Source: Pseudanabaena galeata CCNP1313 (GTDB taxonomy: Bacteria; Cyanobacteriota; Cyanobacteriia; Pseudanabaenales; Pseudanabaenaceae). From it: a stretch of DNA of 64,000 nt. The stretch covers positions 1 through 64,000 of the forward strand of contig NZ_CP112879.1 of NCBI RefSeq assembly GCF_029910235.1, in the 5' to 3' direction. The translations under genes were made by a program, and so were the position numbers. Below, piece after piece: positions 1 to 64,000 of this stretch (positions are counted from its first letter, which is position 1; each line of letters begins with the position of its first letter). The notes beneath the pieces are model-generated. The model ran no database searches. It worked only from the letters and a program-made list of their open reading frames with translations, and had not been told where the DNA came from.

Positions 1-3000
1 ATGAAAGGCGAGATATTTGGCGGCAAATATGATATAAAGGCGAAAATTGGTGACGGGGGGAGCAGTATTGTTTATTTGGCTACAAAATTAAACTCTAGCG
101 ATCGCTACGCTATTAAAACTCTTTCGACTGAAGAAGAAAACACTATTAAGCTTCTAGAAAGAGAAACTCAAACATTAAAACGGTTAAATCACCGCAACAT
201 AGTTAAATTTATAGAAGAAGGTTATGAAGATCGTCATAAGCTTGTTTATCTGGTATTAGAGTACTTAGATGGTGAAAAAATAAGAGACTATTTTGATAAT
301 GGGGTTGATTTAAAAACCAAACTAGATGTATTCCTACAGATTATTGATGGTATAGGTCACGCCCATTCTAAAGATATTATTCATAGAGACATCAAACCAG
401 ACAATATTAAAATTGTAGATAGCGAAGAGAAGCCTATAGCAAAAGTTCTAGATTTTGGTATAGCAATTATTACTACAACCATTTTAACTAATACAATCAG
501 AAGTTATCATACCCCTCTATTTTCACCTCCCGAACAAATTAATCTTGAAAGAGTATCTAGAGATTCTGATATCTATTCTTTAGGAATGACTTTTTTATAT
601 TTACTGTCATCGAAAGAAAGTAGAATTGATTTCCAAGAAGAACGAAATAAGAATTTTCTTTACAAATCTACAGAAGATGCATTGGCAAATTATAATGCTG
701 CCTCCGTAATAAATATTCTCAAAAAAGCTACAGATAAAGATAGAGAGAAACGTCCAAAACTTGATGAGATCAGAAAATCGATTTCCAACTTGATGGATGA
801 ATTAGCAGAAAAGATCTCTATCTTATTTTCTATAACTACTCCACTTGAAAATGAAATATCCAATAGGTACGACTTACAACAAAATCCAATAAAAATAAAG
901 AATCATATTGAATCAGAACTAAAAGCTGATGTAGGGAGTTTGTATATTAAAAAGAGTTTCAAACAAGAAAGAGATGATAGATTGGCTGTTGAAATATTTA
1001 TAGAATCTTTGTCAAAATTTTATTATGGATTTATTAATTACAAAACACCTAATGAGATAGTACTGTATAAGACACCCGAATTTAATAACATTAAATCACA
1101 AGATAATATTATTGAAAATGGCTTTTCCATAAAAGTAGATCCCATTGTTCATATTGGTTCTAGTCCTAAAAGAAAAATTGATTTAACTGAATTAGTCGAT
1201 CTAATTTTAAAACAAGATCAGCAAATTCAAAACGAAATTGAAGATAGGAAATCAATAAAACAAACTTTTGAACAATGGCAAGCAGTTATTGAAATGGAAA
1301 AACAAATTCTTATTGATAAGAAGCAAGTTTTTCCGTACAAACATAAATATTACGATAGCAAAAAACAGGCTCTTATTCTAACCTTAGAAGAATCTATATC
1401 TGTTGAAGAGTTTGATCAAATTACATCTCCAGCTTTAGATGTTACTATTTCTATTACTAAATCATCTAAATCTAATCGACAAATAACCATACAGTTTGCA
1501 ATTGGTAAAATTGTCGATGGGAATAGAGCGAATGATAGTGAACTAATTGACAAACTCCATATTAGTATTGGTGATTATTGTGATCTTGATATTTTAGATT
1601 CCATACTTGACAAGGGCAAAATTGAAACTAATCTTAAAGCTCAAGAATCTGAAATAGAGCGTAGGCGAAAAGCTTTAAGAGAAATTCGATATGGTGATTG
1701 TGAAAACACTGAATTATCTAAAGCTATTGTTAATCCAGCTAATGTTTTTCAAATCGAACCAATATTTATTCGCAAATTTTTTAATGAAAAACTTGATGAA
1801 TCACAGAAACTTGCTGTAAGCAAAGCTTTAGCAACCGAAGATATTTTTCTTATTCAAGGACCACCAGGTACTGGCAAAACTTCCGTTATCACTGAAATCA
1901 TTTTACAGATTCTTGATAAATACCCAAATGATAAAATTTTGATCTCATCTCAATCAAATGTAGCTGTAGATAATGTCCTAACTAGATTATCGCGCACTCC
2001 TAGCAAAGAAATTAAATGCGTAAGAATTGGAAGAGAAGAAAAAATTGAAGAGGAAGCTAGACAATTTGAAATAGAAAAAGCTATTTTAAATTGGCAAAAG
2101 TCAATTCAAGCTAAGTCTATAGAGTATTGGGAAAACTATCAGAAACAAAATGAGCAACTTTTGTCGGGTGTAAAGAAAATTTCTAACATAGAGGAAATTA
2201 ATGAACAGAATCAGGAACTCCAAACTCTTTCCAAGAGGTTGACAGAGGTAATTGAAAGATTTAATTCTGAATTAATTATTTGCAAAGACAATTCTGCTTC
2301 TCAGGAGTTTTCTGATATTTCATTAGAAATAATTTATGAAAAGATACTGATAGAGCAAAAAATCTTAGAATCAATTGAAAAATATGTTGTTAAATTTGGA
2401 TTAGAATACCCTGAACAAAAACAACTTAAAACTTGGATTGACGAAGAATATAAAGTAGTCCAAAATATTTTAGGTGACAATCAGGAAAATCATGAGAAAT
2501 ATATTAAGTTGCAAAAATTAAATGAAGACTGGAGTAAAAGACTTAAAAGAAAACAACAGGATCTAATCTCCTTTTTCATAGAAGGCGTAAATGTTGTTGG
2601 AGCTACTTGTCTAGGTGTTGCTAATTTCAAAGATCGTAATTTTGATTGGGTAATTGTTGATGAAGCAGGGCGTTCAACTGCTCCTGAGACTTTCGTTCCT
2701 ATGTCAAAAGGGAAAAAAATAATACTGGTTGGCGATCATAGACAACTACCGCCAATTATCGATCAGGAATTACAAGAAAGAGCTTTAAATGAAAAAGAAA
2801 TTGAAAAAAAGGTTCTTGAAGTTAGTTTATTTGAGTATTTTTATGATGAATTACCCAAAACCAATAAAATTACTCTTAATCATCAATATAGAATGCATCC
2901 CGATATTGGAAACTTAGTTAGTTATTTATTTTATGACGATCAAGTCTCTAGTGAGCGCGTAAATATAGAAGAGAAAAAACATCAATTAAAACAGTTTGAC

Positions 3001-3537
3001 AAAAATGTTTATTGGATATCCACAAGCGACGTATCACTAGAAAAATCTCAGGAAAGAGAAAATGGTAAAAGCCGTAGTAATCCCTATGAAGCAAAAGTTA
3101 TTAAAGCTGTTCTGTTAAAAATTCAACAAGATTGTCAAGATAATAATTTATTCAAAGATGTCGGCGTTATAGCAGCATATCGTTCACAGATTGCTATATT
3201 AGAATCATCTATCGCCTCTAATGACAAAGAAGTTTGGAAGAATCTTCATATCTCTATTCATACAGTTGATGCTTTTCAAGGTGGAGAATGTGATGTCATT
3301 ATTTATGATTTAGTTAGAAATAATCGACAGCAAAAACTTGGATTTACTTCTGATGATAGACGACTAAATGTGGCTTTGTCTCGTACCAGACAGTTACTTA
3401 TCATTGTTGGCAACGATAATATGGCTTATAAGGGGCGAACACCTAATAACATTGCTAATCCTTTTAAACCATTAATAGAATATATCGATGAAAAAAGTGA
3501 TTTCTGCGTTCGGATTAATTCTGGCAAATTTATGTAA
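1..3537 (+). CDS. Ser/Thr protein kinase fused to SF1 (Upf1/Dna2-like) helicase
   Basis: The 1178-aa protein joins two complete catalytic modules. Residues about 10-270 are a Hanks-type kinase: glycine loop at 16-24, ATP lysine K39 in YAIK, catalytic loop HRDIKPDN at 128-135 and DFG at 151-153. Residues about 590-1150 are an SF1B helicase: QGPPGTGKT at 619-627, DEAG at 887-890, GDHRQLPP, QYRMHP, a VDAFQGGE motif V and an ALSRTR motif VI. A long Lys/Glu-rich, probably coiled-coil stretch is inserted between motifs Ia and II. The start codon sits on base 1 of the window, so a longer N-terminus cannot be excluded, although the glycine loop is at a normal distance from it. The PLD-type gene follows 20 bp downstream, suggesting one transcript. 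The DNA is clearly more AT-rich than the 5-15 kb block, consistent with transfer. A phage-defence role is inferred from fold and context. Confidence 0.85.
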   Translation: MKGEIFGGKYDIKAKIGDGGSSIVYLATKLNSSDRYAIKTLSTEEENTIKLLERETQTLKRLNHRNIVKFIEEGYEDRHKLVYLVLEYLDGEKIRDYFDNGVDLKTKLDVFLQIIDGIGHAHSKDIIHRDIKPDNIKIVDSEEKPIAKVLDFGIAIITTTILTNTIRSYHTPLFSPPEQINLERVSRDSDIYSLGMTFLYLLSSKESRIDFQEERNKNFLYKSTEDALANYNAASVINILKKATDKDREKRPKLDEIRKSISNLMDELAEKISILFSITTPLENEISNRYDLQQNPIKIKNHIESELKADVGSLYIKKSFKQERDDRLAVEIFIESLSKFYYGFINYKTPNEIVLYKTPEFNNIKSQDNIIENGFSIKVDPIVHIGSSPKRKIDLTELVDLILKQDQQIQNEIEDRKSIKQTFEQWQAVIEMEKQILIDKKQVFPYKHKYYDSKKQALILTLEESISVEEFDQITSPALDVTISITKSSKSNRQITIQFAIGKIVDGNRANDSELIDKLHISIGDYCDLDILDSILDKGKIETNLKAQESEIERRRKALREIRYGDCENTELSKAIVNPANVFQIEPIFIRKFFNEKLDESQKLAVSKALATEDIFLIQGPPGTGKTSVITEIILQILDKYPNDKILISSQSNVAVDNVLTRLSRTPSKEIKCVRIGREEKIEEEARQFEIEKAILNWQKSIQAKSIEYWENYQKQNEQLLSGVKKISNIEEINEQNQELQTLSKRLTEVIERFNSELIICKDNSASQEFSDISLEIIYEKILIEQKILESIEKYVVKFGLEYPEQKQLKTWIDEEYKVVQNILGDNQENHEKYIKLQKLNEDWSKRLKRKQQDLISFFIEGVNVVGATCLGVANFKDRNFDWVIVDEAGRSTAPETFVPMSKGKKIILVGDHRQLPPIIDQELQERALNEKEIEKKVLEVSLFEYFYDELPKTNKITLNHQYRMHPDIGNLVSYLFYDDQVSSERVNIEEKKHQLKQFDKNVYWISTSDVSLEKSQERENGKSRSNPYEAKVIKAVLLKIQQDCQDNNLFKDVGVIAAYRSQIAILESSIASNDKEVWKNLHISIHTVDAFQGGECDVIIYDLVRNNRQQKLGFTSDDRRLNVALSRTRQLLIIVGNDNMAYKGRTPNNIANPFKPLIEYIDEKSDFCVRINSGKFM

Positions 3538-3557
3538 ATTACAAATGGTTTAATAAA

Positions 3558-5003
3558 ATGAATAATGAAATAAAAAGTTTTGAAAAAGTAAAAGATTTTG
3601 AAAATAAGATTCGTAAATACCATTCATTGCCAGAAGCAGTAGTAATTGACTGTAAGCTAATTGGGTATCCCTTCCACATTTTAAATATTGATTTAACCTA
3701 TTTGGCAAACAGACAACTACAACTAGTTGAAGAATTTGTCATGAAGTGTATTAATTATGATTTAAATATACAAGCTGAAATAGCTGCTTTCTTGGGTATG
3801 GATGAAAGCTTAATAGAAAAAGTTTTGTCAGAATTATTATCTAAAGGTTTAATTCAAAGAGAAAACACTTTAAAGTTGACTGAACTAGGTTCTGTTTCTT
3901 TAGAAAAGCAAACTGTATTAGCTCCTCTATCGGAAACAAAGATTTTTTACATTGATGCTTTAAGTGGAAAGCTGAGTGACAAATTTTCATTAAATTTATA
4001 TGAGAAGAATAATAATGATAATTTTCTTTTAAATAAAATTATCAAAAGACCAAGGAAGAATAACATTGAAGACGTGGTTGACTATTATGAGCATATTGAA
4101 AAGTCATTGCAAAATTATAATAATTCTAATCAAATTGAACTAATTCAAGTTAATAATATTGAGAAAGTATATACAGAGTATCATGAGCTTTCATTGGTTC
4201 TATATCAAAGAAATCCTGATGATCAAGAAATTGAATATGAAATTTTTTCCAGAGGGAACATTCAAGTTGATTATAGAACGACTATAGAACAACTTTATGC
4301 AGAAGGAAAAAAAATACTTGACCCAATTTTTCAAGAAATTAAAGACGATAAATTAATAGATTTTAATGATGAAAATAATCTTTCGGCATCTATTAACTAT
4401 GAAGATGTAAAAGCTGTTGAAAAGCTTACTCTAAAAATTAACTCTTTTAATGATCCTGATCTTTTAATTGAAACTAAAGATAAAGTAATTAAAGAAGAGC
4501 GCCAAAAGTTAAAACATGAGCTTGAGCAAATTCAGACAAAAAGCAAGATATCCGAAATTATTCATACTTATGAGCATCGTGACTATTTATTTAAAGCTTT
4601 AAAAGAAGCGAAAAATAGAGTAATGATTGTTTCTCCGTGGATTAAGGGGTTTGCTGTAGATAAAAATTTTCTTGAACAATTAGAAGAGACTTTAAAGAGG
4701 AATATCCAAGTTTATATTTACTATGGAATTAAGGGTTCCAATCAGCAAAATGATCGTAGATCGATTGAAAATTTAGAAGAACTATCTGAACGTCATAAGT
4801 ATTTTCAATTTAAAAAAGCAAAGAATACACATCGTAAAATTTTAGTTTGCGACAGTAGATTCGGTATCGTCACCAGCTTCAATTTCTTATCATTTAGAGC
4901 AGATCCTAATTTAACTTATAGAGATGAATTAGGTGTTATTATCAGAGACAAATCAACTATTGAAGATTTATTTCAAAGTGGTAAATCTTTATGCGATAGC
5001 TAA
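3558..5003 (+). CDS. PLD-family nuclease-like protein with N-terminal winged-helix-like region
   Basis: The C-terminal third (about residues 330-481) resembles the phospholipase D superfamily: a strand reading VMIVSPW, then an HxK motif (H425, K427 in THRKILVCD) followed by a TSFNF strand. Only one HKD motif is visible, so a homodimeric active site like bacterial PLD nucleases would be expected. Residues about 45-105 look like a winged helix (SELLSKGLIQRENTLKLTELG). The middle is charged and unrecognised. ATG 3558 follows the kinase-helicase stop by 20 bp, which supports a two-gene system in which a kinase-regulated helicase feeds a nuclease; that mechanism is inference. It could also act on lipids, but the helicase partner makes nucleic acid the likelier substrate. 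Confidence 0.72.
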   Translation: MNNEIKSFEKVKDFENKIRKYHSLPEAVVIDCKLIGYPFHILNIDLTYLANRQLQLVEEFVMKCINYDLNIQAEIAAFLGMDESLIEKVLSELLSKGLIQRENTLKLTELGSVSLEKQTVLAPLSETKIFYIDALSGKLSDKFSLNLYEKNNNDNFLLNKIIKRPRKNNIEDVVDYYEHIEKSLQNYNNSNQIELIQVNNIEKVYTEYHELSLVLYQRNPDDQEIEYEIFSRGNIQVDYRTTIEQLYAEGKKILDPIFQEIKDDKLIDFNDENNLSASINYEDVKAVEKLTLKINSFNDPDLLIETKDKVIKEERQKLKHELEQIQTKSKISEIIHTYEHRDYLFKALKEAKNRVMIVSPWIKGFAVDKNFLEQLEETLKRNIQVYIYYGIKGSNQQNDRRSIENLEELSERHKYFQFKKAKNTHRKILVCDSRFGIVTSFNFLSFRADPNLTYRDELGVIIRDKSTIEDLFQSGKSLCDS

Positions 5004-5012
5004 TCAAGTCAA

Positions 5013-5040
5013 GGAAAATGCACAACAAAGTGCATCTTCC
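5013..5040. terminator. Hairpin between convergent genes
   Basis: The arms ggaaaatgcac and gtgcatcttcc (one mismatch, 6-nt loop) lie between the stops of the PLD-type gene and the SNF2 helicase gene. Position suggests a bidirectional terminator; there is no strong U-tract on either side. Confidence 0.5.
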
Positions 5041-5055
5041 CTAACAACTCAAAAC

Positions 5056-8000
5056 TTAGAATAGCTTCAACTGTTCTCTCTCCTCATTTACATTCTTCTG
5101 CGGAATCACAAGTCGCTTACCTCCTCCTTCTAAAAGCATGAATTCAGACAATGGCTTGAATACTTGCGGTTGCAGAAACTGCAAAATTCTCTCGCCATTC
5201 ACAGGAATTTCAATCTCAACAGAGCTAACAATCTGCGCGATTTGTTCAAGCCAGTTATCAGCGTCACCTGACACCCAATCCTCAAACCGTCTCTGCCTCA
5301 ATGCTTCCACGATCGCTGTTGATGGTGGCTCCAACTTGGCGACTACAGAATCACGTTGCCAAAATATCTCTCTTGAGTCAGTCAATTCATCATCATCAAG
5401 ATTAGGATCTTGATCGTCATTATCCACGGGTGCTTCGTTAGCAATTGTGTCAAACAGTTGCTTGAGAAACTCTAACCGATTTGCTTTTTCGTGGTATGTC
5501 TGAAGTTGATCGAACGGCTGACTGACGCGCTTTTGCAAGATTGGTAGCTCTTGCCGATCGCGTTCGAGAGTTTCCTGTGCTGTAGTCAATTTGGCAGCGA
5601 TTGCATTCCTCACCACATGCAAAAGAGAACTATGTGGATTGTGGCAATCAACATTAAATTCATAGCCTGAACTAATGCTCATACCAATCGAGCCATTGAC
5701 CTCAGAGCCAAATCTGCTCAGATACACATTCAGTCCTGCAAATTGTCCGATTTGGATTTGAGTTAACCGATAGCTATCTCTCAACTTTTGGAATTGTTCA
5801 GAAATATGATCGTCTATCAGCACAGCTTTATCCAACATCACACCGCGATCGCTGATGAATTGCTTCAGGTTGGCTTTGGCGACAGTGGCTAGGTCTGTTT
5901 GAATATGCTGAATGTTGGCAGGATGGTTGGTATTTACCATGTCAGCTAGATACTGAATCTTGGATTTATCCCTAAACTGCGTATCGTTATAGGCTTGCAA
6001 TTGCATTCCTAGTCCTTGTAATTCGGCTTCGAGGGTAGCCCGTTCCATGATCAGCGGATCGCCCGATGCGATCGCTTTCATCTGGGCTGCATTAAGAACT
6101 GTCTCATCAATGTCTTCGATGGTACGATGGGTGCGATCGCCCGACATCACCTGCGAAATCATGCGTTGTTTGTTTTCAATCGCTTGCCAGAGGAACGAAT
6201 CAAATCCCGCTTGGTTATTCCTACCTTCGGTGACATAGCGGAAAATGAAGACATCGCTCCATTTATTACCCTGCCTGACTCCTCTACCTTCCCTTTGTTC
6301 GAGGTCTGATGGTCGCCAAGGACAATCAATGTGGTGCAAGGCAATCAGCTTGGTTTGCATATTCACACCTGTCCCAAGTTTGGAAGTGGAGCCGAAGACA
6401 ATCCTGATTCTGCCTTCATTGATCGCTTCAAACAGCTTGACTTTCTTAGCATCGGTATCATAGTCATGGATAAAAGCAATCTGGTCAGCAGGTATACCCA
6501 ACATCAGCAAAGTATCGCGGATATAGCTGTAGCTATTCCACTTGTCTTTCTTAGGCGCATTGCGATCGCAAAAGATTGCTTGGGTTCCTTTGCAAATCGC
6601 CGTAATTGTCCAGATTTGCCAGACATTCCACGCACAGGCTAAGAGTTTGTTGTCTAGCCATTCTGAGGCATTTGGTGATACCAGTTTCGTGTGCATTGAT
6701 GACTTGGAGCCGTCGCCTGTGATTTTGAGCATGTTGTCAACTTCAGCTCTGACTTTGCGTTTTTCTACAGCCTCTGCGCGATCGCAGAGTTTATCCATAT
6801 AAGCAATTTGCTCTTGAGATGGCTTGCAAGACATCACATGGTAATGCGGTGCCGGTGTTTTAACTTCGGCAAGCGCGGCGGTCTGAATGTCGGTTACTTG
6901 ACACCACATCGCCATCAGTTCGGGCAGGTTTACAAATTCTCGCAGACGAGTTTTCGATTTCAGCCTGCCTGTGGGACTAATTTCTAGGGCGGTGCTGGTT
7001 TCACAGAAGCGCGAGCAGAAACTATCAAAGTGGGTTAGCCCCTGTTCTTCGAGTAGGTCAAGTTGCAGGTAGCGCATCCACACATCCATTTCCGCCATAG
7101 TGTTACTGAGTGGTGTTCCTGTTGAGTAGATCACCCTCTTACCATTACCAAGCAGGTATCGTACTTTCATGAAGCAGTCATGGGCGCGTTGGCTATATCC
7201 AGAGGGAATGCCAGAGACGTTATGCTGAGTAGTCAGGATTTGCAGTCGTTTGATTTGCTGTACCTCGTCAATGAACAGTGCATCTATACCCAGTTGCTCA
7301 AAATAAATCACGCGGTCTTTGCGATGGCTGTTTTCAATTTCTTGAATCCGCAAGCCAATCTTCTTACGAGTTGCTTCTAAACTGCGAAATGCTTGCTTTG
7401 ATTCTTCTTTGGTGGTTAAGTCAAAAATAGAAGAGATCGCCGACATTTGTTCTTCCAGAAAAACCAATTCAGTTTCCTCGCTGATGGGCAAGTTAAAGAA
7501 CTGTTCGTAGGTTAATAGAATTGCATCATGGTTATGAGTAGCAATCTTGCTCAATAGAACGCGACGGCTATCTTTAGCAAATTCTTTGACTGTGGGAACG
7601 AGAATGTTAGCTTCGGGATACAACCGCCGAAATTCTTTGTAGTAATCAGGCAAGATCGATTTCATGGTCACATGCATAACTTTGTGAGCCATGCCTTTGC
7701 GTTTGAGTTCCATGCCTGATGCAATCATTGTCGCGGTTTTGCCATAGCCCACCCGATGGGCGGCAAAAGAGGCTTTCTGTCGTTCGACGCGGCGCACAAA
7801 GTTAGCTTGATGACGACGCATCTGAAAATCTGGAGTCATACCTGGAAAGGTCAGGTGTGAACCGTCATAAACAGTATCGCGGTAGAGGTTGTGATATTGG
7901 TTATAGTGCAGACATAACCTTTCAGCGCGATCGCCATCACTCCAGATCCATGCTTTGAAAGCAGTTTGAATCTTATCCCTCATCGTGCGCGACTCCGATG

Positions 8001-9318
8001 TTGCTTCGTGGTTGAGAGTGGCGATGGTGTTGCCATCTTTGTCTTTGTAGTAATCGTAGACTTTGGGATCTTTTTGGTTGAGGGTGTGGTCAATCAGGGC
8101 GATCGCTGTAAAATTTCGGGTTCCCCACTCGGTTTTGTTCTGTGGTGAAACAATTAATTTGCTGTTACCTGTGATTACCCAAATGTTGGCGGGGTCAGGA
8201 TGAAACTTGACTGTGCTTTTTCCTGCATGGCTGAGCAGTTGTTCGGTAAACTCCTTGATTACGGTTTCGGGTAGCCAACTTGTTCCTAGCTTCAGGCGAA
8301 TGGTGTTGCGTAGCAGCAGATTTAGCTCGTCTGGGGACATGGAATTGATATTAAGTCCCAATTTCACGGCGCAGCGCACTTTGATATCCACATCTTCAGC
8401 TTCGGGTAAGCAGGGGACTGGCTGGTTATTTCTGATGACTTGGTGGTAAATCTCTACGTTTAGCCAGTCGGGAACTCCCATTTGCTGCCATGCGATTACT
8501 CTTTTTAAACGTGCGACCACATTGCCACTGATAAATTCTTCGCGAGTAATCCAATCTTCTTTGGAAGCTGCTTGTAAGTCTTCTAGTGGTGTGGTTCCGT
8601 TGTAGAACACTGCCCCTTCTAGTTCGATGACAACAGTGCTGATACTTTTGTCGAGCAGATTTCCAATCCAGTCAAGGTCAATAAAGCTCCGCGCATCTAG
8701 ACATTGAGCAAGGGCATCTTTGGCATTACTAGCGCGATATCTTGGTGTGGCTCTGACTGTGCGTTGATCGAATATCGGCGCTTTAGTGGGACTTTTGCCT
8801 TTGCCTTGGTCAATTTCTAATGCTCTTAAGCGGTAGTAATTGGGGTCTTCTTTGAAGATTTCAAGGTTGACTTTGGCAGTAAAGTTGCCAAACCTAATTA
8901 CGAACGCATCGTATTTTTGATTGAGAACTTGACGCAGTTTCGCTAGTTCTCGGTCATCGTCATACTGTTGCATCTTCAGCACTAAGTCCAAAATCTTGAC
9001 AACAGACATAGCGGCACGAATGCGATGGGGCTGGTTTTCGATTAATTCCAGTTGGCTGTCGGCGCGGCGGTAGATCTGGCTTCCATATTCACAAAATGCA
9101 TTGGGTAAGACATGTTGTAGTTGGGGCGGAATCTGAATTACCTGTGTTTGTACTGGTGCTGGTTGGTAAAATTTGCTGATCGCTTTACCAATCTTGCTAA
9201 TCTCTTTGCGTAGGTCAAAGTTAGCTGGGGCGGTTACGCCTAGATGCTCTCCACCATATAGTTTGGCGACGCTAAGTTCACCGAGAATATTGCGAAACTT
9301 GAACGTTTTTGGACTCAT
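5056..9318 (-). CDS. Large SNF2-like DEAD/DEAH helicase of plasmid/phage type
   Basis: The 1420-aa protein has a helicase core from about residue 500 to 1080: Walker A VGYGKTA at about 523-529, motif II DEVQ at 684-687, motif III STGTPLSNT at 732-740, and motifs V-VI in a GTGVNMQT...QREGRGVRQGN block. These match the SNF2-like translocases of large phage and plasmid helicase-methyltransferase proteins. The first 500 residues and the Glu/Asp-rich tail carry no motif I recognise. The N6-type methyltransferase gene lies directly upstream on the same strand, with a terminator-like hairpin in the gap. Such methylase and helicase parts are often one polypeptide, so this looks like a split version. 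ATG 9318 is a clear start. Role inferred: remodelling or protecting plasmid DNA together with the methylase. Confidence 0.85.
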   Translation of the reverse strand: MSPKTFKFRNILGELSVAKLYGGEHLGVTAPANFDLRKEISKIGKAISKFYQPAPVQTQVIQIPPQLQHVLPNAFCEYGSQIYRRADSQLELIENQPHRIRAAMSVVKILDLVLKMQQYDDDRELAKLRQVLNQKYDAFVIRFGNFTAKVNLEIFKEDPNYYRLRALEIDQGKGKSPTKAPIFDQRTVRATPRYRASNAKDALAQCLDARSFIDLDWIGNLLDKSISTVVIELEGAVFYNGTTPLEDLQAASKEDWITREEFISGNVVARLKRVIAWQQMGVPDWLNVEIYHQVIRNNQPVPCLPEAEDVDIKVRCAVKLGLNINSMSPDELNLLLRNTIRLKLGTSWLPETVIKEFTEQLLSHAGKSTVKFHPDPANIWVITGNSKLIVSPQNKTEWGTRNFTAIALIDHTLNQKDPKVYDYYKDKDGNTIATLNHEATSESRTMRDKIQTAFKAWIWSDGDRAERLCLHYNQYHNLYRDTVYDGSHLTFPGMTPDFQMRRHQANFVRRVERQKASFAAHRVGYGKTATMIASGMELKRKGMAHKVMHVTMKSILPDYYKEFRRLYPEANILVPTVKEFAKDSRRVLLSKIATHNHDAILLTYEQFFNLPISEETELVFLEEQMSAISSIFDLTTKEESKQAFRSLEATRKKIGLRIQEIENSHRKDRVIYFEQLGIDALFIDEVQQIKRLQILTTQHNVSGIPSGYSQRAHDCFMKVRYLLGNGKRVIYSTGTPLSNTMAEMDVWMRYLQLDLLEEQGLTHFDSFCSRFCETSTALEISPTGRLKSKTRLREFVNLPELMAMWCQVTDIQTAALAEVKTPAPHYHVMSCKPSQEQIAYMDKLCDRAEAVEKRKVRAEVDNMLKITGDGSKSSMHTKLVSPNASEWLDNKLLACAWNVWQIWTITAICKGTQAIFCDRNAPKKDKWNSYSYIRDTLLMLGIPADQIAFIHDYDTDAKKVKLFEAINEGRIRIVFGSTSKLGTGVNMQTKLIALHHIDCPWRPSDLEQREGRGVRQGNKWSDVFIFRYVTEGRNNQAGFDSFLWQAIENKQRMISQVMSGDRTHRTIEDIDETVLNAAQMKAIASGDPLIMERATLEAELQGLGMQLQAYNDTQFRDKSKIQYLADMVNTNHPANIQHIQTDLATVAKANLKQFISDRGVMLDKAVLIDDHISEQFQKLRDSYRLTQIQIGQFAGLNVYLSRFGSEVNGSIGMSISSGYEFNVDCHNPHSSLLHVVRNAIAAKLTTAQETLERDRQELPILQKRVSQPFDQLQTYHEKANRLEFLKQLFDTIANEAPVDNDDQDPNLDDDELTDSREIFWQRDSVVAKLEPPSTAIVEALRQRRFEDWVSGDADNWLEQIAQIVSSVEIEIPVNGERILQFLQPQVFKPLSEFMLLEGGGKRLVIPQKNVNEEREQLKLF

Positions 9319-9331
9319 GACTTTTCCTCAA

Positions 9332-9372
9332 TAAAAAAAGCGCCCCTTCCCTTGATTGGGTTGAGGCGCTTG
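9332..9372 (-). terminator. Rho-independent terminator after the methyltransferase gene
   Basis: Read on the minus strand, a GC-rich stem (aagcgcc / ggcgctt) with a roughly 20-nt loop is followed by a run of T. It lies downstream of the 9407-10459 gene and just before the SNF2 helicase start, so it could attenuate transcription between the two. Confidence 0.65.
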
Positions 9373-9406
9373 TTGTTTGTGTGGTAATTTTTCTGTCGAA
9401 TCGCCG

Positions 9407-10459
9407 CTAGGCTACTTCTGGTTCAAGGAACCATTGATTAATCATGATTGGCTCTTGGTTAACGGTATGTTTACCCGATGGTGCTGTCCTCACCCAACTA
9501 GGATATTCATAATCCTTTGCAGTTGTTAATTTTCGTTCCGCTTCCGTTAATTTACGGAAAAGCAGAATATCGGCTACAACCGCCGTATTGGAGAACCGTT
9601 TAAAGGCGATATCGGGCAACCGTATTGCGGTGACTAATTCTAACTTTTCGGCTAGATGTCTCCTAAAACCTGTACCTAACGAGTCAAGGGTAAAGCAACT
9701 GGAAATTAAACACAGCAAGCCATTCTCGCGTACTAAATCGGTACATTTAGCGAAAAAATAGTTATGCACGCTCAAATTTAGGTGGGCATATCGGGAATCA
9801 AACAGCTTGTAGTTGCCAAAGGGAACATTGCCGATCGCTAGGTCAAAGCTGCTATCTGATAGGCTAACTTTCTCGAAACCTTGAGCATAAATTTGGGCTT
9901 CGGGGTAAAGCAGTCTCGCGATTTGGGCAAAGGTGGGATCTAGCTCTACACCTACCCATTTCGATCTAATTCTCATATTTTGAGGCTGGCAACCCATAAA
10001 GGATAAGGTGTTGCAAGCAGGTTCAAGGATCGATCCACCTGTAAATCCGATCGCGGCGAGTAAGTCCCACATGGCGCGGATGACTTCAAAACTAGTTTGG
10101 TAGGCGGTAGCAGTGGCTGATTTGGCGGCTTGGATTTCGGCGGTGGTGAGCAGTTGGCAAAGTCTTTCATAGCATCGGTACTGCCATGTGTTCCCCTGAT
10201 GGTTCGCTCCCACCCAGATATCGGTGAGGGTTCCCCATCCCGATGCTTTGGCTAGTTCTATTTGCTGGTCAGGTTCGCCAATTTGGATGGATTTCGATAG
10301 AGCGATCGCCTCTACTGTTGCTTCGGCTTTTATGCGTAAAGAACAATCAAAATGCTCTTCAATTTCTTGGGTAATTTCAAACATAGGATTTTGTGCTTTT
10401 GGCAAACTTTCAGTTGTTATGCGTTTGTTCTTGAGAACAGGCGCTAGCCAAAAATACAT
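9407..10459 (-). CDS. N6-type DNA methyltransferase (class I SAM fold)
   Basis: The roughly 350-aa protein has a Rossmann methylase core: a SAM-binding region around GGSILEPACN, an acidic strand WVGVELDP, and the catalytic loop GNVPFG, an NPPY-type (amino-methyltransferase) motif IV. This is the arrangement seen in the methylase half of large plasmid and phage methylase-helicase proteins, and the SNF2 helicase gene follows on the same strand. I set the start at ATG 10459 rather than the in-frame TTG six bases upstream; ATG 10384 (MFEITQEI) is also credible because no good ribosome binding site precedes either. Adenine methylation is inferred from the motif order; the target site is unknown. 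Confidence 0.75.
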   Translation of the reverse strand: MYFWLAPVLKNKRITTESLPKAQNPMFEITQEIEEHFDCSLRIKAEATVEAIALSKSIQIGEPDQQIELAKASGWGTLTDIWVGANHQGNTWQYRCYERLCQLLTTAEIQAAKSATATAYQTSFEVIRAMWDLLAAIGFTGGSILEPACNTLSFMGCQPQNMRIRSKWVGVELDPTFAQIARLLYPEAQIYAQGFEKVSLSDSSFDLAIGNVPFGNYKLFDSRYAHLNLSVHNYFFAKCTDLVRENGLLCLISSCFTLDSLGTGFRRHLAEKLELVTAIRLPDIAFKRFSNTAVVADILLFRKLTEAERKLTTAKDYEYPSWVRTAPSGKHTVNQEPIMINQWFLEPEVA

Positions 10460-10532
10460 TAACAATTCAGTTTTGTTCTAACAGATGGTAAACTGACATC
10501 ATAAAATCGTTGCTAACCGCCAAGTGGATTTT

Positions 10533-11429
10533 ATGACTAATTTGCCCAATTCGTTCCAAGAAGATATTCTCGCAAATCCTAATAATAAAAGTTGGGCAGA
10601 AGTAACTAAAGACTATGTTGGAAAAGGCATGGATTCAAGGCGAAATTGGTATAGCTCAGTAGCTGATGCTTATAATCGGGTGAGACCCCGATATGCTCTT
10701 GAACTCATTTCTCGCGTTATTGAACTAACACAATTGCCCCCAAAATCGAATATTCTTGAGATTGGTTGTGGACCTGCGATCGCTACAGTTTCTTTTGCTG
10801 AGTTGGGATTCTCTTTGGTTAGTCTAGAGCCAAATCTAGAAGCATCTCAACTAGCTAAGCAAAACTGTGCGACATATCCGCAAGTGAAAATTATTAATAC
10901 TTCCTTTGAGGAATGGGAAATAGCAAACAATGAATTTGATGCAGTATTAGCAGCCACATCTTGGCATTGGATCGATCCTGAGATCGCTTACTTCAAATCC
11001 TTTGAAGCTCTAAAGGCAGACGGGCATTTAGTTTTGTTATGGAATACTCCTCCTCAACTAGATTATCCAACTTACCAAATTGTTGATAGAGTTTATCAGA
11101 CCATTGCTCCTGCTGTTCCTCTCTATGCTAGATATGAAGATCAGGTTACACATCAAGAGCATTTCCAGAAGTTTAGCCAAGATATTCTAAGCTCAGGATA
11201 TTTTGAAGATTTATCTTATGAATCTATGGTTAAAGAAATTCAATATAGCCTTGATGACTATCTCTTGCTATTGAGTACGTTATCGCCATATATTGCTCTG
11301 GAAGAGACTACTAGAAATAATCTATTTGCAAAATTGAGAGAAGTGCTATATCACATGCTTCGTCAAGATGATCGTGATTACCTGACGCTCTATTATATAT
11401 CAGCTTTTCACGTTGCCCGAAAAGTATAA
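10533..11429 (+). CDS. SAM-dependent small-molecule methyltransferase (UbiE/SmtA type)
   Basis: A standalone class I methyltransferase of about 298 aa. Motif I is ILEIGCGPAIATV, followed by the acidic strand LVSLEPN and a post-motif DAVLAATSWHWIDPE that resembles the Methyltransf_11 family. There is no DNA-methylase NPPY motif, so a metabolite substrate is likelier than DNA. I prefer ATG 10533 (MTNLPN) over the GTG nine bases upstream. The gene points away from the methylase-helicase pair and converges on the 787-aa RNAP-like gene, with a long hairpin between their stops. Substrate unknown. Confidence 0.8.
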   Translation: MTNLPNSFQEDILANPNNKSWAEVTKDYVGKGMDSRRNWYSSVADAYNRVRPRYALELISRVIELTQLPPKSNILEIGCGPAIATVSFAELGFSLVSLEPNLEASQLAKQNCATYPQVKIINTSFEEWEIANNEFDAVLAATSWHWIDPEIAYFKSFEALKADGHLVLLWNTPPQLDYPTYQIVDRVYQTIAPAVPLYARYEDQVTHQEHFQKFSQDILSSGYFEDLSYESMVKEIQYSLDDYLLLLSTLSPYIALEETTRNNLFAKLREVLYHMLRQDDRDYLTLYYISAFHVARKV

Positions 11430-11497
11430 TTCATACTTCAATTATCACTAATAACGCATTACTTTTCTCTTCTGATTAGACAACTTCACGAAAAGAT

Positions 11498-11543
11498 AAA
11501 AGCAATAAATCCTTAAGCTATAGCTCAAGGATTTATTGCTTTT
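11498..11543. terminator. Near-perfect 46-bp inverted repeat between convergent genes
   Basis: Two 23-bp arms (aaaagcaataaatcctt... and its complement) meet with one mismatch and almost no loop. The right edge overlaps the stop codon of the 787-aa gene. T-runs at both ends suit a bidirectional terminator. Confidence 0.7.
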
Positions 11544-13905
11544 ATGCTGCGACGAGTTCGCAAACTATGGTCTTTTGCTGCGTAGTCAGGGATGCAACAT
11601 ATTCACCGACTATGACTTTGGCAGAGTCCTTGGCGACTAGTCCTAACAGATATGGCTTTTTCCTGCTATTTCGCACGACTTCAATTTGATATCTACCATC
11701 TTGTTCCCGTTGAGATACAACAATGGAAATACAGGCGTGTTCTCCATTGCCTGTCCAGTTGGTTGATGCGAGTTCTCCATACTGCGCTCCGACTACTTGC
11801 AGTCGCATGAGTTGGTTGTCATGGAGGCGATCGCATACTTCGGGTAGAAACATATTGAAGACAACACTTGCAGTGCCATGATCGCCGTTGTGACTGGCTT
11901 GCCACATAGCGGCACTACAGGTTTGGGCGGTTTTCTCGCTTTTCTCCCGTAGTTTCTCGCCCAAGCCTTTTGCCCATTCCACGGCGGCGCGGAGGATTTT
12001 CTTGCGTGATTCCCGATCGCTTGATAGTTTCATCGCTTCCTTAATCTTGCTGGTATATTCATCGCGACGAGCGATCGCTCTTTTGTAGAGAATCTCGCCT
12101 GGTTTGACAAATAGTTCGCGGAATTCGAGAAGGGTACGTTCGTGCAAATCTACGGGTTGCCAGATTGCATTCACGGATTGAATCAGGAATGATATCGGGT
12201 CGTTGTATTCTCCACTAGCTACCAAGGTTCGGGCGGGCATCTTGCATCTCTGTTTGGAGTCGTAGTAGCTGCCATATACGCCTTGCTTTTTGCGATCAAT
12301 CAGCCAATCCAGTTTCGGTAAGCTTTTGCCGACTTCATCGAGAAAGGCTTGGTCATGGCTGAGGTCGGATTTAAGTCGATCTACGGCGACTTGAACTTCT
12401 TGGGCTAAACCTGCAATGTACTGATGATGCCCTGTCGCCCATGCGGTGGCTAGGTAATAGGTAATCAGTCCAATTTGGTTTTCGGTCGATCTTAGGGCAA
12501 CTTCGGCTAATGTGCCTTGCACTGCTACTTTGTCGGGTTTATAGGTGGTGGGCTTGATGTGATACTGTCGGATTTCTTTGGCGATTTCAGGTAGTTTCTT
12601 GACTGATTTGACGCAGAAGGTATCTCCATCAAAGTCCATGCCACAGTAGTCACGCGCTTCGTCTGGGTTGACATACATCGTTCCCTGTTGGTTGAGTCCT
12701 TTGATGTGTTTGTTTGTCCAAATCTGCAAGTCATTGCGATCGCGGATGGGATAGCGGAATCCGACATATTCGCCTTGTGACAGTTCAGGGATGCACATTT
12801 CCAGTTTTCCTAGTTCGGGACAGGGCTGTGCCATGAAGCTAGAAAAGTTGATACCGCCACTGGTAGCAAGGGTTAACCAACGTCTTCTTACTAGGTCTTC
12901 AATCTTTCTCACCACATAGGGATGTTCTAGCAGTTGTCCATAGATGTCATGTTTGAGGATTTCCGATAGGATTTTACCATCGGCTTCTTCTTCGCGTTCT
13001 TCTTCAGGTTCGTCTACTTTCACCCATTGTTCGGTTTGCACTAGTTGGCAGAGTTGTTTGACATCGGATTGGGCTGCGACTAATGTTTCGGCTTTAAGTT
13101 GGGTAATCGGTAAAACATCATGGGCGATCGCCTGTTGGCTGAACCATTGCCAGACGGTATAGGAGGTCTTGACGCTGCGCTTTTGGGCGAAGTTGACGAT
13201 TCCTAGTTTCAGGCTGGCTACTTGTTGGATTCCTAATGCTGGTTTATGTCCTTTAAAACATGATAGTGGCATTACTAAGTCCACTCCTTTGGGTAGGTTT
13301 AGTTCTACTTGCAATGTCCCTTTGGCTACCCATGCGTTAGTTATTCCCGCCCGAAATTGGAATGGGGTATTCGCTGGGATTGCGAAGTCTTCGCTTTGTC
13401 GGAGTTGATTTAACAATTCATGGCTGATTTTGCCATGACAGTCATCGGTGCGATATTCTTTGTCTTGGACAATCAGGATGGTTAGTTGTGGAATTGAGTA
13501 GATTTTAAGGCATTCGGTCATCAAGATTGAGCCGTAGTTGATTTGTCCCATAGCGCTAGGGAAATAGGCGGCAAAGGGATTCAATTCTTGGCTGAAGAAG
13601 AAGTCTCCATGTTTTCTCGCTCCTGATGCTCCTGATAGTTGGTATTTGCCCAGTCCTTTGTTGAGGGCTGCGATCGCCTGTTTCTTTAGTGGAGCAATGC
13701 TTTTGGCGGCGGTGCTGCGTTGGCTTGCGGATTTACTAGTCTTGGCGGTGCTTTCGGCTTTGGCAATCTTGTTCAAAAATGGGGAAATATTGCCGATACT
13801 GAGTTTGATGTCGGGATGTAGTGCTTCTAATAGAGTGTTACGGAATTGAATATCTTTGTCCACAATTTCACCTGTGGCAAGGTTGGTCTTGGCGATCGTT
13901 AGCAT
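11542..13905 (-). CDS. RNA-polymerase-like protein with DFDGD catalytic motif (787 aa)
   Basis: The key feature is GMDFDGDTF at about residues 422-430 (DFDGD 424-428, DNA 12622-12636), preceded by VNPDEARDY. DFDGD is the Mg-binding motif of the second double-psi beta-barrel of cellular RNA polymerase beta-prime (NADFDGDQ) and of single-chain polymerases such as YonO and QDE-1. Upstream, RYPIRDRNDL sits where beta-prime has its NRAPTLHR block. The 1484-aa protein at 20471-24925 is a paralogue: both share PFQFRAG (181-187 here), an AQSD block (278-281) and [VL]NP[DN][ED]A before DFDGD. No sigma or alpha-like partner is visible. Whether it polymerises RNA is unproven; it may be a single-chain transcriptase, a primase-like enzyme or an inactive relative. 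It is followed by a bidirectional terminator. Confidence 0.6.
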   Translation of the reverse strand: MLTIAKTNLATGEIVDKDIQFRNTLLEALHPDIKLSIGNISPFLNKIAKAESTAKTSKSASQRSTAAKSIAPLKKQAIAALNKGLGKYQLSGASGARKHGDFFFSQELNPFAAYFPSAMGQINYGSILMTECLKIYSIPQLTILIVQDKEYRTDDCHGKISHELLNQLRQSEDFAIPANTPFQFRAGITNAWVAKGTLQVELNLPKGVDLVMPLSCFKGHKPALGIQQVASLKLGIVNFAQKRSVKTSYTVWQWFSQQAIAHDVLPITQLKAETLVAAQSDVKQLCQLVQTEQWVKVDEPEEEREEEADGKILSEILKHDIYGQLLEHPYVVRKIEDLVRRRWLTLATSGGINFSSFMAQPCPELGKLEMCIPELSQGEYVGFRYPIRDRNDLQIWTNKHIKGLNQQGTMYVNPDEARDYCGMDFDGDTFCVKSVKKLPEIAKEIRQYHIKPTTYKPDKVAVQGTLAEVALRSTENQIGLITYYLATAWATGHHQYIAGLAQEVQVAVDRLKSDLSHDQAFLDEVGKSLPKLDWLIDRKKQGVYGSYYDSKQRCKMPARTLVASGEYNDPISFLIQSVNAIWQPVDLHERTLLEFRELFVKPGEILYKRAIARRDEYTSKIKEAMKLSSDRESRKKILRAAVEWAKGLGEKLREKSEKTAQTCSAAMWQASHNGDHGTASVVFNMFLPEVCDRLHDNQLMRLQVVGAQYGELASTNWTGNGEHACISIVVSQREQDGRYQIEVVRNSRKKPYLLGLVAKDSAKVIVGEYVASLTTQQKTIVCELVAA
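12622..12636 (-). other. DFDGD putative metal-binding motif codons
   Basis: These 15 bases encode Asp-Phe-Asp-Gly-Asp in the 787-aa protein, the same pentapeptide as the catalytic site of two-barrel RNA polymerases. Confidence 0.75.
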
Positions 13906-13926
13906 CTGTTTGTACTCTCAAATTAG

Positions 13927-13960
13927 TGAAGCGCCTAGATCCAACGATCTAGGCGCTTCA
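13927..13960. other. Perfect 15-bp inverted repeat upstream of the 787-aa gene
   Basis: The arms tgaagcgcctagatc and gatctaggcgcttca flank a 4-nt loop, between the 163-aa gene stop and the start of the RNAP-like gene. Neither side has a U-tract, so it could be a terminator for the upstream gene, a 5-prime leader structure or a protein-binding operator. Confidence 0.55.
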
Positions 13961-13984
13961 TGGTGATGGGGTTAGTGGGGTAGT

Positions 13985-14476
13985 TTAGGCGGCGATTTTA
14001 TTCATTTCTGGACGATATATCACCAATCCCTTTGCCAACAGAGCATCGATCGTGGTTGGTCTGGTTGGCAGAAAGTTGATCTTGTCGTCTTTGGTTGCCA
14101 AAATCTTGCAGCCGTAATACTTTTCTAAACGCTCTGTGACCTTGCTAATATGCATCGTGCCGATATTTGTCAACGTCCAGCCATTCTTCGCTTGATACAG
14201 CCACATTTTGTCTGTACTGGCAGGTGGTTTACTGATTTCTGGTTTACGGGCTGGTGATGCGCTGACCTCTGGTTTATGGGTTTGTGGTTTACGGCTAGTT
14301 GATTCAGCCTTGGTATTGCTGGCTGCTACTGCTTGTTCGAGCTGTTTGACTGGGATTTTGGAATTGATGTGAACAATCAAAGCTCTGGTGGTTACGTTTA
14401 GTTCGTCTTGGCTCAATTTGGCAATCATTTTAGTTGCCAATTCTGCGGGGGTATCGAATCTTAGTTGACGTGACAT
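13985..14476 (-). CDS. Hypothetical protein with Pro/Lys/Ser-rich linker
   Basis: The 163-aa protein is not recognised. Residues about 1-55 (starting MSRQLRFDTPAELATKM) and 95-163 look folded. They are joined by a low-complexity linker rich in Lys, Pro, Ser and Thr with repeated KPE and KPQ units. It is collinear with the 787-aa RNAP-like gene downstream (80-bp gap containing a perfect hairpin) and with the membrane-anchored 137-aa gene upstream, so it may belong to the same plasmid gene set. ATG 14476 is the only sensible start. Confidence 0.55.
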   Translation of the reverse strand: MSRQLRFDTPAELATKMIAKLSQDELNVTTRALIVHINSKIPVKQLEQAVAASNTKAESTSRKPQTHKPEVSASPARKPEISKPPASTDKMWLYQAKNGWTLTNIGTMHISKVTERLEKYYGCKILATKDDKINFLPTRPTTIDALLAKGLVIYRPEMNKIAA

Positions 14477-14554
14477 GATTTTAGGTTCCTGACTTTAAGT
14501 TGTTGTTGACAATTGCTCACGGACTTTACGCGCTAGCGTTCTTCTTGCTTCTCA

Positions 14555-14605
14555 AGCTTGTCAATACAGATGTCATTCTTTGATGAACATCTACATTGAC
14601 AAGCT
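14555..14605. other. Imperfect 19-bp inverted repeat in the intergenic gap
   Basis: The arms begin agcttgtcaat and end attgacaagct, with two mismatches and a 13-nt loop. They lie just after the stop of the 137-aa gene (minus strand). No U-tract follows; possible terminator or operator. Confidence 0.4.
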
Positions 14606-14615
14606 CACTTTCGAC

Positions 14616-15029
14616 CTACACATTCAAGTGATATATCAACTCCTTCTTTTTCAATGTTCTCCAATTGGGGATTTTGCGCTCTCTTGCTAAAGGTCTTAGT
14701 TCTTGAACAGTCATTTTCGAGATTGGCTTAGTAGCTGTTTCTGCAATGATTTCAGGCTGTTCATCCTGTTCTAATACTTCTAGTTTTGGTGCGGCTTTGG
14801 CTGAGGATAGAGCTAATGTTGTAGCTGGCAGCAATGTTTCTGTAACCGTAAAAGTCTTTGCTGTGGTTACATCGGTTGGAATTTGAGAAAGAAGGGACTG
14901 AGTGGTGGCTTCAGCGCTTAGAAATGATAGTAGGGCATAGATTAGTGCGGTCAATAATCCCAGTAATGCGATCAGACTCACTGTCACTAGAGCCTCGATA
15001 GCGATCGCGAAAATTGATGGTGTTTTCAT
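14616..15029 (-). CDS. Small membrane-anchored protein with SAP/Rho-N-like C-terminus
   Basis: The 137-aa protein has one hydrophobic helix at about residues 10-40 (a Leu/Ala/Ile stretch), an Ala/Thr-rich spacer, and a final segment (about 105-137, MTVQELRPLARERKIPNW...KKKELIYHL). That segment resembles the SAP/HeH/Rho N-terminal helix-extension-helix fold, which usually contacts nucleic acid. A membrane anchor joined to a DNA-binding tip would tether DNA to the membrane; this is inference. It lies between two small unrecognised genes on the same strand, upstream of the RNAP-like gene. Confidence 0.6.
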   Translation of the reverse strand: MKTPSIFAIAIEALVTVSLIALLGLLTALIYALLSFLSAEATTQSLLSQIPTDVTTAKTFTVTETLLPATTLALSSAKAAPKLEVLEQDEQPEIIAETATKPISKMTVQELRPLARERKIPNWRTLKKKELIYHLNV

Positions 15030-15133
15030 TGGTTTTCCTGATAGGTGTTAATTTTCTTCAATGCTTGTTGTGGAATCGATCTAGCAATCTTTGCTCATCC
15101 AATCGAATTGAAAGGCGATCGCTAGACTGATTT

Positions 15134-15586
15134 TTAGTTCAATGCTCTTGCTGCGTTTTTTTTAGAAAAGATTTGGGGAAAGCTGTCATGCAGACTTTCC
15201 AGATGGTTCTCTGCTACTCGGCGGCAATGTCCTTGATCTGTGGTATACGAATTCGTCGCGGCTTTGGCAAAGTATTCGGCGCTGGTCAACAATTCCATTA
15301 CTCCCGATCCAATCTGGGAGAGTTGGTCAGGATATTTGGTGAGATATTCCCCTAGTTCTTGGACGCTTTCTCTTACGGATTCCAACAACAAATTTTGACA
15401 TTGGATCGTCCGCTTTGTGCCATCGGAGAATGTCAAGATTTTCGTGCCATCAATCAAATCGGATATGCTTGCATTCATCGATTTAGCTAGGGCAATCAAC
15501 TGTTTTGTGGTCTTCAAGCATCGTGCTTTCGATCTGAATATCTGTGCTTTTGTATTGCCTGTCAGTGAATTTATGGCTACTTGCAT
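15134..15586 (-). CDS. Hypothetical protein (150 aa)
   Basis: Not recognised. It is soluble, mostly helical by composition, and has no metal-binding Cys/His clusters. It includes an LTFSDGTKRTIQC segment that could be a small beta unit. It lies at the 5-prime end of a minus-strand series (150, 137, 163 and 787 aa genes) and just beside a relic of the RNAP-like gene. ATG 15586 was chosen because no earlier in-frame start is close. Confidence 0.45.
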   Translation of the reverse strand: MQVAINSLTGNTKAQIFRSKARCLKTTKQLIALAKSMNASISDLIDGTKILTFSDGTKRTIQCQNLLLESVRESVQELGEYLTKYPDQLSQIGSGVMELLTSAEYFAKAATNSYTTDQGHCRRVAENHLESLHDSFPQIFSKKNAARALN

Positions 15587-15675
15587 CGGGTTGCTTTTCC
15601 TAGTTTGTCAATCGGTCACTGACTTCCAGCGTAAGCGCTCTTTCTATTTTTGAATAAGTTATCTGGAAAATATTT

Positions 15676-15750
15676 CTCTTTGATAAAGAGTCTCGATTGG
15701 TTTAACAAATAGTTCACGGAATTCGAGCAGGTTGCGCTCATATACACTCA
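15676..15750 (-). pseudogene. Fragment of a third RNAP-like gene
   Basis: Read on the minus strand, about 65 bp encode ERNLLEFRELFVKPIETLYQ. This matches HERTLLEFRELFVKPGEILYK in the intact 787-aa protein (DNA about 12076-12150) at both the nucleotide and the peptide level. No open frame surrounds it, so it is a remnant of a lost paralogue or of a rearrangement. Confidence 0.7.
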
Positions 15751-15860
15751 TATACCTGACCTTTAGTAGTAATCGTATAGAGATCTGCAATAATCGCACA
15801 TAAACTCAATAAAACAGCTAAAATTGAGAAATATAGACTTTAAAAATGAGGCGTTGATAC

Positions 15861-18800
15861 TTGAGTACGTCTGAGGAGTTAGAAAAAATAACAGATACAA
15901 GCAGTTTTGAGCTTCTTGCAACAGCAGTCTTGTGCAAAGCAGAAAAAGACTACCGAGCTATCTTGCATTCTGGCTTAAATGCTCAAGGACAGCCGAGAAA
16001 ATCTCCTGTTGATGGTTTTTGCCGAGTTCATAACAGTAATCCCCCTCATTTTATTCTGGTAGAACACACTGTAGAAAGCAAACTATCAAAGAAATGGCTA
16101 TTTGACCATAGAACTGTTACACCTTCTAAAAGAGGTAGAAAAATGAAGCTTTCAGAAAGTGATGACGGTGATCTTCTAAAGGCTGGACAACTTTCTAGTA
16201 CATACAAAGCTGAATTTCCAGATGCAAGATTTACTGTTGTTTTGACCACTAATCAAGGATTACAACCAGATTTCTGTTTAGAAGTCGAGAAAAAAGCTAA
16301 AGAATTAGGAGTATCAGTCGATTTTTGGGATAGGTCGCGTATTGCTAGATTTTTAGATACAGAAACTGAAGGACAATGGTTGCGTAAAGAGTATCTAGGG
16401 ATAGAAGCTGAGATACTCTCAGAAAATTTACTACGCAATTTGTGTAACAAGAGTTTAGAGCAATATCAAAAGCAGTTTTTGACAAGTCCCGATCGCTGGG
16501 TTTCTCGACACATCGATCAACAAGTTGAGAAAGCAGTAGAAAATCAAAATTGCTCAATAAGTCTTCTGATTGGAAATTCTGGTTCTGGAAAGAGTGCAGC
16601 AGCTTATCAAGTTGGGAAAAAGCACCTAGAAGCGGGAGAGTATAGTTTGTGGCTATCTGAAAATGTTTTAGGAAGTAGTGATTCACTCGAAAATGCTTTA
16701 GATAAGGCATTGCATGATTTATATCCGAGTTTGATGTCAGATGCAGGAAATGCAGCTTTGAAATTATTGAAGGATGGAAAAAGGTTATTGCTAATCGCTG
16801 ATGATGTCAATCGAACCAATAGTCCAGCAAATCTGTTGCAAAAGCTTATCAACTGGTCAAAACCTTCTCCTAGCCAAGATTCTAATACCAAAACCATACC
16901 ATCAAAACAGCTACTAATTTGTCCAGTTTGGTCGGATATTGTCGGAAAGATTAATCTAAATGTAGATAAAACCACTTGGATAAGTAGTGTGTTTGTTGGA
17001 ACTATGAGTGCTGAGGAGGGATTAGAAGCAGTTAAAGATGCTTTATTACGAAATCGTATTGAATTGACCAATGCAGAGATCACTATATTGGCGGAAAATC
17101 TCGGCAACGATCCAATTCTAATAGGTCTTTTTGATGATTTGTTACCCAAGATTGAACATAGTAAGTTGAGTCAAGTTGCTGAGAATGCCATTGATTCTTT
17201 CATTAGTAATGTTGTCGAGAATGTGGTGGGCAATTTGTTTCCCAACGAGTATCGTTCAGCACTGTTAGGCTTAACTACTCAAATGCTAATACAGCGTAGG
17301 TTTAACCCAACATGGTCTGATATAAAAAATTGGTTAGCCAACTCTTCCGAAGAACTACAAGCATTAAGAAGGTTAGCAGAGAATAAAAAGTTATGCAAAC
17401 TTGAAGGAGAGAAGTTAGTTTTTCGGCACGATCGCATTCGAGAATTTCTACTCGTAGGAAGCATGGGACAACTTCTCAACGAAAATGCTTCTGAACCTCT
17501 CAACATTTTCTGGGAACCATATTATGCGGAGATTATCGGTCAGGCAATTATTCAGTATCCTCAAAGTGAGGAGTTTTTACAGGAATTGTGCGATCAACTT
17601 CCCTTAGCGTTAGTAGAAGCACTCAAGTATCCCAACACTACAGAGAATTACTTGAAAATTGTTGAAAAAGTTAAAAATTGGCTCTGTAAAAACACGGAAA
17701 ATAGTGATATTCCAGAACTATTACTTGATGCAGTATATTCAAGTTTAATGAAGGTAAATTCACCCTTAATACTTGAAATAACAGAGAATTTAGCTCCTAA
17801 TGCTCCTATCTTACTTGCACGGTTACGAAACGGCTGCACTAGGAGTGGTATTCGATATCTTGCTCATTGTAATAGGTTTATCATTTTTGCTCCTATGGAC
17901 AATGACAGTAGATATAATGAAGTATTAAGTCATGTAAGTTTCTATTACAAAATCAAACTTTTATCTGATCTTAAACAAGCACTCAACTCTTACAATGTTA
18001 TAGATTCATATAGAGATGGCGCTCTTACCCTTGCTGGTTTTTTAGAATACTCAGAGCTAGAAAATGATTTAATAGCTTGTTGGCAATTATCTAAAGATAA
18101 ATCTTTCACTTTAGGTTCTGCTATCTGGGCAGCTTCTCGATGTTGTAAAGATGAATCGTTAGATAAATTAGAATCATTATTAGTTTATTGGTCTAATTTA
18201 AACAATAGTCCTGAGAATAATAATCAGCATAGTCACAACTGGTTTTCTAGTGATCATAATTATAGAACTCGATTATCTCATCAATTTGGTTCTCACTTTA
18301 TTCAACACTTTATTTCTCAAGCTAAAAAACATGAATCACTAGGGTTAATATTTGCAAACACATTAAATTGTGTTGATAATACTAATATAGATAATGCAGA
18401 TATAATTGAACATATCATAAGAGAAATATCGAATTTTAAACAAAACGATGAAAAAAGTAAAAATCTAAAATCTTTGGTAACACTACTCTCAAGAGTATTT
18501 ATGGCAGTTCGCTTAAAGAAACACAAACTCTCTAAGTCTTCAATGGATCGATTGAAATGTTTATGGCAGAATACAGACAACAATGACGAAGTAAGGGAGA
18601 AATCATCTCAACTATGGGTTGAAGGTGCTAATTATGAGCAGATTGATGATTTAAAGAAAATAACAGATGATTTTCCTTTCTTTTATGAAGCACTACAAAA
18701 ACGTATACAATTAGGTGATTATAGCGTTATAAAAGATGCATACTCACTTTTTTCAACTAATGCCCGTTGGCTGCATCTATCTCATCATATTTGGTGTAAT

Positions 18801-19595
18801 GATTTAATGGCTATAGTTGAAAAACATCTTCAAGTCCTCAAAAATATTATTCCAAAAGATTTTTCAGGTAGTCGAGATGATAGAGAAGGAATACTTTCAG
18901 AATTGCTTACTTTAGTGCCAATAAATGATGCGGAATTGATTTTAGAAAGGCATTGGAGCTATATTGGATACAGTCCAAGATTTATTCAAGCTGCTATATA
19001 TATAGGTACACCTAAATGTTTGGCTTTAGCTGATTCGAGAATTAGACAATGTTCAAATCATACTTTAATCTTTAAATATTTAGTCTCAAGTTTTTATATA
19101 GACGGACGACAGCATCTCAGATTAAATCATCTAGAAAGATTGATACCATATCTTGATTGTTTAGAAGAGTCAGAATTATGGCTGCTAGAAACTATCTGTC
19201 AAAAGTTTAAAGCTTTTGAGTGGGGAAAACAACATCTTAAAAACCGACATAGCAAAAAGGTCTTGGAGGAATACTATCCATCTGACAATCAGCTACTACA
19301 AGAACTTGATGATTTATCAAATCATGAACATGGGATACTTGATGTTCTGTCATGGACGAAAAAACTTGAGCAACGTCATACCACACATCAAGAGGCTTTA
19401 ACCTTGTTAGAATCTTGGCTTGCCTCTAATCCAATAATGAGGAATTATCGTATTGTCTGCGAATACCTTAAGCTTATTGGTTCTCGCCAAAATCTATCTC
19501 TTTTGGAAAAATACAAAATTGTAGGTTCACCTACTGAAGTCAATCAAATAAAAATGGATACTCAATTTGCTGTTTACAGACGAACCTTAGAATAG
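15861..19595 (+). CDS. STAND-type NTPase with N-terminal nuclease-like domain (Avs-like architecture)
   Basis: The 1244-aa protein has three parts. Residues about 15-175 resemble a restriction-endonuclase-like fold (VDGF then FILVEHTVESK), but the usual ExK lysine is not evident. A P-loop NTPase follows, with IGNSGSGKS at 237-245 and Walker B LLIADDVNR at about 310-318. The last 700 residues are helical, repeat-like and AT-rich, as in sensor domains of AVAST/STAND defence proteins. The start is TTG 15861, about 8 bp after a GAGG box; no ATG occurs before residue 95. A second protein of the same layout is at 54721. A nucleotide-triggered abortive defence role is inferred. Confidence 0.65.
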   Translation: MSTSEELEKITDTSSFELLATAVLCKAEKDYRAILHSGLNAQGQPRKSPVDGFCRVHNSNPPHFILVEHTVESKLSKKWLFDHRTVTPSKRGRKMKLSESDDGDLLKAGQLSSTYKAEFPDARFTVVLTTNQGLQPDFCLEVEKKAKELGVSVDFWDRSRIARFLDTETEGQWLRKEYLGIEAEILSENLLRNLCNKSLEQYQKQFLTSPDRWVSRHIDQQVEKAVENQNCSISLLIGNSGSGKSAAAYQVGKKHLEAGEYSLWLSENVLGSSDSLENALDKALHDLYPSLMSDAGNAALKLLKDGKRLLLIADDVNRTNSPANLLQKLINWSKPSPSQDSNTKTIPSKQLLICPVWSDIVGKINLNVDKTTWISSVFVGTMSAEEGLEAVKDALLRNRIELTNAEITILAENLGNDPILIGLFDDLLPKIEHSKLSQVAENAIDSFISNVVENVVGNLFPNEYRSALLGLTTQMLIQRRFNPTWSDIKNWLANSSEELQALRRLAENKKLCKLEGEKLVFRHDRIREFLLVGSMGQLLNENASEPLNIFWEPYYAEIIGQAIIQYPQSEEFLQELCDQLPLALVEALKYPNTTENYLKIVEKVKNWLCKNTENSDIPELLLDAVYSSLMKVNSPLILEITENLAPNAPILLARLRNGCTRSGIRYLAHCNRFIIFAPMDNDSRYNEVLSHVSFYYKIKLLSDLKQALNSYNVIDSYRDGALTLAGFLEYSELENDLIACWQLSKDKSFTLGSAIWAASRCCKDESLDKLESLLVYWSNLNNSPENNNQHSHNWFSSDHNYRTRLSHQFGSHFIQHFISQAKKHESLGLIFANTLNCVDNTNIDNADIIEHIIREISNFKQNDEKSKNLKSLVTLLSRVFMAVRLKKHKLSKSSMDRLKCLWQNTDNNDEVREKSSQLWVEGANYEQIDDLKKITDDFPFFYEALQKRIQLGDYSVIKDAYSLFSTNARWLHLSHHIWCNDLMAIVEKHLQVLKNIIPKDFSGSRDDREGILSELLTLVPINDAELILERHWSYIGYSPRFIQAAIYIGTPKCLALADSRIRQCSNHTLIFKYLVSSFYIDGRQHLRLNHLERLIPYLDCLEESELWLLETICQKFKAFEWGKQHLKNRHSKKVLEEYYPSDNQLLQELDDLSNHEHGILDVLSWTKKLEQRHTTHQEALTLLESWLASNPIMRNYRIVCEYLKLIGSRQNLSLLEKYKIVGSPTEVNQIKMDTQFAVYRRTLE

Positions 19596-19603
19596 TTAGT
19601 AAA

Positions 19604-20041
19604 TCAGTTAAGGCTAGATTCTTCGATCAACTGTTCAATATCAGAAGGAAAATCACCCTTCTCAACCATCTTCCCAAAAACCCTATAACAATCATTCTTC
19701 CCACCCTCATTTCTTGGATATCCCAACCAAAGAATCACAATCGAATCCTGCTCTACATCAACCCTAAAAAACAATCGATAGCGATCAAAAATACCAACCC
19801 ACTTAACCCGCCTATAATCGCTCAAATTCTCTCTAAGCTCAAAATCCTTACTAAAAGGATCGTTAGGGATTGACTCCTTAATCGCTCTTTGTAAAGCTTT
19901 CAGCAACTTAGGCTTAAAACGCTCTTTGTATTGTTTAGGCGTATCTTTTTCTTTAAACTTAACCGAACTCTCGATAAGCTCTTGAAACTGCTTATTAAAT
20001 ACACTGTGGAAATAGATTTTCCATCCATTGACCTCTATCAA
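19604..20041 (-). CDS. yhaV: YhaV-family toxin (RelE-like ribonuclease)
   Basis: The 145-aa protein starts with the family hallmark INGWKIYFH-type segment (VNGWKIYFHSVF) and continues with a basic KERFKPKLLKALQRAIKE helix and an RYRLFFRVD...IVILWLGYPR core. These match YhaV toxins, which are RelE-superfamily ribonucleases. The start codon is TTG 20041, overlapping the TGA stop of the upstream 83-aa gene by 4 nt (TTGA), which implies translational coupling to its antitoxin. It converges on the STAND gene, with only 8 bp between stops. Confidence 0.85.
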   Translation of the reverse strand: MIEVNGWKIYFHSVFNKQFQELIESSVKFKEKDTPKQYKERFKPKLLKALQRAIKESIPNDPFSKDFELRENLSDYRRVKWVGIFDRYRLFFRVDVEQDSIVILWLGYPRNEGGKNDCYRVFGKMVEKGDFPSDIEQLIEESSLN

Positions 20042-20289
20042 TCTATCTCAACTCCCTCAGTAAGCGCCAAAACTCTAGCATCCATCTCACTCGTATAAGA
20101 GACTAGATTCAAAGGATTTTTCTTCGCATCATTCCACAAAAAATCAAGAAAACTTTTTAGCACAACCAAATTTTCTTCAGTAGCATTTGCTGTTGTAGCC
20201 TCTCGGTTACTCAAAACATTAAAGCCCAAGGAAGTCCGCCTTTTTGCGTTTCCCAAGCTTAAATTTTTAGTTAGCTTTTTTAATTTCAT
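20038..20289 (-). CDS. Antitoxin partner of YhaV toxin
   Basis: The 83-aa protein lies immediately upstream of yhaV and overlaps it by 4 nt. It begins with a Lys-rich basic segment. The acidic C-terminus (EMDARVLALTEGVEID) resembles toxin-neutralising tails of PrlF-like partners. The antitoxin assignment rests mainly on position, size and overlap; the N-terminal fold is not obvious. It probably represses its own operon, as is usual for type II pairs. Confidence 0.65.
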   Translation of the reverse strand: MKLKKLTKNLSLGNAKRRTSLGFNVLSNREATTANATEENLVVLKSFLDFLWNDAKKNPLNLVSYTSEMDARVLALTEGVEID

Positions 20290-20403
20290 ATTTTTGCTGC
20301 CGACACTGCGACTTACAACTTATTGCTATCAACACGTTTATATCATAACACCATGCTACTAATCCCCTCAATCAAAGCAATTTATCAAATATTCTACAAA
20401 GTC

Positions 20404-20470
20404 AAAAAGCGGCGCTTCGCACCGCCTCTTAATTTTTTGGAAAACAACTTAAAATTTAGCGATCGCCTCT
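20404..20470 (-). terminator. Terminator-HIP1 repeat unit, copy 1
   Basis: Read on the minus strand, a GC-rich stem (gcggtgc / gcgccgc) ends in TTTTT, downstream of the 1484-aa gene. The whole 67-bp unit, from aaaaagcggcgc to the HIP1 site and cgcctct, is closely repeated at 26143-26207. Confidence 0.65.
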
Positions 20471-23400
20471 TTACCTTTGCTCTTGTCTCCCCTTTTGATT
20501 TTCAGCAATAACTTTAAGAGCGCGATCGACATTCTGAGCATCTTTCACAGTCACCTGACTCTGAGCAATTTCTAAACCTTTTTGCACCAGCAATGGTACA
20601 TATTCGATATTTTCTTGCCTCAAGGCTTTTGTATCTAAGGTCAACGTATCTGTAGACTGCTCCCACGTTGCCCTATATTTACCATCATTCCCTTTACGCT
20701 CAAACACAAGATTCCCATTTTGAGATCCCACATATTCACTCGGAGTAGCCAATACTTCTCGCCACTGCGATGCAATGTGCTGACTCAGTAACTGACCATC
20801 CTTAGACATCGCTTGCTGTGATTTTTCGGATATACGCTCACCAGCAATGATTTCTTGGATACGATCTACATATTTCTCGCTCTTACCCAGATATTGAGCA
20901 GTTTCTCTCCATGCTTCTAGTTTCTGAATATCCGCAACGATGGAATTTGTGGCGCTCTCGATGATCGGAAATGGCACAATTTTACCATCGACATAATCTC
21001 CCAAAGGCTGAAAGTGCATCCCCCATGTGTTGCTATGTCCTTGAAATGTCAGTAATTCCTTAGCCCCATGCTTTTCCATACTCACCCATTGTTTCTGATA
21101 TTCCCCATCAGTCAACATTTCTTGTGAGATTTTGTACTGCTTTCCTACTTGAAAGGCAACTTTCTGCTCTCCTGCATAGGCGATCGCGATATCTCCTTCC
21201 TTAAAGTTATAGGCGGCATAGGGTTCAAATCGCCGCGTTGTGTGAGATCTCCCATGTCCGCGCATTGCTTCAATACAAGTATCCACGGGCAATCGATTCA
21301 CTTCTCCATGCATCTTCAGGGGATAAACCATCTGAATCGGTTTACCCATTATTTCTACTGGTTTTTCTGGCTTTTCTATCTGGACAGAAGTGACGATACT
21401 AACTTCAGGAATTGCCTTGTCTTGATTCTCAGATTGTATTTCTAGGCGATCGCTGGTCTGAGTCATAGCTGGAATCGGAGCCGATGTAATTGCTTCGCGA
21501 TCTCTAATAGGATCGTATCGAACTCCCATTGCAGCAAGATTCTTCCACGTTAACTCTACTAAACTAGCCTTGACTGCTTGCCCTTCATAAAGATAGGTAA
21601 TTCCATTAATCCTACCGCCAGACTGCACTTGAGCTTTAATACCAACCTGTTCGGCAGCTAGCCTTTCCACAAATTCGGTCATGGTCGGTTGGTTCTCAGA
21701 TGCTGTGGCGATCGCTTGTTTCAATGCAGGAATAATTGCATCAAGATTGACCGCTTGCTGTACTCGCTCTGGTGACAGTCCATGCCATATTTCAGGCAGT
21801 TTCAGGGAATTGGGATCGAGTACGATGTCAGCATCTTTTTTAGTCGCCGAAAAGTTAATATTTGCTGTAAACTGCGTACCGATTGGCATATAGGCTGCGT
21901 CGCTGTGCAGTACACCCATATTTTTCCAGCGATCGCCTTCTTGCACCTGTAGCACCCGCTTATCATAAATGGGACTATCGGGGTTAGATTCTATACCTAT
22001 TCTGCATATTGCACCTTGATCCTGTTGCCATTGTTTATCTTTCAGTTCGTTGGTTTCATACTGCAAGCCAATGATTTTGATTTTATCAACCCGTAGTTCT
22101 TGCAGTCGCGTGGTCACCACCTCGGTAAACATTTTGCCCGCGATCGCTCGGTTATTGTTGTGCCACAGTGCCGAAGCTCTGCTTTCTCGCTCTGGTTCTG
22201 GAATCACATCACGCTGCACTTCTAAATACTTTTCGGCATCGGCAAACTTGTCATCTATGTCATTTCTGGATATTCCTAATTTGAACTCAAGTTTGAGATT
22301 GGCAAACATTCTGCCCGTTTCTAGGGTTTTGCCATAGGCTTCAATGGAGGCTGGCGATATCAGTCCGATGTCCACCTTATTTTCTCGATCGATAATCGCG
22401 ACAGCTTTGTATGGATATAGCTTTTCAGTTTTCCAATCTTTGTTTTTGGCAACCTGAATATCGACACTAGCTCCTATTCTTGCCATTTCCCAGATTGGTG
22501 AGTCACCATCGGGATTGGTGCTAATCAGGCTGACAATTTCGATGGTGTTGCCTTTAGCAGATGTAGCGGTTAGGGCAATTCCTTCTTCATGTTCTAATCT
22601 GCTGCGACTGGCGACTGCATCAGAAATTAGGGCATTGTATTGGGTTGATACGCTCTTTGCCCATTCGGTCTGAGCAGGTGTATGGCTGTCTTTGGGGAAA
22701 ATATGGTCAAAGCGATTATAGTTGCGATCGCCAATCAGACTATATTCTTGATAAATCTGGTTGGCTTGCTCTACCATCCATCCGACAGGATCTTGAGTAT
22801 TGGTCTTGATGCCCTCAGTACCAATGTAGGCATAGGTATTGTCTTTGCCTTTAATCCATTCTACTTCTTTGTATTTGGCTACTTTCTGACAAAATTGATA
22901 TTCATCTTCATTGACTTTTCTAGCACTTTTGGGTGTATCAACTGCGCGTTGCAAGTTCACCGCCGCCAGACTTTCTAGATGCCAAATTAGTCTCTCTGTC
23001 TGCGTTAAACCTGTTGCTACAGCTTTTTCTCTTTCAGGCTCAGGTAGTTTCGATATGGCAGTAGAAGTTTCGCTGATTTCGACTATTTTATCGCGCCATT
23101 CTTCATTAAGAATGCGAAAGGGCTTCTTGATGTCATTATCTTCGGCAAGTAGTTTTTTGAAATGTGTACCAATGTTCTGCAAATATGCAGACTTTTCAAC
23201 ATCAGGAAGATACTGGGTTTCCCACCGTAAAGCTTCTAGCCGCATTCCTAAATTGGCAACTCGACCTGTGGGATTGTCAGCAGCATTGACGGCGGCGCTG
23301 GCAAGATTGACAAATCCATGTTCTAGATCGCGGGGAATCTTCTTTTCTTTTTCGACTTGAATTGGTTTGTTTTCTGGCAGATTTTTGTCGATGATTTCTT

Positions 23401-24925
23401 GGATTAGGGTTGGATACTGCTCAATGGTTTTCTGGGAACTGGCTTCCTGTACAGGGGTTAGTTGACTGGGGATTATGCCTACGCGATCGCCGTCGAAGTC
23501 GATGACCAGTCGTTTCGCATCGTTGGGATTGAGGTAACAGACTCCTCTCTGCCTATAGGCTTCAGGATCTAATTCACGTAAAACCGTGAGGTTATTCGTA
23601 AATACATCAAAGTTGGCGGCATTGGCGACGGGACTGCGGTAGATGGCGACTTCAGATCCATCGGGTAATCCAGTGAAACTAACTTCGCCTTCTTGTAATT
23701 GGTTATGGGGTTGGGCGATCGCGCTAGGGACATACAGCCCTCCTGTGGCGACTTCCTGCCATTCACTTCGGAGGAATTCTCGCAAGCGTTTAGCAATATC
23801 TTCCATTTCTAATACTTGGCAATGACCGCCATCAACTAGGTCGGCTTTGAGGATGTCATACAGCCAATCTTTATATTGTTCATTAACGGCTGGGTTGTCT
23901 GGCTGTTCAAAGTTATTAGCTTTCGTGTTTTCTTGAATGCTCAAACCTAGTTCTAACGCGAGTTCTGGCTCAATGATTTGATAAATGTTATCGCGCTCTA
24001 CGGTTTCTTCTTGCCTTTGCTGTTGGCGCTTTTCGTGACGCTCTATATATAGTTGTGCTACCTTGCGTGGGTCGGATTGGGCTTCGGCGAGGCGTTCGGC
24101 TTTGATTTTGAGCTTGGGTAATACATCTGCTTGGACTCCTTCGGGGAAGAAGACTAGAGCTTGGGTTCCCAGTTTTTGTTCAGTGAATTTAGCATCTTCT
24201 TTTCTTGCCCAGAATAGGCTGACTTCGTGAATACCTGTAGTGGTGGTTTTGTTATCGCCTTTGATGCTTGATTTGGCAATTATGCCATCAACTTCTAAAG
24301 CTTGACATAGCAAACTAGCCCGACATGTACCTTTGAAAACACCTTGCCATTCGGGGACTCCCGCCCGAAATTGAAATGGGCGGTCTGGTTCGGCTTGCAG
24401 TTGGTTAGCGAGATCTGGGGAGATCAGACTGTAGCAATCTCCAAGTTTACTGGCAATCGCTCCCATTGCTTTGTCGCTGAGGGTGATTCCATTACTGAGA
24501 ATAATGGGCTGCTGTCCCCAATCGGCGGTGTATGTCCCTGTGGCTGGGTCTTGGCTCAGGGTTTCATCATCAATAATCAGGATTCGAGCGCTTTCTTTGT
24601 AAATTGATGTTTTGGCTTCGGATACGGGGATACTGCCGTAGGCAACAGCATCACTATGATTGGTGAAGATTTCTTGGCTGACTTTCTCTGCGATGGCGCG
24701 ATCGCTAAAGTAGGCGCTTCGACCATTGGCAAGAATCATGTGCAGTCCTTGCTCTTGCAATCGTTCTATGTCTCGGTCAGTGATGCCATCGTACATTTTA
24801 CCGACGGCAAGTTTGCTGGGATCTACAGTATTCCCAATCTTCAGTTCAAGGTAGGTATGCTCGACTGTTTTTGGTGGTATTGGTAGCTCTTGCCCTGTTT
24901 TTAGGTCAATTTGTCTAAATTTCAT
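20471..24925 (-). CDS. RNA-polymerase-like protein with DFDGD motif and C-terminal PUA/ASCH-like region (1484 aa)
   Basis: The motif VIDFDGDRVG (DFDGD 476-480, DNA 23486-23500) is preceded by YLNPNDAKR and by YRSPVANAAN, which mirrors the order of the conserved blocks around the beta-prime active site. The first 500 residues align with the 787-aa protein: PFQFRAG at 183-189, AQSD at 282-285. IIAKSSIKG (216-223) offers lysines K218 and K222 that could correspond to the basic residues of the first barrel; only K222 is shared with the paralogue. About 1000 further residues have no counterpart there. Within them, around 1215-1290, an EAMRGHGRSHTTRR...FKEGDIAIAY segment resembles a PUA/ASCH fold. 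ATG 24925 is clear. Transcription or priming activity is plausible but unproven. Confidence 0.6.
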   Translation of the reverse strand: MKFRQIDLKTGQELPIPPKTVEHTYLELKIGNTVDPSKLAVGKMYDGITDRDIERLQEQGLHMILANGRSAYFSDRAIAEKVSQEIFTNHSDAVAYGSIPVSEAKTSIYKESARILIIDDETLSQDPATGTYTADWGQQPIILSNGITLSDKAMGAIASKLGDCYSLISPDLANQLQAEPDRPFQFRAGVPEWQGVFKGTCRASLLCQALEVDGIIAKSSIKGDNKTTTTGIHEVSLFWARKEDAKFTEQKLGTQALVFFPEGVQADVLPKLKIKAERLAEAQSDPRKVAQLYIERHEKRQQQRQEETVERDNIYQIIEPELALELGLSIQENTKANNFEQPDNPAVNEQYKDWLYDILKADLVDGGHCQVLEMEDIAKRLREFLRSEWQEVATGGLYVPSAIAQPHNQLQEGEVSFTGLPDGSEVAIYRSPVANAANFDVFTNNLTVLRELDPEAYRQRGVCYLNPNDAKRLVIDFDGDRVGIIPSQLTPVQEASSQKTIEQYPTLIQEIIDKNLPENKPIQVEKEKKIPRDLEHGFVNLASAAVNAADNPTGRVANLGMRLEALRWETQYLPDVEKSAYLQNIGTHFKKLLAEDNDIKKPFRILNEEWRDKIVEISETSTAISKLPEPEREKAVATGLTQTERLIWHLESLAAVNLQRAVDTPKSARKVNEDEYQFCQKVAKYKEVEWIKGKDNTYAYIGTEGIKTNTQDPVGWMVEQANQIYQEYSLIGDRNYNRFDHIFPKDSHTPAQTEWAKSVSTQYNALISDAVASRSRLEHEEGIALTATSAKGNTIEIVSLISTNPDGDSPIWEMARIGASVDIQVAKNKDWKTEKLYPYKAVAIIDRENKVDIGLISPASIEAYGKTLETGRMFANLKLEFKLGISRNDIDDKFADAEKYLEVQRDVIPEPERESRASALWHNNNRAIAGKMFTEVVTTRLQELRVDKIKIIGLQYETNELKDKQWQQDQGAICRIGIESNPDSPIYDKRVLQVQEGDRWKNMGVLHSDAAYMPIGTQFTANINFSATKKDADIVLDPNSLKLPEIWHGLSPERVQQAVNLDAIIPALKQAIATASENQPTMTEFVERLAAEQVGIKAQVQSGGRINGITYLYEGQAVKASLVELTWKNLAAMGVRYDPIRDREAITSAPIPAMTQTSDRLEIQSENQDKAIPEVSIVTSVQIEKPEKPVEIMGKPIQMVYPLKMHGEVNRLPVDTCIEAMRGHGRSHTTRRFEPYAAYNFKEGDIAIAYAGEQKVAFQVGKQYKISQEMLTDGEYQKQWVSMEKHGAKELLTFQGHSNTWGMHFQPLGDYVDGKIVPFPIIESATNSIVADIQKLEAWRETAQYLGKSEKYVDRIQEIIAGERISEKSQQAMSKDGQLLSQHIASQWREVLATPSEYVGSQNGNLVFERKGNDGKYRATWEQSTDTLTLDTKALRQENIEYVPLLVQKGLEIAQSQVTVKDAQNVDRALKVIAENQKGRQEQR
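23486..23500 (-). other. DFDGD putative metal-binding motif codons, second paralogue
   Basis: These codons encode Asp-Phe-Asp-Gly-Asp in the 1484-aa protein and overlap a HIP1-type GCGATCGC site. The motif is conserved with the 787-aa paralogue although flanking residues differ. Confidence 0.75.
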
Positions 24926-24954
24926 AGCATCGGTTCATAGTTAGTCCGCTCTCT

Positions 24955-25176
24955 CTAAAAGTCAAAGTCGATTTCTGATTCTTGTTGATTTGGTGTAGTT
25001 TCGGCTAATTTCGGCTCTGCTACTTTTGCCTTTGTCGGTTGTGGTACTGCGTTTTCGTCATACAGGGAATATCTTGATTCATAGCGTCCGATATCGTCAA
25101 AGCTGGCTAGTCCTTCGCTCAGTAGCTCTTCATAGGTATAGCCTGAATTAATCATTGCGCTAATATTTGTTCTCAT
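24955..25176 (-). CDS. Small hypothetical protein (73 aa)
   Basis: A 73-aa acidic protein (ends SEIDFDF), 29 bp upstream of the 1484-aa RNAP-like gene on the same strand and probably cotranscribed. The first 35 residues (MRTNISAMINSGYTYEELLSEG) look helical; the rest is a Pro/Lys/Ala linker and an acidic tail. It is a candidate accessory subunit by position only. Not recognised. Confidence 0.5.
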   Translation of the reverse strand: MRTNISAMINSGYTYEELLSEGLASFDDIGRYESRYSLYDENAVPQPTKAKVAEPKLAETTPNQQESEIDFDF

Positions 25177-25385
25177 TGATGTCTCTCCAAATTTATTTGT
25201 ACGGAATTGAGTTTTTAGTCAAACGGCTCTAAAATATCGGGTTTAGGGATTTCTCTTCTTGTCAATATTATAGTGACTGGAAATAGGAATTTCTTTACTC
25301 GCGAACAATCGCTAGATTTTTTGTCAGATTCTTTACGATATATTAGATCGACTTTAGCTTTTTTCTGGATTTAGTTTCATCTTCT

Positions 25386-26144
25386 ATGCCCTTATTTCCT
25401 CTCAATAATATCAACTTGTCCGACATTCGCTTAATTGCGTCCGATGTTGACGGCACTCTTACCCAAAATGGAAAATTCTCTTCTGATTTCATCTCGACTC
25501 TTATCGATTTACAATCAGCAGAAATTAAAGTCCTATTGGTGACTGGTCGCTCGGCAGGTTGGGTCAGTGCTTTGGTGAATTATTTACCTATCGAAGGGGC
25601 GATCGCGGAAAATGGGGGAATCTTTTTGAAACCAAATGGAACTCAAGATTTGCTTTCTTCGATTCCCAATTTGTCTAGGCATCGCATTCTATTAGAAAAT
25701 ACTTTCCATCACATTAAGCAGCTATTTCCGAATCTTCATCCTTCTGCTGATAATCAGTTCCGTATTACTGATTGGACTTTTGATGTCAATGATTTATCAA
25801 CCGATGACATTCAATCCATCTCTTCCCAATGTCAACAAATGGGTTGGAGTTTCACTTATAGCAATGTCCAATGTCATATCAAACCAATCCATCAAGATAA
25901 GGCTACTGGGTTGCTGTCAGTGCTAAGCAACCATTTTCCTGAACTCAATTCGCAGCAAGTGCTAACTGTTGGCGATAGTCCCAATGATGAAGCGATGTTT
26001 GATGCCGATTTATTTCCCATCTCGGTCGGTGTGGCAAATGTTCGCCATTATCAAGACAAGATGCTGCATTTACCCAAGTACGTAACTCAAGCTTCTGAGT
26101 TTGCTGGGTTTTCTGAATTGGCAAAATTATTACTACAAACGTAA
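25386..26144 (+). CDS. HAD-superfamily phosphatase (Cof-like, type IIB)
   Basis: The 252-aa protein has the full HAD set: DVDGTL (nucleophile D20, acid D22), TGRS for motif II, HQDKATGL for the lysine motif III, and VGDSPNDEAMF for motif IV. The cap between motifs II and III fits type IIB, like sucrose-phosphate or mannosyl-phosphoglycerate phosphatases and Cof proteins. The exact substrate cannot be read from sequence; a sugar phosphate is likely. It is followed at once by a strong terminator and seems monocistronic. Confidence 0.85.
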   Translation: MPLFPLNNINLSDIRLIASDVDGTLTQNGKFSSDFISTLIDLQSAEIKVLLVTGRSAGWVSALVNYLPIEGAIAENGGIFLKPNGTQDLLSSIPNLSRHRILLENTFHHIKQLFPNLHPSADNQFRITDWTFDVNDLSTDDIQSISSQCQQMGWSFTYSNVQCHIKPIHQDKATGLLSVLSNHFPELNSQQVLTVGDSPNDEAMFDADLFPISVGVANVRHYQDKMLHLPKYVTQASEFAGFSELAKLLLQT

Positions 26145-26207
26145 AAAGCGGCGCATCGCGCCGCTTTTTATTTTTTGGGAAGGACTTACAACTTAGCGAT
26201 CGCCTCT
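26143..26207 (+). terminator. Rho-independent terminator and HIP1 repeat unit, copy 2
   Basis: A perfect 12-bp stem (aaaaagcggcgc / gcgccgcttttt, loop atc, 26143-26169) starts within the stop codon of the HAD gene. The 65-bp unit, ending at a GCGATCGCCTCT site, resembles 20404-20470. Confidence 0.85.
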
Positions 26208-26209
26208 CA

Positions 26210-26857
26210 TCAATAACAATTGCATCAGTTGCAGTGCTTCATAGATTGCTAGGCTACACATTGTCCATGATGATGCATCAATGCCCTTGTTAGCTCAGCC
26301 TCTAGCGGTAGTGAAACTCTTAACCTATCTTAAACATTATGAAGTCATTGCAATCAGTAAAGTGGTAAAAACCAGAAATGGCATGGATACTGAAAGCACT
26401 CCTTGTTCAAAAATAGTGCCGCAGATGACATTATGGCAATCCTGACCCGAAATCGACCCCAACTACAATAAAATTCTGAGATTTAATGCAACAGATTTTC
26501 TGCGATCGCTGTATGCTAAGTGTGTATTATTAATGTGACAACTTTATCTAAAGGAGATTAGTTAACTAGTTTTCCCTTCCACATCAAAAAAGCCAGTGGG
26601 TCCAATCACTAGCTTTCTTGTAAACCCGAAGGTTTTATTAAATTCAATATCCAGGAATGGACAGATGTTGCTTTAGATCGGCAATTTTGTTCAGCGCTTC
26701 TCTATATCTTAACGCAAGATACAAGTTTAGCAATAGTTTTCTATGGAAATTTTTAAAATTCAGCAAAAAACTATAATTGCAGCGTTGAAATAAACACAAA
26801 AAATCTGCTCATTTCCTGATTGAAGCCCCTACAACCCTTACAATCAGGACAATCTAG
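26210..26857. other. Gene-poor leader region upstream of the Rep-like gene
   Basis: No gene of normal length is supported. A 54-codon open frame from ATG 26281 has no recognisable product. An AAAGGAG box occurs near 26550 without a usable start codon. A terminator-like hairpin is at 26589-26616. The position, directly before a replication-type gene, suits copy-control sequences or an origin, but no iteron array is evident here. Confidence 0.35.
26589..26616. terminator. Terminator-like hairpin in the rep leader
   Basis: The arms aaagccagtg and cactagcttt (one mismatch, 8-nt loop) are flanked by A- and T-rich runs. It may end a short leader or counter-transcribed RNA. Confidence 0.4.
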
Positions 26858-26941
26858 ATGACATTAAATTTGCGAGACTTGCCACAGCAGATCGAGAAAG
26901 CGATCGCCCGTGACAAGCAAAAAAGAGGTCAACGAGCATGA
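26858..26941 (+). CDS. 27-aa leader peptide overlapping the primase-like start
   Basis: A short frame begins MTLNLRDLPQQIEKAIARD, and its stop overlaps the ATG of the primase-like gene as ATGA. The sequence resembles the NLRDLP helix start of FitA/Arc-type ribbon-helix-helix repressors, but only about half of such a domain is present. It may be a translational coupler, a tiny repressor or the end of a lost gene. A GAGG box inside it serves the downstream start. Confidence 0.45.
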   Translation: MTLNLRDLPQQIEKAIARDKQKRGQRA

Positions 26942-28701
26942 CCTCACAGAAAGATCATGTTTGTAACACTGTCGATCCAAAATTTACGACCAAAGGCTTA
27001 GCAGCAAACACATTAACCACAACAGAATTAGTAGCGCAAACCTTTGCGAGCTTTTTCCCATATTCGTGGAATTTTATCTACGCCAAAAATATAGATCGGA
27101 CGAGCAAACCCGAATGGAAAACCGAAACGCGCTATCCGATTACAGGAAGGCGACTGTACGACTATTGGGCAGATAACGAAACGCTGATCGGCGTAAGATT
27201 TGACAACCAAACCGAATATGCCATGCTCGACATCGACAAAGGCAGCCCCTACCACCCCAACAACAACTACGAGAAATTTAAAACCGTACTGCTAGCCCTA
27301 GAAGACATCGGACTAGTCAGACCGCTAATCGTGCAGAGTTCGCATAGCGAAGGACTGCATATCTACTATCCCCTCTGGCAAGAAGTACCCAGCTTCGGCA
27401 TCGCCTGCGCGATCAAAAGCTGCCTGCAAAAAAACAACTGCGAAATCGCCTCAGGAATAATCGAGAGCTTTCCGAATACAAAAAAATACGACTCAGAATA
27501 CAACGGACATCGACTGCCCCTGCAAACAGGCAGTTACCAACTCGACAACGACCTCCAAATTATCGGACGAGATCTAAATCAATTTGTCGAAACATGGCTG
27601 ACCGTACAAGAGCAGCAAGACATCGACCTATTAAAACAGGCGATCGCCGAAGCCAAAGCCAACTATCAACCACCTAAAGACAACCGAAAAACGATCCAAT
27701 GGCGAGAAGACCTCGAAAAACAAATCCAACAAGGATGGACAGGACAGGGACAATCCAACGAACTACTATACCTCATGGGCAAATACGCCCGTGTATTTTT
27801 AGGCTGTGAAGAAGACGAAGCGATCGTCGAATACATCACCAAAACAGCGAGAGCCGCCGCAGGATTCCTAAAATTTTGTGGCGATATCAAAAGACTCGAA
27901 CAAAAAGCCAAAGACATCGCCAAATGGTGCATGAAGAATCATTTCCCCTTTGGCAGTAAAAAGGGAGAACAAACAGAAAACGAAAATGAAAAAACAGAAA
28001 CCCAAAAAGCCCAGAAACAAGCAGAAAGGCTAGAACGCATCCGCACAAGTGTAAACGAGCTAAATAAAGCAGGAGAAATGCCAGAAACAATTCGAGGGAT
28101 GGCACAAGCGATCGCCAAAACAGCAAAAGTATCAGTAGAAACCCTATACGAAAACAAACAGATATGGCATCCAGAATTCACCGAAACGAGTAACAGCATA
28201 AATACAAACAATTCCGCCCCATCCCCCACCGCGATCGCCCCCCCGAACGAACAAGCTGAAACCCAGACAGAAAGTAGTGTTACAGAAAAAGCCCTATATA
28301 AAGCGTTAGCCTCTTCTGAAACGCCCCTGCGAGGGCAAGAATTGCCAAAATTTGCCAATGTTGATTTTCAGGTCGCAACGGACTTGCCAAAGTCGCCGCA
28401 AAAAACTAGCGATCCGATGTGGATCGAGACTCATGGCAGGCTAAGTCAGCCAAAAGCTGAAATTTCTAAGGTCGCAATATCTCAAAATCTATCCCCTAAA
28501 ACTGCCAATGCTGATTGCTTGCGCCCCTATCAACCTCCAAAATCTGAACCTATGTCGGCAATTGGAAGCAGGATAGGCTATCTCAAAGCTTTACTAGAAA
28601 CGCCTATTTTGCGTAGGAGTAAATCTGCATCGGAAATTGCTAGCTTGCAAGCCGAACTGGAAAGGCTAGAGCGCGATCGGCAGACATACTCCAGTCCCTA
28701 A
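26938..28701 (+). CDS. AEP-superfamily primase / plasmid Rep-like protein
   Basis: The 587-aa protein has a DID metal motif (D98, D100 in YAMLDIDKG) and an SSHSEGLHIYYPL segment (S134-H141). These correspond to motifs I and II of archaeo-eukaryotic-type primases and primase-polymerases. Residues about 260-350 are helical, and the region to about 390 has a coiled, Lys/Glu-rich stretch. The C-terminal 190 residues are low-complexity and Pro/Ser-rich, ending in a short coiled coil. AEP proteins commonly initiate plasmid replication, and the parAB locus lies 2.3 kb away on the same side of the repeats, so this is the best candidate replication gene. ATG 26938 has GAGG 9 bp upstream. Confidence 0.65.
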   Translation: MTSQKDHVCNTVDPKFTTKGLAANTLTTTELVAQTFASFFPYSWNFIYAKNIDRTSKPEWKTETRYPITGRRLYDYWADNETLIGVRFDNQTEYAMLDIDKGSPYHPNNNYEKFKTVLLALEDIGLVRPLIVQSSHSEGLHIYYPLWQEVPSFGIACAIKSCLQKNNCEIASGIIESFPNTKKYDSEYNGHRLPLQTGSYQLDNDLQIIGRDLNQFVETWLTVQEQQDIDLLKQAIAEAKANYQPPKDNRKTIQWREDLEKQIQQGWTGQGQSNELLYLMGKYARVFLGCEEDEAIVEYITKTARAAAGFLKFCGDIKRLEQKAKDIAKWCMKNHFPFGSKKGEQTENENEKTETQKAQKQAERLERIRTSVNELNKAGEMPETIRGMAQAIAKTAKVSVETLYENKQIWHPEFTETSNSINTNNSAPSPTAIAPPNEQAETQTESSVTEKALYKALASSETPLRGQELPKFANVDFQVATDLPKSPQKTSDPMWIETHGRLSQPKAEISKVAISQNLSPKTANADCLRPYQPPKSEPMSAIGSRIGYLKALLETPILRRSKSASEIASLQAELERLERDRQTYSSP

Positions 28702-29492
28702 TGGGTGTAGAGACAGGATTGGTGGTGCGGTGCGGTTCTGAGAAACTAGCCCGTAATCGGGCGATCGCTCTCTGGATGGTGACAAGATTTATTTCTTATC
28801 GGATTTCACTCTTGGTGATATTCCTATACTTTGATCAAGTCTGGTGATATCACTTCTGAGGCGATGAAACCAAACCTTTGCTCTCTATGGCTACCACGTT
28901 AAGGTGCAAAAATAGCGAACGTAGATTGGTTGTTTCAGCTTTCAAAAATCCATTTTCTTGGACTTTTGATATGGTGTTTTACAGATCTATATCGCTGGAA
29001 TTATGTAAGCTCGTTATTCACCTTAACAGCTTTAATCTTGAATCAAGATGCATGATTCAAGATGCATGATTCAAGATTAAAGATTTTTGAATCATACTTG
29101 AGCTTTTAATCCATGATCATCATTGCTCAGAATAATTTATCAAGATTGCTTACTCAATCTTGTTTTAAGAATCATCAATCAAGATTCTTGAAACAAGATT
29201 GCTAGTTGTACATATCTAGTAATGACTATCTGCTGAAGCTAATTTTCTCTGCTTGCCTAAAAAGTAAGATTTGGTTGCAGTTTACTGCAAGCGATCAATG
29301 TGGGCAACGCATAAAAAAGAAAAATTTTGCACTTAGCGTATAAAAACTTAGCTGATATGAATGTTAAATGCACCATGATTCTGGCACAGGTCATCGCACT
29401 GAAATCAAGAATATCCAGTGACAACATCCAAGGGCAGAAAGTAGACTTTTTGCACTCTCTAAAGTTTGAATTTTAATTAGAATCTTGATTCA
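28702..29492. other. Intergenic region with par-type palindromes
   Basis: No convincing gene. 29041-29080 carries direct repeats of catgattcaagatg. 29156-29200 is an 18-bp inverted repeat with one mismatch (aatcttgttt...). From about 29190 to 29300 the sequence resembles 30390-30590, so it belongs to the decayed duplicate of the par locus. Confidence 0.55.
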
Positions 29493-29880
29493 AGATTCAA
29501 GATAGTTGAATGTAGTTCTTCCTTAGAATGCTTGAACCCATACTTCCTTAGCAATCTTCTGAACGTGCTTTTGTTTACCTTGTTTCAGCAAATTATCAAG
29601 AATCATCATTCTTGATTGATGGTTCTTGATTCTTGATTAAAGATTCTTCTTCGGGTTCGGTCTTACTAAAGATACCTTGAGCTAGACGGTTGTTGCCTAT
29701 TATCGATCTCTTTAGAGCCATTAATTCCCTATACGCTTTTGCTCCTATTCCGTTGGAATCGTATTCAAAAATTGAAATTCCATGACTTGGAGCCTCACGC
29801 AATTTCACAGTTTCAGGAATCACGGCTTTAAACATGCGATCGCCAAAATGATTATGTAAGGATTTCTGCGCCCAGTGCAA
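29493..29880 (-). pseudogene. Decayed parAB duplicate
   Basis: A 94-codon open frame fuses a ParA C-terminus (SLHNHFGDRMFKAVIPETV, as in the intact ParA) directly to a ParB N-terminus (IIGNNRLAQGIFSKTEPEEE). The codons joining the two genes have been deleted. Beyond its stop, 29493-29600 still resembles the C-terminal part of the intact ParB gene (30700-30830). The ParA P-loop half is gone, so no function is expected, although the hybrid peptide could be made. Confidence 0.8.
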
Positions 29881-30100
29881 TTTTCTCCGATCCTTCGTGT
29901 GTCATGCTTTGACAAATTATTAAGCTAGTTGTTTAGTCTTTTTCAAGAATCTTGATTCATGATTGAATAGTCTTGAAATATTTTCTGTATGAGTTTATTA
30001 ACGATATTGTGAGAGTCTAGCTACTAATTATTTTGGGTAATTAAAATGTTGACCAATCTTGCATTATGTAAGACTATCAATATCTAAAAGTAGAGTTAAG

Positions 30101-30152
30101 ATTCAAGAATATTTAAACTTGATTCTTGATTCAAGTTTAAATATTCTTGAAT
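30101..30152. repeat. Perfect 22-bp inverted repeat
   Basis: The arms attcaagaatatttaaactt(ga) and its complement flank an 8-nt spacer, ttcttgat. It is built from the same TCAAGAAT core as the other par-region repeats. Confidence 0.8.
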
Positions 30153-30344
30153 ATAGGATTTCAGGCGTTGCAGAGTTTAGTATGAACCAAAGATTTCTCA
30201 AAGGCTAGGAATAAGATTCACCACAAACTCTAATTTCTAGAGTTGGTATATTTCATACTTAAATCTGCAACGCCGGATTTCAATTGCATAAATTATTTTC
30301 AATCTTTAAGTTGTTACTTTTTGAGCGAATTTTCAAGCTAGAAC

Positions 30345-30397
30345 GAACAATCTTGTTTCAAGAATAATTAATCAAGATTCTTGAAACAAGATTGTTC
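30345..30397. repeat. Perfect 21-bp inverted repeat
   Basis: The arms gaacaatcttgtttcaagaa(t) and its complement flank an 11-nt spacer. It corresponds to 29156-29200 in the decayed duplicate and is a candidate parS or replication site. Confidence 0.8.
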
Positions 30398-30648
30398 AAT
30401 GTACTAATCTAGGAATGGCTACTCCTTTCCCACTCAAAAAATAAGCACACGATTAGTCCCCAGAACAATCTTTGCCAAGGTGAGTTCACGCCTAAGTAAG
30501 TGCCAAATTTTATTCAGGGAAAGGAGTATAGCTGAAGCAAATTGTCTCTGATCGCTTAAGATTTGCTTGAAGTAAATCTTAAGCGATCAATGCAATTGAA
30601 TAGTGTTGTGGGTGCAAAGCACTTGCAATAGAATTATAAAAGAATCTA

Positions 30649-31023
30649 TTAGTTATCTTGAAACTTGATTCTTGATTCAAGTTTCAATAAGCTTGAACGT
30701 AGGTCTTCCTCAGTCTGGATTTCCTCCCAGTCGATCGGCATTGCTCGAAATAATTCGAGCGCAGCTTGAACCCATACTTCCTTAGCAATCTTCTGCCCGT
30801 GCTTTCGTTTACCTTGTTTCAGCAAATTATCAAGCCAGTCATTTAATTCGAGTGACAGTCTAAGATTAATTTTTTCTTTTTCACCATCAATCAAGAATGA
30901 TGATTCTTGATTGATGGTTATTGATTCTTGATTCTTGATTAAAGATTCTTCTTCAGGTTCGGTCTTACTAAAGATACCTTGCGCTAGTGGATTGTTGCCT
31001 AATGCCGATCTCTTTACTGCCAT
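30649..31023 (-). CDS. Small ParB-like centromere-binding protein
   Basis: The 124-aa protein follows ParA with a 10-bp overlap, the usual place for a type Ib partition partner. Residues about 45-110 (INLRLSLELNDWLDNLLKQ...) resemble a ribbon-helix-helix or small DNA-binding helix bundle. Residues about 20-45 (SLIKNQESITINQESSF) are encoded by the same TCAAGAATC-type palindromes that fill the surrounding DNA, so a repeat has expanded inside the gene. It probably binds these palindromes and represses parAB. Confidence 0.65.
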   Translation of the reverse strand: MAVKRSALGNNPLAQGIFSKTEPEEESLIKNQESITINQESSFLIDGEKEKINLRLSLELNDWLDNLLKQGKRKHGQKIAKEVWVQAALELFRAMPIDWEEIQTEEDLRSSLLKLESRIKFQDN

Positions 31024-31775
31024 TTCATTACCTCATCAACTAATTCCCTATATGCTTTTGCTCCTGTCCCGTTGGCATCGTATTCAAAAATAGATAGCCC
31101 ATGACTTGGAGCCTCACGCAATTTCACCGTTTCAGGAATTACAGCTTTAAACATGCGATCGCCAAAGTGATTATGTAAGGATTGCTGAACTTCTTTGCTC
31201 AAGTTGTTGCGTCCATCGAACCGAGTCGCAAGAGCGCCAGCGATTTGTATTGGATGTTCTAGAGAGTCTCGTATTAATGAAAGAGCGCGTTCGATTCCCT
31301 TGATTCCAAGTAAACCGAGGTAGCTCATGTCTACGGGAATAACTACACCTTCGGCAGCCATGAGTGCATTGATTGTAAATACGCCAATGTTTGGTGGACA
31401 GTCAATCAAGATAAAGTCATATTGCGCTTCGACCGACGCGATCGCTTTCCTCAGTAACAATTCTCTACCTGGCAGTCCCGAAATTGGGATCTCTTCTTCG
31501 GCAAGGAGAATATTTGATGGAGCTACATCGACACCCGAATTAGTTTTAACAATAATTTCTGACAACTTAGCGTGACGCTGAAGAACATCTTTTAACTGTT
31601 TTTGCAGGTGCCATATTTCAATGCCTAATGCTGCTCCAGCATTTCCCTGCGAGTCAATGTCTATAATCAAAACTCGTTTTTGGTGAAATTTAACTAGTCC
31701 TACGGCTAGGTTATAGGCAGTTGTAGATTTGCCTACTCCACCTTTCATATTGAAGACAGATAGCTTGATAGCCAT
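31014..31775 (-). CDS. parA: ParA-family partition ATPase
   Basis: The 253-aa protein has the deviant Walker A KGGVGKSTT at residues 11-19, Walker A-prime IIDIDSQGN and Walker B ILIDCPPNIG. The short N-terminus fits a type Ib or small ParA with no helix-turn-helix extension. It lies upstream of a ParB-like gene with overlapping frames. Its role is segregation of the replicon by gradient formation on the nucleoid. A decayed copy of its C-terminus is at 29600-29880. Confidence 0.92.
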   Translation of the reverse strand: MAIKLSVFNMKGGVGKSTTAYNLAVGLVKFHQKRVLIIDIDSQGNAGAALGIEIWHLQKQLKDVLQRHAKLSEIIVKTNSGVDVAPSNILLAEEEIPISGLPGRELLLRKAIASVEAQYDFILIDCPPNIGVFTINALMAAEGVVIPVDMSYLGLLGIKGIERALSLIRDSLEHPIQIAGALATRFDGRNNLSKEVQQSLHNHFGDRMFKAVIPETVKLREAPSHGLSIFEYDANGTGAKAYRELVDEVMKWQ

Positions 31776-31850
31776 TATTGATCTTGATGAAAGTTCAAAA
31801 GCAATAATATAGAATCTTTAATCAATAGTCAAGACTCTTGAAAAATATAA

Positions 31851-31887
31851 TCAAGAATCTTGAATTAAGCCTTTCAAGATTCTTGAA
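31851..31887. repeat. Palindrome pair upstream of parA
   Basis: tcaagaatcttgaa and ttcaagattcttgaa, separated by 8 bp, lie 75-110 bp upstream of the parA start. They are candidate operator or parS sites for the ParB-like protein. Confidence 0.6.
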
Positions 31888-31914
31888 TTTTTGCTTTTCC
31901 TATCTGTGAGCAGC

Positions 31915-33066
31915 TTAACCCAAAATAATTTGTTGAGTTTTATGCACTGCTGCAATCAAGATATTTGCTGCACGATCAATTTCTACATCGGTTGTGAATT
32001 TGCCAATGCTAATTCGTAAGGCTCCTTCAATGAGGTTTGTGGGTAGGTTAATGGCTTGCAAAACATGAGAAGCAGCCTCAACTCCTGATGCACAAGCTGA
32101 GCCTGTCGCGATCGCCAGTTGATCGCGAATTCTAGCAATGATTGCTTTATTGGGAATATTGGGGATAGAAATATGCAAGTTTCCCGCCAATCGGTTGATG
32201 AGATTGCCATTGATCACAAGTTCAGGAACACTCTCTAGTAATAAACATTGGAGGCGATCGCGTTTAGCTGCAATTACTTGTTCATCTTCTAACATTTCTA
32301 GTTGGCGCAAGCGGCAAGCTTCACCCAGACCAGCAATTCCAGCAACATTGAGCGTCCCTGCTCTGATCCCTTTTTGCTGTCCACCTCCATAAATTAATGG
32401 TTGGAGATGATAGCCTTTACGCAAAATTAAGGCTCCGATGCCTTTAGGGGCATACATTTTATGTCCTGATAGCGTCAGGTAGGTAATGCCCCAGTCTCGA
32501 AAGTTAATGGGAATTTTGCCAACCGATTGGGTGGCATCGCAAAGAAAGGGAATGTCATATTGTTGCGCGATCGCCCCGATTTCTTGCACAGGGTAAATCG
32601 TGCCAATCTCGTTATTGGCTGCCATCACACAAATTAAATCTATTCCTTGAGAGCAAGTTGTTTCTAAATGTTTGAGGTCTAGTTTGCCTTGGCGATCGAC
32701 TTTTAAAAAGATTATCTCGGCAATTCCCCATTTAGTTAGGGCATCACAAGTATCAAGAACAGCTTTATGTTCTAAGGGTAATACTGCAATTTTGAGCTTA
32801 TGGGAGATAGGTGATTTTTGGGGTAATCCTTGTAGAACCAAATTAATGCTTTCGGTTGCACCAGATGTAAAAATTACTTCTCTAGGTACGGCTCGGACTA
32901 AATCGGCGACTTGTTTGGCGGCTTGTTTGACTGCGCGATCGGCTTTGTCTCCGTAGATATGGTCAATACTGCTAGCATTGCCAAATTCTGTCAGCATATA
33001 TTGCATGACAACTGAAGCGACACGCGGATCAACGGGTGTGGTGGCGTGATAATCGAGGTAAATCAT
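31915..33066 (-). CDS. Cysteine desulfurase (IscS/DndA type)
   Basis: The 383-aa PLP enzyme has the PLP lysine K203 in SGHKMYAPKG and the active-site cysteine C325 in ATGSACASG. It opens with YLDYHATTPVD. The family takes sulfur from cysteine as a protein persulfide. Here it is the last gene of the minus-strand BREX-like series, 113 bp after brxL. The locus also has a PAPS-reductase-like gene, so it fits the DndA role of sulfur donor for DNA phosphorothioation. A housekeeping iron-sulfur role is the alternative. Confidence 0.88.
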   Translation of the reverse strand: MIYLDYHATTPVDPRVASVVMQYMLTEFGNASSIDHIYGDKADRAVKQAAKQVADLVRAVPREVIFTSGATESINLVLQGLPQKSPISHKLKIAVLPLEHKAVLDTCDALTKWGIAEIIFLKVDRQGKLDLKHLETTCSQGIDLICVMAANNEIGTIYPVQEIGAIAQQYDIPFLCDATQSVGKIPINFRDWGITYLTLSGHKMYAPKGIGALILRKGYHLQPLIYGGGQQKGIRAGTLNVAGIAGLGEACRLRQLEMLEDEQVIAAKRDRLQCLLLESVPELVINGNLINRLAGNLHISIPNIPNKAIIARIRDQLAIATGSACASGVEAASHVLQAINLPTNLIEGALRISIGKFTTDVEIDRAANILIAAVHKTQQIILG

Positions 33067-33179
33067 TAATTCTAATTCCCAAGTAAAGATAATAGTAAGA
33101 AGTGACTAATTTTCCTTTCTTACCAGTCATCAAGTCCATATACTCCTTCCTCAATATTAAAAAGATTAGCAATTCAAAA

Positions 33180-34604
33180 TTACTTTACCTCCGCGATAAT
33201 TTCCTTCCCAGATTGTCTAAATTCATCATCAAGGTTATACATAATTGTGCGGATAGCTTGGCGCATTTGTAGTGCTGGCTTTAGGCAGTCACTCTCAAAG
33301 TCGGATAAGGTTAGTTCAAGATGGGGATAAAGAATTTTCAAAAATCCCGATGCGGATTTATAAATGGCATTTTGATCGCGAATCGTTATACCTTCATCAA
33401 ATTTGATATGTTGTTGAACATAACTCATATAACGATTGTCTTGCCTCATAGCCAATAATACTTCCCCGAAAAAGTCCATTTTTAACCCTACTTGGGAAGC
33501 AACCATATCACCCCGAAATTTGGGTATTTCCCAGCCAGGAGAAATTCCTGCAAATCGATCTAGAAAAGCTGTTTCAGATAAGAAAGGAGGTAAATCGACA
33601 AGTAGATTATGTTCATTGCGGGGACGTAAGTTTGAGTCTAGTTCAATATTAGCAAGCAGTACGAGAGAACAATCACTACTAATATCTGCAAAACCTGAGC
33701 GATTATATTTATTACTTGCTAAATAGGTTTTTAATGAGCCAATAACTTCTTCTGGGTTGGTAAATACTAGGCTTTGGGCTTCGTCAAGGATCACGACATC
33801 ATGTCTTCCTAAGAGTCCAACTTCTTTAGTTGATCCGTTAATAAAAAGCTGTGCTGGAGTAACTTTACCTCCGCTAATCAAAGAAACTTTGCTATTAATA
33901 TTTTCATATATGTAGCTTTTGCCAGTCCCTTTGGGGGCAAGTTCCATCATGTGATAGTTTTGCTCAACAAGGGGTAAAAGACGAGCGAGCATCCATGTTT
34001 TTGCTGTTGTCGTGTAGCTGGGATGTTCAGGATTACAGCCCATTGAGCAAAGCATAAGATCTCGCCATTGCTCTGAAGTGAACTGAGATCGGGTTTTAGC
34101 ATATTCTGCTAAGTTTATACTGGAACATTGAAAAGGATCGAAGTCAATTACTTCGATCGCATCATCTGCACCTCTAGCAAGGCTGATTTTGCCCCAGACC
34201 CCTTGCCGTAAAAGCATTGTATTGTTTTCAATTAAGTCATTAGAGATTTGACATTTTTCCATTTTGAGAGATGGAATTCGTGCAACGGGATCGTGGATTT
34301 TGTTTCCCGCAGTATCTACTTTTACCCTTACCTGCATTAAGGAAATTAGTTTATAAACTTCGCCCTTATGAATATGAAAATTAATTAAATTGGCATCATC
34401 TTTACGAGGAAAAGCTTTCTGGACAAATTCGTTAACTTTTTCTTGTTCAGCTAGGGTTAACTTACCTCTTCCAGGGACTAGTTTATCGACTAGCCATTCT
34501 GTAACAAATTTGGGCGCGATCGCACTTATATTGGCAGGTAATCGACTTTTATCAACACTTAAGTTGCCAAAAACTTCGCTAACTAATTCACAGTCGTATG
34601 TCAT
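33180..34604 (-). CDS. brxL: BrxL-like AAA+ protein (short form)
   Basis: The 474-aa protein has an N-terminal region, then an AAA+ core with Walker A APKGTGKS at 223-230, Walker B VILDEAQ (DEAQ 274-277) and an N-S-x-type LLANIELD strand. This length and motif order fit the roughly 470-aa Lon-related family found beside PglZ. The C-terminal Lon protease domain of longer BrxL proteins is absent. BrxL proteins form ring assemblies on DNA and are required for phage exclusion in several BREX types. The gene is 8 bp after pglZ, hence one operon. Confidence 0.8.
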   Translation of the reverse strand: MTYDCELVSEVFGNLSVDKSRLPANISAIAPKFVTEWLVDKLVPGRGKLTLAEQEKVNEFVQKAFPRKDDANLINFHIHKGEVYKLISLMQVRVKVDTAGNKIHDPVARIPSLKMEKCQISNDLIENNTMLLRQGVWGKISLARGADDAIEVIDFDPFQCSSINLAEYAKTRSQFTSEQWRDLMLCSMGCNPEHPSYTTTAKTWMLARLLPLVEQNYHMMELAPKGTGKSYIYENINSKVSLISGGKVTPAQLFINGSTKEVGLLGRHDVVILDEAQSLVFTNPEEVIGSLKTYLASNKYNRSGFADISSDCSLVLLANIELDSNLRPRNEHNLLVDLPPFLSETAFLDRFAGISPGWEIPKFRGDMVASQVGLKMDFFGEVLLAMRQDNRYMSYVQQHIKFDEGITIRDQNAIYKSASGFLKILYPHLELTLSDFESDCLKPALQMRQAIRTIMYNLDDEFRQSGKEIIAEVK

Positions 34605-34612
34605 AGGGTTTA

Positions 34613-36835
34613 CTACCAGTCTTCAAGGATATCTTTTTTAAATCCGCTACTAAAAATTTGTTGAATCGCGATCGCTGAGGTTGGCTCAAGGATGGCTTGA
34701 GATTTCTCAGCATCGGCAAAGTAAAATATTAGCTCACCTGTTAGGTTTAGGCTGTTGTTCTTTGCATCTGGCGGAACTTCTGGGTAAGTAATGATAATCG
34801 AGTGTGAGACTCTTTGATGGGCAGGAACTGAGGGTAAGTCGGCGAAACCATTTTTCAAGCTAGGAATTTCACTAATATATAGACTCAGTGCCGTTAGGGG
34901 AACGGAGTTGTGAGAGTTGTCGATAGAAATAATGATTTCGCCAGATTGTGCTGCTTTGCCTGAGCCTGAGCAGGTGACAAATATGGGCGCTCTGGTAACG
35001 ACTGTAGTTAGTACAGAAACTCCAACTACGACTTCTTCGGGATAAAGTCCGCCATGAGTTCCTAGGGATTCGCCAGCTAGATTTCTATTAAATGAGCCTA
35101 GACAATATGCTCCTTTAACAATACTGATGTCATAGGGTAAACCAAATCGCTCTTGGTCAAGCACGATGAAACGTAGATCTTCAGTATTACCGATCGCCAT
35201 TCTACCCTTTGCATCTAGATGTGTTGGATATTCTTGGATTTGGGCTACTTCTCCCATCATTTGACCATGATCGCTGGCAATGACTATTTTTAAACTATCG
35301 GGTCGAGGATGTAATTTGACACAATATTTGATGTGTTCTGCAAGAGATCTCAAAACGTTAGGTCGTTCTACTTCATAAAGACTCTGCCAATCTCTTCCAG
35401 AATGATATAACTCGTCTAGCTTTTCTGTATCCCAGCAATAGATGTGATCGAAGCCTTGCTTAAGGGCAGGATAGAGTTGAGTTTCTCTTTTGCCATCAGT
35501 ATATCTTTTGCCTGTTCCTATTTTTTCAAAAACCTTAGTGAGGTCGGCGCTTACTTTCCATTCAGAATCATCACATGTAAGCTGAGCATAGAGACTCCAT
35601 TTGGCATATTCGGTTTTGGTGGGTAGTATGCTGAATCTTGGGGAAATCGCGGTTGCGATCGCTAATTCTTTGGTTTCAGTCAGATATTGCAGCAATTCTT
35701 GATGGTCTAACCAGCCTAAGCCATCGATGACAACCCAAAGTATTGGGGATTCTTGATATAGGTTCTGCACCATCGCCGCAACATTGTAGTTGAGTTGTGA
35801 TTCGGCAACTGGGGAAACTCGTAAGGTCGCATAATGCTTAAATATCCATGCTTCAAAGCTACTGGCGAGATGATCACTTTGTCTCTGTTCGATTGGAAGT
35901 TGTTCAGTAACAGTTTCCCATTTGCGAAAGGGTAAGTAGGAATTAGTTACCCAGTCAAAGGCGGCTCTGTAGTCGGCATCTATGGCAAGAGGGACTGGAG
36001 TGTCAGGGGGTAATATGGATCGTAACTCCTGTCGCTGTTGCGGACTCAGTTTAAGCTTTGCGAGTCGAGTTTCTAAGATCAATATAGAGCGATCGCGCAT
36101 GAGTCTGTAGGCGATCGTCGAGATGCGATCTAGTCCGACTTGGTTAGCAGTCAGGGAGTTGATTGCATCCCCATTGGTTTGGATAATTTTCGATGTCCAA
36201 TAATTATCAAATTCAGAGGCGATCGCATCGGGAATTGCGAGAGGGTAATCTCCTAGATCTGGAATATTTGGTTTGACAATACCAAGCCACTGTTTTAAAA
36301 GTGTTTGTTTATCATGGGTCTGGTAATACTGACCCAGAATATTATCTTGCTCTGCTTGGCGATGTTGCCATAGTTTTTCCATAGGTTGATATTCACTGGG
36401 AATTTGAGTGGTCAACCATGCCGCAAGATTTTGCGGGGATGCTGATTCATGCCAGATTTGAGGATTGCTATCACTAAGGTCGGCTAGTAAAAATGCAATT
36501 GGGTTATCTTTGGGAAATTGAGAGAGCTTGAGTTCAAGGGTTATTAGTTGTTGGTCTGTCCAATCGTCAGGTAATGGCAATGGATCAAAAATCGATTCTA
36601 GGGCGCGACGTGGTGATTGTTTGGTTTTTACTAGATCAGTTTTTTCCCATACTTCTAACCATTTAAGTGTCCATTCACAGAGGCGATCGCCAATTATCCA
36701 ATATGGTGAGTTACTCACTCCAAAAGATTGTATCCACTCTACTTCAGTTTTAATAGCAACATATCCAGACTCAACTGGATAGAGTCCCGATGAGTCTAAA
36801 ACTATTGGTTGATTAAGGCTGATAGGTTCTATCAT
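34613..36835 (-). CDS. pglZ: PglZ-domain protein (BrxZ)
   Basis: The 740-aa protein carries the alkaline-phosphatase-like PglZ domain: VVIDGLG (DG at 371-372), IASDHGQMMGE (SDHG 521-524) and the hallmark THGGLYPEE at about 593-601. The N-terminal 350 residues are helical and Trp-rich; the C-terminal 120 residues look like a beta-sandwich. PglZ is the signature protein of BREX systems. The start overlaps the stop of the BrxC-type gene by one base (TAATG), showing tight translational coupling. Confidence 0.9.
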   Translation of the reverse strand: MIEPISLNQPIVLDSSGLYPVESGYVAIKTEVEWIQSFGVSNSPYWIIGDRLCEWTLKWLEVWEKTDLVKTKQSPRRALESIFDPLPLPDDWTDQQLITLELKLSQFPKDNPIAFLLADLSDSNPQIWHESASPQNLAAWLTTQIPSEYQPMEKLWQHRQAEQDNILGQYYQTHDKQTLLKQWLGIVKPNIPDLGDYPLAIPDAIASEFDNYWTSKIIQTNGDAINSLTANQVGLDRISTIAYRLMRDRSILILETRLAKLKLSPQQRQELRSILPPDTPVPLAIDADYRAAFDWVTNSYLPFRKWETVTEQLPIEQRQSDHLASSFEAWIFKHYATLRVSPVAESQLNYNVAAMVQNLYQESPILWVVIDGLGWLDHQELLQYLTETKELAIATAISPRFSILPTKTEYAKWSLYAQLTCDDSEWKVSADLTKVFEKIGTGKRYTDGKRETQLYPALKQGFDHIYCWDTEKLDELYHSGRDWQSLYEVERPNVLRSLAEHIKYCVKLHPRPDSLKIVIASDHGQMMGEVAQIQEYPTHLDAKGRMAIGNTEDLRFIVLDQERFGLPYDISIVKGAYCLGSFNRNLAGESLGTHGGLYPEEVVVGVSVLTTVVTRAPIFVTCSGSGKAAQSGEIIISIDNSHNSVPLTALSLYISEIPSLKNGFADLPSVPAHQRVSHSIIITYPEVPPDAKNNSLNLTGELIFYFADAEKSQAILEPTSAIAIQQIFSSGFKKDILEDW

Positions 36836-39800
36836 TAGGAGTCCTCACCAGAATATTCGAGAAGTTCGGCTAATCGTTTAAGCAAAAGTTCTCGTTTAGT
36901 TTTTGGTAGTTCTTGAAATAGATCAAGAATTTTTTCTTCGCGATCTAGATTTTTAATTTCATTACAGAAATTAGTTGTTTCTTCTAGAAACTGCTTTTGT
37001 TCTGGTTCTAGAAGTTGTTCATATTGAAAACGCTCTTTAATACGTTTTAAAAGCTTATTTGACTCTAAGATTTTTTCAGACTGATCTTCAATTTGCTCGA
37101 TCGCTGTCCTTTTTTGTTGAATGCGATCAAACCAAGATTTTGCTGATTTACGTTGGCTTTCTTGCAGGGCTTGTTGCTTGGTTGTTAACTCTTCAAGCTT
37201 TATCTCAAAGCGTGATCGCACTGCTTGGATAATTTCTGAGTTATCTTGTTCCCATTGATTCAGCCTTGCAATTTCTGTGGCACAGTCTTCAGGGGTTTCT
37301 GTTTTCTGTGATTCAAAAAGCTGTAAGAGGGATAGTAATAAATCCGCTTCAGTTGTAACAGTATCGTAATCCTGTACTTCTGTAGAACCTTGATAAAGGC
37401 TGGATGAATCGTTTAGTTGCTTACGAACTTGTCTAACTTCTTTGGTTGTTGCAGCATTATTTAGCCCATCCCTAAATTCGGTAAGCTTGGATAGATAACT
37501 CAGTTTTCGCTGAAGTAGAGAGTCTTTGAGAGATTGTATGCTCAAGGCAAATCTCTCAGTTTCAAATAATTTTGTTTTAACGTAATCAATTTGGGTGATC
37601 GCATGATCACAGGTGGCGATATTATAAGCACGATCAGCAGAAGCTAGATCCTGTATTTGCGTAATATTTTTAATGTCCTCATCAAGTGTATTGATGAGAG
37701 ATTCAAGTTGTTGATAGGCTGCAAATTGAGAGGAGTTGCTAAAAATATGATGTTGCTTATTGTATGTATCTCTTAGTCTTGTTAATTGGCTAGATTCATT
37801 GACTAATGATAGTTCTTCTTGTAAAGATGCGATTTTATGTATGTAGTCATTAGCCTTATCCTGCAATGCTTGGATCTGACCTTGAACCTCTGTGGCATGA
37901 TCTTCAGAAAAATTAAGTTCTAGACGTTTAGTTTCTATTTCAGAAATCGCTTCTTCACATAGGTGTAGTGTATTTATTTTTGCTAAAGAATGTTGACGAA
38001 TTGATGCCATAACTTGATTGTCATGAATCCGTTTTTGCAACAAGTTATATTGCTCTTCTAGCTCATTAAGAGCATTATTTAGAGGGATTCTAAAAGAGGT
38101 CAACTCATCTGATCTAGCAGCTACGTCTTGTAACTTAGGTAGTAAAGATTTAAGCTGTGTATAGTTTTTAGAGTTCTCTTCTAATCTACGACTGCACAAA
38201 TCAATTATTTGAGATAGTCTTTGTTCTATAAGTTTAAATGACTCTGATTTGATATTGCCTAACTTATGCTCAATTTGCTCATCATCGGATGATGAATCTA
38301 ATTTTACTTCTGATAATTGCAAATAGTACTTGATATACTCAAGCGGACTATTTGTATTTTTGATGTCATTGAGTTTAGCTTTTGCTGTGACAAGTAAGTT
38401 TTGTATTCCTTGCTTTTCATTTTCCTGAGTACGACGCTCAAGAACAATATTATTTAATTTCTCTAGTAGGTTATGTAAGCGATCGCGACTCAGTTCATCG
38501 GTGTAGCGAATGCTTTGGGTAGAAATTTTCTGTTGAAGAGATGACGCTTGATCTCGACTCATCGAAATATCATATTGAGACTCCCATTCAGCAAGTTGCC
38601 TAACTAAAAAATCTTGTTTTTCTTCAATGCTGTCAACAATACTACGATATATTTCTGTTTGTTGAACATTAGGCAAATCGTTCGCTAGTGTATCAATCTG
38701 GTTACGGATACGCAGATAGTCTTGTTGATTGGCAGTATCACTCAACGTTGTATAAACTGCTTGGATTTGGGTTTTGCAAGCATCAACTTCTTTACTGAGT
38801 CTGATCTCTGTAATCACTCTTTCTGTCTGTTCAAGAGCTTTTTGCAGACCTTCTATAAATCTAGATGGAATGTTCTCGATTTGCTTGAGTTGATTGATAG
38901 CTTGGGTTAGGTTTGCTTTGTGTACGCCGCAAGCTTCTTCTGTTGTTAACTTTGTATGGCGATCACCTTCGAGTGCGATCGCTTCGCTAATTTTTTCACG
39001 AGCAGACTGTGAGGCTTGTGTATAGCGTCTTTGCTGTTCTGTTGTGCAAATAACTGTAAGCCCATTTTCAGCAAAGTCGATAAGCGGACTTTGCAAATCT
39101 GAGTATAAATCGGTAAATTCTGAGACATCAGCCCATGAATTGATAGATCTAGATTCTATTAACTCCTCTATTTTGATTACAGGTGCAAAATTCTGTTCAA
39201 TTCGAGAACAGGCGATCGTTAAAGATTGCTGATGCTCGACTAGGCTCTGGTATTTATCTGGAGTTCCAGAAGTAGCTATAAAATCAGAAATCTCTTCACA
39301 CTTCTGCCTAGCAAGATCATAGGTATATGTTTCTAATGCTACTGGAGTAATAGAAGGCTTACGGCGAACTATTCTAGGTCTTTGTTTGATAATCCATTCA
39401 CTAATAAACTCTTTAGGCTTATCAAGAATATTCGTACTAACCCAGCTCTTTATTGGTTCGATCTTAGATCTAACCTGTTCTGATTTCTTTTGAGGAATCC
39501 CAAAACTACCTTCGAGCAATACTTCATTGCGATGATACGCCAGCCATGCTGCGAGTAAAATAGTAAACGTGTAAGCGTTGTAGCCATAAGGCGGAGAAGA
39601 TAGAATTTCCCAGACTTGATGAAGTTGGGTAACTCTATCAGCTTGTTCTCCTAAAGCTGTTAATTCTGAAATCTTGTCCCAAGCTTTTCTAACGTCTTTT
39701 TGGGTTGGAATTGCAACTTCATATTTCTTAGTCTTTAGACTAAATCTCAATACTCCCCAAGATTTTACATATACTTCTACAATGTTTTTGTAAGCGTTTT

Positions 39801-42246
39801 CTAATGCTTCAGGGCGCAAGTCATCTTCTAGGATTCGCTTAGCAATAAATGCGTTACCTGTACTACCCTTTGCGCTTTTTAAGTAGAGTTTGTCATTGCC
39901 CTCAATCGGAGGAATGAGTGAATAAGCTTGTTCTAAAATTTCGCTGATAATGACTGAGATGTTAGTCTTGTCACCTTGTGGGACATCTTCAATAATATGA
40001 GAATAGAATCTGAATGATTTGAAAACTGCCTTAATTTCATTCTCAATCTGTTTGACGTATTGACCTTTGATTTGACTGAGGGCAGCGCCGAATTCTTGCG
40101 GTTTGAACTTGTCAGCACACTGTTGCTCTAGCATTAACTGTGCTAATTCTTCGATTGGACGCTCAGCGATCGCTACAGCAAATTGGTCGCGATATGAATG
40201 CTTTTCGATTAGCTTTTTAATGTCTTTTTCGAGTAGTAATATTTCTTCGCTGGTTTCAGCAACTACATACGCAACGATGCCTGATTGGTCAGTGGTTTTA
40301 AATGGCTGATTTTTTTGAAGCTGTGATCGTAAACTTTTGACTGAGAATACCTTGTTTTGAAAATACCAATCTTCGGTGCGTAATTTCTTAACATCTATAA
40401 ATTGTTGGGGAACAGTCATTCCTTTCCCACTTGTATATACGCCAATGTTCTCATTGAGATATTTTTCTACGTCATCAATAAAAAACTGTCTGTTCTTAGC
40501 TTCTTCCTTGATCCGAACTCGTATTTCATCAATGCCTTTACCGCCGCTATAAAACTTGTAGGTATTGTCACCGAGGTTAAGATAGATCAATTCTCTATCT
40601 TTACAAAGTTTCTTGATGGCTTCAGCAATGCGAATTGGAGATAAACCCGTTAAAGTTTGAAGTATTTCTTCATGCTTTTCTTTGTCAGCTTTTTTCAGCC
40701 TGTCTCCACTTGTGTAAAAAAGTAATAATGCTTTGAGTACAGCAATTTCATCTGGATCAACATCCGATGATTTTTCGAGTTTGTTTATAGAAGATTTGTA
40801 GTTTGAGAATTCAACAATGAATTCAATGTTTGATTCAGGATTAGCAAAGTTACTTTCAAATGCGTCAACTAAAGCAATAGGATAGATAAGATTTAGTTGG
40901 TTGTTTTTTTCAATTGGTTGACTGGTAATAAAGTCTTTGACTTCCTTCTGGATGAAGTCAATTACAGATCTACCTTGGGCAAAAGATAGATTGCAAAGTA
41001 AGTAAGAAGTAAGCGGATGTAAAGGAAAACAGCCGATCGCCAAATGTTTATAAAACTCATTATGTTTCCAGCCAAGTCCTGTATAGTATTCTTCGGCGTG
41101 TTTTCCAAAGACTTCTAGGCTTTTTCTTTTTAAATCATTTTCCCATTTACTCCAAAAAGATTGCCATTCAGACGTTGCTTTTCGTTGGTTTAGTAGACCA
41201 TCAAGAACTAGCTCTAAACTAGCCTTGGGGTTATAGGTGCTAGAAGTGATTTCAATTCGAGAAACTAATCTTTTGTAGTCTTCGCTATTTTTGGGAGGTG
41301 TAACTCCACTTGGTTTGCGTTGAGTGAGGCTGACTAGTGCAATCTTACCTTTGTACTTTTCGCAAGCATCGGTAATGCTTTGTAAAAATAATCCGCCTGA
41401 GCCTGCGGGGTCAGTTGCCCAACTCCGTAGATATTCGTATAACTCATCAAATAAAATTAGAACTCCTTGAAAGGTTGCATTTTCGCCTTTACAGAGGTTA
41501 TTTATCAAATCATCAATAATTTTTTCGATTTGAATATTGCTATCAAAATCAGGATTAACGCCTTTAATATGAGTACAAACTTGTTTAACTATCGGAATAA
41601 CTTGAAAATCATTTTGAGTCAATCTTATTTCAAGGTCAGTAATGGTTGTAGAGCAATTACTTTTGAGATAAGCTTCAGCTTTTTGACGTTCGGTGAGGTC
41701 TAATTTTGTTTGTAAAAACTCTAGTGGTTCGCGGCAAATTTGTTGAGCGATCGCCCCAGTAATTCCATTTGCTTCAAGTTCTTTATTGAGTACTTGAAAA
41801 AAATGTTTTCGCATATCTGTAACAGCTACAGCACTCAGGCAAATTACTAAATGCTTACCTCGTTGTTTGTATGCTGTTAAAGCTTCGAGTGTGGCATTAT
41901 TTTCACTCGTTGCATATTTTAATTGTTTTAGGATACCTTGTACTTCGTCTCGTTCATGAGGAAGCTTAAAAAAGTTGGCGACAGTCAAGGCAAAGTGAGA
42001 TTTTCCTTTTCCATATTCTTGAACTATTAGATGGACATTTGGATTACTAGAGCTATGAAAACTATAGCGAATTACATCAAGAATACCGACAGTTGTATTT
42101 TTTATGCGAGTCTTGTCAATGTCATGGTTGAAAACGAAGCCTCGACATAGTTTTAAGTTTTTTTCGACATCATCCATTAGCCCAAAACTGACAGATCGGG
42201 CGACTAAACCTTGTTGATTGATTTCGATTAGTTGATTGAGTAGCAT
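36835..42246 (-). CDS. brxC: BrxC-type giant ATPase with coiled-coil tail (BrxC4-like)
   Basis: The 1803-aa protein has its P-loop at EYGKGKSH (77-84) and Walker B LILFDELYEYL (DEL 267-269), as in BrxC/DUF6079 ATPases. Residues about 1100-1790 are almost continuous coiled coil, longer than in typical BrxC proteins of about 1200 aa. It lies between DUF4007 and the 142-aa gene on one side and pglZ on the other. In type 4 BREX the core is brxP, brxC4, pglZ and brxL, all present here. Likely role: ATP-driven assembly of the exclusion complex on DNA. Confidence 0.8.
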   Translation of the reverse strand: MLLNQLIEINQQGLVARSVSFGLMDDVEKNLKLCRGFVFNHDIDKTRIKNTTVGILDVIRYSFHSSSNPNVHLIVQEYGKGKSHFALTVANFFKLPHERDEVQGILKQLKYATSENNATLEALTAYKQRGKHLVICLSAVAVTDMRKHFFQVLNKELEANGITGAIAQQICREPLEFLQTKLDLTERQKAEAYLKSNCSTTITDLEIRLTQNDFQVIPIVKQVCTHIKGVNPDFDSNIQIEKIIDDLINNLCKGENATFQGVLILFDELYEYLRSWATDPAGSGGLFLQSITDACEKYKGKIALVSLTQRKPSGVTPPKNSEDYKRLVSRIEITSSTYNPKASLELVLDGLLNQRKATSEWQSFWSKWENDLKRKSLEVFGKHAEEYYTGLGWKHNEFYKHLAIGCFPLHPLTSYLLCNLSFAQGRSVIDFIQKEVKDFITSQPIEKNNQLNLIYPIALVDAFESNFANPESNIEFIVEFSNYKSSINKLEKSSDVDPDEIAVLKALLLFYTSGDRLKKADKEKHEEILQTLTGLSPIRIAEAIKKLCKDRELIYLNLGDNTYKFYSGGKGIDEIRVRIKEEAKNRQFFIDDVEKYLNENIGVYTSGKGMTVPQQFIDVKKLRTEDWYFQNKVFSVKSLRSQLQKNQPFKTTDQSGIVAYVVAETSEEILLLEKDIKKLIEKHSYRDQFAVAIAERPIEELAQLMLEQQCADKFKPQEFGAALSQIKGQYVKQIENEIKAVFKSFRFYSHIIEDVPQGDKTNISVIISEILEQAYSLIPPIEGNDKLYLKSAKGSTGNAFIAKRILEDDLRPEALENAYKNIVEVYVKSWGVLRFSLKTKKYEVAIPTQKDVRKAWDKISELTALGEQADRVTQLHQVWEILSSPPYGYNAYTFTILLAAWLAYHRNEVLLEGSFGIPQKKSEQVRSKIEPIKSWVSTNILDKPKEFISEWIIKQRPRIVRRKPSITPVALETYTYDLARQKCEEISDFIATSGTPDKYQSLVEHQQSLTIACSRIEQNFAPVIKIEELIESRSINSWADVSEFTDLYSDLQSPLIDFAENGLTVICTTEQQRRYTQASQSAREKISEAIALEGDRHTKLTTEEACGVHKANLTQAINQLKQIENIPSRFIEGLQKALEQTERVITEIRLSKEVDACKTQIQAVYTTLSDTANQQDYLRIRNQIDTLANDLPNVQQTEIYRSIVDSIEEKQDFLVRQLAEWESQYDISMSRDQASSLQQKISTQSIRYTDELSRDRLHNLLEKLNNIVLERRTQENEKQGIQNLLVTAKAKLNDIKNTNSPLEYIKYYLQLSEVKLDSSSDDEQIEHKLGNIKSESFKLIEQRLSQIIDLCSRRLEENSKNYTQLKSLLPKLQDVAARSDELTSFRIPLNNALNELEEQYNLLQKRIHDNQVMASIRQHSLAKINTLHLCEEAISEIETKRLELNFSEDHATEVQGQIQALQDKANDYIHKIASLQEELSLVNESSQLTRLRDTYNKQHHIFSNSSQFAAYQQLESLINTLDEDIKNITQIQDLASADRAYNIATCDHAITQIDYVKTKLFETERFALSIQSLKDSLLQRKLSYLSKLTEFRDGLNNAATTKEVRQVRKQLNDSSSLYQGSTEVQDYDTVTTEADLLLSLLQLFESQKTETPEDCATEIARLNQWEQDNSEIIQAVRSRFEIKLEELTTKQQALQESQRKSAKSWFDRIQQKRTAIEQIEDQSEKILESNKLLKRIKERFQYEQLLEPEQKQFLEETTNFCNEIKNLDREEKILDLFQELPKTKRELLLKRLAELLEYSGEDS

Positions 42247-42275
42247 AATGATTTTGGATGACTATCGGTTAAAAA

Positions 42276-42704
42276 TTAAATGCGTTGTAGGCGATCTTCT
42301 GTCCAAATGGGTGGAGCAAGTTTGCTAGGTAAAAGAATCCAAAGAATATTTTCTAGATTACGCTCGTAGAATAACTTTTGCCAGAAAAGTGTAATTCGGC
42401 TTTCTGGTTGCACATAGAGGTAAGTAATTAGGCAGTCTAGATCTCGTAAGATTATAACTTTTTGAGAACTTGTATTACAAATTTGTCTAATGGCATTTAA
42501 TTCTGGATCTATGTTTTCGTGCAAGGCGAGAAAACTGCTGCTTGGAGATATACGTTTTAGTAAATCTTGGCGATAGCTAACTACTTCAGCATCGTCAAAA
42601 TAGGCAAGCGATCGCAGTTCATGCTGATCAAACTTATCCCATAGCAACAAGTGCGGTTTGTCTGAGGGCATGGCTTCTCTGAGCTTAAAATCTTTAGTCT
42701 GCAT
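42276..42704 (-). CDS. Small BREX-associated hypothetical protein
   Basis: The 142-aa protein starts at ATG 42704, which overlaps the end of the DUF4007 gene by 11 bp; a TTG 21 bases upstream is less likely. It contains an alternating hydrophobic strand KVIILRDLDCLITYL and a second one NILWILLPS, as in an alpha/beta fold, without a P-loop. Position between DUF4007 and brxC resembles small BrxB-like partners, but the sequence does not let me assign it to that family. Confidence 0.6.
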   Translation of the reverse strand: MQTKDFKLREAMPSDKPHLLLWDKFDQHELRSLAYFDDAEVVSYRQDLLKRISPSSSFLALHENIDPELNAIRQICNTSSQKVIILRDLDCLITYLYVQPESRITLFWQKLFYERNLENILWILLPSKLAPPIWTEDRLQRI

Positions 42705-43530
42705 AAGCTTTCTCCAATAGGTCAAGAGGATTATGCCAACGGCGGACGGTTTCGGCGGGGGAGACGGCGCGATTTTGCTCGATGATGGCTTTGGCTTCTA
42801 GCCGATCTAAAATCGTTTGAATTGAATCCGCGTTAATGCCCAGAACCTCTGTTAGTCCTAGTTTTTGCTGTAAGATTTCACGAGTCTGTACAGAGTTAGT
42901 GTCGCCGAAGTCTCGTTCCCAAAGTTGAGTTAGCAAGTAAGCAATTAGATAGTCATTAGGTTGGTTGGCTTGTGCGACTACAAATTTGTCTTTTTCAGTG
43001 GCTTTGACAAAGCCGCAACCAAAGAGGGCATGTGGTTCTGTGTAAGCACGCAGCAAAATGTTGAGGTCTTTGGCAATATTTTTAGCTGCTTTGGTAAAGA
43101 CTGAGCCAGCATAGCTTTCGAGTTCTTGACGAGTAAAGTTTTTACGTTGTGGCAAGAAGCTATAAACAAACCATGTCCAGCCGCCCCACTCGGCGGGATC
43201 TGGGGGTGGGGTGGCTAGTCCTTTGTCGCTGAAACTGAGATAGAAGTGCATGAGCCAATCGGTGATGGGTGATTGGAGATAAGGATCATGTTTGCGGGCG
43301 ATCGCGCCTTGTGGGGTGAGTTTGCCTGTCTCTTTATCAACTAATCCTGAACGAATAGACCAAGATTTAATTGGACCAACTTTTTTATTCCCTAAGCCAG
43401 TTTTAGCCATGAGATTTTCTTGAGAATCCTTAACTCCTTTTTCTTCTTCTTCAGCAACTTTGACTATTCTTAAAATATCTTCTTTTTTGAGTGAAAAAGT
43501 TGTATGAAAGCTGAGATTTAGTTCTGACAT
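42694..43530 (-). CDS. DUF4007-family protein, copy B
   Basis: The 278-aa protein aligns by blocks with the 307-aa protein at 49586: FHTTF near the start, LGNKKVGPIKSW versus VGKNMAKAIRYW, DPYLQSPITDWLMHFYLS versus DPFLEDTASLWLLHWHLS, and AKDLNILLRAYT versus KKDITCLLRMYV. DUF4007 proteins occur with PAPS-reductase-like and dnd-type genes; their biochemical role is unknown. Winged-helix features suggest DNA binding. It overlaps the next gene, so the two are coupled. Confidence 0.75.
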   Translation of the reverse strand: MSELNLSFHTTFSLKKEDILRIVKVAEEEEKGVKDSQENLMAKTGLGNKKVGPIKSWSIRSGLVDKETGKLTPQGAIARKHDPYLQSPITDWLMHFYLSFSDKGLATPPPDPAEWGGWTWFVYSFLPQRKNFTRQELESYAGSVFTKAAKNIAKDLNILLRAYTEPHALFGCGFVKATEKDKFVVAQANQPNDYLIAYLLTQLWERDFGDTNSVQTREILQQKLGLTEVLGINADSIQTILDRLEAKAIIEQNRAVSPAETVRRWHNPLDLLEKAYAD

Positions 43531-43535
43531 AAGTT

Positions 43536-44141
43536 TTAGATAGAAAAAATTGTTAGTGGTGTCAACTGAAGTTCTGGAAAAGTTGGAGAAATAATGCGAT
43601 CGCTATCAAAGAACTCAGTTATGTCATACCAACCATCGGAATTAATTAAGACAGTGACTTTTGCCTCTAGCGGATCGATGATCCAATATTCAGGGATATC
43701 ACGGGCGGCGTATTCAGTGCGTTTGGCTCGGTAGTCAACGTTTTTTGTGGAAGGGCTGATTACTTCGATGACAAGTAATGGTGCGGATAGATCAAAATCA
43801 ATCACAGCTTCACGCTCTTGCAAAGCTTGCCAATCATTTCTCTGCATCACCACTACATCAGGAATCCTGACGGTATCTAGTCCAATGCCACGAGGACAAC
43901 GTACTCCGACAATGCCTTGCAATGCAATCCAAGGTAAGCCAGTGCGCTCAATTTCACCATCAAGATCTCTTTCTAAAAACTTAGTAATTCCGCCATGTTT
44001 TCCAGTGGCTAATGACATTGCTACAAGTTCTCCGTCAACTAGTTCATATTTTGTGTCAGACCCGTCAAAGTAAGTTAGGTAGTCAGCAAAAGTGACTCTA
44101 GACTTGGTATTTTGCGTGGTTTTTGCGATCATGATGGTCAT
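43536..44141 (-). CDS. Uma2/DUF820-family PD-(D/E)XK protein
   Basis: The 201-aa protein has the Uma2 layout: YELVDGELVAMS, then VRIPDVVVMQ, PLLVIEVISPSTKNVDYRAKR with the catalytic-type E, and EYWIIDP. The family is highly expanded in cyanobacteria and adopts a restriction-endonuclease fold, but its function is unclear. It sits between brxP (25 bp upstream) and DUF4007 (5 bp downstream), so it may be cotranscribed with them. It could equally be an unrelated insertion. Confidence 0.85.
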   Translation of the reverse strand: MTIMIAKTTQNTKSRVTFADYLTYFDGSDTKYELVDGELVAMSLATGKHGGITKFLERDLDGEIERTGLPWIALQGIVGVRCPRGIGLDTVRIPDVVVMQRNDWQALQEREAVIDFDLSAPLLVIEVISPSTKNVDYRAKRTEYAARDIPEYWIIDPLEAKVTVLINSDGWYDITEFFDSDRIISPTFPELQLTPLTIFSI

Positions 44142-44166
44142 ACAACTGTCCTCTCAAGAGATTTAG

Positions 44167-44955
44167 TTACAAATGGCAAGCTAAACAAGGCATTTCGTCA
44201 TCTTCATCGTCTAGTACTGATTCTAATACTTCGGCAAGACTAAGCTTTGGTGATGTTTTCTTTTCTCTGGCGATCGCCTTTTCATGGTCAGCAATAACTT
44301 GGTCTTTACGGGCAATCAATTCTAAGAGGGTTTCTCCTTGAGTCCAAGTATACGTTCTTCCATCCTTATGATCTCTTTCATAGGCGATCGCTTGAGCAAA
44401 TTCTTCAGGATGTTTTTCAGCAAGTTTTACCCATTCATATTTACGCTGAAAAAAGCAAAAAGAACAGCCTGATCTACTCCGCCACTCATAATAACTAGGT
44501 AATCCAATCCCACTATCATCAAGAATGTTAAGAATATCTGCCTTGACTAAACCTCTATCTTTAAATGGATAAACTGGATAAATATTTGGTTGTGCAGATA
44601 CATAACCTTCACGATTTTCATCTGCTCTTATGCCAATATAACTAACGGCGTTGTCTTCTCCTACAAACTTTTCAAGAGGTTCTATTTTAAGCTTGCGTGT
44701 ACACCATCTTACTCTTGGCGATGGGAGAACACCATTAAATACTTCCAACCAATGATCAAAATCTCTTTCAGCATTTAGATATTCAATTTTGATTCCTAAT
44801 CGTGCCTTGATCCTTTCTAAATACTCGTATGTTTCAGGAAGTTCTTTGCCTGTATCACAAAAGAAATACTCCATTTGTGGGACTTCTTTGTGCATCAAAA
44901 TTGCTAATGCTGTACTATCTTTCCCTCCTGATAATCCTAAAATGTGTCTAGTCAT
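44167..44955 (-). CDS. brxP: PAPS-reductase-like PP-loop protein (BrxP / DndC-like)
   Basis: The 262-aa protein has the PP-loop SGGKDS (residues 9-14) and cysteines that can hold an iron-sulfur cluster: C85 (RWCTRKLK), C164 and C167 (GCSFCFFQ), plus a C-terminal CLAC pair (257, 260). DndC and SspD-type proteins of this fold activate the DNA backbone with ATP for sulfur insertion. brxP replaces the PglX methylase in type 4 BREX. The cysteine desulfurase at the far end of the cluster could supply sulfur. It starts 2 bp after the HARE-HTH stop. Confidence 0.85.
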   Translation of the reverse strand: MTRHILGLSGGKDSTALAILMHKEVPQMEYFFCDTGKELPETYEYLERIKARLGIKIEYLNAERDFDHWLEVFNGVLPSPRVRWCTRKLKIEPLEKFVGEDNAVSYIGIRADENREGYVSAQPNIYPVYPFKDRGLVKADILNILDDSGIGLPSYYEWRSRSGCSFCFFQRKYEWVKLAEKHPEEFAQAIAYERDHKDGRTYTWTQGETLLELIARKDQVIADHEKAIAREKKTSPKLSLAEVLESVLDDEDDEMPCLACHL

Positions 44956-44957
44956 AA

Positions 44958-45329
44958 TTAGTTGTTTTCTAAATCTTCTAAGTCGAATAAGTAATCATAT
45001 AAAGATGCTTCAAAATCAATTGTCTGTAGATTTGATTCGTTATTATCTGAGTCATTTTGCTCTAATAGAGTCCATTTATTACCATCCTTATAAAAATATT
45101 TATTAGGAGATGAATGATCTTTTGTTTTGCTGCTATGTTTCCAAAGAGCGTTATACACCATTCCTTGTGTATCATCCGTATTAAAATGATAGAGATTTTT
45201 CTCTACGATCAATTGACAGATCTCTTGGCAAGTCATTGTGCGATTTGTCTCACCCATCACCTCTAAAATCGCCTGAGCTATAGTCTTTTGTTTTATTTTT
45301 GTATCGCTACTCCCAGATATATCACTCAT
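44958..45329 (-). CDS. HARE-HTH domain protein
   Basis: The 123-aa protein has a HARE-type winged helix at about residues 14-85 (AQAILEVMGETNRTMTCQEICQLIVEKN... and a GNKWTLLE end). The domain is found in restriction and DNA-modification systems and is thought to read modified or structured DNA. The acidic tail (about 90-123) has no motif. As the first gene of the brxP block, directly opposite the toxin-antitoxin promoter region, it may be a regulator or a DNA-modification sensor. Confidence 0.75.
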   Translation of the reverse strand: MSDISGSSDTKIKQKTIAQAILEVMGETNRTMTCQEICQLIVEKNLYHFNTDDTQGMVYNALWKHSSKTKDHSSPNKYFYKDGNKWTLLEQNDSDNNESNLQTIDFEASLYDYLFDLEDLENN

Positions 45330-45392
45330 AAATTAGAAAAAAATTTTAGATACTAATAGTATGATACATATAGTTAGTGAGTATTGGTAATT

Positions 45393-45638
45393 ATGTATCA
45401 ACGAATTAATATTACGCTGCCTAATGAAACCTTACAGCTACTCGATCGCATAGCCCCAAAAGGCGATCGTAGTCATTTTATTGACCAAGCAGTAAAGTAC
45501 TACATTAATGCCGAAGCAAAAGAAAATCTTAGGGAAAAGCTCAAACAAGGTGCAGTCCGATGGGCCGAAAGAGATCTAGGTATTACCCAAGACTGGTTTA
45601 ATATTGATGAGGAATCATGGCAAAACGCCAACAGGTAA
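45393..45638 (+). CDS. RHH antitoxin of MazEF/PemIK-type module
   Basis: The 81-aa protein starts MYQRINITLPNETLQLLDRIAPKGDRSHFIDQ, a CopG/Arc-type ribbon-helix-helix, followed by an acidic-aromatic tail (DWFNIDEESWQ) suited to blocking MazF. I chose ATG 45393 over a TTG nine bases upstream. A TATGAT box near 45360 lies in the 63-bp divergent gap to the HARE-HTH gene, so binding there could affect both directions. It overlaps the toxin by 22 bp. Confidence 0.8.
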   Translation: MYQRINITLPNETLQLLDRIAPKGDRSHFIDQAVKYYINAEAKENLREKLKQGAVRWAERDLGITQDWFNIDEESWQNANR

Positions 45639-45988
45639 CACTTCCCAAGAGAGGTGAAATTTACCTAGTAAACTTTGACCTCATAGTTGGCTCAGAAGTT
45701 CAAAAAACTCGTCCAGCACTTATTCTCCAAAATAATATTTCTAATCAACATAGTCCGATTACTATTGTTGCTGCCCTCTCATCTCAATTTGATGCTGAGA
45801 TATATCCCATAGAAGTTTTAATCACGCCACCTGAAGGGGGACTGAGCCATCCATCAGTAGTTTTACTCAACCAAATTCGATCTATTGATAGACAACGCCT
45901 AGTTAGGCGACTTGGTGTTGTCTCCGATCAGCTAATGGACTGTGTAAACAATGCAATTCTAATTAGCTTAGGCTTAATCGATCTATGA
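45617..45988 (+). CDS. mazF: MazF/PemK-type mRNA interferase toxin
   Basis: The 123-aa protein has the MazF fold signature: RGEIYLVNFD, VQKTRPALILQNN, SPITIVAAL, PSVVLLNQIRSIDRQRL. MazF toxins cut single-stranded RNA at short sites. It is translationally coupled to its antitoxin, and its stop overlaps that of the convergent ATPase gene by 6 bp. As the only plus-strand genes between the two ATPase modules, this pair may act as an addiction lock that keeps the defence locus from being lost. Confidence 0.88.
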   Translation: MAKRQQVTLPKRGEIYLVNFDLIVGSEVQKTRPALILQNNISNQHSPITIVAALSSQFDAEIYPIEVLITPPEGGLSHPSVVLLNQIRSIDRQRLVRRLGVVSDQLMDCVNNAILISLGLIDL

Positions 45989-48900
45989 GCTTTTGGGGGA
46001 TCTCTTTTGACTTGATACCTTTGTGGAAATTAGATTGACATCTTCTAGCAGTCGCTCTCCCAAGACTTTCTCAGCCAATTTGGCAATTAAAGCTTGTTGT
46101 AAACGATTGCTACCTTGCACGATCGCTTCATTCAAGATTTTTTCTACCAATGGTTCGAGGCGATCGCTATCTTCGCGATCAAGCCAAACCAAGCGATGAA
46201 CCTCTTGACCATCAGGACGGGCGATCGTGATTCTACGAGCATCAAATCCTTTGTTTTTTGATGCGACCATCCCCTTTTGCAAAGCCTCAAGATTAATAAA
46301 GCGACGTGCTAAATCGCTAAGCTTTGGTTCAAAACTAGTCATGTCTGCATCAGTCCAAGATTCCGCAGGCTTGTCCACCACAATCATCAGCAAAGACTCC
46401 AACCATCGGCGATCGTCCGCAGTTTCATCGGCAGCCGCCAAAACAAATCGGCGCAATGTTCGTTCCAAACAAGATTCAACCAAATAACTCGCTCTAACCT
46501 GCAAGTCTTCCCTCAACTTCTCACTACTTCGCCGCACTCCAAAAGCCTCATGCAAAAGGTTTTGACAATCAGCAAGTAAGCGATCGTAAGTAGTTTGAAC
46601 TTCATGTAAAACTTGAACTAACTTACCCTTAAACTGCTTTGCAATCGTACCGTCATCAGCCTGACCAGCAACGATCGCATCCAGTCCACAAGCAACAGGT
46701 AAAGATTGGAATAGAAGTACATCGGGTTCTTGAGCCTTTTGTAAGGTGCGGACAACAGCCTGAGCTTCAGTACTAATGCGCGTTGTTTTTGTGGTGTAAG
46801 TAGGCAGCTTCTTGACAAATTGGAACAATGGCTTGACTACTGATAGCATCGTGACATTGCGAACGTTCGCAGGTATCTTTTTCTCATTCGATTTGGCACT
46901 AGACGATCGCAATACATTTTCTAACTCACGGAAGACCTGCGATCGCAAGCCCACTATTTCAAAATGCTTGACCGCAAAGCGCTGCGGATGCTTTACCAAT
47001 AATTCAAAATGTTCACTTCCCAATACGGGGATAAAAGTTCCATCTTTATAAACGCTGACATCATCAACATGATCTAAAAACACTGCTGCTAAAAGAATGG
47101 GAATTACACCGCGCTTTACCCCATAGGGCGGAGCATCAAGGATTGCATAGAGTTGATCAATTGTGCGTGGTTTCTCCAAAGATTCCAAACAGAAGTTCTC
47201 AATGGCTGTCCATACTGGTTGCATCGGCGCATAGCTGGGCGGATAAAATCCCCAAGCTTCACTTCCTTGTCCATCTCCTTGACGATGAATCTTCGTTGAG
47301 TTTAAGACAGAAGTGTAAATGCTCACTTCTGGACTATTACCTGTTAAACCCAATTGAGGGCGATCGCCATGATCTAACATCGCCTGAATTAACGTTCGTA
47401 AAGCTCTGACCATTTGCGAGCTTAACTCGCGGCGGTTAATTAACTCATTCCACAGCGTCAGCCCCTTGTGATAAACGCGATCGCAAACTGTTGACAATTT
47501 GGAATTAAAGTCAATGGCGCGACTAATTTCGATCCGTTCTCCCTCGATCCAACAGACATTCCCCCATCCATTTTGCTGCTGATTCATTTCAAAGGATTTT
47601 CCTAGATCTTCATCAAAGATTCTCTTCGCCTGTATCAGCCGATGACGCACTTCTAAGGTCGCCACACGATCCTGTTGTAATCCCTTGGCTTGACTTTGAA
47701 TTTTTTGGAGCGCCGTATATTCCAGAGCCGCCATTTGTAAGAACTTGAGATTAGCCGCCATGACCACAATTAAAGGCTTCCCGTCACTGGTGATGCTGGG
47801 TAACGACTGCGGCGGCTCGGCACTTACCCAGTAGCCAATCATGCCATCAAAACTATAGTGTGAGCAGCGCAATTCTGACCACTTCGCATCAGCATCAAGA
47901 TAGACTCGCTCAAAATAACGGGTTGTACCAGTGATGTAGCTGTGACGCTGGGCCACCACAGGCTTTAACTTAGAAATACTAGTTAAAATCTTGGCTAGGG
48001 GGGATCGCTCTTGTTCGATATGCGTCGTGATCGCGCTTTCCACATCAAAATCTGAGCCTTCCCAGATCCTTAATTCATCAATTTGTTTGCGATGGTGGAG
48101 AATTCCCTTTTGATCGAGAAATTCATCAATTAAATTATCAATCGCTACTTGCCGAGACTGGTCATCTTGCTGATTACTAATGTGATCGCACAACGCCCAC
48201 TTCACCATCCCTCGCGAAGCCTTTAACCCACCCGTCGAAGTGATCAAATTCAGAATGCCCACGGTCTTGAGTAGCTTCACTCTTTCTGTATCCAGATTAC
48301 TAGCATCACTAACTAAGTTCTGAATCTCTACCCACTTTTGTAATTGGGGACGGTTGGCTAGTCCCATTCCTGCGGATTCGATAAAGTAGTCATAAACGCG
48401 ATCCAGTTTTAACAGTGGGATGCGATCGCCATCAAAGCTAAATTCCTTGAGATAACTCTGTAAGCCATAGGGTTCAGCGCTAGTCAGAAATGTAAATAAT
48501 GAGCGATCGTTCTGAGCATAACGAGTACAAAGAATTGGTAAGACCAAAGCCGTGATCGGATGCAAAGGATAAGCCGCCGCTAAGAGTTCGGGCGAAATAT
48601 CCTCAATCTGCGATCGCATAACCTCGCACCAATCTTTTGCTTGATTTTTGATTAGAGCATCATATTTTTTAACTTGTTTAACAATAGATTTATCAGCAGA
48701 CTCATGATCAGGGCGGGCGATCGCCTTCCCAATTAACCAAGTCATCTGTCGTGGTGACTCCGTAAAAGGAATATCTTGAAATCTCCCTTGAATCTTTGCC
48801 CATTCATTACGCTGTAAAGAAGCTAACCTTTCGCCATAGTCAGCAAAAGATTGATGTAATAGACCAATGAGATAAAATTTTAAATCGAGAGAACGCGAAG

Positions 48901-49585
48901 CATTCTCTCGATTACTGGACTGTAATTCTGCTAATTGCTGTAATAGATACAGGTCTGATTCGCTAGGGTGCAAAGACGCATATTCTAAGTTTTTGCCCAA
49001 CTCATCAATAATCAAAATCACATCAGTTTTGACTGCTGCAATAACTTCTCGAATGGTTTGCAATGCTTCCTTACTATCAACTTTATCTCCAAATGCAATT
49101 TTGCCTGCCAAATCCACAAGCCTAGTAGCGATCGCGGGTTTATGCTTACTCTTATGCCAAAAACGACTCGCACCATAGTCCAATGCTCGAATAATTGTAT
49201 GTGCTAGAGGTTCTCTCTGGGCTGTAGCGATCGCCTTAAAACAGCTGTTTTCAGGCAAATTCTGATCTAACTTTTGAAAATCTGTTTCTGTGAGTGCTTT
49301 TTGAGCAATCGCCAAAGCCTGCTGTTTAACTGACTCTTCCCCCGCGCATATGCAAGCCAAAAAGTGAGCAAAGGCAGATTTCCCCGTACCATATACCCCT
49401 GTTAATGTAACTGCTTGTGTCTGCCCAGATTCTGGACTATTAACCAAAATTTGTTTGAGTGCGTACAGAGATCTATCTGTTAGTACATAACCAGCTACTG
49501 AGTTAGGGTTGTCTAAATCTCGCTCTAGATTAATCGATCTAGCATAACGGCGATCAAGTTGAAAGTATTCTGACAATTTAAACAT
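45983..49585 (-). CDS. Second BrxC-like P-loop ATPase
   Basis: The 1200-aa protein has Walker A GVYGTGKS at 63-70 and Walker B LIIDELGKN (DELG 194-197), with an AREPLAHT-type segment between. Size and motif layout resemble BrxC-family ATPases, and it is a distant parallel of the 1803-aa protein without the long coiled-coil tail. It abuts the DUF4007 copy A gene without a gap, repeating the DUF4007-ATPase order found at 36835-43530. It may serve a separate modification or sensing step. Confidence 0.72.
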   Translation of the reverse strand: MFKLSEYFQLDRRYARSINLERDLDNPNSVAGYVLTDRSLYALKQILVNSPESGQTQAVTLTGVYGTGKSAFAHFLACICAGEESVKQQALAIAQKALTETDFQKLDQNLPENSCFKAIATAQREPLAHTIIRALDYGASRFWHKSKHKPAIATRLVDLAGKIAFGDKVDSKEALQTIREVIAAVKTDVILIIDELGKNLEYASLHPSESDLYLLQQLAELQSSNRENASRSLDLKFYLIGLLHQSFADYGERLASLQRNEWAKIQGRFQDIPFTESPRQMTWLIGKAIARPDHESADKSIVKQVKKYDALIKNQAKDWCEVMRSQIEDISPELLAAAYPLHPITALVLPILCTRYAQNDRSLFTFLTSAEPYGLQSYLKEFSFDGDRIPLLKLDRVYDYFIESAGMGLANRPQLQKWVEIQNLVSDASNLDTERVKLLKTVGILNLITSTGGLKASRGMVKWALCDHISNQQDDQSRQVAIDNLIDEFLDQKGILHHRKQIDELRIWEGSDFDVESAITTHIEQERSPLAKILTSISKLKPVVAQRHSYITGTTRYFERVYLDADAKWSELRCSHYSFDGMIGYWVSAEPPQSLPSITSDGKPLIVVMAANLKFLQMAALEYTALQKIQSQAKGLQQDRVATLEVRHRLIQAKRIFDEDLGKSFEMNQQQNGWGNVCWIEGERIEISRAIDFNSKLSTVCDRVYHKGLTLWNELINRRELSSQMVRALRTLIQAMLDHGDRPQLGLTGNSPEVSIYTSVLNSTKIHRQGDGQGSEAWGFYPPSYAPMQPVWTAIENFCLESLEKPRTIDQLYAILDAPPYGVKRGVIPILLAAVFLDHVDDVSVYKDGTFIPVLGSEHFELLVKHPQRFAVKHFEIVGLRSQVFRELENVLRSSSAKSNEKKIPANVRNVTMLSVVKPLFQFVKKLPTYTTKTTRISTEAQAVVRTLQKAQEPDVLLFQSLPVACGLDAIVAGQADDGTIAKQFKGKLVQVLHEVQTTYDRLLADCQNLLHEAFGVRRSSEKLREDLQVRASYLVESCLERTLRRFVLAAADETADDRRWLESLLMIVVDKPAESWTDADMTSFEPKLSDLARRFINLEALQKGMVASKNKGFDARRITIARPDGQEVHRLVWLDREDSDRLEPLVEKILNEAIVQGSNRLQQALIAKLAEKVLGERLLEDVNLISTKVSSQKRSPKSS

Positions 49586-50509
49586 TTAAGGTCTGTAATA
49601 TCTATTTAAAAGTGTGTGACTAAGCTTTGCGGGATCTTGAGTAAAGGACATCTGAATTATGCCAGCACTGTCAGAAAAAGTAATCTCATTACACCATCTT
49701 GCTACCTGCTCGATCGCATCACAAATGGCAGCCTCTGACAACTTAAACACTGTGCCTGGACTACCTTCATCAAATAATAAACTCGATAAAGAGATTGTCC
49801 TCTGCGTAGTATTAACCGTTTTCGCAAAATCTAGACAAGCTGACACTAAGATTTCATGAGGGAGACTAGTTTTTGCACCTGTGCGAAACAAATAATGCTT
49901 AGCATCCCCTACTCGCTGAATCAACCCTAACTCTGCAAAGGGACAGTCTAAGTTATCCTCATTCAAACTCAAATCATCACCTTGTCTAACATACATTCTC
50001 AAAAGGCAAGTGATATCTTTTTTTAATGAAGCCTCCACAGTGCGATTACCTGCCGCATCACGATACTGAATGAGCATTAACAGCAAGTCATCAACAGTAA
50101 ATTCTGTTTGACGTAGGTTATTGAAAATTGCGTACCACGCTGAGGCTTTACAGGGTTGTTGCGATAGATGCCAATGCAATAACCACAGGGAAGCAGTATC
50201 TTCTAAAAAGGGATCGTAACCATCTTCACCTAGTAATAATCGCCCAAATTGTGATGTTTGAGGTGATGACTGTCCTGCTCGATCGTCTTCAATAAGCTTA
50301 AACGCTCCACACCAATAGCGAATCGCCTTCGCCATGTTTTTTCCTACCCCTAGCTGAATGTGAGCATCTTCCTCTAAAAAAATGTTGGAGTTAGCATGAA
50401 CTGCCTCAAATCCTTTCTTTAGCCAGCCATAACGAGGATAAAATGTCTCATGTCGAGCAAAAATTAATTCCGTGCCGCTAGAAGTATTGCTGTTGATAGT
50501 CTGAATCAT
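49586..50509 (-). CDS. DUF4007-family protein, copy A
   Basis: The 307-aa protein has the typical DUF4007 opening (FARHETFYPRYGWLKKGF, then LGVGKNMAKAIRYW) and DPFLEDTASLWLLHW. Copy B at 42694 is a diverged paralogue. DUF4007 genes are neighbours of dnd-type and PAPS-reductase-like genes, and the next genes here are an M15-like protein and a dnd-associated methyltransferase. Its stop abuts the ATPase start codon, so translation is probably coupled. Confidence 0.85.
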   Translation of the reverse strand: MIQTINSNTSSGTELIFARHETFYPRYGWLKKGFEAVHANSNIFLEEDAHIQLGVGKNMAKAIRYWCGAFKLIEDDRAGQSSPQTSQFGRLLLGEDGYDPFLEDTASLWLLHWHLSQQPCKASAWYAIFNNLRQTEFTVDDLLLMLIQYRDAAGNRTVEASLKKDITCLLRMYVRQGDDLSLNEDNLDCPFAELGLIQRVGDAKHYLFRTGAKTSLPHEILVSACLDFAKTVNTTQRTISLSSLLFDEGSPGTVFKLSEAAICDAIEQVARWCNEITFSDSAGIIQMSFTQDPAKLSHTLLNRYYRP

Positions 50510-50511
50510 AT

Positions 50512-51096
50512 TTACTCTTTAATTTGCTTGGCAAGCTTAACCCAACTCTCAATACCCTTTTGGGTTGGAACATTGAGATCGTTAAATGCACGAATATCTA
50601 GCTTATGCTGAAATCCATAGCTAATATGCAGCGATCGCTCTAAGCCATAAAAGTATAGCGAATCAAAGGGCAATTGGTTCGCCAAAATCCAGTCTATAAT
50701 TATATTACTTGTAATGTTTGTGATTTTAAAATCGCAGGCTGCTCCTAAACGGGAACAGTAGTAGTTGCCATTTTTATTAATTTCATGAGCCATATGTTGA
50801 TCGATTTCTGGAGCGACACGTCCGTTTTTTAGCCCTGTGACAGGATCTTTCTTTGACAACCACTTTTTTAAGTCAGGCGAACAAAATCCATAGGTCAGAC
50901 AAAAATTTTCTTTCCCAAAATAGTCAATTACTGGATCGATAATCCATTGATGCAAATTCTTTATCGCTAGTATGCTTTCTTCGATATTGTTTTGTGGATA
51001 AGGCTTAATTTGGTCATGGTATTTCTGGTATGTCTGTGTACAAGTACAAAAATCTTTTAGTGTTAGATATTTGCCAAGGGAGTATTCTGGATACAT
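50512..51096 (-). CDS. Peptidase M15-like domain protein with altered metal site
   Basis: The 194-aa protein (ATG 51096 preferred over a TTG at 51123) has the M15 DD-peptidase pattern: LTYGFCS, a GxAxD element (GAACDF), and FDSLYFYGLERSLHISYG, which parallels the family WVHxS histidine motif. The first zinc-ligand histidine of the SxHxxGxAxD motif appears replaced by Ser, so peptidoglycan hydrolysis is doubtful. It lies 2 bp upstream of DUF4007 and back to back with the methyltransferase gene, so a role in DNA modification or sensing is likelier. Confidence 0.55.
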   Translation of the reverse strand: MYPEYSLGKYLTLKDFCTCTQTYQKYHDQIKPYPQNNIEESILAIKNLHQWIIDPVIDYFGKENFCLTYGFCSPDLKKWLSKKDPVTGLKNGRVAPEIDQHMAHEINKNGNYYCSRLGAACDFKITNITSNIIIDWILANQLPFDSLYFYGLERSLHISYGFQHKLDIRAFNDLNVPTQKGIESWVKLAKQIKE

Positions 51097-51122
51097 ATAT
51101 GTTCGATTAGTTTGCTCCTGCA

Positions 51123-53237
51123 ATGATAATAGGGTGTGACCACATTCAAATAATTAACCTATGCCAACAGAGTCCTATTGGCAAAAAGTTACCCAACGCG
51201 CTTTATTTGCATATCTCAGCGATTACCTCTTTATCTCCACAATTACAAGAATGTGATCGCCAAGCCAGATTATTACTACCAAAATCTATCCAATTCACCA
51301 TTATCAAATTCAACTACGAACAACCCAAAATCTCCTACCTGTTCTATCCAGAATTCGATAACGACCCACATCCCGCATTGCATCAAAGTATTCAAGTTGA
51401 CCTAAAAGCCCAAACAGTCCAGCAACGAGACTATTACAACTCTCTCAATCCGCCCATCCTCCATCGCAAAGAAACCTTTGTAAATTCTGACTATCCCCAC
51501 TATCAACTATTTGCTCAACTAACCAAACAAGAAGAATCGATCGGGCTATTTCATGAGACTCGCATCATCGGCACTCGTAAAGGATGGGAACAACGTTTAC
51601 AGGAATACAATGTTGAACTGAAAGATCATCAAGTCATTTTGCTCCCCTCGACCTCTGGGAGAGGATCTGGGCGATGCACTGAGCCTGTCGAAGTGTTTGA
51701 GGGGCTAAAAGAAGATATCAAAATTGATCGACATAAAGCCGCAATTCATCGCCCCGATCTATCTAAACCCGTTCGACTTGCCTTAGAAGCAGGACTATTT
51801 ACAGAAAGCTCAACCTTTTTTGACTATGGCTGTGGTCATGGTGAAGATATCAAAAGAATTAGCGATCGCGGCTTTACTAGCTCAGGTTGGGACCCATACT
51901 ATCGACCACAATGCGATTGTACCTCAGCCGAAATCGTCAACCTCGGCTATATCATCAACGTCATCGAATCGCAGATCGAAAGAAGAGAAGCACTAATCAA
52001 AGCATGGGAATTAACGCAAAAAGTTTTGATAGTGTCGGCACAAGTTTTAATTGGTGATGTGGGCAAAGGACAAATCGCCTACAGTGATGGCGTGGTGAGT
52101 AGTCGTAACACTTTCCAGAAGTATTACGAACAAGAAGAACTCAAACTCTATATCGATCAAGTGTTAGGCGTAGATTCTGTGCCTGTCTCTCTCGGCATTT
52201 ATTTTGTATTTCGTGACGAAATGCAAGCGCAAAGCTTCAGAGCATCACGGTTTCGTTCGAGAGCCACCACACCCAGAATCCGACTTGTCTCCAAACGCTT
52301 TGAAGACTATCGCGAATTACTCAATCCCCTTATGGATTTCTTTACAGAGCGAGGCAGATTACCCATTGGCGAAGAATTGCCAAACTTTGAGCCGTTGCTA
52401 ACAGAATTTGGAACAGTACGCCGCGCCTTTAACTTGATTGTCAGTGCCACAAATCAAGATGAATGGGATGCGATCGCCGATAAGCGCCGTCAAGATATTT
52501 TGGTATTCCTTGCCCTCAGTAATTTTGATAACCCTTACAAACGACTCAAATTAAGCCAACTTTTAACGCAATACCAAACCGATATCAAATCTCTATTTGG
52601 CTCTTATCAAGGTGCAAGTACTACTGCTGATCTGATGTTATTTAATTTAGGTAGGGAAGGATTCATCGCTACCTGTTGTCGAAACAGCAGAATTGGACGG
52701 CTAGATCATCAAGCCCTCTATGTTCATATTTCGGCTTTAGAACATCTTGATACTATGCTCAGACTCTATGAAGGATGTGCCAGTCGCACCATTGGTAGAA
52801 TGGATGGAGCCACGCTGATCAAATTCCATCTTCATAAACCGAAAATCAGCTATCTTTTTTATCCCGACTTTGATCGAGATCCCCATCCAAAAATGCAAGC
52901 CTCAATGCAAATTGACCTGAGAGATTTACAGGTTCGTTATCGTGACTATCACAACTCCGATAATCCCCCCGTACTTCATTGCAAAGATGCTTATATCCTT
53001 CCCGACTACCTACAGTATGAAAAATTTGCCAAATTAACTAAACAAGAAGAAAGTTGGGGATTGCTAGAAAACATGAAAGATATTTCATATTGGCAAGGCT
53101 GGCAACAAAAATTAAAAGAATACTGTGCAGAACTTCAAGGGCATCGTCTTGTCTGGAGCAAAGACGCTGACCCAGAGACAATTAGGTTATTGAAAGCACA
53201 ACGCAAATCCAAGAAATTAGAAGGAGACACGTTTTAA
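51123..53237 (+). CDS. DNA phosphorothioation-associated methyltransferase with duplicated flanking domain
   Basis: The core, about residues 205-365, matches the dnd-associated methyltransferase family: HRPDLSKPVRLALEAGLF, FFDYGCGHGEDI (motif I, 234-240), SGWDPYYRP, VNLGYIINVIE and VLIVSAQVLIGD. A roughly 135-residue domain occurs twice, at 26-163 and 531-671, sharing ALYxHIS, IKFxxxxPKISYLFYPxFD and LTKQEES blocks. A repeat-derived insertion (residues about 174-195) lies before the core. Such genes neighbour dnd clusters, but their substrate is unsettled. It diverges from the M15-like gene and overlaps the stop of the convergent gene by 4 bp. Confidence 0.85.
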   Translation: MIIGCDHIQIINLCQQSPIGKKLPNALYLHISAITSLSPQLQECDRQARLLLPKSIQFTIIKFNYEQPKISYLFYPEFDNDPHPALHQSIQVDLKAQTVQQRDYYNSLNPPILHRKETFVNSDYPHYQLFAQLTKQEESIGLFHETRIIGTRKGWEQRLQEYNVELKDHQVILLPSTSGRGSGRCTEPVEVFEGLKEDIKIDRHKAAIHRPDLSKPVRLALEAGLFTESSTFFDYGCGHGEDIKRISDRGFTSSGWDPYYRPQCDCTSAEIVNLGYIINVIESQIERREALIKAWELTQKVLIVSAQVLIGDVGKGQIAYSDGVVSSRNTFQKYYEQEELKLYIDQVLGVDSVPVSLGIYFVFRDEMQAQSFRASRFRSRATTPRIRLVSKRFEDYRELLNPLMDFFTERGRLPIGEELPNFEPLLTEFGTVRRAFNLIVSATNQDEWDAIADKRRQDILVFLALSNFDNPYKRLKLSQLLTQYQTDIKSLFGSYQGASTTADLMLFNLGREGFIATCCRNSRIGRLDHQALYVHISALEHLDTMLRLYEGCASRTIGRMDGATLIKFHLHKPKISYLFYPDFDRDPHPKMQASMQIDLRDLQVRYRDYHNSDNPPVLHCKDAYILPDYLQYEKFAKLTKQEESWGLLENMKDISYWQGWQQKLKEYCAELQGHRLVWSKDADPETIRLLKAQRKSKKLEGDTF
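51641..51705 (+). repeat. Dispersed palindromic repeat inserted in frame
   Basis: A roughly 62-bp segment with complementary ends (cccctc / gagggg), an inner cctctgggagag hairpin and the core actgagcctgtcgaagt. This is the common bacterial intergenic repeat TTCGACAGGCTCAGT in the reverse direction. It adds about 21 residues to the methyltransferase without breaking the frame. Confidence 0.7.
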
Positions 53238-53896
53238 CTAATCCAAATCTCGCTCAAATCATAAAAGCTTCCTCGTTGCTCAAGTTTAAACCCACCCAAA
53301 AGTAAACCTAGCCAAGTTTCGACAATTGGTAAAGGCAAAGCAACTTGCAAATCTATCAAGCGCATAGGAGAAAAATTATTTGCAATACAATGCGCGATCG
53401 CCTCAACCCAAGCCGAAACATTTTCAGTATGAGCAGTATTAATCGCCAGTTCAAACTCTTCCACCAAACTAAGCAAACTGTGCTGCTCTAAAGCTTGAAT
53501 CAAAACCTCCTTATCAATTTCACGAACAATCGAATTGCCATTTTTTATTTGTTCGGAAACCTTCCTAGGTAAACTCTGCAAAGGCTCAATGAACTGCTCA
53601 AAATCTACCACCATAGACTGACGCACATAACGATCAAAAGCATCATCAGCCATGATCGGTTCCCCCTTTACCGCACGAGAATGTAACTCCTCAAATAAAA
53701 AATTAGAGCGATCACAAAACAAATCCGCAATCTGACAAACCGCCTCACCAGCTATTCGCAACTGAGAGCGCGTATCAAGATCAACCAGAGTCAAATCTAA
53801 AAGTTTAAACACCATTGGAAAATTTGCATCTTCAGGAGTTTGTCTCGCAGTCGAAAGGACATCCCATAAATCCAACTCAAGCTGTTTAACTTTCAT
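53234..53896 (-). CDS. Hypothetical protein (220 aa)
   Basis: Not recognised. I start it at ATG 53896 (MKVKQLELDLWDVL); the open frame extends 57 bases further to a TTG. It is predicted helical throughout, with Leu-rich amphipathic segments and no metal or nucleotide motif. It follows the zinc-ribbon-like gene by 14 bp, so the two may form an operon. It converges on the dnd-associated methyltransferase with overlapping stops. It may be a further component of the defence cluster. Confidence 0.5.
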   Translation of the reverse strand: MKVKQLELDLWDVLSTARQTPEDANFPMVFKLLDLTLVDLDTRSQLRIAGEAVCQIADLFCDRSNFLFEELHSRAVKGEPIMADDAFDRYVRQSMVVDFEQFIEPLQSLPRKVSEQIKNGNSIVREIDKEVLIQALEQHSLLSLVEEFELAINTAHTENVSAWVEAIAHCIANNFSPMRLIDLQVALPLPIVETWLGLLLGGFKLEQRGSFYDLSEIWIS

Positions 53897-53910
53897 TGTC
53901 ACACCGAAAA

Positions 53911-54402
53911 TTAATTGGAATGACAAGGGCAAGGACGCAAAGGACAAAGCCAAGGATCGAGACGTTCTTGACTGGCAAATTTCTTAATCCCATAACTTGA
54001 CTCCAGCAAAATCAACACTTTCTGCACATAAGTATGCACTTGCGTCGCAACCATCCCCGCACAATGAATTGGTGGAATCGCTGCGAACTTTTCTTGTCCT
54101 TTCCAAACTTGAACCGCGATCGCATGAATTGGTGTATCAGTTCCCGATTGTCGATACACCACCAACACAGCCCAATATACTGAGGCAAATTCATCAGTAA
54201 TCACAACTAAACTTTCATTGGAATCACCACGTTGATGTGAGCGAATCAGATTACGGCGATCGCGATGACGGGCATAGGAACGGCGACTATAGCAAACCGC
54301 AGGATTCCAACAGCGATCGCCATCATTGCCGTGAAGTTCTTGAGCCTGAGTCGCCGAAAGCATCGCACATTTTTTACACTTTTCGGGAATACCTTTAGGC
54401 AT
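53911..54402 (-). CDS. Zinc-ribbon-like hypothetical protein
   Basis: The 163-aa protein starts at ATG 54402 (MPKGIPEKCKKCAML); earlier in-frame starts are weaker. A CKKC pair near residue 9 and a second Cys pair spaced CWNPAVC about 28 residues later could bind zinc. A Tyr/Arg-rich basic stretch (YSRRSYARHRDRR) follows, suggesting nucleic-acid binding. The C-terminus (about 60-150) looks like an alpha/beta domain (VVITDEFASVYWAVLVVY). Function unknown. Confidence 0.55.
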   Translation of the reverse strand: MPKGIPEKCKKCAMLSATQAQELHGNDGDRCWNPAVCYSRRSYARHRDRRNLIRSHQRGDSNESLVVITDEFASVYWAVLVVYRQSGTDTPIHAIAVQVWKGQEKFAAIPPIHCAGMVATQVHTYVQKVLILLESSYGIKKFASQERLDPWLCPLRPCPCHSN

Positions 54403-54720
54403 GATTTTGGAAAATAATAACTTAATACAGCCTGTTGAGGTTTTGTGGGATACGCATAGAATAGGATACACAACCTATTTGTAAGGTTTATGATCCATTG
54501 CTTCACCAGATCTGCGGGGTGGCGATGTTGTTGCTTGGCTGCTTCCCAAAAAACTTGACAGTCACAATACTAGTCATGGAATGTTCGTTCGAGCCAAGCC
54601 AAGCCCAAATCTCTCTCTTGACATTGGGGAGCACTATATTCTTTATTGAGTGGTGAAAGCCACACGATAATGTGATCGCCAGCCAATGAAAATAAAAATC
54701 ATACTAATTTTGGGATCGAA

Positions 54721-57700
54721 ATGACAAAACCATTTAATGTAGAATCTGGCAGTATCAATCTGTTGAAAGATTTTCAATTGACACAGTTGTTGAAAATTTT
54801 ACTTCATGCCGAAGCTTTTCGTTATGATCTAGCACAATGCGCTGTTGAAGTAGCTCTAAATATCACAACTGGGGATGGTGGAGAGGATGGACGGATCTCT
54901 TGGCAGAATGGAGTAGCTTCAACGGATTATATTCCAAACAGGCTTACTTTGTTTCAAAATAAAGCCACAGATATGGGACCAACAGATTATGGGAATGAAA
55001 TCTTAGCAAAAGACAAAACTGTAAAATCTCAAGTCGATGAAGTTCTTAGCATTGGAGGTAGCTATGTTGTATTTACTACGCAAGAGCTAAATAATAAACA
55101 GAAAAAAGCTCGCATCAAAAAAATACGCGAGAATCTAACCACACTTGGCAAGAGTTATGCTTTAACCTGTGATTTGCAAATATACGACGCAAGCCAAATT
55201 CAAGGATGGGTAAATCTCTATATCCCTGCAATTGTTGCTGTTCAGCACTGGATTGGAAGACCAGCTGAAAGAGGTTTAAAAACCTTTGACTTATGGAGTG
55301 AGTATAAAGACTTAAGCAGCCTACCTTTCACTTCCGTAGCAAGTAGAAAGGACATAATTACAACTCTAATCTCTGACTTACCAAAACCAAAATCCTGTTT
55401 TCGAGTAAAGGGGCTTTCAGGGTTAGGTAAAACTAGAATGGCTTATCAGGTATTTGTTGAGTGCGAGGAAATCAGAAGTCTCTTGGTATATGTGGATGCT
55501 AATCATGCTCCTAATGTTGATGCTCTGGTAGCTGATTGGATTAGCTTAGGCTTGAGCGCAATATTGGTTGTTGATAACTGCGAGTACAAACTTCATGAGC
55601 GGTTGGCAAAAGAGATTGGGAGAGGAAATAGCCAAATCAGCCTACTAAGTTTGGACTACAACTTTGATAAAGTTTCTGACGCAACGAAGTGTTTTGACCT
55701 TAAGCAGATGAGTAATGATGAATTACTTCAACTTCTAAATCCAATATATAGTAATCGACTAACGGATTTAGATAGAATTGTTAGCTTTGCTCAAGGCTTT
55801 CCTCAAATGGCTGTTCTTTTAGCAGAGGCTAGGTTAAATGAAGATCCAAGAATAGGTGAACTTGGTGAAGACGACTTAGCCAACAAGCTATTATGGAAAC
55901 GTGGGGAGGAGGAAAATCCCGATCATCTAAAAATCCTTCAAGTATGTTCTCTTTTTGATACATTTGGCATAGAGCAAGAAGTTGAAGATCAACTTAAATA
56001 TATCGCAGGTTTGGTAGGGCTAAATGTTGATACCGTATACGAATGTATACAAAAATATTCTGAACGAGGACTAATTGATAGACGAGGACGATATGGGCAA
56101 GTAGTTCCAAAACCATTAGCTATAAGATTGGCAGGACAGTGGTGGACAAAAACTAGGGAGCAAAAACAGAAAGAGCTTGTAAATGGGATTCCAGAGTCAC
56201 TAATTGAAGGCTTTTGCCAACAGATTGAGAAAATGGACTTTCATCCTGATGTTAAATTGCTCACTAAAGATTTGTGTGGAACTCAAGGCCCTTTTGGCCA
56301 AGCGGAGGTGATCCTATCTAATCGGGGTTCTAGACTCTTCCGCTCATTTGTGAATGTAAATCCCGAAGCTACATCTGCCGCACTCTACCAGACTCTCTTT
56401 AATCTTAACTACCAGCAGTTATTACATATAGATGGCAATATCCGAAGAAATTTAGTTTGGGCACTCGAAAAGCTTTGTTTCCATGCGAATCTTTTTGAAG
56501 AGTCGGCATGGTGCCTATTACTCTTAGCCTCAGCCGAAAATGAAACTTGGAGCAACAATGCCACAGGTATATTCTCACAATTATTCAGGTGCGATTTATC
56601 GGGGACGGCAGCCGATCCTAATATCCGTTTTACATTACTAAGTAAAGCTTTTGACCTGAATCGTCCTGAAATTGATATGGTTATTCTTAATGCTTTAGAG
56701 CAGGCAACCAGAATAAATGGAGGTCACCGAATGGTTGGGGCAGAGTATCAGGGTACAAAAGCACCACTTCAGGAATGGCGACCAAAAATTTGGCAGGATA
56801 TCTTCGACTTATGGCAAGCTGCTTTCGATTTGCTTCTGCTAATTCTGGAAAGAAAAGATGATCGAAAAGAAAAAGCTATGAGTATAATAGGACACTCTAT
56901 TCGTGGATTCGTGCGTGTAGGTCGTATTGATATGCTTGATACTACGATCAAGCAGGTTATTGAAGTAAATGGTAAATATTGGCCATCGGCACTTGAAAGC
57001 ATAAAACATACTTTTGAATATGATGCTGCACAGCTTAATCAGAAAGCAATTGATGCATTAAATTCTTGGTTGGTTCTACTTAATCCAGATGATTCTGATC
57101 TAACTGATAAGCTTAAGATTATAGTAATTAACCCCCCTTGGGAGCATCACGAAGACGATGATGGAATCTACATTGATATGGCGGCTGAAAAAGCGAAAAC
57201 ACTGGCAATAGATATAGCTAAAAAGGTGTCTTCTCTTTTTCCATTACTCGGCTTATTAATGAAAAATGAACAGAAGCAGTCATATACATTTGGAAGACAA
57301 TTAGCGATAGAACTTGCCGACTTTACACAATTACTTGATCTAACACTAGAGCAGCTTGTCACTATTCAATCGCCTAATGTAAGCTTTGCACTTGGTCTTT
57401 ATAGCGGTATATATGAGAAATCACAAGCAACTTGGCAAATATATATTGACAAGCTTTTAGAGGACAAACACCTGATTGTGTTTTACCCAGATGTCATTCG
57501 GACTGGGAAAATAACGAAGATTCACTTAGATAAACTTCTAGAACTCATTTCCCAAGATACTATTTCTGCCAACAGTGCAAATCTTCTAGGTTATGGTCGT
57601 GTCACAGACGGTATTGATCCATCAACTATTGCAGAATTTTGTTTGAATTTATCCGCTCTAGGAAATGTAGCTGCTTGGTCGGCTCTAAATGTTATTTTTA

Positions 57701-58473
57701 TGTATTGCCATAGCAATAAAGCATTCGTCAAGGAAATTATTGATCCACTCAAGAAATTAGTATTAGCTGTCTCATTGTCTAAAGATCAGAAGGGAACTTA
57801 CAGAGATATCTACCATTGGCATGGACTAGCGCAGAACATTCTCAAATTCCCAGATCAGGAATTTGCTATTGCCATTGTAAATCAGATTATTGCTTCTTGT
57901 TCGCAAGGTTTTGAGCATGGAGATATTTGGGATTATATAAAGCCCTTACTTACTGACCTTATGCAAGAGTATGAAGAGGTTTTGTGGCCTATTTTGGGTG
58001 ATGCCATACTGGCAGCAAGGGGAATGGAGCGTTATTGGCTTCAACAGGTTATTGATAGAGAAAATAGCTTTTCCAATCAACAGCCAAGTGTATTGTCTGT
58101 CTTAAATCCTGATAATGTTATTTCTTGGTGCCAAAAAAATCCAGCCCTAGGTCCAAACTTTATTGCCAGTTGTGTGAATATCCTAGAGACCGTTAATAAA
58201 GTGCAACAACCCACTAAATTATTTATTCAACTTCTGGAGAATTTTGGTAATGATGAAAAAGTTGTAAATACTCTTGGGGCAAATATGGCTACACGAGGCT
58301 GGGAAGGCTCTTTAGTCCCATATTTAGAAGCTGACAAGAAAGCTCTTTTACCATTTATTAACCATCATAATCAGAATGTAAGCAAATGGGTTAGAGCGTA
58401 TATAGCAGATATTGATAGACAGATAGAGTCAGAATCTACTCGAGATGAAGAGCGTAATTTAGGTATTTTCTAA
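54721..58473 (+). CDS. STAND-type NTPase with N-terminal Mrr-like nuclease domain
   Basis: The 1250-aa protein begins with a restriction-endonuclease-like domain of the Mrr type: GDGGEDGRI (52-58, catalytic D56 region) and LFQNKAT with the QxK motif (Q79, K81). The P-loop GLSGLGKT is at 231-238 and a Walker B-like ILVVDNCE follows near 282-290. The remaining 800 residues are helical repeats of sensor type. The order nuclease, STAND and helical sensor matches AVAST/Avs-like antiphage proteins. It parallels the 1244-aa protein at 15861, although sequence identity is low. It is on its own transcript and ends before the recombinase. Confidence 0.78.
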   Translation: MTKPFNVESGSINLLKDFQLTQLLKILLHAEAFRYDLAQCAVEVALNITTGDGGEDGRISWQNGVASTDYIPNRLTLFQNKATDMGPTDYGNEILAKDKTVKSQVDEVLSIGGSYVVFTTQELNNKQKKARIKKIRENLTTLGKSYALTCDLQIYDASQIQGWVNLYIPAIVAVQHWIGRPAERGLKTFDLWSEYKDLSSLPFTSVASRKDIITTLISDLPKPKSCFRVKGLSGLGKTRMAYQVFVECEEIRSLLVYVDANHAPNVDALVADWISLGLSAILVVDNCEYKLHERLAKEIGRGNSQISLLSLDYNFDKVSDATKCFDLKQMSNDELLQLLNPIYSNRLTDLDRIVSFAQGFPQMAVLLAEARLNEDPRIGELGEDDLANKLLWKRGEEENPDHLKILQVCSLFDTFGIEQEVEDQLKYIAGLVGLNVDTVYECIQKYSERGLIDRRGRYGQVVPKPLAIRLAGQWWTKTREQKQKELVNGIPESLIEGFCQQIEKMDFHPDVKLLTKDLCGTQGPFGQAEVILSNRGSRLFRSFVNVNPEATSAALYQTLFNLNYQQLLHIDGNIRRNLVWALEKLCFHANLFEESAWCLLLLASAENETWSNNATGIFSQLFRCDLSGTAADPNIRFTLLSKAFDLNRPEIDMVILNALEQATRINGGHRMVGAEYQGTKAPLQEWRPKIWQDIFDLWQAAFDLLLLILERKDDRKEKAMSIIGHSIRGFVRVGRIDMLDTTIKQVIEVNGKYWPSALESIKHTFEYDAAQLNQKAIDALNSWLVLLNPDDSDLTDKLKIIVINPPWEHHEDDDGIYIDMAAEKAKTLAIDIAKKVSSLFPLLGLLMKNEQKQSYTFGRQLAIELADFTQLLDLTLEQLVTIQSPNVSFALGLYSGIYEKSQATWQIYIDKLLEDKHLIVFYPDVIRTGKITKIHLDKLLELISQDTISANSANLLGYGRVTDGIDPSTIAEFCLNLSALGNVAAWSALNVIFMYCHSNKAFVKEIIDPLKKLVLAVSLSKDQKGTYRDIYHWHGLAQNILKFPDQEFAIAIVNQIIASCSQGFEHGDIWDYIKPLLTDLMQEYEEVLWPILGDAILAARGMERYWLQQVIDRENSFSNQQPSVLSVLNPDNVISWCQKNPALGPNFIASCVNILETVNKVQQPTKLFIQLLENFGNDEKVVNTLGANMATRGWEGSLVPYLEADKKALLPFINHHNQNVSKWVRAYIADIDRQIESESTRDEERNLGIF

Positions 58474-58621
58474 CAGTTACTTAAGAGTTGTGGGCTGCCT
58501 CAAGTTTGCACCACATATAGTACATTTCGGCAATGACCAGTTTGGAATTTATGAATCATAGAACTATTTTTTCCCAACCTCCATCCTGTGATCGCCAATA
58601 TGCCAGCTAATGTTCTAACCA

Positions 58622-59596
58622 CTATTCTAACTTCGCCGCCGCCTTTAAAAAAGCCCGTTTCGCCGCAATCTTATTCTTGCGATTTGTATAGCGCCTAAAA
58701 CTTCTCACATCCCGATGTCTTGTCAACTCCATCGCCAAAGAAGGATCTAGCTCATACTTCACAATCAAATTCGTCGCAAACGTATGCCTACCCCGATGCG
58801 AATGCAAATCAATCCCCGTCTTCTCCGCCAAATCATCCATCACATGTCGAATCCCCCAATAGGTCAACCGCTTACCCTGACTACGATTAGAACAAGATAC
58901 AAATAAAGGACTATCAGATAATAACTCTCCCTCTTGCTCCCTCCTCCAATCTAAATAAGTATCCAAATCCTGAATACCAAACTTCGTCAAAGGCACTTCT
59001 CCCTTACTATCCCATTTCGCCTCTTTGATCGCCAATTCCCCATTCACATAATCCTCAATATTCAAACGACAAACCTCCTCCGCCCGCAACCCATGCAACA
59101 AAATCGAAAACAAAGCCCGATCGCGTAACACCCCTTTACCTAGCGAGATCGCTTCATAAATCCGTAATACCTCCTCATCCTCCAAATCCTTTGCCACAGG
59201 ATCGGGTAATCGCTCTTGCTGAATGCCAATCGTCGGATCGGCAACCACATATTCCGAGAGCAACATCCATCGATAAAAAGATTTCAGAGTTCGCAGCACT
59301 CGATTCACCGAACTCAACGCCAGTTCGCGTTCCTTCAGCAAAAAAGTTTTAAACTGTGTCACTTTACGACGACTCACATCCACCCAAGCCAGATCGCACC
59401 AATCCATAAATGTCCACAAGTCCGCTTGATACGCTTTACGACTTTTGGGTTGTAAAGACCTTGACGCTAAAAACTCATCAACTCTTGCTTGGCGCAAGTC
59501 TGAAGTGGCGATCACTTTAGGCGGTTCACTGTAAACAACTAAAATTGGCTCTGGAATCGACATAACGGCATCACCATCTAGCTTACAAAGTACCAT
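58622..59596 (-). CDS. Tyrosine recombinase (XerC/D-like integrase)
   Basis: The 324-aa protein has an N-terminal core-binding SAM-like domain (about 30-130) and a catalytic domain with R in HGLRAEEV, HxxR in HRGRHTF, H in TRHRDVRS and the nucleophile tyrosine in RRYTNR. ATG 59596 is chosen because a GGGG-type ribosome binding site lies just upstream; ATG 59563 is an alternative. It lies next to a cluster of transposon-end-like repeats and at the right edge of the defence genes, so it may have moved the block. Confidence 0.88.
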   Translation of the reverse strand: MVLCKLDGDAVMSIPEPILVVYSEPPKVIATSDLRQARVDEFLASRSLQPKSRKAYQADLWTFMDWCDLAWVDVSRRKVTQFKTFLLKERELALSSVNRVLRTLKSFYRWMLLSEYVVADPTIGIQQERLPDPVAKDLEDEEVLRIYEAISLGKGVLRDRALFSILLHGLRAEEVCRLNIEDYVNGELAIKEAKWDSKGEVPLTKFGIQDLDTYLDWRREQEGELLSDSPLFVSCSNRSQGKRLTYWGIRHVMDDLAEKTGIDLHSHRGRHTFATNLIVKYELDPSLAMELTRHRDVRSFRRYTNRKNKIAAKRAFLKAAAKLE

Positions 59597-59646
59597 CAGC
59601 AACCCCTATCTCTAAGTGTAGTGTTAGAAGATGCGAAAAAAACTGA

Positions 59647-60059
59647 GATTATGACCATAAGCTTGCCGCCATTAGCACCATAAATTTGCCGCTACTGAGT
59701 TTGAAATACCGATTTCACCGTTGGGTTCACCTAGATTCGTCTCCCTAGGTGGAAGCATAAGTTTGCCGAAAGTCTTGAATTACAAGCATAAGCTTGCCGA
59801 AAATCGTAAACTCTTGAATCTGCCAAAAGCCTTGAGCAGTCTGGAGTTATCTTCCTGCTGCATCTGGATTTGCCTCCCATTGCTGATTTTACCACTTCAT
59901 TCACAGACAAATTTTGCCTGTGGCTGGCTAAAGGGCTTAAGGAGAATGGATTTAGCGGACATCTGCTACCGAAATGCTTACTGGCTATGTGTTAGAGTCC
60001 CTTGCCCTAGATGATTATGACCATAAGTTTGCCGCTGCGGCAAACTTATGGTCATAATC
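59647..60059. mobile_element. Possible nonautonomous transposon with CATAAGYTTGCCG repeats
   Basis: A terminal inverted repeat of 23 bp (gattatgaccataag[c/t]ttgcc...) occurs at 59647-59669 and inverted at 60037-60059, with one mismatch. Internal copies of cataagyttgccg lie near 59677, 59756, 59795 and 60020. The ends read TG...CA, as in Tn7/Tn552-type elements with repeated transposase sites. No transposase is present, only a decayed frame (59830-59998) without a match I know. No target duplication is visible. Confidence 0.5.
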
Positions 60060-60061
60060 AT
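60011..60061. repeat. Perfect 51-bp palindrome
   Basis: Two 25-bp arms around a central T at 60036. Each arm carries the CATAAGTTTGCCGC repeat. It could be two transposon ends joined head to head, or a strong terminator for the region. Confidence 0.85.
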
Positions 60062-60125
60062 AAAAACGATCGTCTTCAAGATTGAAAGCCCAATTCGTCT
60101 TAGAAACATCTTAGAGCAAATAATC

Positions 60126-60163
60126 AATACTTATTTGCCATTAAATTTATGCGAATAAGTATT
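60126..60163. promoter_or_regulatory. Operator-like inverted repeat upstream of the AAA ATPase gene
   Basis: aatacttatt and aataagtatt, 18 bp apart, lie about 100 bp upstream of the 514-aa gene in an AT-rich stretch. It is a possible regulator site; no promoter can be confirmed. Confidence 0.35.
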
Positions 60164-60263
60164 TATACTTAGTGTTTGTAATGTGTTTTCAGCGTTTCAG
60201 GGCTTTGCTTGGCGCGTTGTTATATATTGAAGGGGTATCTATGCCCGTTAGTTAGTTGTTGTC

Positions 60264-61808
60264 ATGCCAAAATGGTTTAATACTGCTGGTCCTTGTAAAG
60301 CTGATATTCATTACATGTTGTCAGCGACTGAGCGCTTGCCTGAAATCAAACAATTAATTGCTCAAGAAAATTATTTTGTGATCCATGCGCCACGTCAGAC
60401 GGGTAAAACTACAGCAATGCTGACCCTCGCGCAAGAACTCACCACTAGTGGTGAATATACATCGGTAATGGTATCGGCAGAAGTCGGGTCAACTTTCCCT
60501 AATGAACCAGAAAAAGCAGAAGATATCATTTTAGCAGCATGGCGAGATGCGGCAGATTTCTGGTTGCCAGACGAACTGAAACCACCAACCTACAATGTAA
60601 ATCAGCCGCCACAGCGTATTGGTAATTTTTTAAAAATATGGTCGGAGGCTTCACCAAGACCATTGGTAATATTCATTGATGAAATAGATTCTCTACAAAA
60701 TCAAACTTTGATGACTGTGTTACGACAGTTGAGGGATGGATTTCCGCGCCGTCCACAAGGATTCCCACAGTCAGTTGCTTTGGTGGGGATGCGCGATGTG
60801 CGGGATTATAAGTATGCTTCGGGAGGAAGCGATCGCCTGAATACTTCTAGTCCTTTTAATATCAAAGTGCGCTCCTTCACGCTGAGTAACTTCACCCTTG
60901 AGGATGTGAGAAAGCTCTATCAGCAGCATACGGAAGCCACAGGACAAATATTTACTCCTGAAGCTGTTGATTTAGCTTTTCATTTGACTCAGGGTCAGCC
61001 TTGGTTGGTCAATGCGATCGCTAAGGAAATTGTTGAATATATTACGAAAGATCCATCTATTCCTATTACGGCTGAGTTAGTGAATCAAGCGAAGGAAATA
61101 CTCATTAAGAGACAAGATACGCATCTGGATAGCCTTGCGGAGAGACTAAGAGAAGATCGAGTCAGAGCAATGATTCAGCCTATTCTCGCTGGGCAGGAGC
61201 TACCAGATGTGCCACAGGATGATATTCGCTACGTTTTAGATTTAGGGCTTTGTACTAACGAAAATGGTTTGGCGATCGCTAATCCTATTTATCAGGAAGT
61301 GCTTCCTAGAGTGCTTGCCTATGTAACTACTGCTTCTATTGGGTATCTTCAACCAATCTGGCTTAGTGAGCAAGGTGAATTTTTGCCCGATCGCTTGTTG
61401 GAAGCGTTCTTATTATTCTGGCGGCAGCATGGAGAGCCTTTATTTGGAAGTACGCCCTATCCAGAGATTGCGCCCCATCTGGTGTTGATGGCTTTTCTGC
61501 ACCGTGTTGTTAATGGTGGCGGCACTTTGGAGAGAGAATATGCCATTGGTTCGGGAAGAATGGATATCTGCTTGCGCTATGGTAAGGTAACTTTGGCAAT
61601 GGAGTTGAAGGTATGGGCTGATAAAAGATCTGATCCAATTAAGGAAGGATTGCCACAGTTGGATAAGTATTTGTCAGGGTTGAGCTTAGATACAGGATGG
61701 TTAGTGATATTCGATCGCCGTAAAGGTTTGCCGCCGCTAAGCGATCGCACTACGACTGAAAATGTCATCAGTCCCGCAGGTCGAGAAATTATTGTGATTC
61801 GTGGATAG
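60264..61808 (+). CDS. AAA-like ATPase with C-terminal PD-(D/E)XK nuclease domain
   Basis: The 514-aa protein has the P-loop APRQTGKT at 42-49 and Walker B VIFIDEID (DEID 139-142). A winged-helix-like middle follows. Near residues 425-450, GRMDICLRYGKVTLAMELKVW matches the D...ExK nuclease signature. Such AAA_14-type ATPase/nuclease fusions are frequent in cyanobacterial genomes and mobile DNA; their targets are unknown. It lies between a repeat cluster and a MITE, so it belongs to the mobile right end. Confidence 0.8.
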   Translation: MPKWFNTAGPCKADIHYMLSATERLPEIKQLIAQENYFVIHAPRQTGKTTAMLTLAQELTTSGEYTSVMVSAEVGSTFPNEPEKAEDIILAAWRDAADFWLPDELKPPTYNVNQPPQRIGNFLKIWSEASPRPLVIFIDEIDSLQNQTLMTVLRQLRDGFPRRPQGFPQSVALVGMRDVRDYKYASGGSDRLNTSSPFNIKVRSFTLSNFTLEDVRKLYQQHTEATGQIFTPEAVDLAFHLTQGQPWLVNAIAKEIVEYITKDPSIPITAELVNQAKEILIKRQDTHLDSLAERLREDRVRAMIQPILAGQELPDVPQDDIRYVLDLGLCTNENGLAIANPIYQEVLPRVLAYVTTASIGYLQPIWLSEQGEFLPDRLLEAFLLFWRQHGEPLFGSTPYPEIAPHLVLMAFLHRVVNGGGTLEREYAIGSGRMDICLRYGKVTLAMELKVWADKRSDPIKEGLPQLDKYLSGLSLDTGWLVIFDRRKGLPPLSDRTTTENVISPAGREIIVIRG

Positions 61809-61884
61809 ATTACTAATCAATTGATACAGAAGGAGTAGGGATAGATACAGGATAAATGTAAAAAACTGCAAGATCGGTCTTAAA

Positions 61885-61893
61885 CACGCATTC
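61885..61893. repeat. Target-site duplication, left copy
   Basis: cacgcattc abuts the left end of the 113-bp MITE and is identical to 62007-62015. Confidence 0.8.
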
Positions 61894-62006
61894 GGTAATG
61901 TTTCACATTTGTTGGGGAGAAAATAACAAGAATAGGCTATAAAAAATGCTGGTATGGGTTTGCCATTTTTATCAATTACCTAGTTCAACAAATGTGACAC
62001 ACTACC
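61894..62006. mobile_element. 113-bp MITE with 21-bp terminal inverted repeats
   Basis: The ends are ggta[a/g]tgt[t/g]tcacatttgttg and its complement (21 bp, two mismatches). Exact 9-bp direct repeats (cacgcattc) abut both sides, the expected trace of transposition. The interior has no coding capacity. The mobilising transposase is not in the window; a 9-bp duplication would suit IS4- or IS5-like families among others. Confidence 0.85.
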
Positions 62007-62015
62007 CACGCATTC
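62007..62015. repeat. Target-site duplication, right copy
   Basis: cacgcattc abuts the right end of the MITE; identical to 61885-61893. Confidence 0.8.
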
Positions 62016-62107
62016 TATCGTTTGATTTTTCGCCCCAAGTAATGGGATTATTTTTATTGATTGGTTCTGCAATGGGTTTCCTTCGCTGAAATGTATATAA
62101 AATTCAT

Positions 62108-63502
62108 CTAATGGCTATGTAGGTGATGAATATCATGGTAGTGAGCATGAAGATGTTTGGTTGGCAGATGCTCATGGGTATGCGTATGTGGTTCGGTTAG
62201 TAACATATGTTCAGGATGATCATGTTGATGATGTGGATCGTGAGTATGTTCGTGTTCATGCCAGAGATATTCATGCTGATGTTCATGAGTTTTAGGAGCT
62301 AGCAAGATCTGGACTACTGCGAGAAGGGCAAACCCGATCAAGCTTCCGTAAAGAAACGAAGTATTACTTTGACTTCCCAACCAACCTGCAATGGGATAGG
62401 AAACTGCCCACCATAGATGGCTCCAAGCAAAATGTGCGCCATAAACTCTCCCTTGAAGGTTAGAGGGAATCTGATCCGCGATGAGAGTTTGGGTGGGTAG
62501 ATTCACGAAAACTTGTCCCATTCCTGCGATCGCCCAAAGTAATATCAATGGCACTAAACCGACATAATTCGCGGGTAAAATTGCCAAAGTAATCAAAACT
62601 GCGCCAAACAGAACTACAATTGTGCGCTCCCACTTTTTACCGATCGCTCCTACAGTTACCGCCGCTATAGTTGCGCCAATGCCAAAAGCAGCCATTACCC
62701 ATCCATATTCTAAACTGCTTAGTTTGAGCGTTCCTTTTATGTAGCCTACGGTATTTACTAAAATCTGCGCTCCTGCGATCGATGCGACAAGTTGCAGAAA
62801 GAGGGCATAGCGAATAAAAGCATTAGCAAATAAGCGTGTGGTTCCTTCTTTAACATCACCAATAATTGTAGTGATCGCTCCCTTTTGAGATTCTTCTAAA
62901 TTTTCATTTCGCTCTACTCTAAGTTGATTTGGAAGTGAGAAGATCAAAACTGCGGCAATTAAGAAAGAAATTGCATCCAGAAAAAATATCTGTCTTGCGC
63001 CAATCCATGCCGACATACTTCCAGCAATTCCAGGACCTAAAACGCCTAGCAGTTGATAAGTCGCAGCAGAAAGAGCGATCGCCTGAGCATATTCACTTTT
63101 ACCCGTGACTAAAGGGATTGTGGCTTGATATGTAGGCGTAAAGAAGGCATTGAATACATTTAGAGCAAAGACTAGAACATAAATCTGCCAAACTGCATTT
63201 ACAAATGGCATGGTTCCCACAATCACCATTCGCGCAATGTGAGTGATGACGAGAATTAGTTTGCGATCTAAGCGATCGGCGATCGCACCTGCGATTGGGG
63301 AGAGAATCACAAAAGCCGTAACTCTCAAGGTCAAAGCCACAGAAAGCACTACAGCACTATCTTTCCCTGCTAGTTCAAAAGCTAGTAGAGCTAATCCTAA
63401 CCATGTTAGAGCATCACCAAATAAGCTGATCGTCTGAGCAGTATAGAGTCTGGCAAAAGTTGAATTATTGAGGCATCGTAATGATGAGGGAACCTGTGGC
63501 AT
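62108..63502 (-). CDS. nrsD: MFS nickel exporter candidate with His-rich tail (NrsD/NreB type)
   Basis: The 464-aa protein has about 12 hydrophobic segments of the major facilitator superfamily, with a DRLDRK-type loop between helices 2 and 3. The C-terminal 60 residues are extremely His-rich (HEHEHTHDPHHQHDH and HLHAHYHDIHH). A 12-helix MFS protein with such a tail is the hallmark of NreB and of cyanobacterial NrsD, which export nickel. Cobalt or other divalent metals are possible. No sensor or RND partner genes are beside it, unlike the nrs operon. Confidence 0.75.
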   Translation of the reverse strand: MPQVPSSLRCLNNSTFARLYTAQTISLFGDALTWLGLALLAFELAGKDSAVVLSVALTLRVTAFVILSPIAGAIADRLDRKLILVITHIARMVIVGTMPFVNAVWQIYVLVFALNVFNAFFTPTYQATIPLVTGKSEYAQAIALSAATYQLLGVLGPGIAGSMSAWIGARQIFFLDAISFLIAAVLIFSLPNQLRVERNENLEESQKGAITTIIGDVKEGTTRLFANAFIRYALFLQLVASIAGAQILVNTVGYIKGTLKLSSLEYGWVMAAFGIGATIAAVTVGAIGKKWERTIVVLFGAVLITLAILPANYVGLVPLILLWAIAGMGQVFVNLPTQTLIADQIPSNLQGRVYGAHFAWSHLWWAVSYPIAGWLGSQSNTSFLYGSLIGFALLAVVQILLAPKTHEHQHEYLWHEHEHTHDPHHQHDHPEHMLLTEPHTHTHEHLPTKHLHAHYHDIHHLHSH

Positions 63503-63540
63503 TTTGGTTGGGCTGAGATAGGTATCGATAGTTTTTAGGT

Positions 63541-64000
63541 TTAGAAAGACTCAATTTTGTTAATCATTTGAGATCCACTCATTTTACTTGTAGAGGCAAG
63601 TTCTTCAGCTAGAAATTTACGATAAAGCTTGGGTAAAAATGGTGTCATCAAATTATCTTCAAGCCCACTGCCTAGACTAGTCCAAACATCAGACAACTCA
63701 CCCAAAGCATCTTCAACCCGATCTTTTTTGAGCAAAGTTAAAATATCCACATTCCATTGATGATGATCTTTGAGCCATCGATAGACAACGATATCTTGGT
63801 ACTCAGGCTCAAAGCTATAGGTTATGCCATTTGGGGTTTCAGATGGATTGGGATGATATTTAGAAGCTTTTTCCATCCAAGTAGAGGTAAGAAATTGATA
63901 CCTCCCAGAGGCGGTGGAGCATTTTCCTTTATTTACGTCAGTTTTAATCGGAATGCATTGATTAGGATGTTGACTTAAATCGTGAACATGATCTCCACCA
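63541..64000 (-). CDS. Muramidase-like GH24 protein, 5-prime end beyond window
   Basis: The frame from 63541 stays open to the window edge, well past the internal ATG at 63876. The upstream codons read GGDHVHDLSQHPNQC and then TASGRYQFLTSTW, the conserved AAGRYQFL-type motif of phage-like lysozyme/muramidase (COG4678-type, GH24-related) proteins. The FEPEYQDIVVYRWL and LSDVWTSLGS segments downstream also fit the family C-terminus. It probably cleaves peptidoglycan; the N-terminal catalytic glutamate would lie outside the window. Reading it as a 111-aa gene would miss the enzyme. Confidence 0.75.
   Translation of the reverse strand, partial: GGDHVHDLSQHPNQCIPIKTDVNKGKCSTASGRYQFLTSTWMEKASKYHPNPSETPNGITYSFEPEYQDIVVYRWLKDHHQWNVDILTLLKKDRVEDALGELSDVWTSLGSGLEDNLMTPFLPKLYRKFLAEELASTSKMSGSQMINKIESF

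Follow-up and report, generated by a model that had tools for sequence, protein, structure and literature searches.

Mokosh type I has been described, in an excerpt of one study, as a COG1112 RNA helicase and a separate PLD nuclease with an additional STK domain (PMC11672841). According to an excerpt of a second study, most Mokosh calls made by PADLOC in the B. cereus group were of type II, and DefenseFinder missed all of those but one (PMC11811056). As presented in part of PMC11090510, CoCoNuT type III-C resembles the locus considered here in having a UPF1-like helicase (CnuH) and a wHTH-PLD nuclease partner, and CoCoNuT types II and III-A also carry a TerY-P kinase and a PP2C. Judged by titles, none of 40 listed papers, out of 41 that mention Mokosh and in part concern other subjects, announces a mechanistic study of the system. 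The original Mokosh paper is reportedly that of Millman et al. in 2022.

We analysed the first 64,000 nucleotides (the window) of a contig of the cyanobacterium Pseudanabaena galeata CCNP1313. The first-pass annotation had proposed that a kinase–helicase fusion and a neighbouring PLD protein form a compact defence system. We found that both genes match profiles of Mokosh type I, an established anti-phage system that the first-pass annotation had not named; these matches support the proposed defence role. On the PADLOC profiles alone, the pair is almost certainly Mokosh type I (MkoA and MkoB; Table 1), an already described system of which this would be an ordinary, well-preserved copy on a cyanobacterial plasmid-like contig.

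Table 1. Coordinates of the mkoA–mkoB pair and its predicted domains and motifs (window positions)
Feature	Position	Strand	Evidence
mkoA, Ser/Thr kinase–SF1 (UPF1/IGHMBP2-like, COG1112-type) helicase fusion, 1178 aa	1..3537	+	PADLOC PDLC03920 MkoA 4.7e-216, residues 5-1169
Hanks-type Ser/Thr kinase domain, residues 10-259	28..777	+	Pfam PF00069 (Pkinase) 2.6e-39
Kinase catalytic loop HRDIKPDN, residues 128-135	382..405	+	H128, R129, D130 and N135 in 21/21 MkoAs
Predicted helix–beta-barrel–helix, residues 389-563, tentative	1165..1689	+	AlphaFold2 model; place of UPF1/IGHMBP2 stalk and 1B barrel
Helicase RecA1 region, residues 597-920	1789..2760	+	AAA_11, Pfam PF13086 3e-57
Walker A GPPGTGKT, residues 620-627	1858..1881	+	motif in alignment
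Walker B DE, residues 887-888	2659..2664	+	motif in alignment
Helicase RecA2 region, residues 939-1139	2815..3417	+	AAA_12, Pfam PF13087 9.9e-50
mkoB, winged-helix/PLD-type nuclease protein, 481 aa	3558..5003	+	PADLOC PDLC03922 MkoB 2.2e-66, residues 30-412
Winged-helix segment, residues 58-118	3729..3911	+	weak Pfam PF24409 8.1e-4 (61-117) and MarR 0.0068 (72-102), below cut-off; aligned across relatives
PLD domain, residues 345-470	4590..4967	+	Pfam PF13091 (PLDc_2) 1.1e-9; model matches NucT 6ehi and Nuc 1byr
Single HKD motif HRKILVCD, residues 425-432	4830..4853	+	H425-x-K427-x4-D432 intact

Both open reading frames begin with ATG and are open and complete. They are co-directional, with 20 bp between the mkoA stop and the mkoB start, and their GC content is 0.299, compared with 0.410 for the remaining window and 0.427 for the remaining contig; the first-pass description of two AT-rich, closely spaced genes was thus accurate. 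The contig (C6, 145,310 bp) is probably a plasmid. Its base 1 is the A of the mkoA ATG; should C6 be circular, the third codon 5′ of that ATG would be an in-frame TAA. A SNF2-like helicase gene on the opposite strand follows the pair in the window. Plasmid genes also adjoin the pair there.

The window protein matched the whole MkoA profile with 718.6 bits. A kinase or helicase domain by itself is a common find. The source genome contains 41 MkoA-profile matches at E ≤ 0.001, of which the runner-up reached 121.1 bits through its kinase part alone, and 13 of 14 control genomes gave some match at the same threshold. The kinase motifs of MkoA (K39, E55, HRD 128–130, N135 and DFG 151–153) are present and, together with the Pkinase, AAA_11 and AAA_12 domains and the helicase motifs, confirm the earlier claim that an intact kinase and an intact helicase lie in one chain. 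Among the best 60 of 2840 MkoA-profile matches to solved sequences, the nearest helicases were IGHMBP2 and UPF1, then DNA2 and SEN1; because DNA2 is a DNA enzyme, the target need not be RNA. None of these 60 scores like MkoA (the top score, for IGHMBP2, is 235 bits), and no PLD protein was among the solved-structure sequences matched by the MkoB profile, so we saw no solved Mokosh structure. An AlphaFold2 model of MkoA, built from three sequences, was poor overall (mean pLDDT 36; block values of 44–74 at residues 431–560 and 31–49 at residues 391–430), and the stalk and 1B-barrel reading is therefore tentative. Comparison of this model with the PDB ranked SETX, IGHMBP2, SEN1 and UPF1 best, with target TM-scores of 0.12–0.17 that added little beyond the sequence. 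Ribosomal-protein matches (TM 0.41–0.50) were discarded because their E values were above 0.03.

The second gene was also read correctly at first pass, as a PLD protein with a winged helix and one intact HKD, the Pfam matches to the winged helix being below curated cut-offs. The PLD part of the MkoB model (block pLDDT 59–92 at residues 341–440) best matched the single-HKD nucleases NucT and Nuc; Zucchini/PLD6 ranked lower, and phospholipases and FAM83 proteins were also among the fold matches. Matches to TrmBL2 were discarded, with an rmsd of 12–25 and no usable model for region 104–309.

To our count, a helicase match above 200 bits occurs in 8 of 386 cyanobacterial genomes, each time with an adjacent MkoB-like gene (8/8), and the three further Pseudanabaena genomes that were sampled had no match to either query. 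The pair is an accessory element with a patchy distribution in cyanobacteria. These counts contradict both objections foreseen at first pass, namely that the two genes rarely co-occur and that the fusion is a conserved housekeeping gene. The pair is also found on actinobacterial and rhizobial plasmids. An MkoB-like gene adjoins the kinase–helicase gene in 14/14 loci from genome contigs, PLSDB and IMG/VR (L014, L077–L085, L087 and L103–L105), a proportion biased by the fact that most were fetched through their MkoB match; further matches (H5–H7 and H12–H18) were left out of this set. All eight PLSDB records with an MkoA match were typed, six as conjugative and two as mobilizable, in what is a plasmid-only collection. 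Phage records yielded no MkoB match among 50,697. Scanning viral contigs with the MkoA profile gave at least 15 loci (L088–L102), mostly short generic helicase matches, which we left out.

We compared the surroundings of seven related loci with control DNA. At 1e-15, the 52 flanking ORFs matched 55 PADLOC families, with BrxL, PglZ, type IIG restriction–modification and DruE among the 25 listed; the 69 control ORFs, from nine stretches, matched 104 families, and the 25 listed are type I restriction–modification (mostly specificity profiles) and mad families. Among the 25 listed families, a wider range of systems is represented in the flanks, which nonetheless have fewer families in all (55 versus 104), against a control that itself included a type I restriction–modification cluster and mad genes; we claim no enrichment of defence genes around the pair. 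We dropped one control stretch of 579 bp (L109) and kept two other short ones (L106 and L110). In Nostoc, CBASS-like genes neighbour the pair.

Alignment of 21 kinase-bearing MkoAs revealed that K39, E55, HRD, N135 and D151 of the kinase, as well as the Walker A lysine and DE of the helicase, are intact in all of them. The HKD motif is intact in 17 of their 21 MkoB partners, and the four MkoBs without it are rhizobial. A cyanobacterial locus outside this count, L068, encodes a partner with a PD-(D/E)XK-like domain instead of PLD (including it, HKD is intact in 17/22); replacement of the PLD by another nuclease-like domain points to selection for cleavage. Also outside the 21 are L076 (cut by the contig end), L069 (an MkoB-like gene without MkoA), L070–L073 and L086 (fused, or without a recognised kinase), L074, L075 and L031 (other PLD proteins) and L015 (a kinase match only). 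We found no recognised kinase domain in the helicase-plus-PLD relatives L070, L071, L072 and L086, of which L072 is the sole MkoC homologue scanned; at L070, an independent kinase-like ORF is encoded on the opposite strand at a distance of 3.6 kb. In one mycobacterial MkoB, an S1 RNA-binding domain is added (1.2e-17). The distance matrix of the helicase part of MkoA correlates at 0.98 with that of the N-terminal part of MkoB. None of 2000 permutations reached this value, which is driven by two sequence clusters and indicates joint inheritance at most, not contact.

The four rhizobial loci (L083, L103, L104 and L105, of which L103 is from the symbiont Sinorhizobium chiapasense) share a further feature, a PP2C phosphatase gene that overlaps the end of mkoB in 4/4, which suggests that reversal of phosphorylation probably matters in that branch. 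All four translations contain readable DGxGG and GEDN, which we take to be PP2C motifs. DUF3800 accompanies the mkoA–HKD-less mkoB–PP2C operon in two of the four, and gene listings placed PP2C with further Sinorhizobium and Agrobacterium copies (H29 and H31). No PP2C was among the matches listed for H33–H35 (15 of 183 rows). For the eight remaining plasmids, the PLSDB gene tables, which are incomplete, show no phosphatase immediately beside the pair, although at L080 there is one about 5 kb downstream of it.

Considering the family identity, intact catalytic motifs, gene pairing and patchy distribution observed here, we favour, with a probability of roughly 0.75, the explanation that these genes form a Mokosh type I system in an AT-rich cassette in which a helicase sensor would act through the kinase on the MkoB nuclease. 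We infer the substrate, the order of events, the kinase target and the cell outcome as follows, in a scheme whose chances we consider evenly balanced. The UPF1/IGHMBP2-like helicase of MkoA would survey nucleic acid, the likely targets being RNA or single strands that infection exposes, and its engagement would switch on the fused kinase, which may phosphorylate MkoA, MkoB or both. An active site presumably forms when the single-HKD PLD domains of two MkoB copies come together, as they do in Nuc and NucT, and MkoB would then cleave nucleic acid and stop the phage or the infected cell. The first-pass suggestion that phosphorylation controls a helicase–nuclease is plausible from the sequences: the kinase catalytic residues are kept in 21/21, and one branch has added a PP2C gene. 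The relatives without a recognised kinase argue against such control as a general rule; they also count against the favoured explanation, as do the four HKD-less rhizobial MkoBs and the PLD-less cyanobacterial one.

The same observations bear on other roles for the kinase. It may instead hold the nuclease off, phosphorylated MkoA or MkoB being inactive until infection relieves the block or a phosphatase fires the system. The overlapping PP2C gene in 4/4 rhizobial loci would fit; however, kinase-less relatives would then be always active, and the pair has no phosphatase annotated directly beside it on the eight other plasmids and a SNF2-like helicase gene as its neighbour in the window, which leaves this arrangement unlikely. 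In stand-alone defence kinases, the kinase has been proposed as the toxic effector. That MkoA kills through its kinase, with MkoB mainly a winged-helix adaptor or a second effector, would explain why the kinase residues are intact in 21/21 while HKD is lost in 4/21 and PLD is replaced in L068, and the kinase domain also matches the PD-T4-6 (3.7e-45) and mad6 (9e-47) profiles. Nevertheless, HKD is intact in 17/21, the L068 substitute looks like another nuclease domain and kinase-less relatives keep the helicase and PLD, and we consider a toxic kinase improbable. Very improbable is a role outside defence, in which the pair would help to maintain the plasmid or survey RNA on behalf of its host replicon. 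Plasmid genes beside the pair in the window and the conjugative or mobilizable nature of 8/8 matching records from the plasmid-only PLSDB speak for it, but both genes match known anti-phage profiles, their distribution is patchy, and other copies lie near CBASS-like genes (in Nostoc) or BrxL, PglZ and type IIG restriction matches.

The favoured explanation leaves the pair as one more Mokosh type I system, mainly useful as a cyanobacterial representative. Its distant relatives give a hint, from sequence comparison, of how the phosphorylation step may work, and make the role of the Mokosh type I kinase testable; as a natural series (kinase-less forms, a form with another nuclease, and forms that lost HKD and acquired a phosphatase), they are ready-made comparisons. 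A tentative and rather doubtful generalization is that Mokosh type I couples a helicase sensor to an exchangeable output through a switch of reversible phosphorylation, in which the kinase core is conserved, the nuclease can be swapped (L068) or dropped (rhizobia) and PP2C resets or triggers the system. If this is true, the rhizobial operon would be an undescribed subtype.

Comparison with known systems places the pair as follows. Although IGHMBP2, UPF1, SEN1 and DNA2 are the nearest solved helicase sequences, they are not known to carry a fused kinase, and MkoA scored 265.7 bits against a cut-off of 348.9 for the IGHMBP2 family (TIGR00376). MkoB shares a PLD-like domain with DISARM DrmC and scored 31.4 against a cut-off of 133 bits for that family (NF038319). 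The kinase domain resembles that of MADS MAD6, with a score of 142.8 against a cut-off of 460 bits (NF047741) that came from the kinase region only; the match to the stand-alone kinase PD-T4-6 spans only residues 3–263, in contrast to the full-length MkoA match. CoCoNuT, which is defined by an McrB-type GTPase, differs in that its kinase is separate rather than fused to the helicase. Mokosh type II (mkoC) also combines helicase and PLD domains, and its profile matches MkoA (3e-30) and MkoB (2.5e-20) more weakly, but it has one fused protein where there are two genes here. With Mokosh type I, the pair shares a kinase–helicase MkoA that matches its profile over the full length and a separate PLD protein, MkoB, adjacent and on the same strand; its kinase, helicase and PLD domains all retain their catalytic residues. 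The two differ in length, MkoB having 481 aa here and the best MkoB profile 610 positions, matched at 3–382; we found no qualitative difference between this pair and Mokosh type I.

The first-pass annotation had described mkoA and mkoB as an AT-rich kinase–helicase fusion and single-HKD PLD protein 20 bp apart, and each of these points held: both MkoA domains are complete within one chain, MkoB has its HKD, 20 bp separate the genes, and GC is 29.9% in the pair, compared with 41.0% elsewhere in the window and 42.7% elsewhere on the contig. In PADLOC, the MkoA profile covered residues 5-1169 of the kinase–helicase (4.7e-216), and the MkoB profile covered residues 30-412 of the PLD protein (2.2e-66); by these profiles, the pair is Mokosh type I. 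The MkoA profile by itself is unspecific, because its kinase and helicase parts gave some match at E<=0.001 in 13 of 14 control genomes. What sets the window match apart is its length and score (718.6 bits versus 121.1 for the genome's second best).

Features of the window and of the loci compared with it
Feature	Sequence	Position	Strand	Details
mkoA	window	1-3537	+	1178 aa; Hanks-type kinase and SF1 helicase
Hanks-type kinase domain	MkoA	10-259		complete
SF1 helicase	MkoA	AAA_11 597-920, AAA_12 939-1139		complete
mkoB	window	3558-5003	+	481 aa; winged-helix segment (weak match), PLD domain with single HKD
SNF2-like helicase, Eco57I-type methylase-like protein	window	5056-10465	opposite to pair	1420 aa, 352 aa
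Protein with weak STAND/NACHT NTPase matches	window	15861-19595		1244 aa
ParA-like gene	window	31014-31775
BREX-like cluster	window	31915-53237		BrxL (3.4e-123), PglZ (1.1e-24), cysteine desulfurase, PAPS-reductase/DndC-like protein, dnd-related methyltransferase (TIGR04096, 838.5 bits versus cut-off 150)
STAND ATPase-like protein	window	54721-58473		1250 aa
mkoB, PLD part replaced	L068	1497-2807
PP2C phosphatase gene, rhizobial Mokosh operons	L083	8409-9191
	L103	6445-7263
	L104	6532-7341
	L105	6475-7260
MkoB-like gene without MkoA	L069	8016-11041
Long helicase, no recognised kinase domain	L070	5642-11690		1483 aa
	L071	5376-10256		1626 aa
MkoA-like helicase without recognised kinase domain, then PLD protein	L086	1647-6783		PLD protein 635 aa
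CBASS-like genes, plasmid pNPM2	L077	14250-17548

The contig, 145,310 bp long with the window as its first 64 kb, belongs to a 5.84-Mb genome of six contigs. The ParA-like gene and a single-strand-binding-like gene near the opposite contig end, both named from translations read by eye, suggest that it is a plasmid. The contig begins, at base 1, with the mkoA ATG; on a circular contig the promoter would therefore lie at the opposite end, where a promoter scan gave nothing above chance (two candidates versus a shuffle mean of 2.8, both on the opposite strand). Genes for an SNF2-like helicase and a methylase-like protein adjoin the pair. The window also holds a BREX-like, phosphorothioation-linked cluster, whose PglZ scored under the BREX-4 cut-off (20.1 versus 140) and whose two very large proteins (1803 and 1200 aa) had no NCBIfam match. 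Two further proteins are possible Avs-like defence genes: the 1244-aa protein has weak STAND/NACHT NTPase matches under cut-off, and the 1250-aa protein resembles STAND ATPases by eye, with no Pfam support.

Among 386 cyanobacterial genomes, an MkoA linker–helicase query matched 48 at E<=1e-30, with only eight above 200 bits and the other 40 being weaker helicase matches. All eight have an adjoining same-strand MkoB-like gene, with its PLD part replaced in one (G149), which bears out the proposal that the two genes belong together; presence above 200 bits in 8 of 386 genomes also argues against a conserved housekeeping gene. None of the sample's three further members of the window's genus matched MkoB or the MkoA helicase query. 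A Microcoleus MAG carries a copy of the pair at 77% and 71% identity. MkoB matches (E<=1e-10) occurred in 15 genomes: seven with an adjoining kinase–helicase MkoA (G000, G127, G087, G093, G030, G213 and G185), two with a long helicase lacking a recognised kinase domain (G019 and G056), two with fused MkoC-like proteins (G305, profile-scanned; G231, read only), one whose locus ends at a contig end (G328), one with a lone 420-aa MkoB-like gene near ORFs read as transposases (G382), and two with other PLD proteins and no MkoA match in the region examined (G203, which has pentapeptide repeats, and G039, classed by reading). A second matching place in G185 (L031) is another PLD protein. At L069, the MkoB-like gene lies beside transposase-like ORFs, and the locus looks like a decayed Mokosh.

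Each of the eight PLSDB records that matched MkoA at E<=1e-60 also carries an MkoB-like gene next to the match. The pair was read on plasmids of Nostoc, Anabaena, Oscillatoria, Allocoleopsis and Tolypothrix, and of Agrobacterium, Sinorhizobium, Microvirga, Arthrobacter and Mycobacterium; because most of these loci were fetched through an MkoB hit, they give its range, not its rate. A further copy (L087) is on a viral or integrated-element contig. On the Nostoc plasmid pNPM2, CBASS-like genes (DncV-like nucleotidyltransferase, E2/UBC and Mov34/MPN) lie a short distance downstream of Mokosh. The intergenic gap in 16 loci ranges from -17 to +28 bp, the lower value hinging on a mechanical start choice. 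The pair has 0.276-0.322 GC in the six closest relatives versus 0.355-0.447 in their flanks; this AT-richness is absent in L080 and L085.

Across 21 loci with a kinase-bearing MkoA, kinase residues K39, E55, HRD (128-130), N135 and D151 (numbered as in the window's MkoA), the Walker A lysine and the helicase DE are invariant, and the MkoB HKD is present in 17. The four lacking it (L083, L103, L104 and L105), all Hyphomicrobiales, share a K132-to-N change and DYG in the kinase and have a PP2C gene overlapping the mkoB end, followed by DUF3800 in L103 and L105; the three of their MkoBs scanned matched no PLD family at E<=0.01. Gene listings place PP2C beside two more copies, from Sinorhizobium and Agrobacterium (H29 and H31). 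The coincidence of HKD loss with phosphatase gain suggests a genuine signalling role for phosphorylation. Outside this set, the C-terminal domain of the L068 MkoB matched the C-terminal portion of the PDC-S68 profile (2.1e-45) and, weakly and under cut-off, the TPD family. Its pattern, S-x-S-E ... PDF ... E-H, resembles a PD-(D/E)XK nuclease motif, and the domain is probably of that type. This exchange of nuclease, with kinase and helicase kept, points to cleavage as the output of most members. The L085 MkoB has an additional S1 RNA-binding domain (1.2e-17). An MkoB-like gene follows the helicase at L070 and, for L071, in its genome (G056); L086 is a 114-kb viral contig. As far as domain searches recognise kinases, relatives lacking that domain show that helicase and nuclease can exist without it.

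Among the best matches listed, the solved helicases closest to MkoA were IGHMBP2 and UPF1, then DNA2 and SEN1, all enzymes of RNA or single-stranded DNA. In the MkoB model, prediction of the PLD part was good over much of residues 341-440; this part best matched NucT and Nuc, single-HKD nucleases that work as dimers, with Zucchini, phospholipases and FAM83 proteins lower. Because of these nearest helicases and nucleases, we favour a model in which the MkoA helicase would sense single strands or unusual RNA, its fused kinase would then be switched on and paired MkoB would cut; phosphorylation may either activate or restrain MkoB.

No description of the rhizobial phosphatase variant or of the swapped-nuclease MkoB was found in the literature searched, which covered few subscription papers or preprints. 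In published accounts, Mokosh is said to degrade foreign viral transcripts and is likened to the piRNA pathway (PMC11291487), its mechanism is given as unknown (PMC12926258), and DefenseFinder and PADLOC can differ over it, the case shown being type II (PMC11811056). PMC11672841 describes type I as two genes, one for a COG1112 RNA helicase and one for a PLD nuclease, plus an extra Ser/Thr kinase domain, and type II as a single fused gene. Like type I, the window pair has separate helicase and PLD genes, with the kinase domain on the helicase. Because the window copy shows the type I features that could be checked in its two genes, it is one more member of an already known system.
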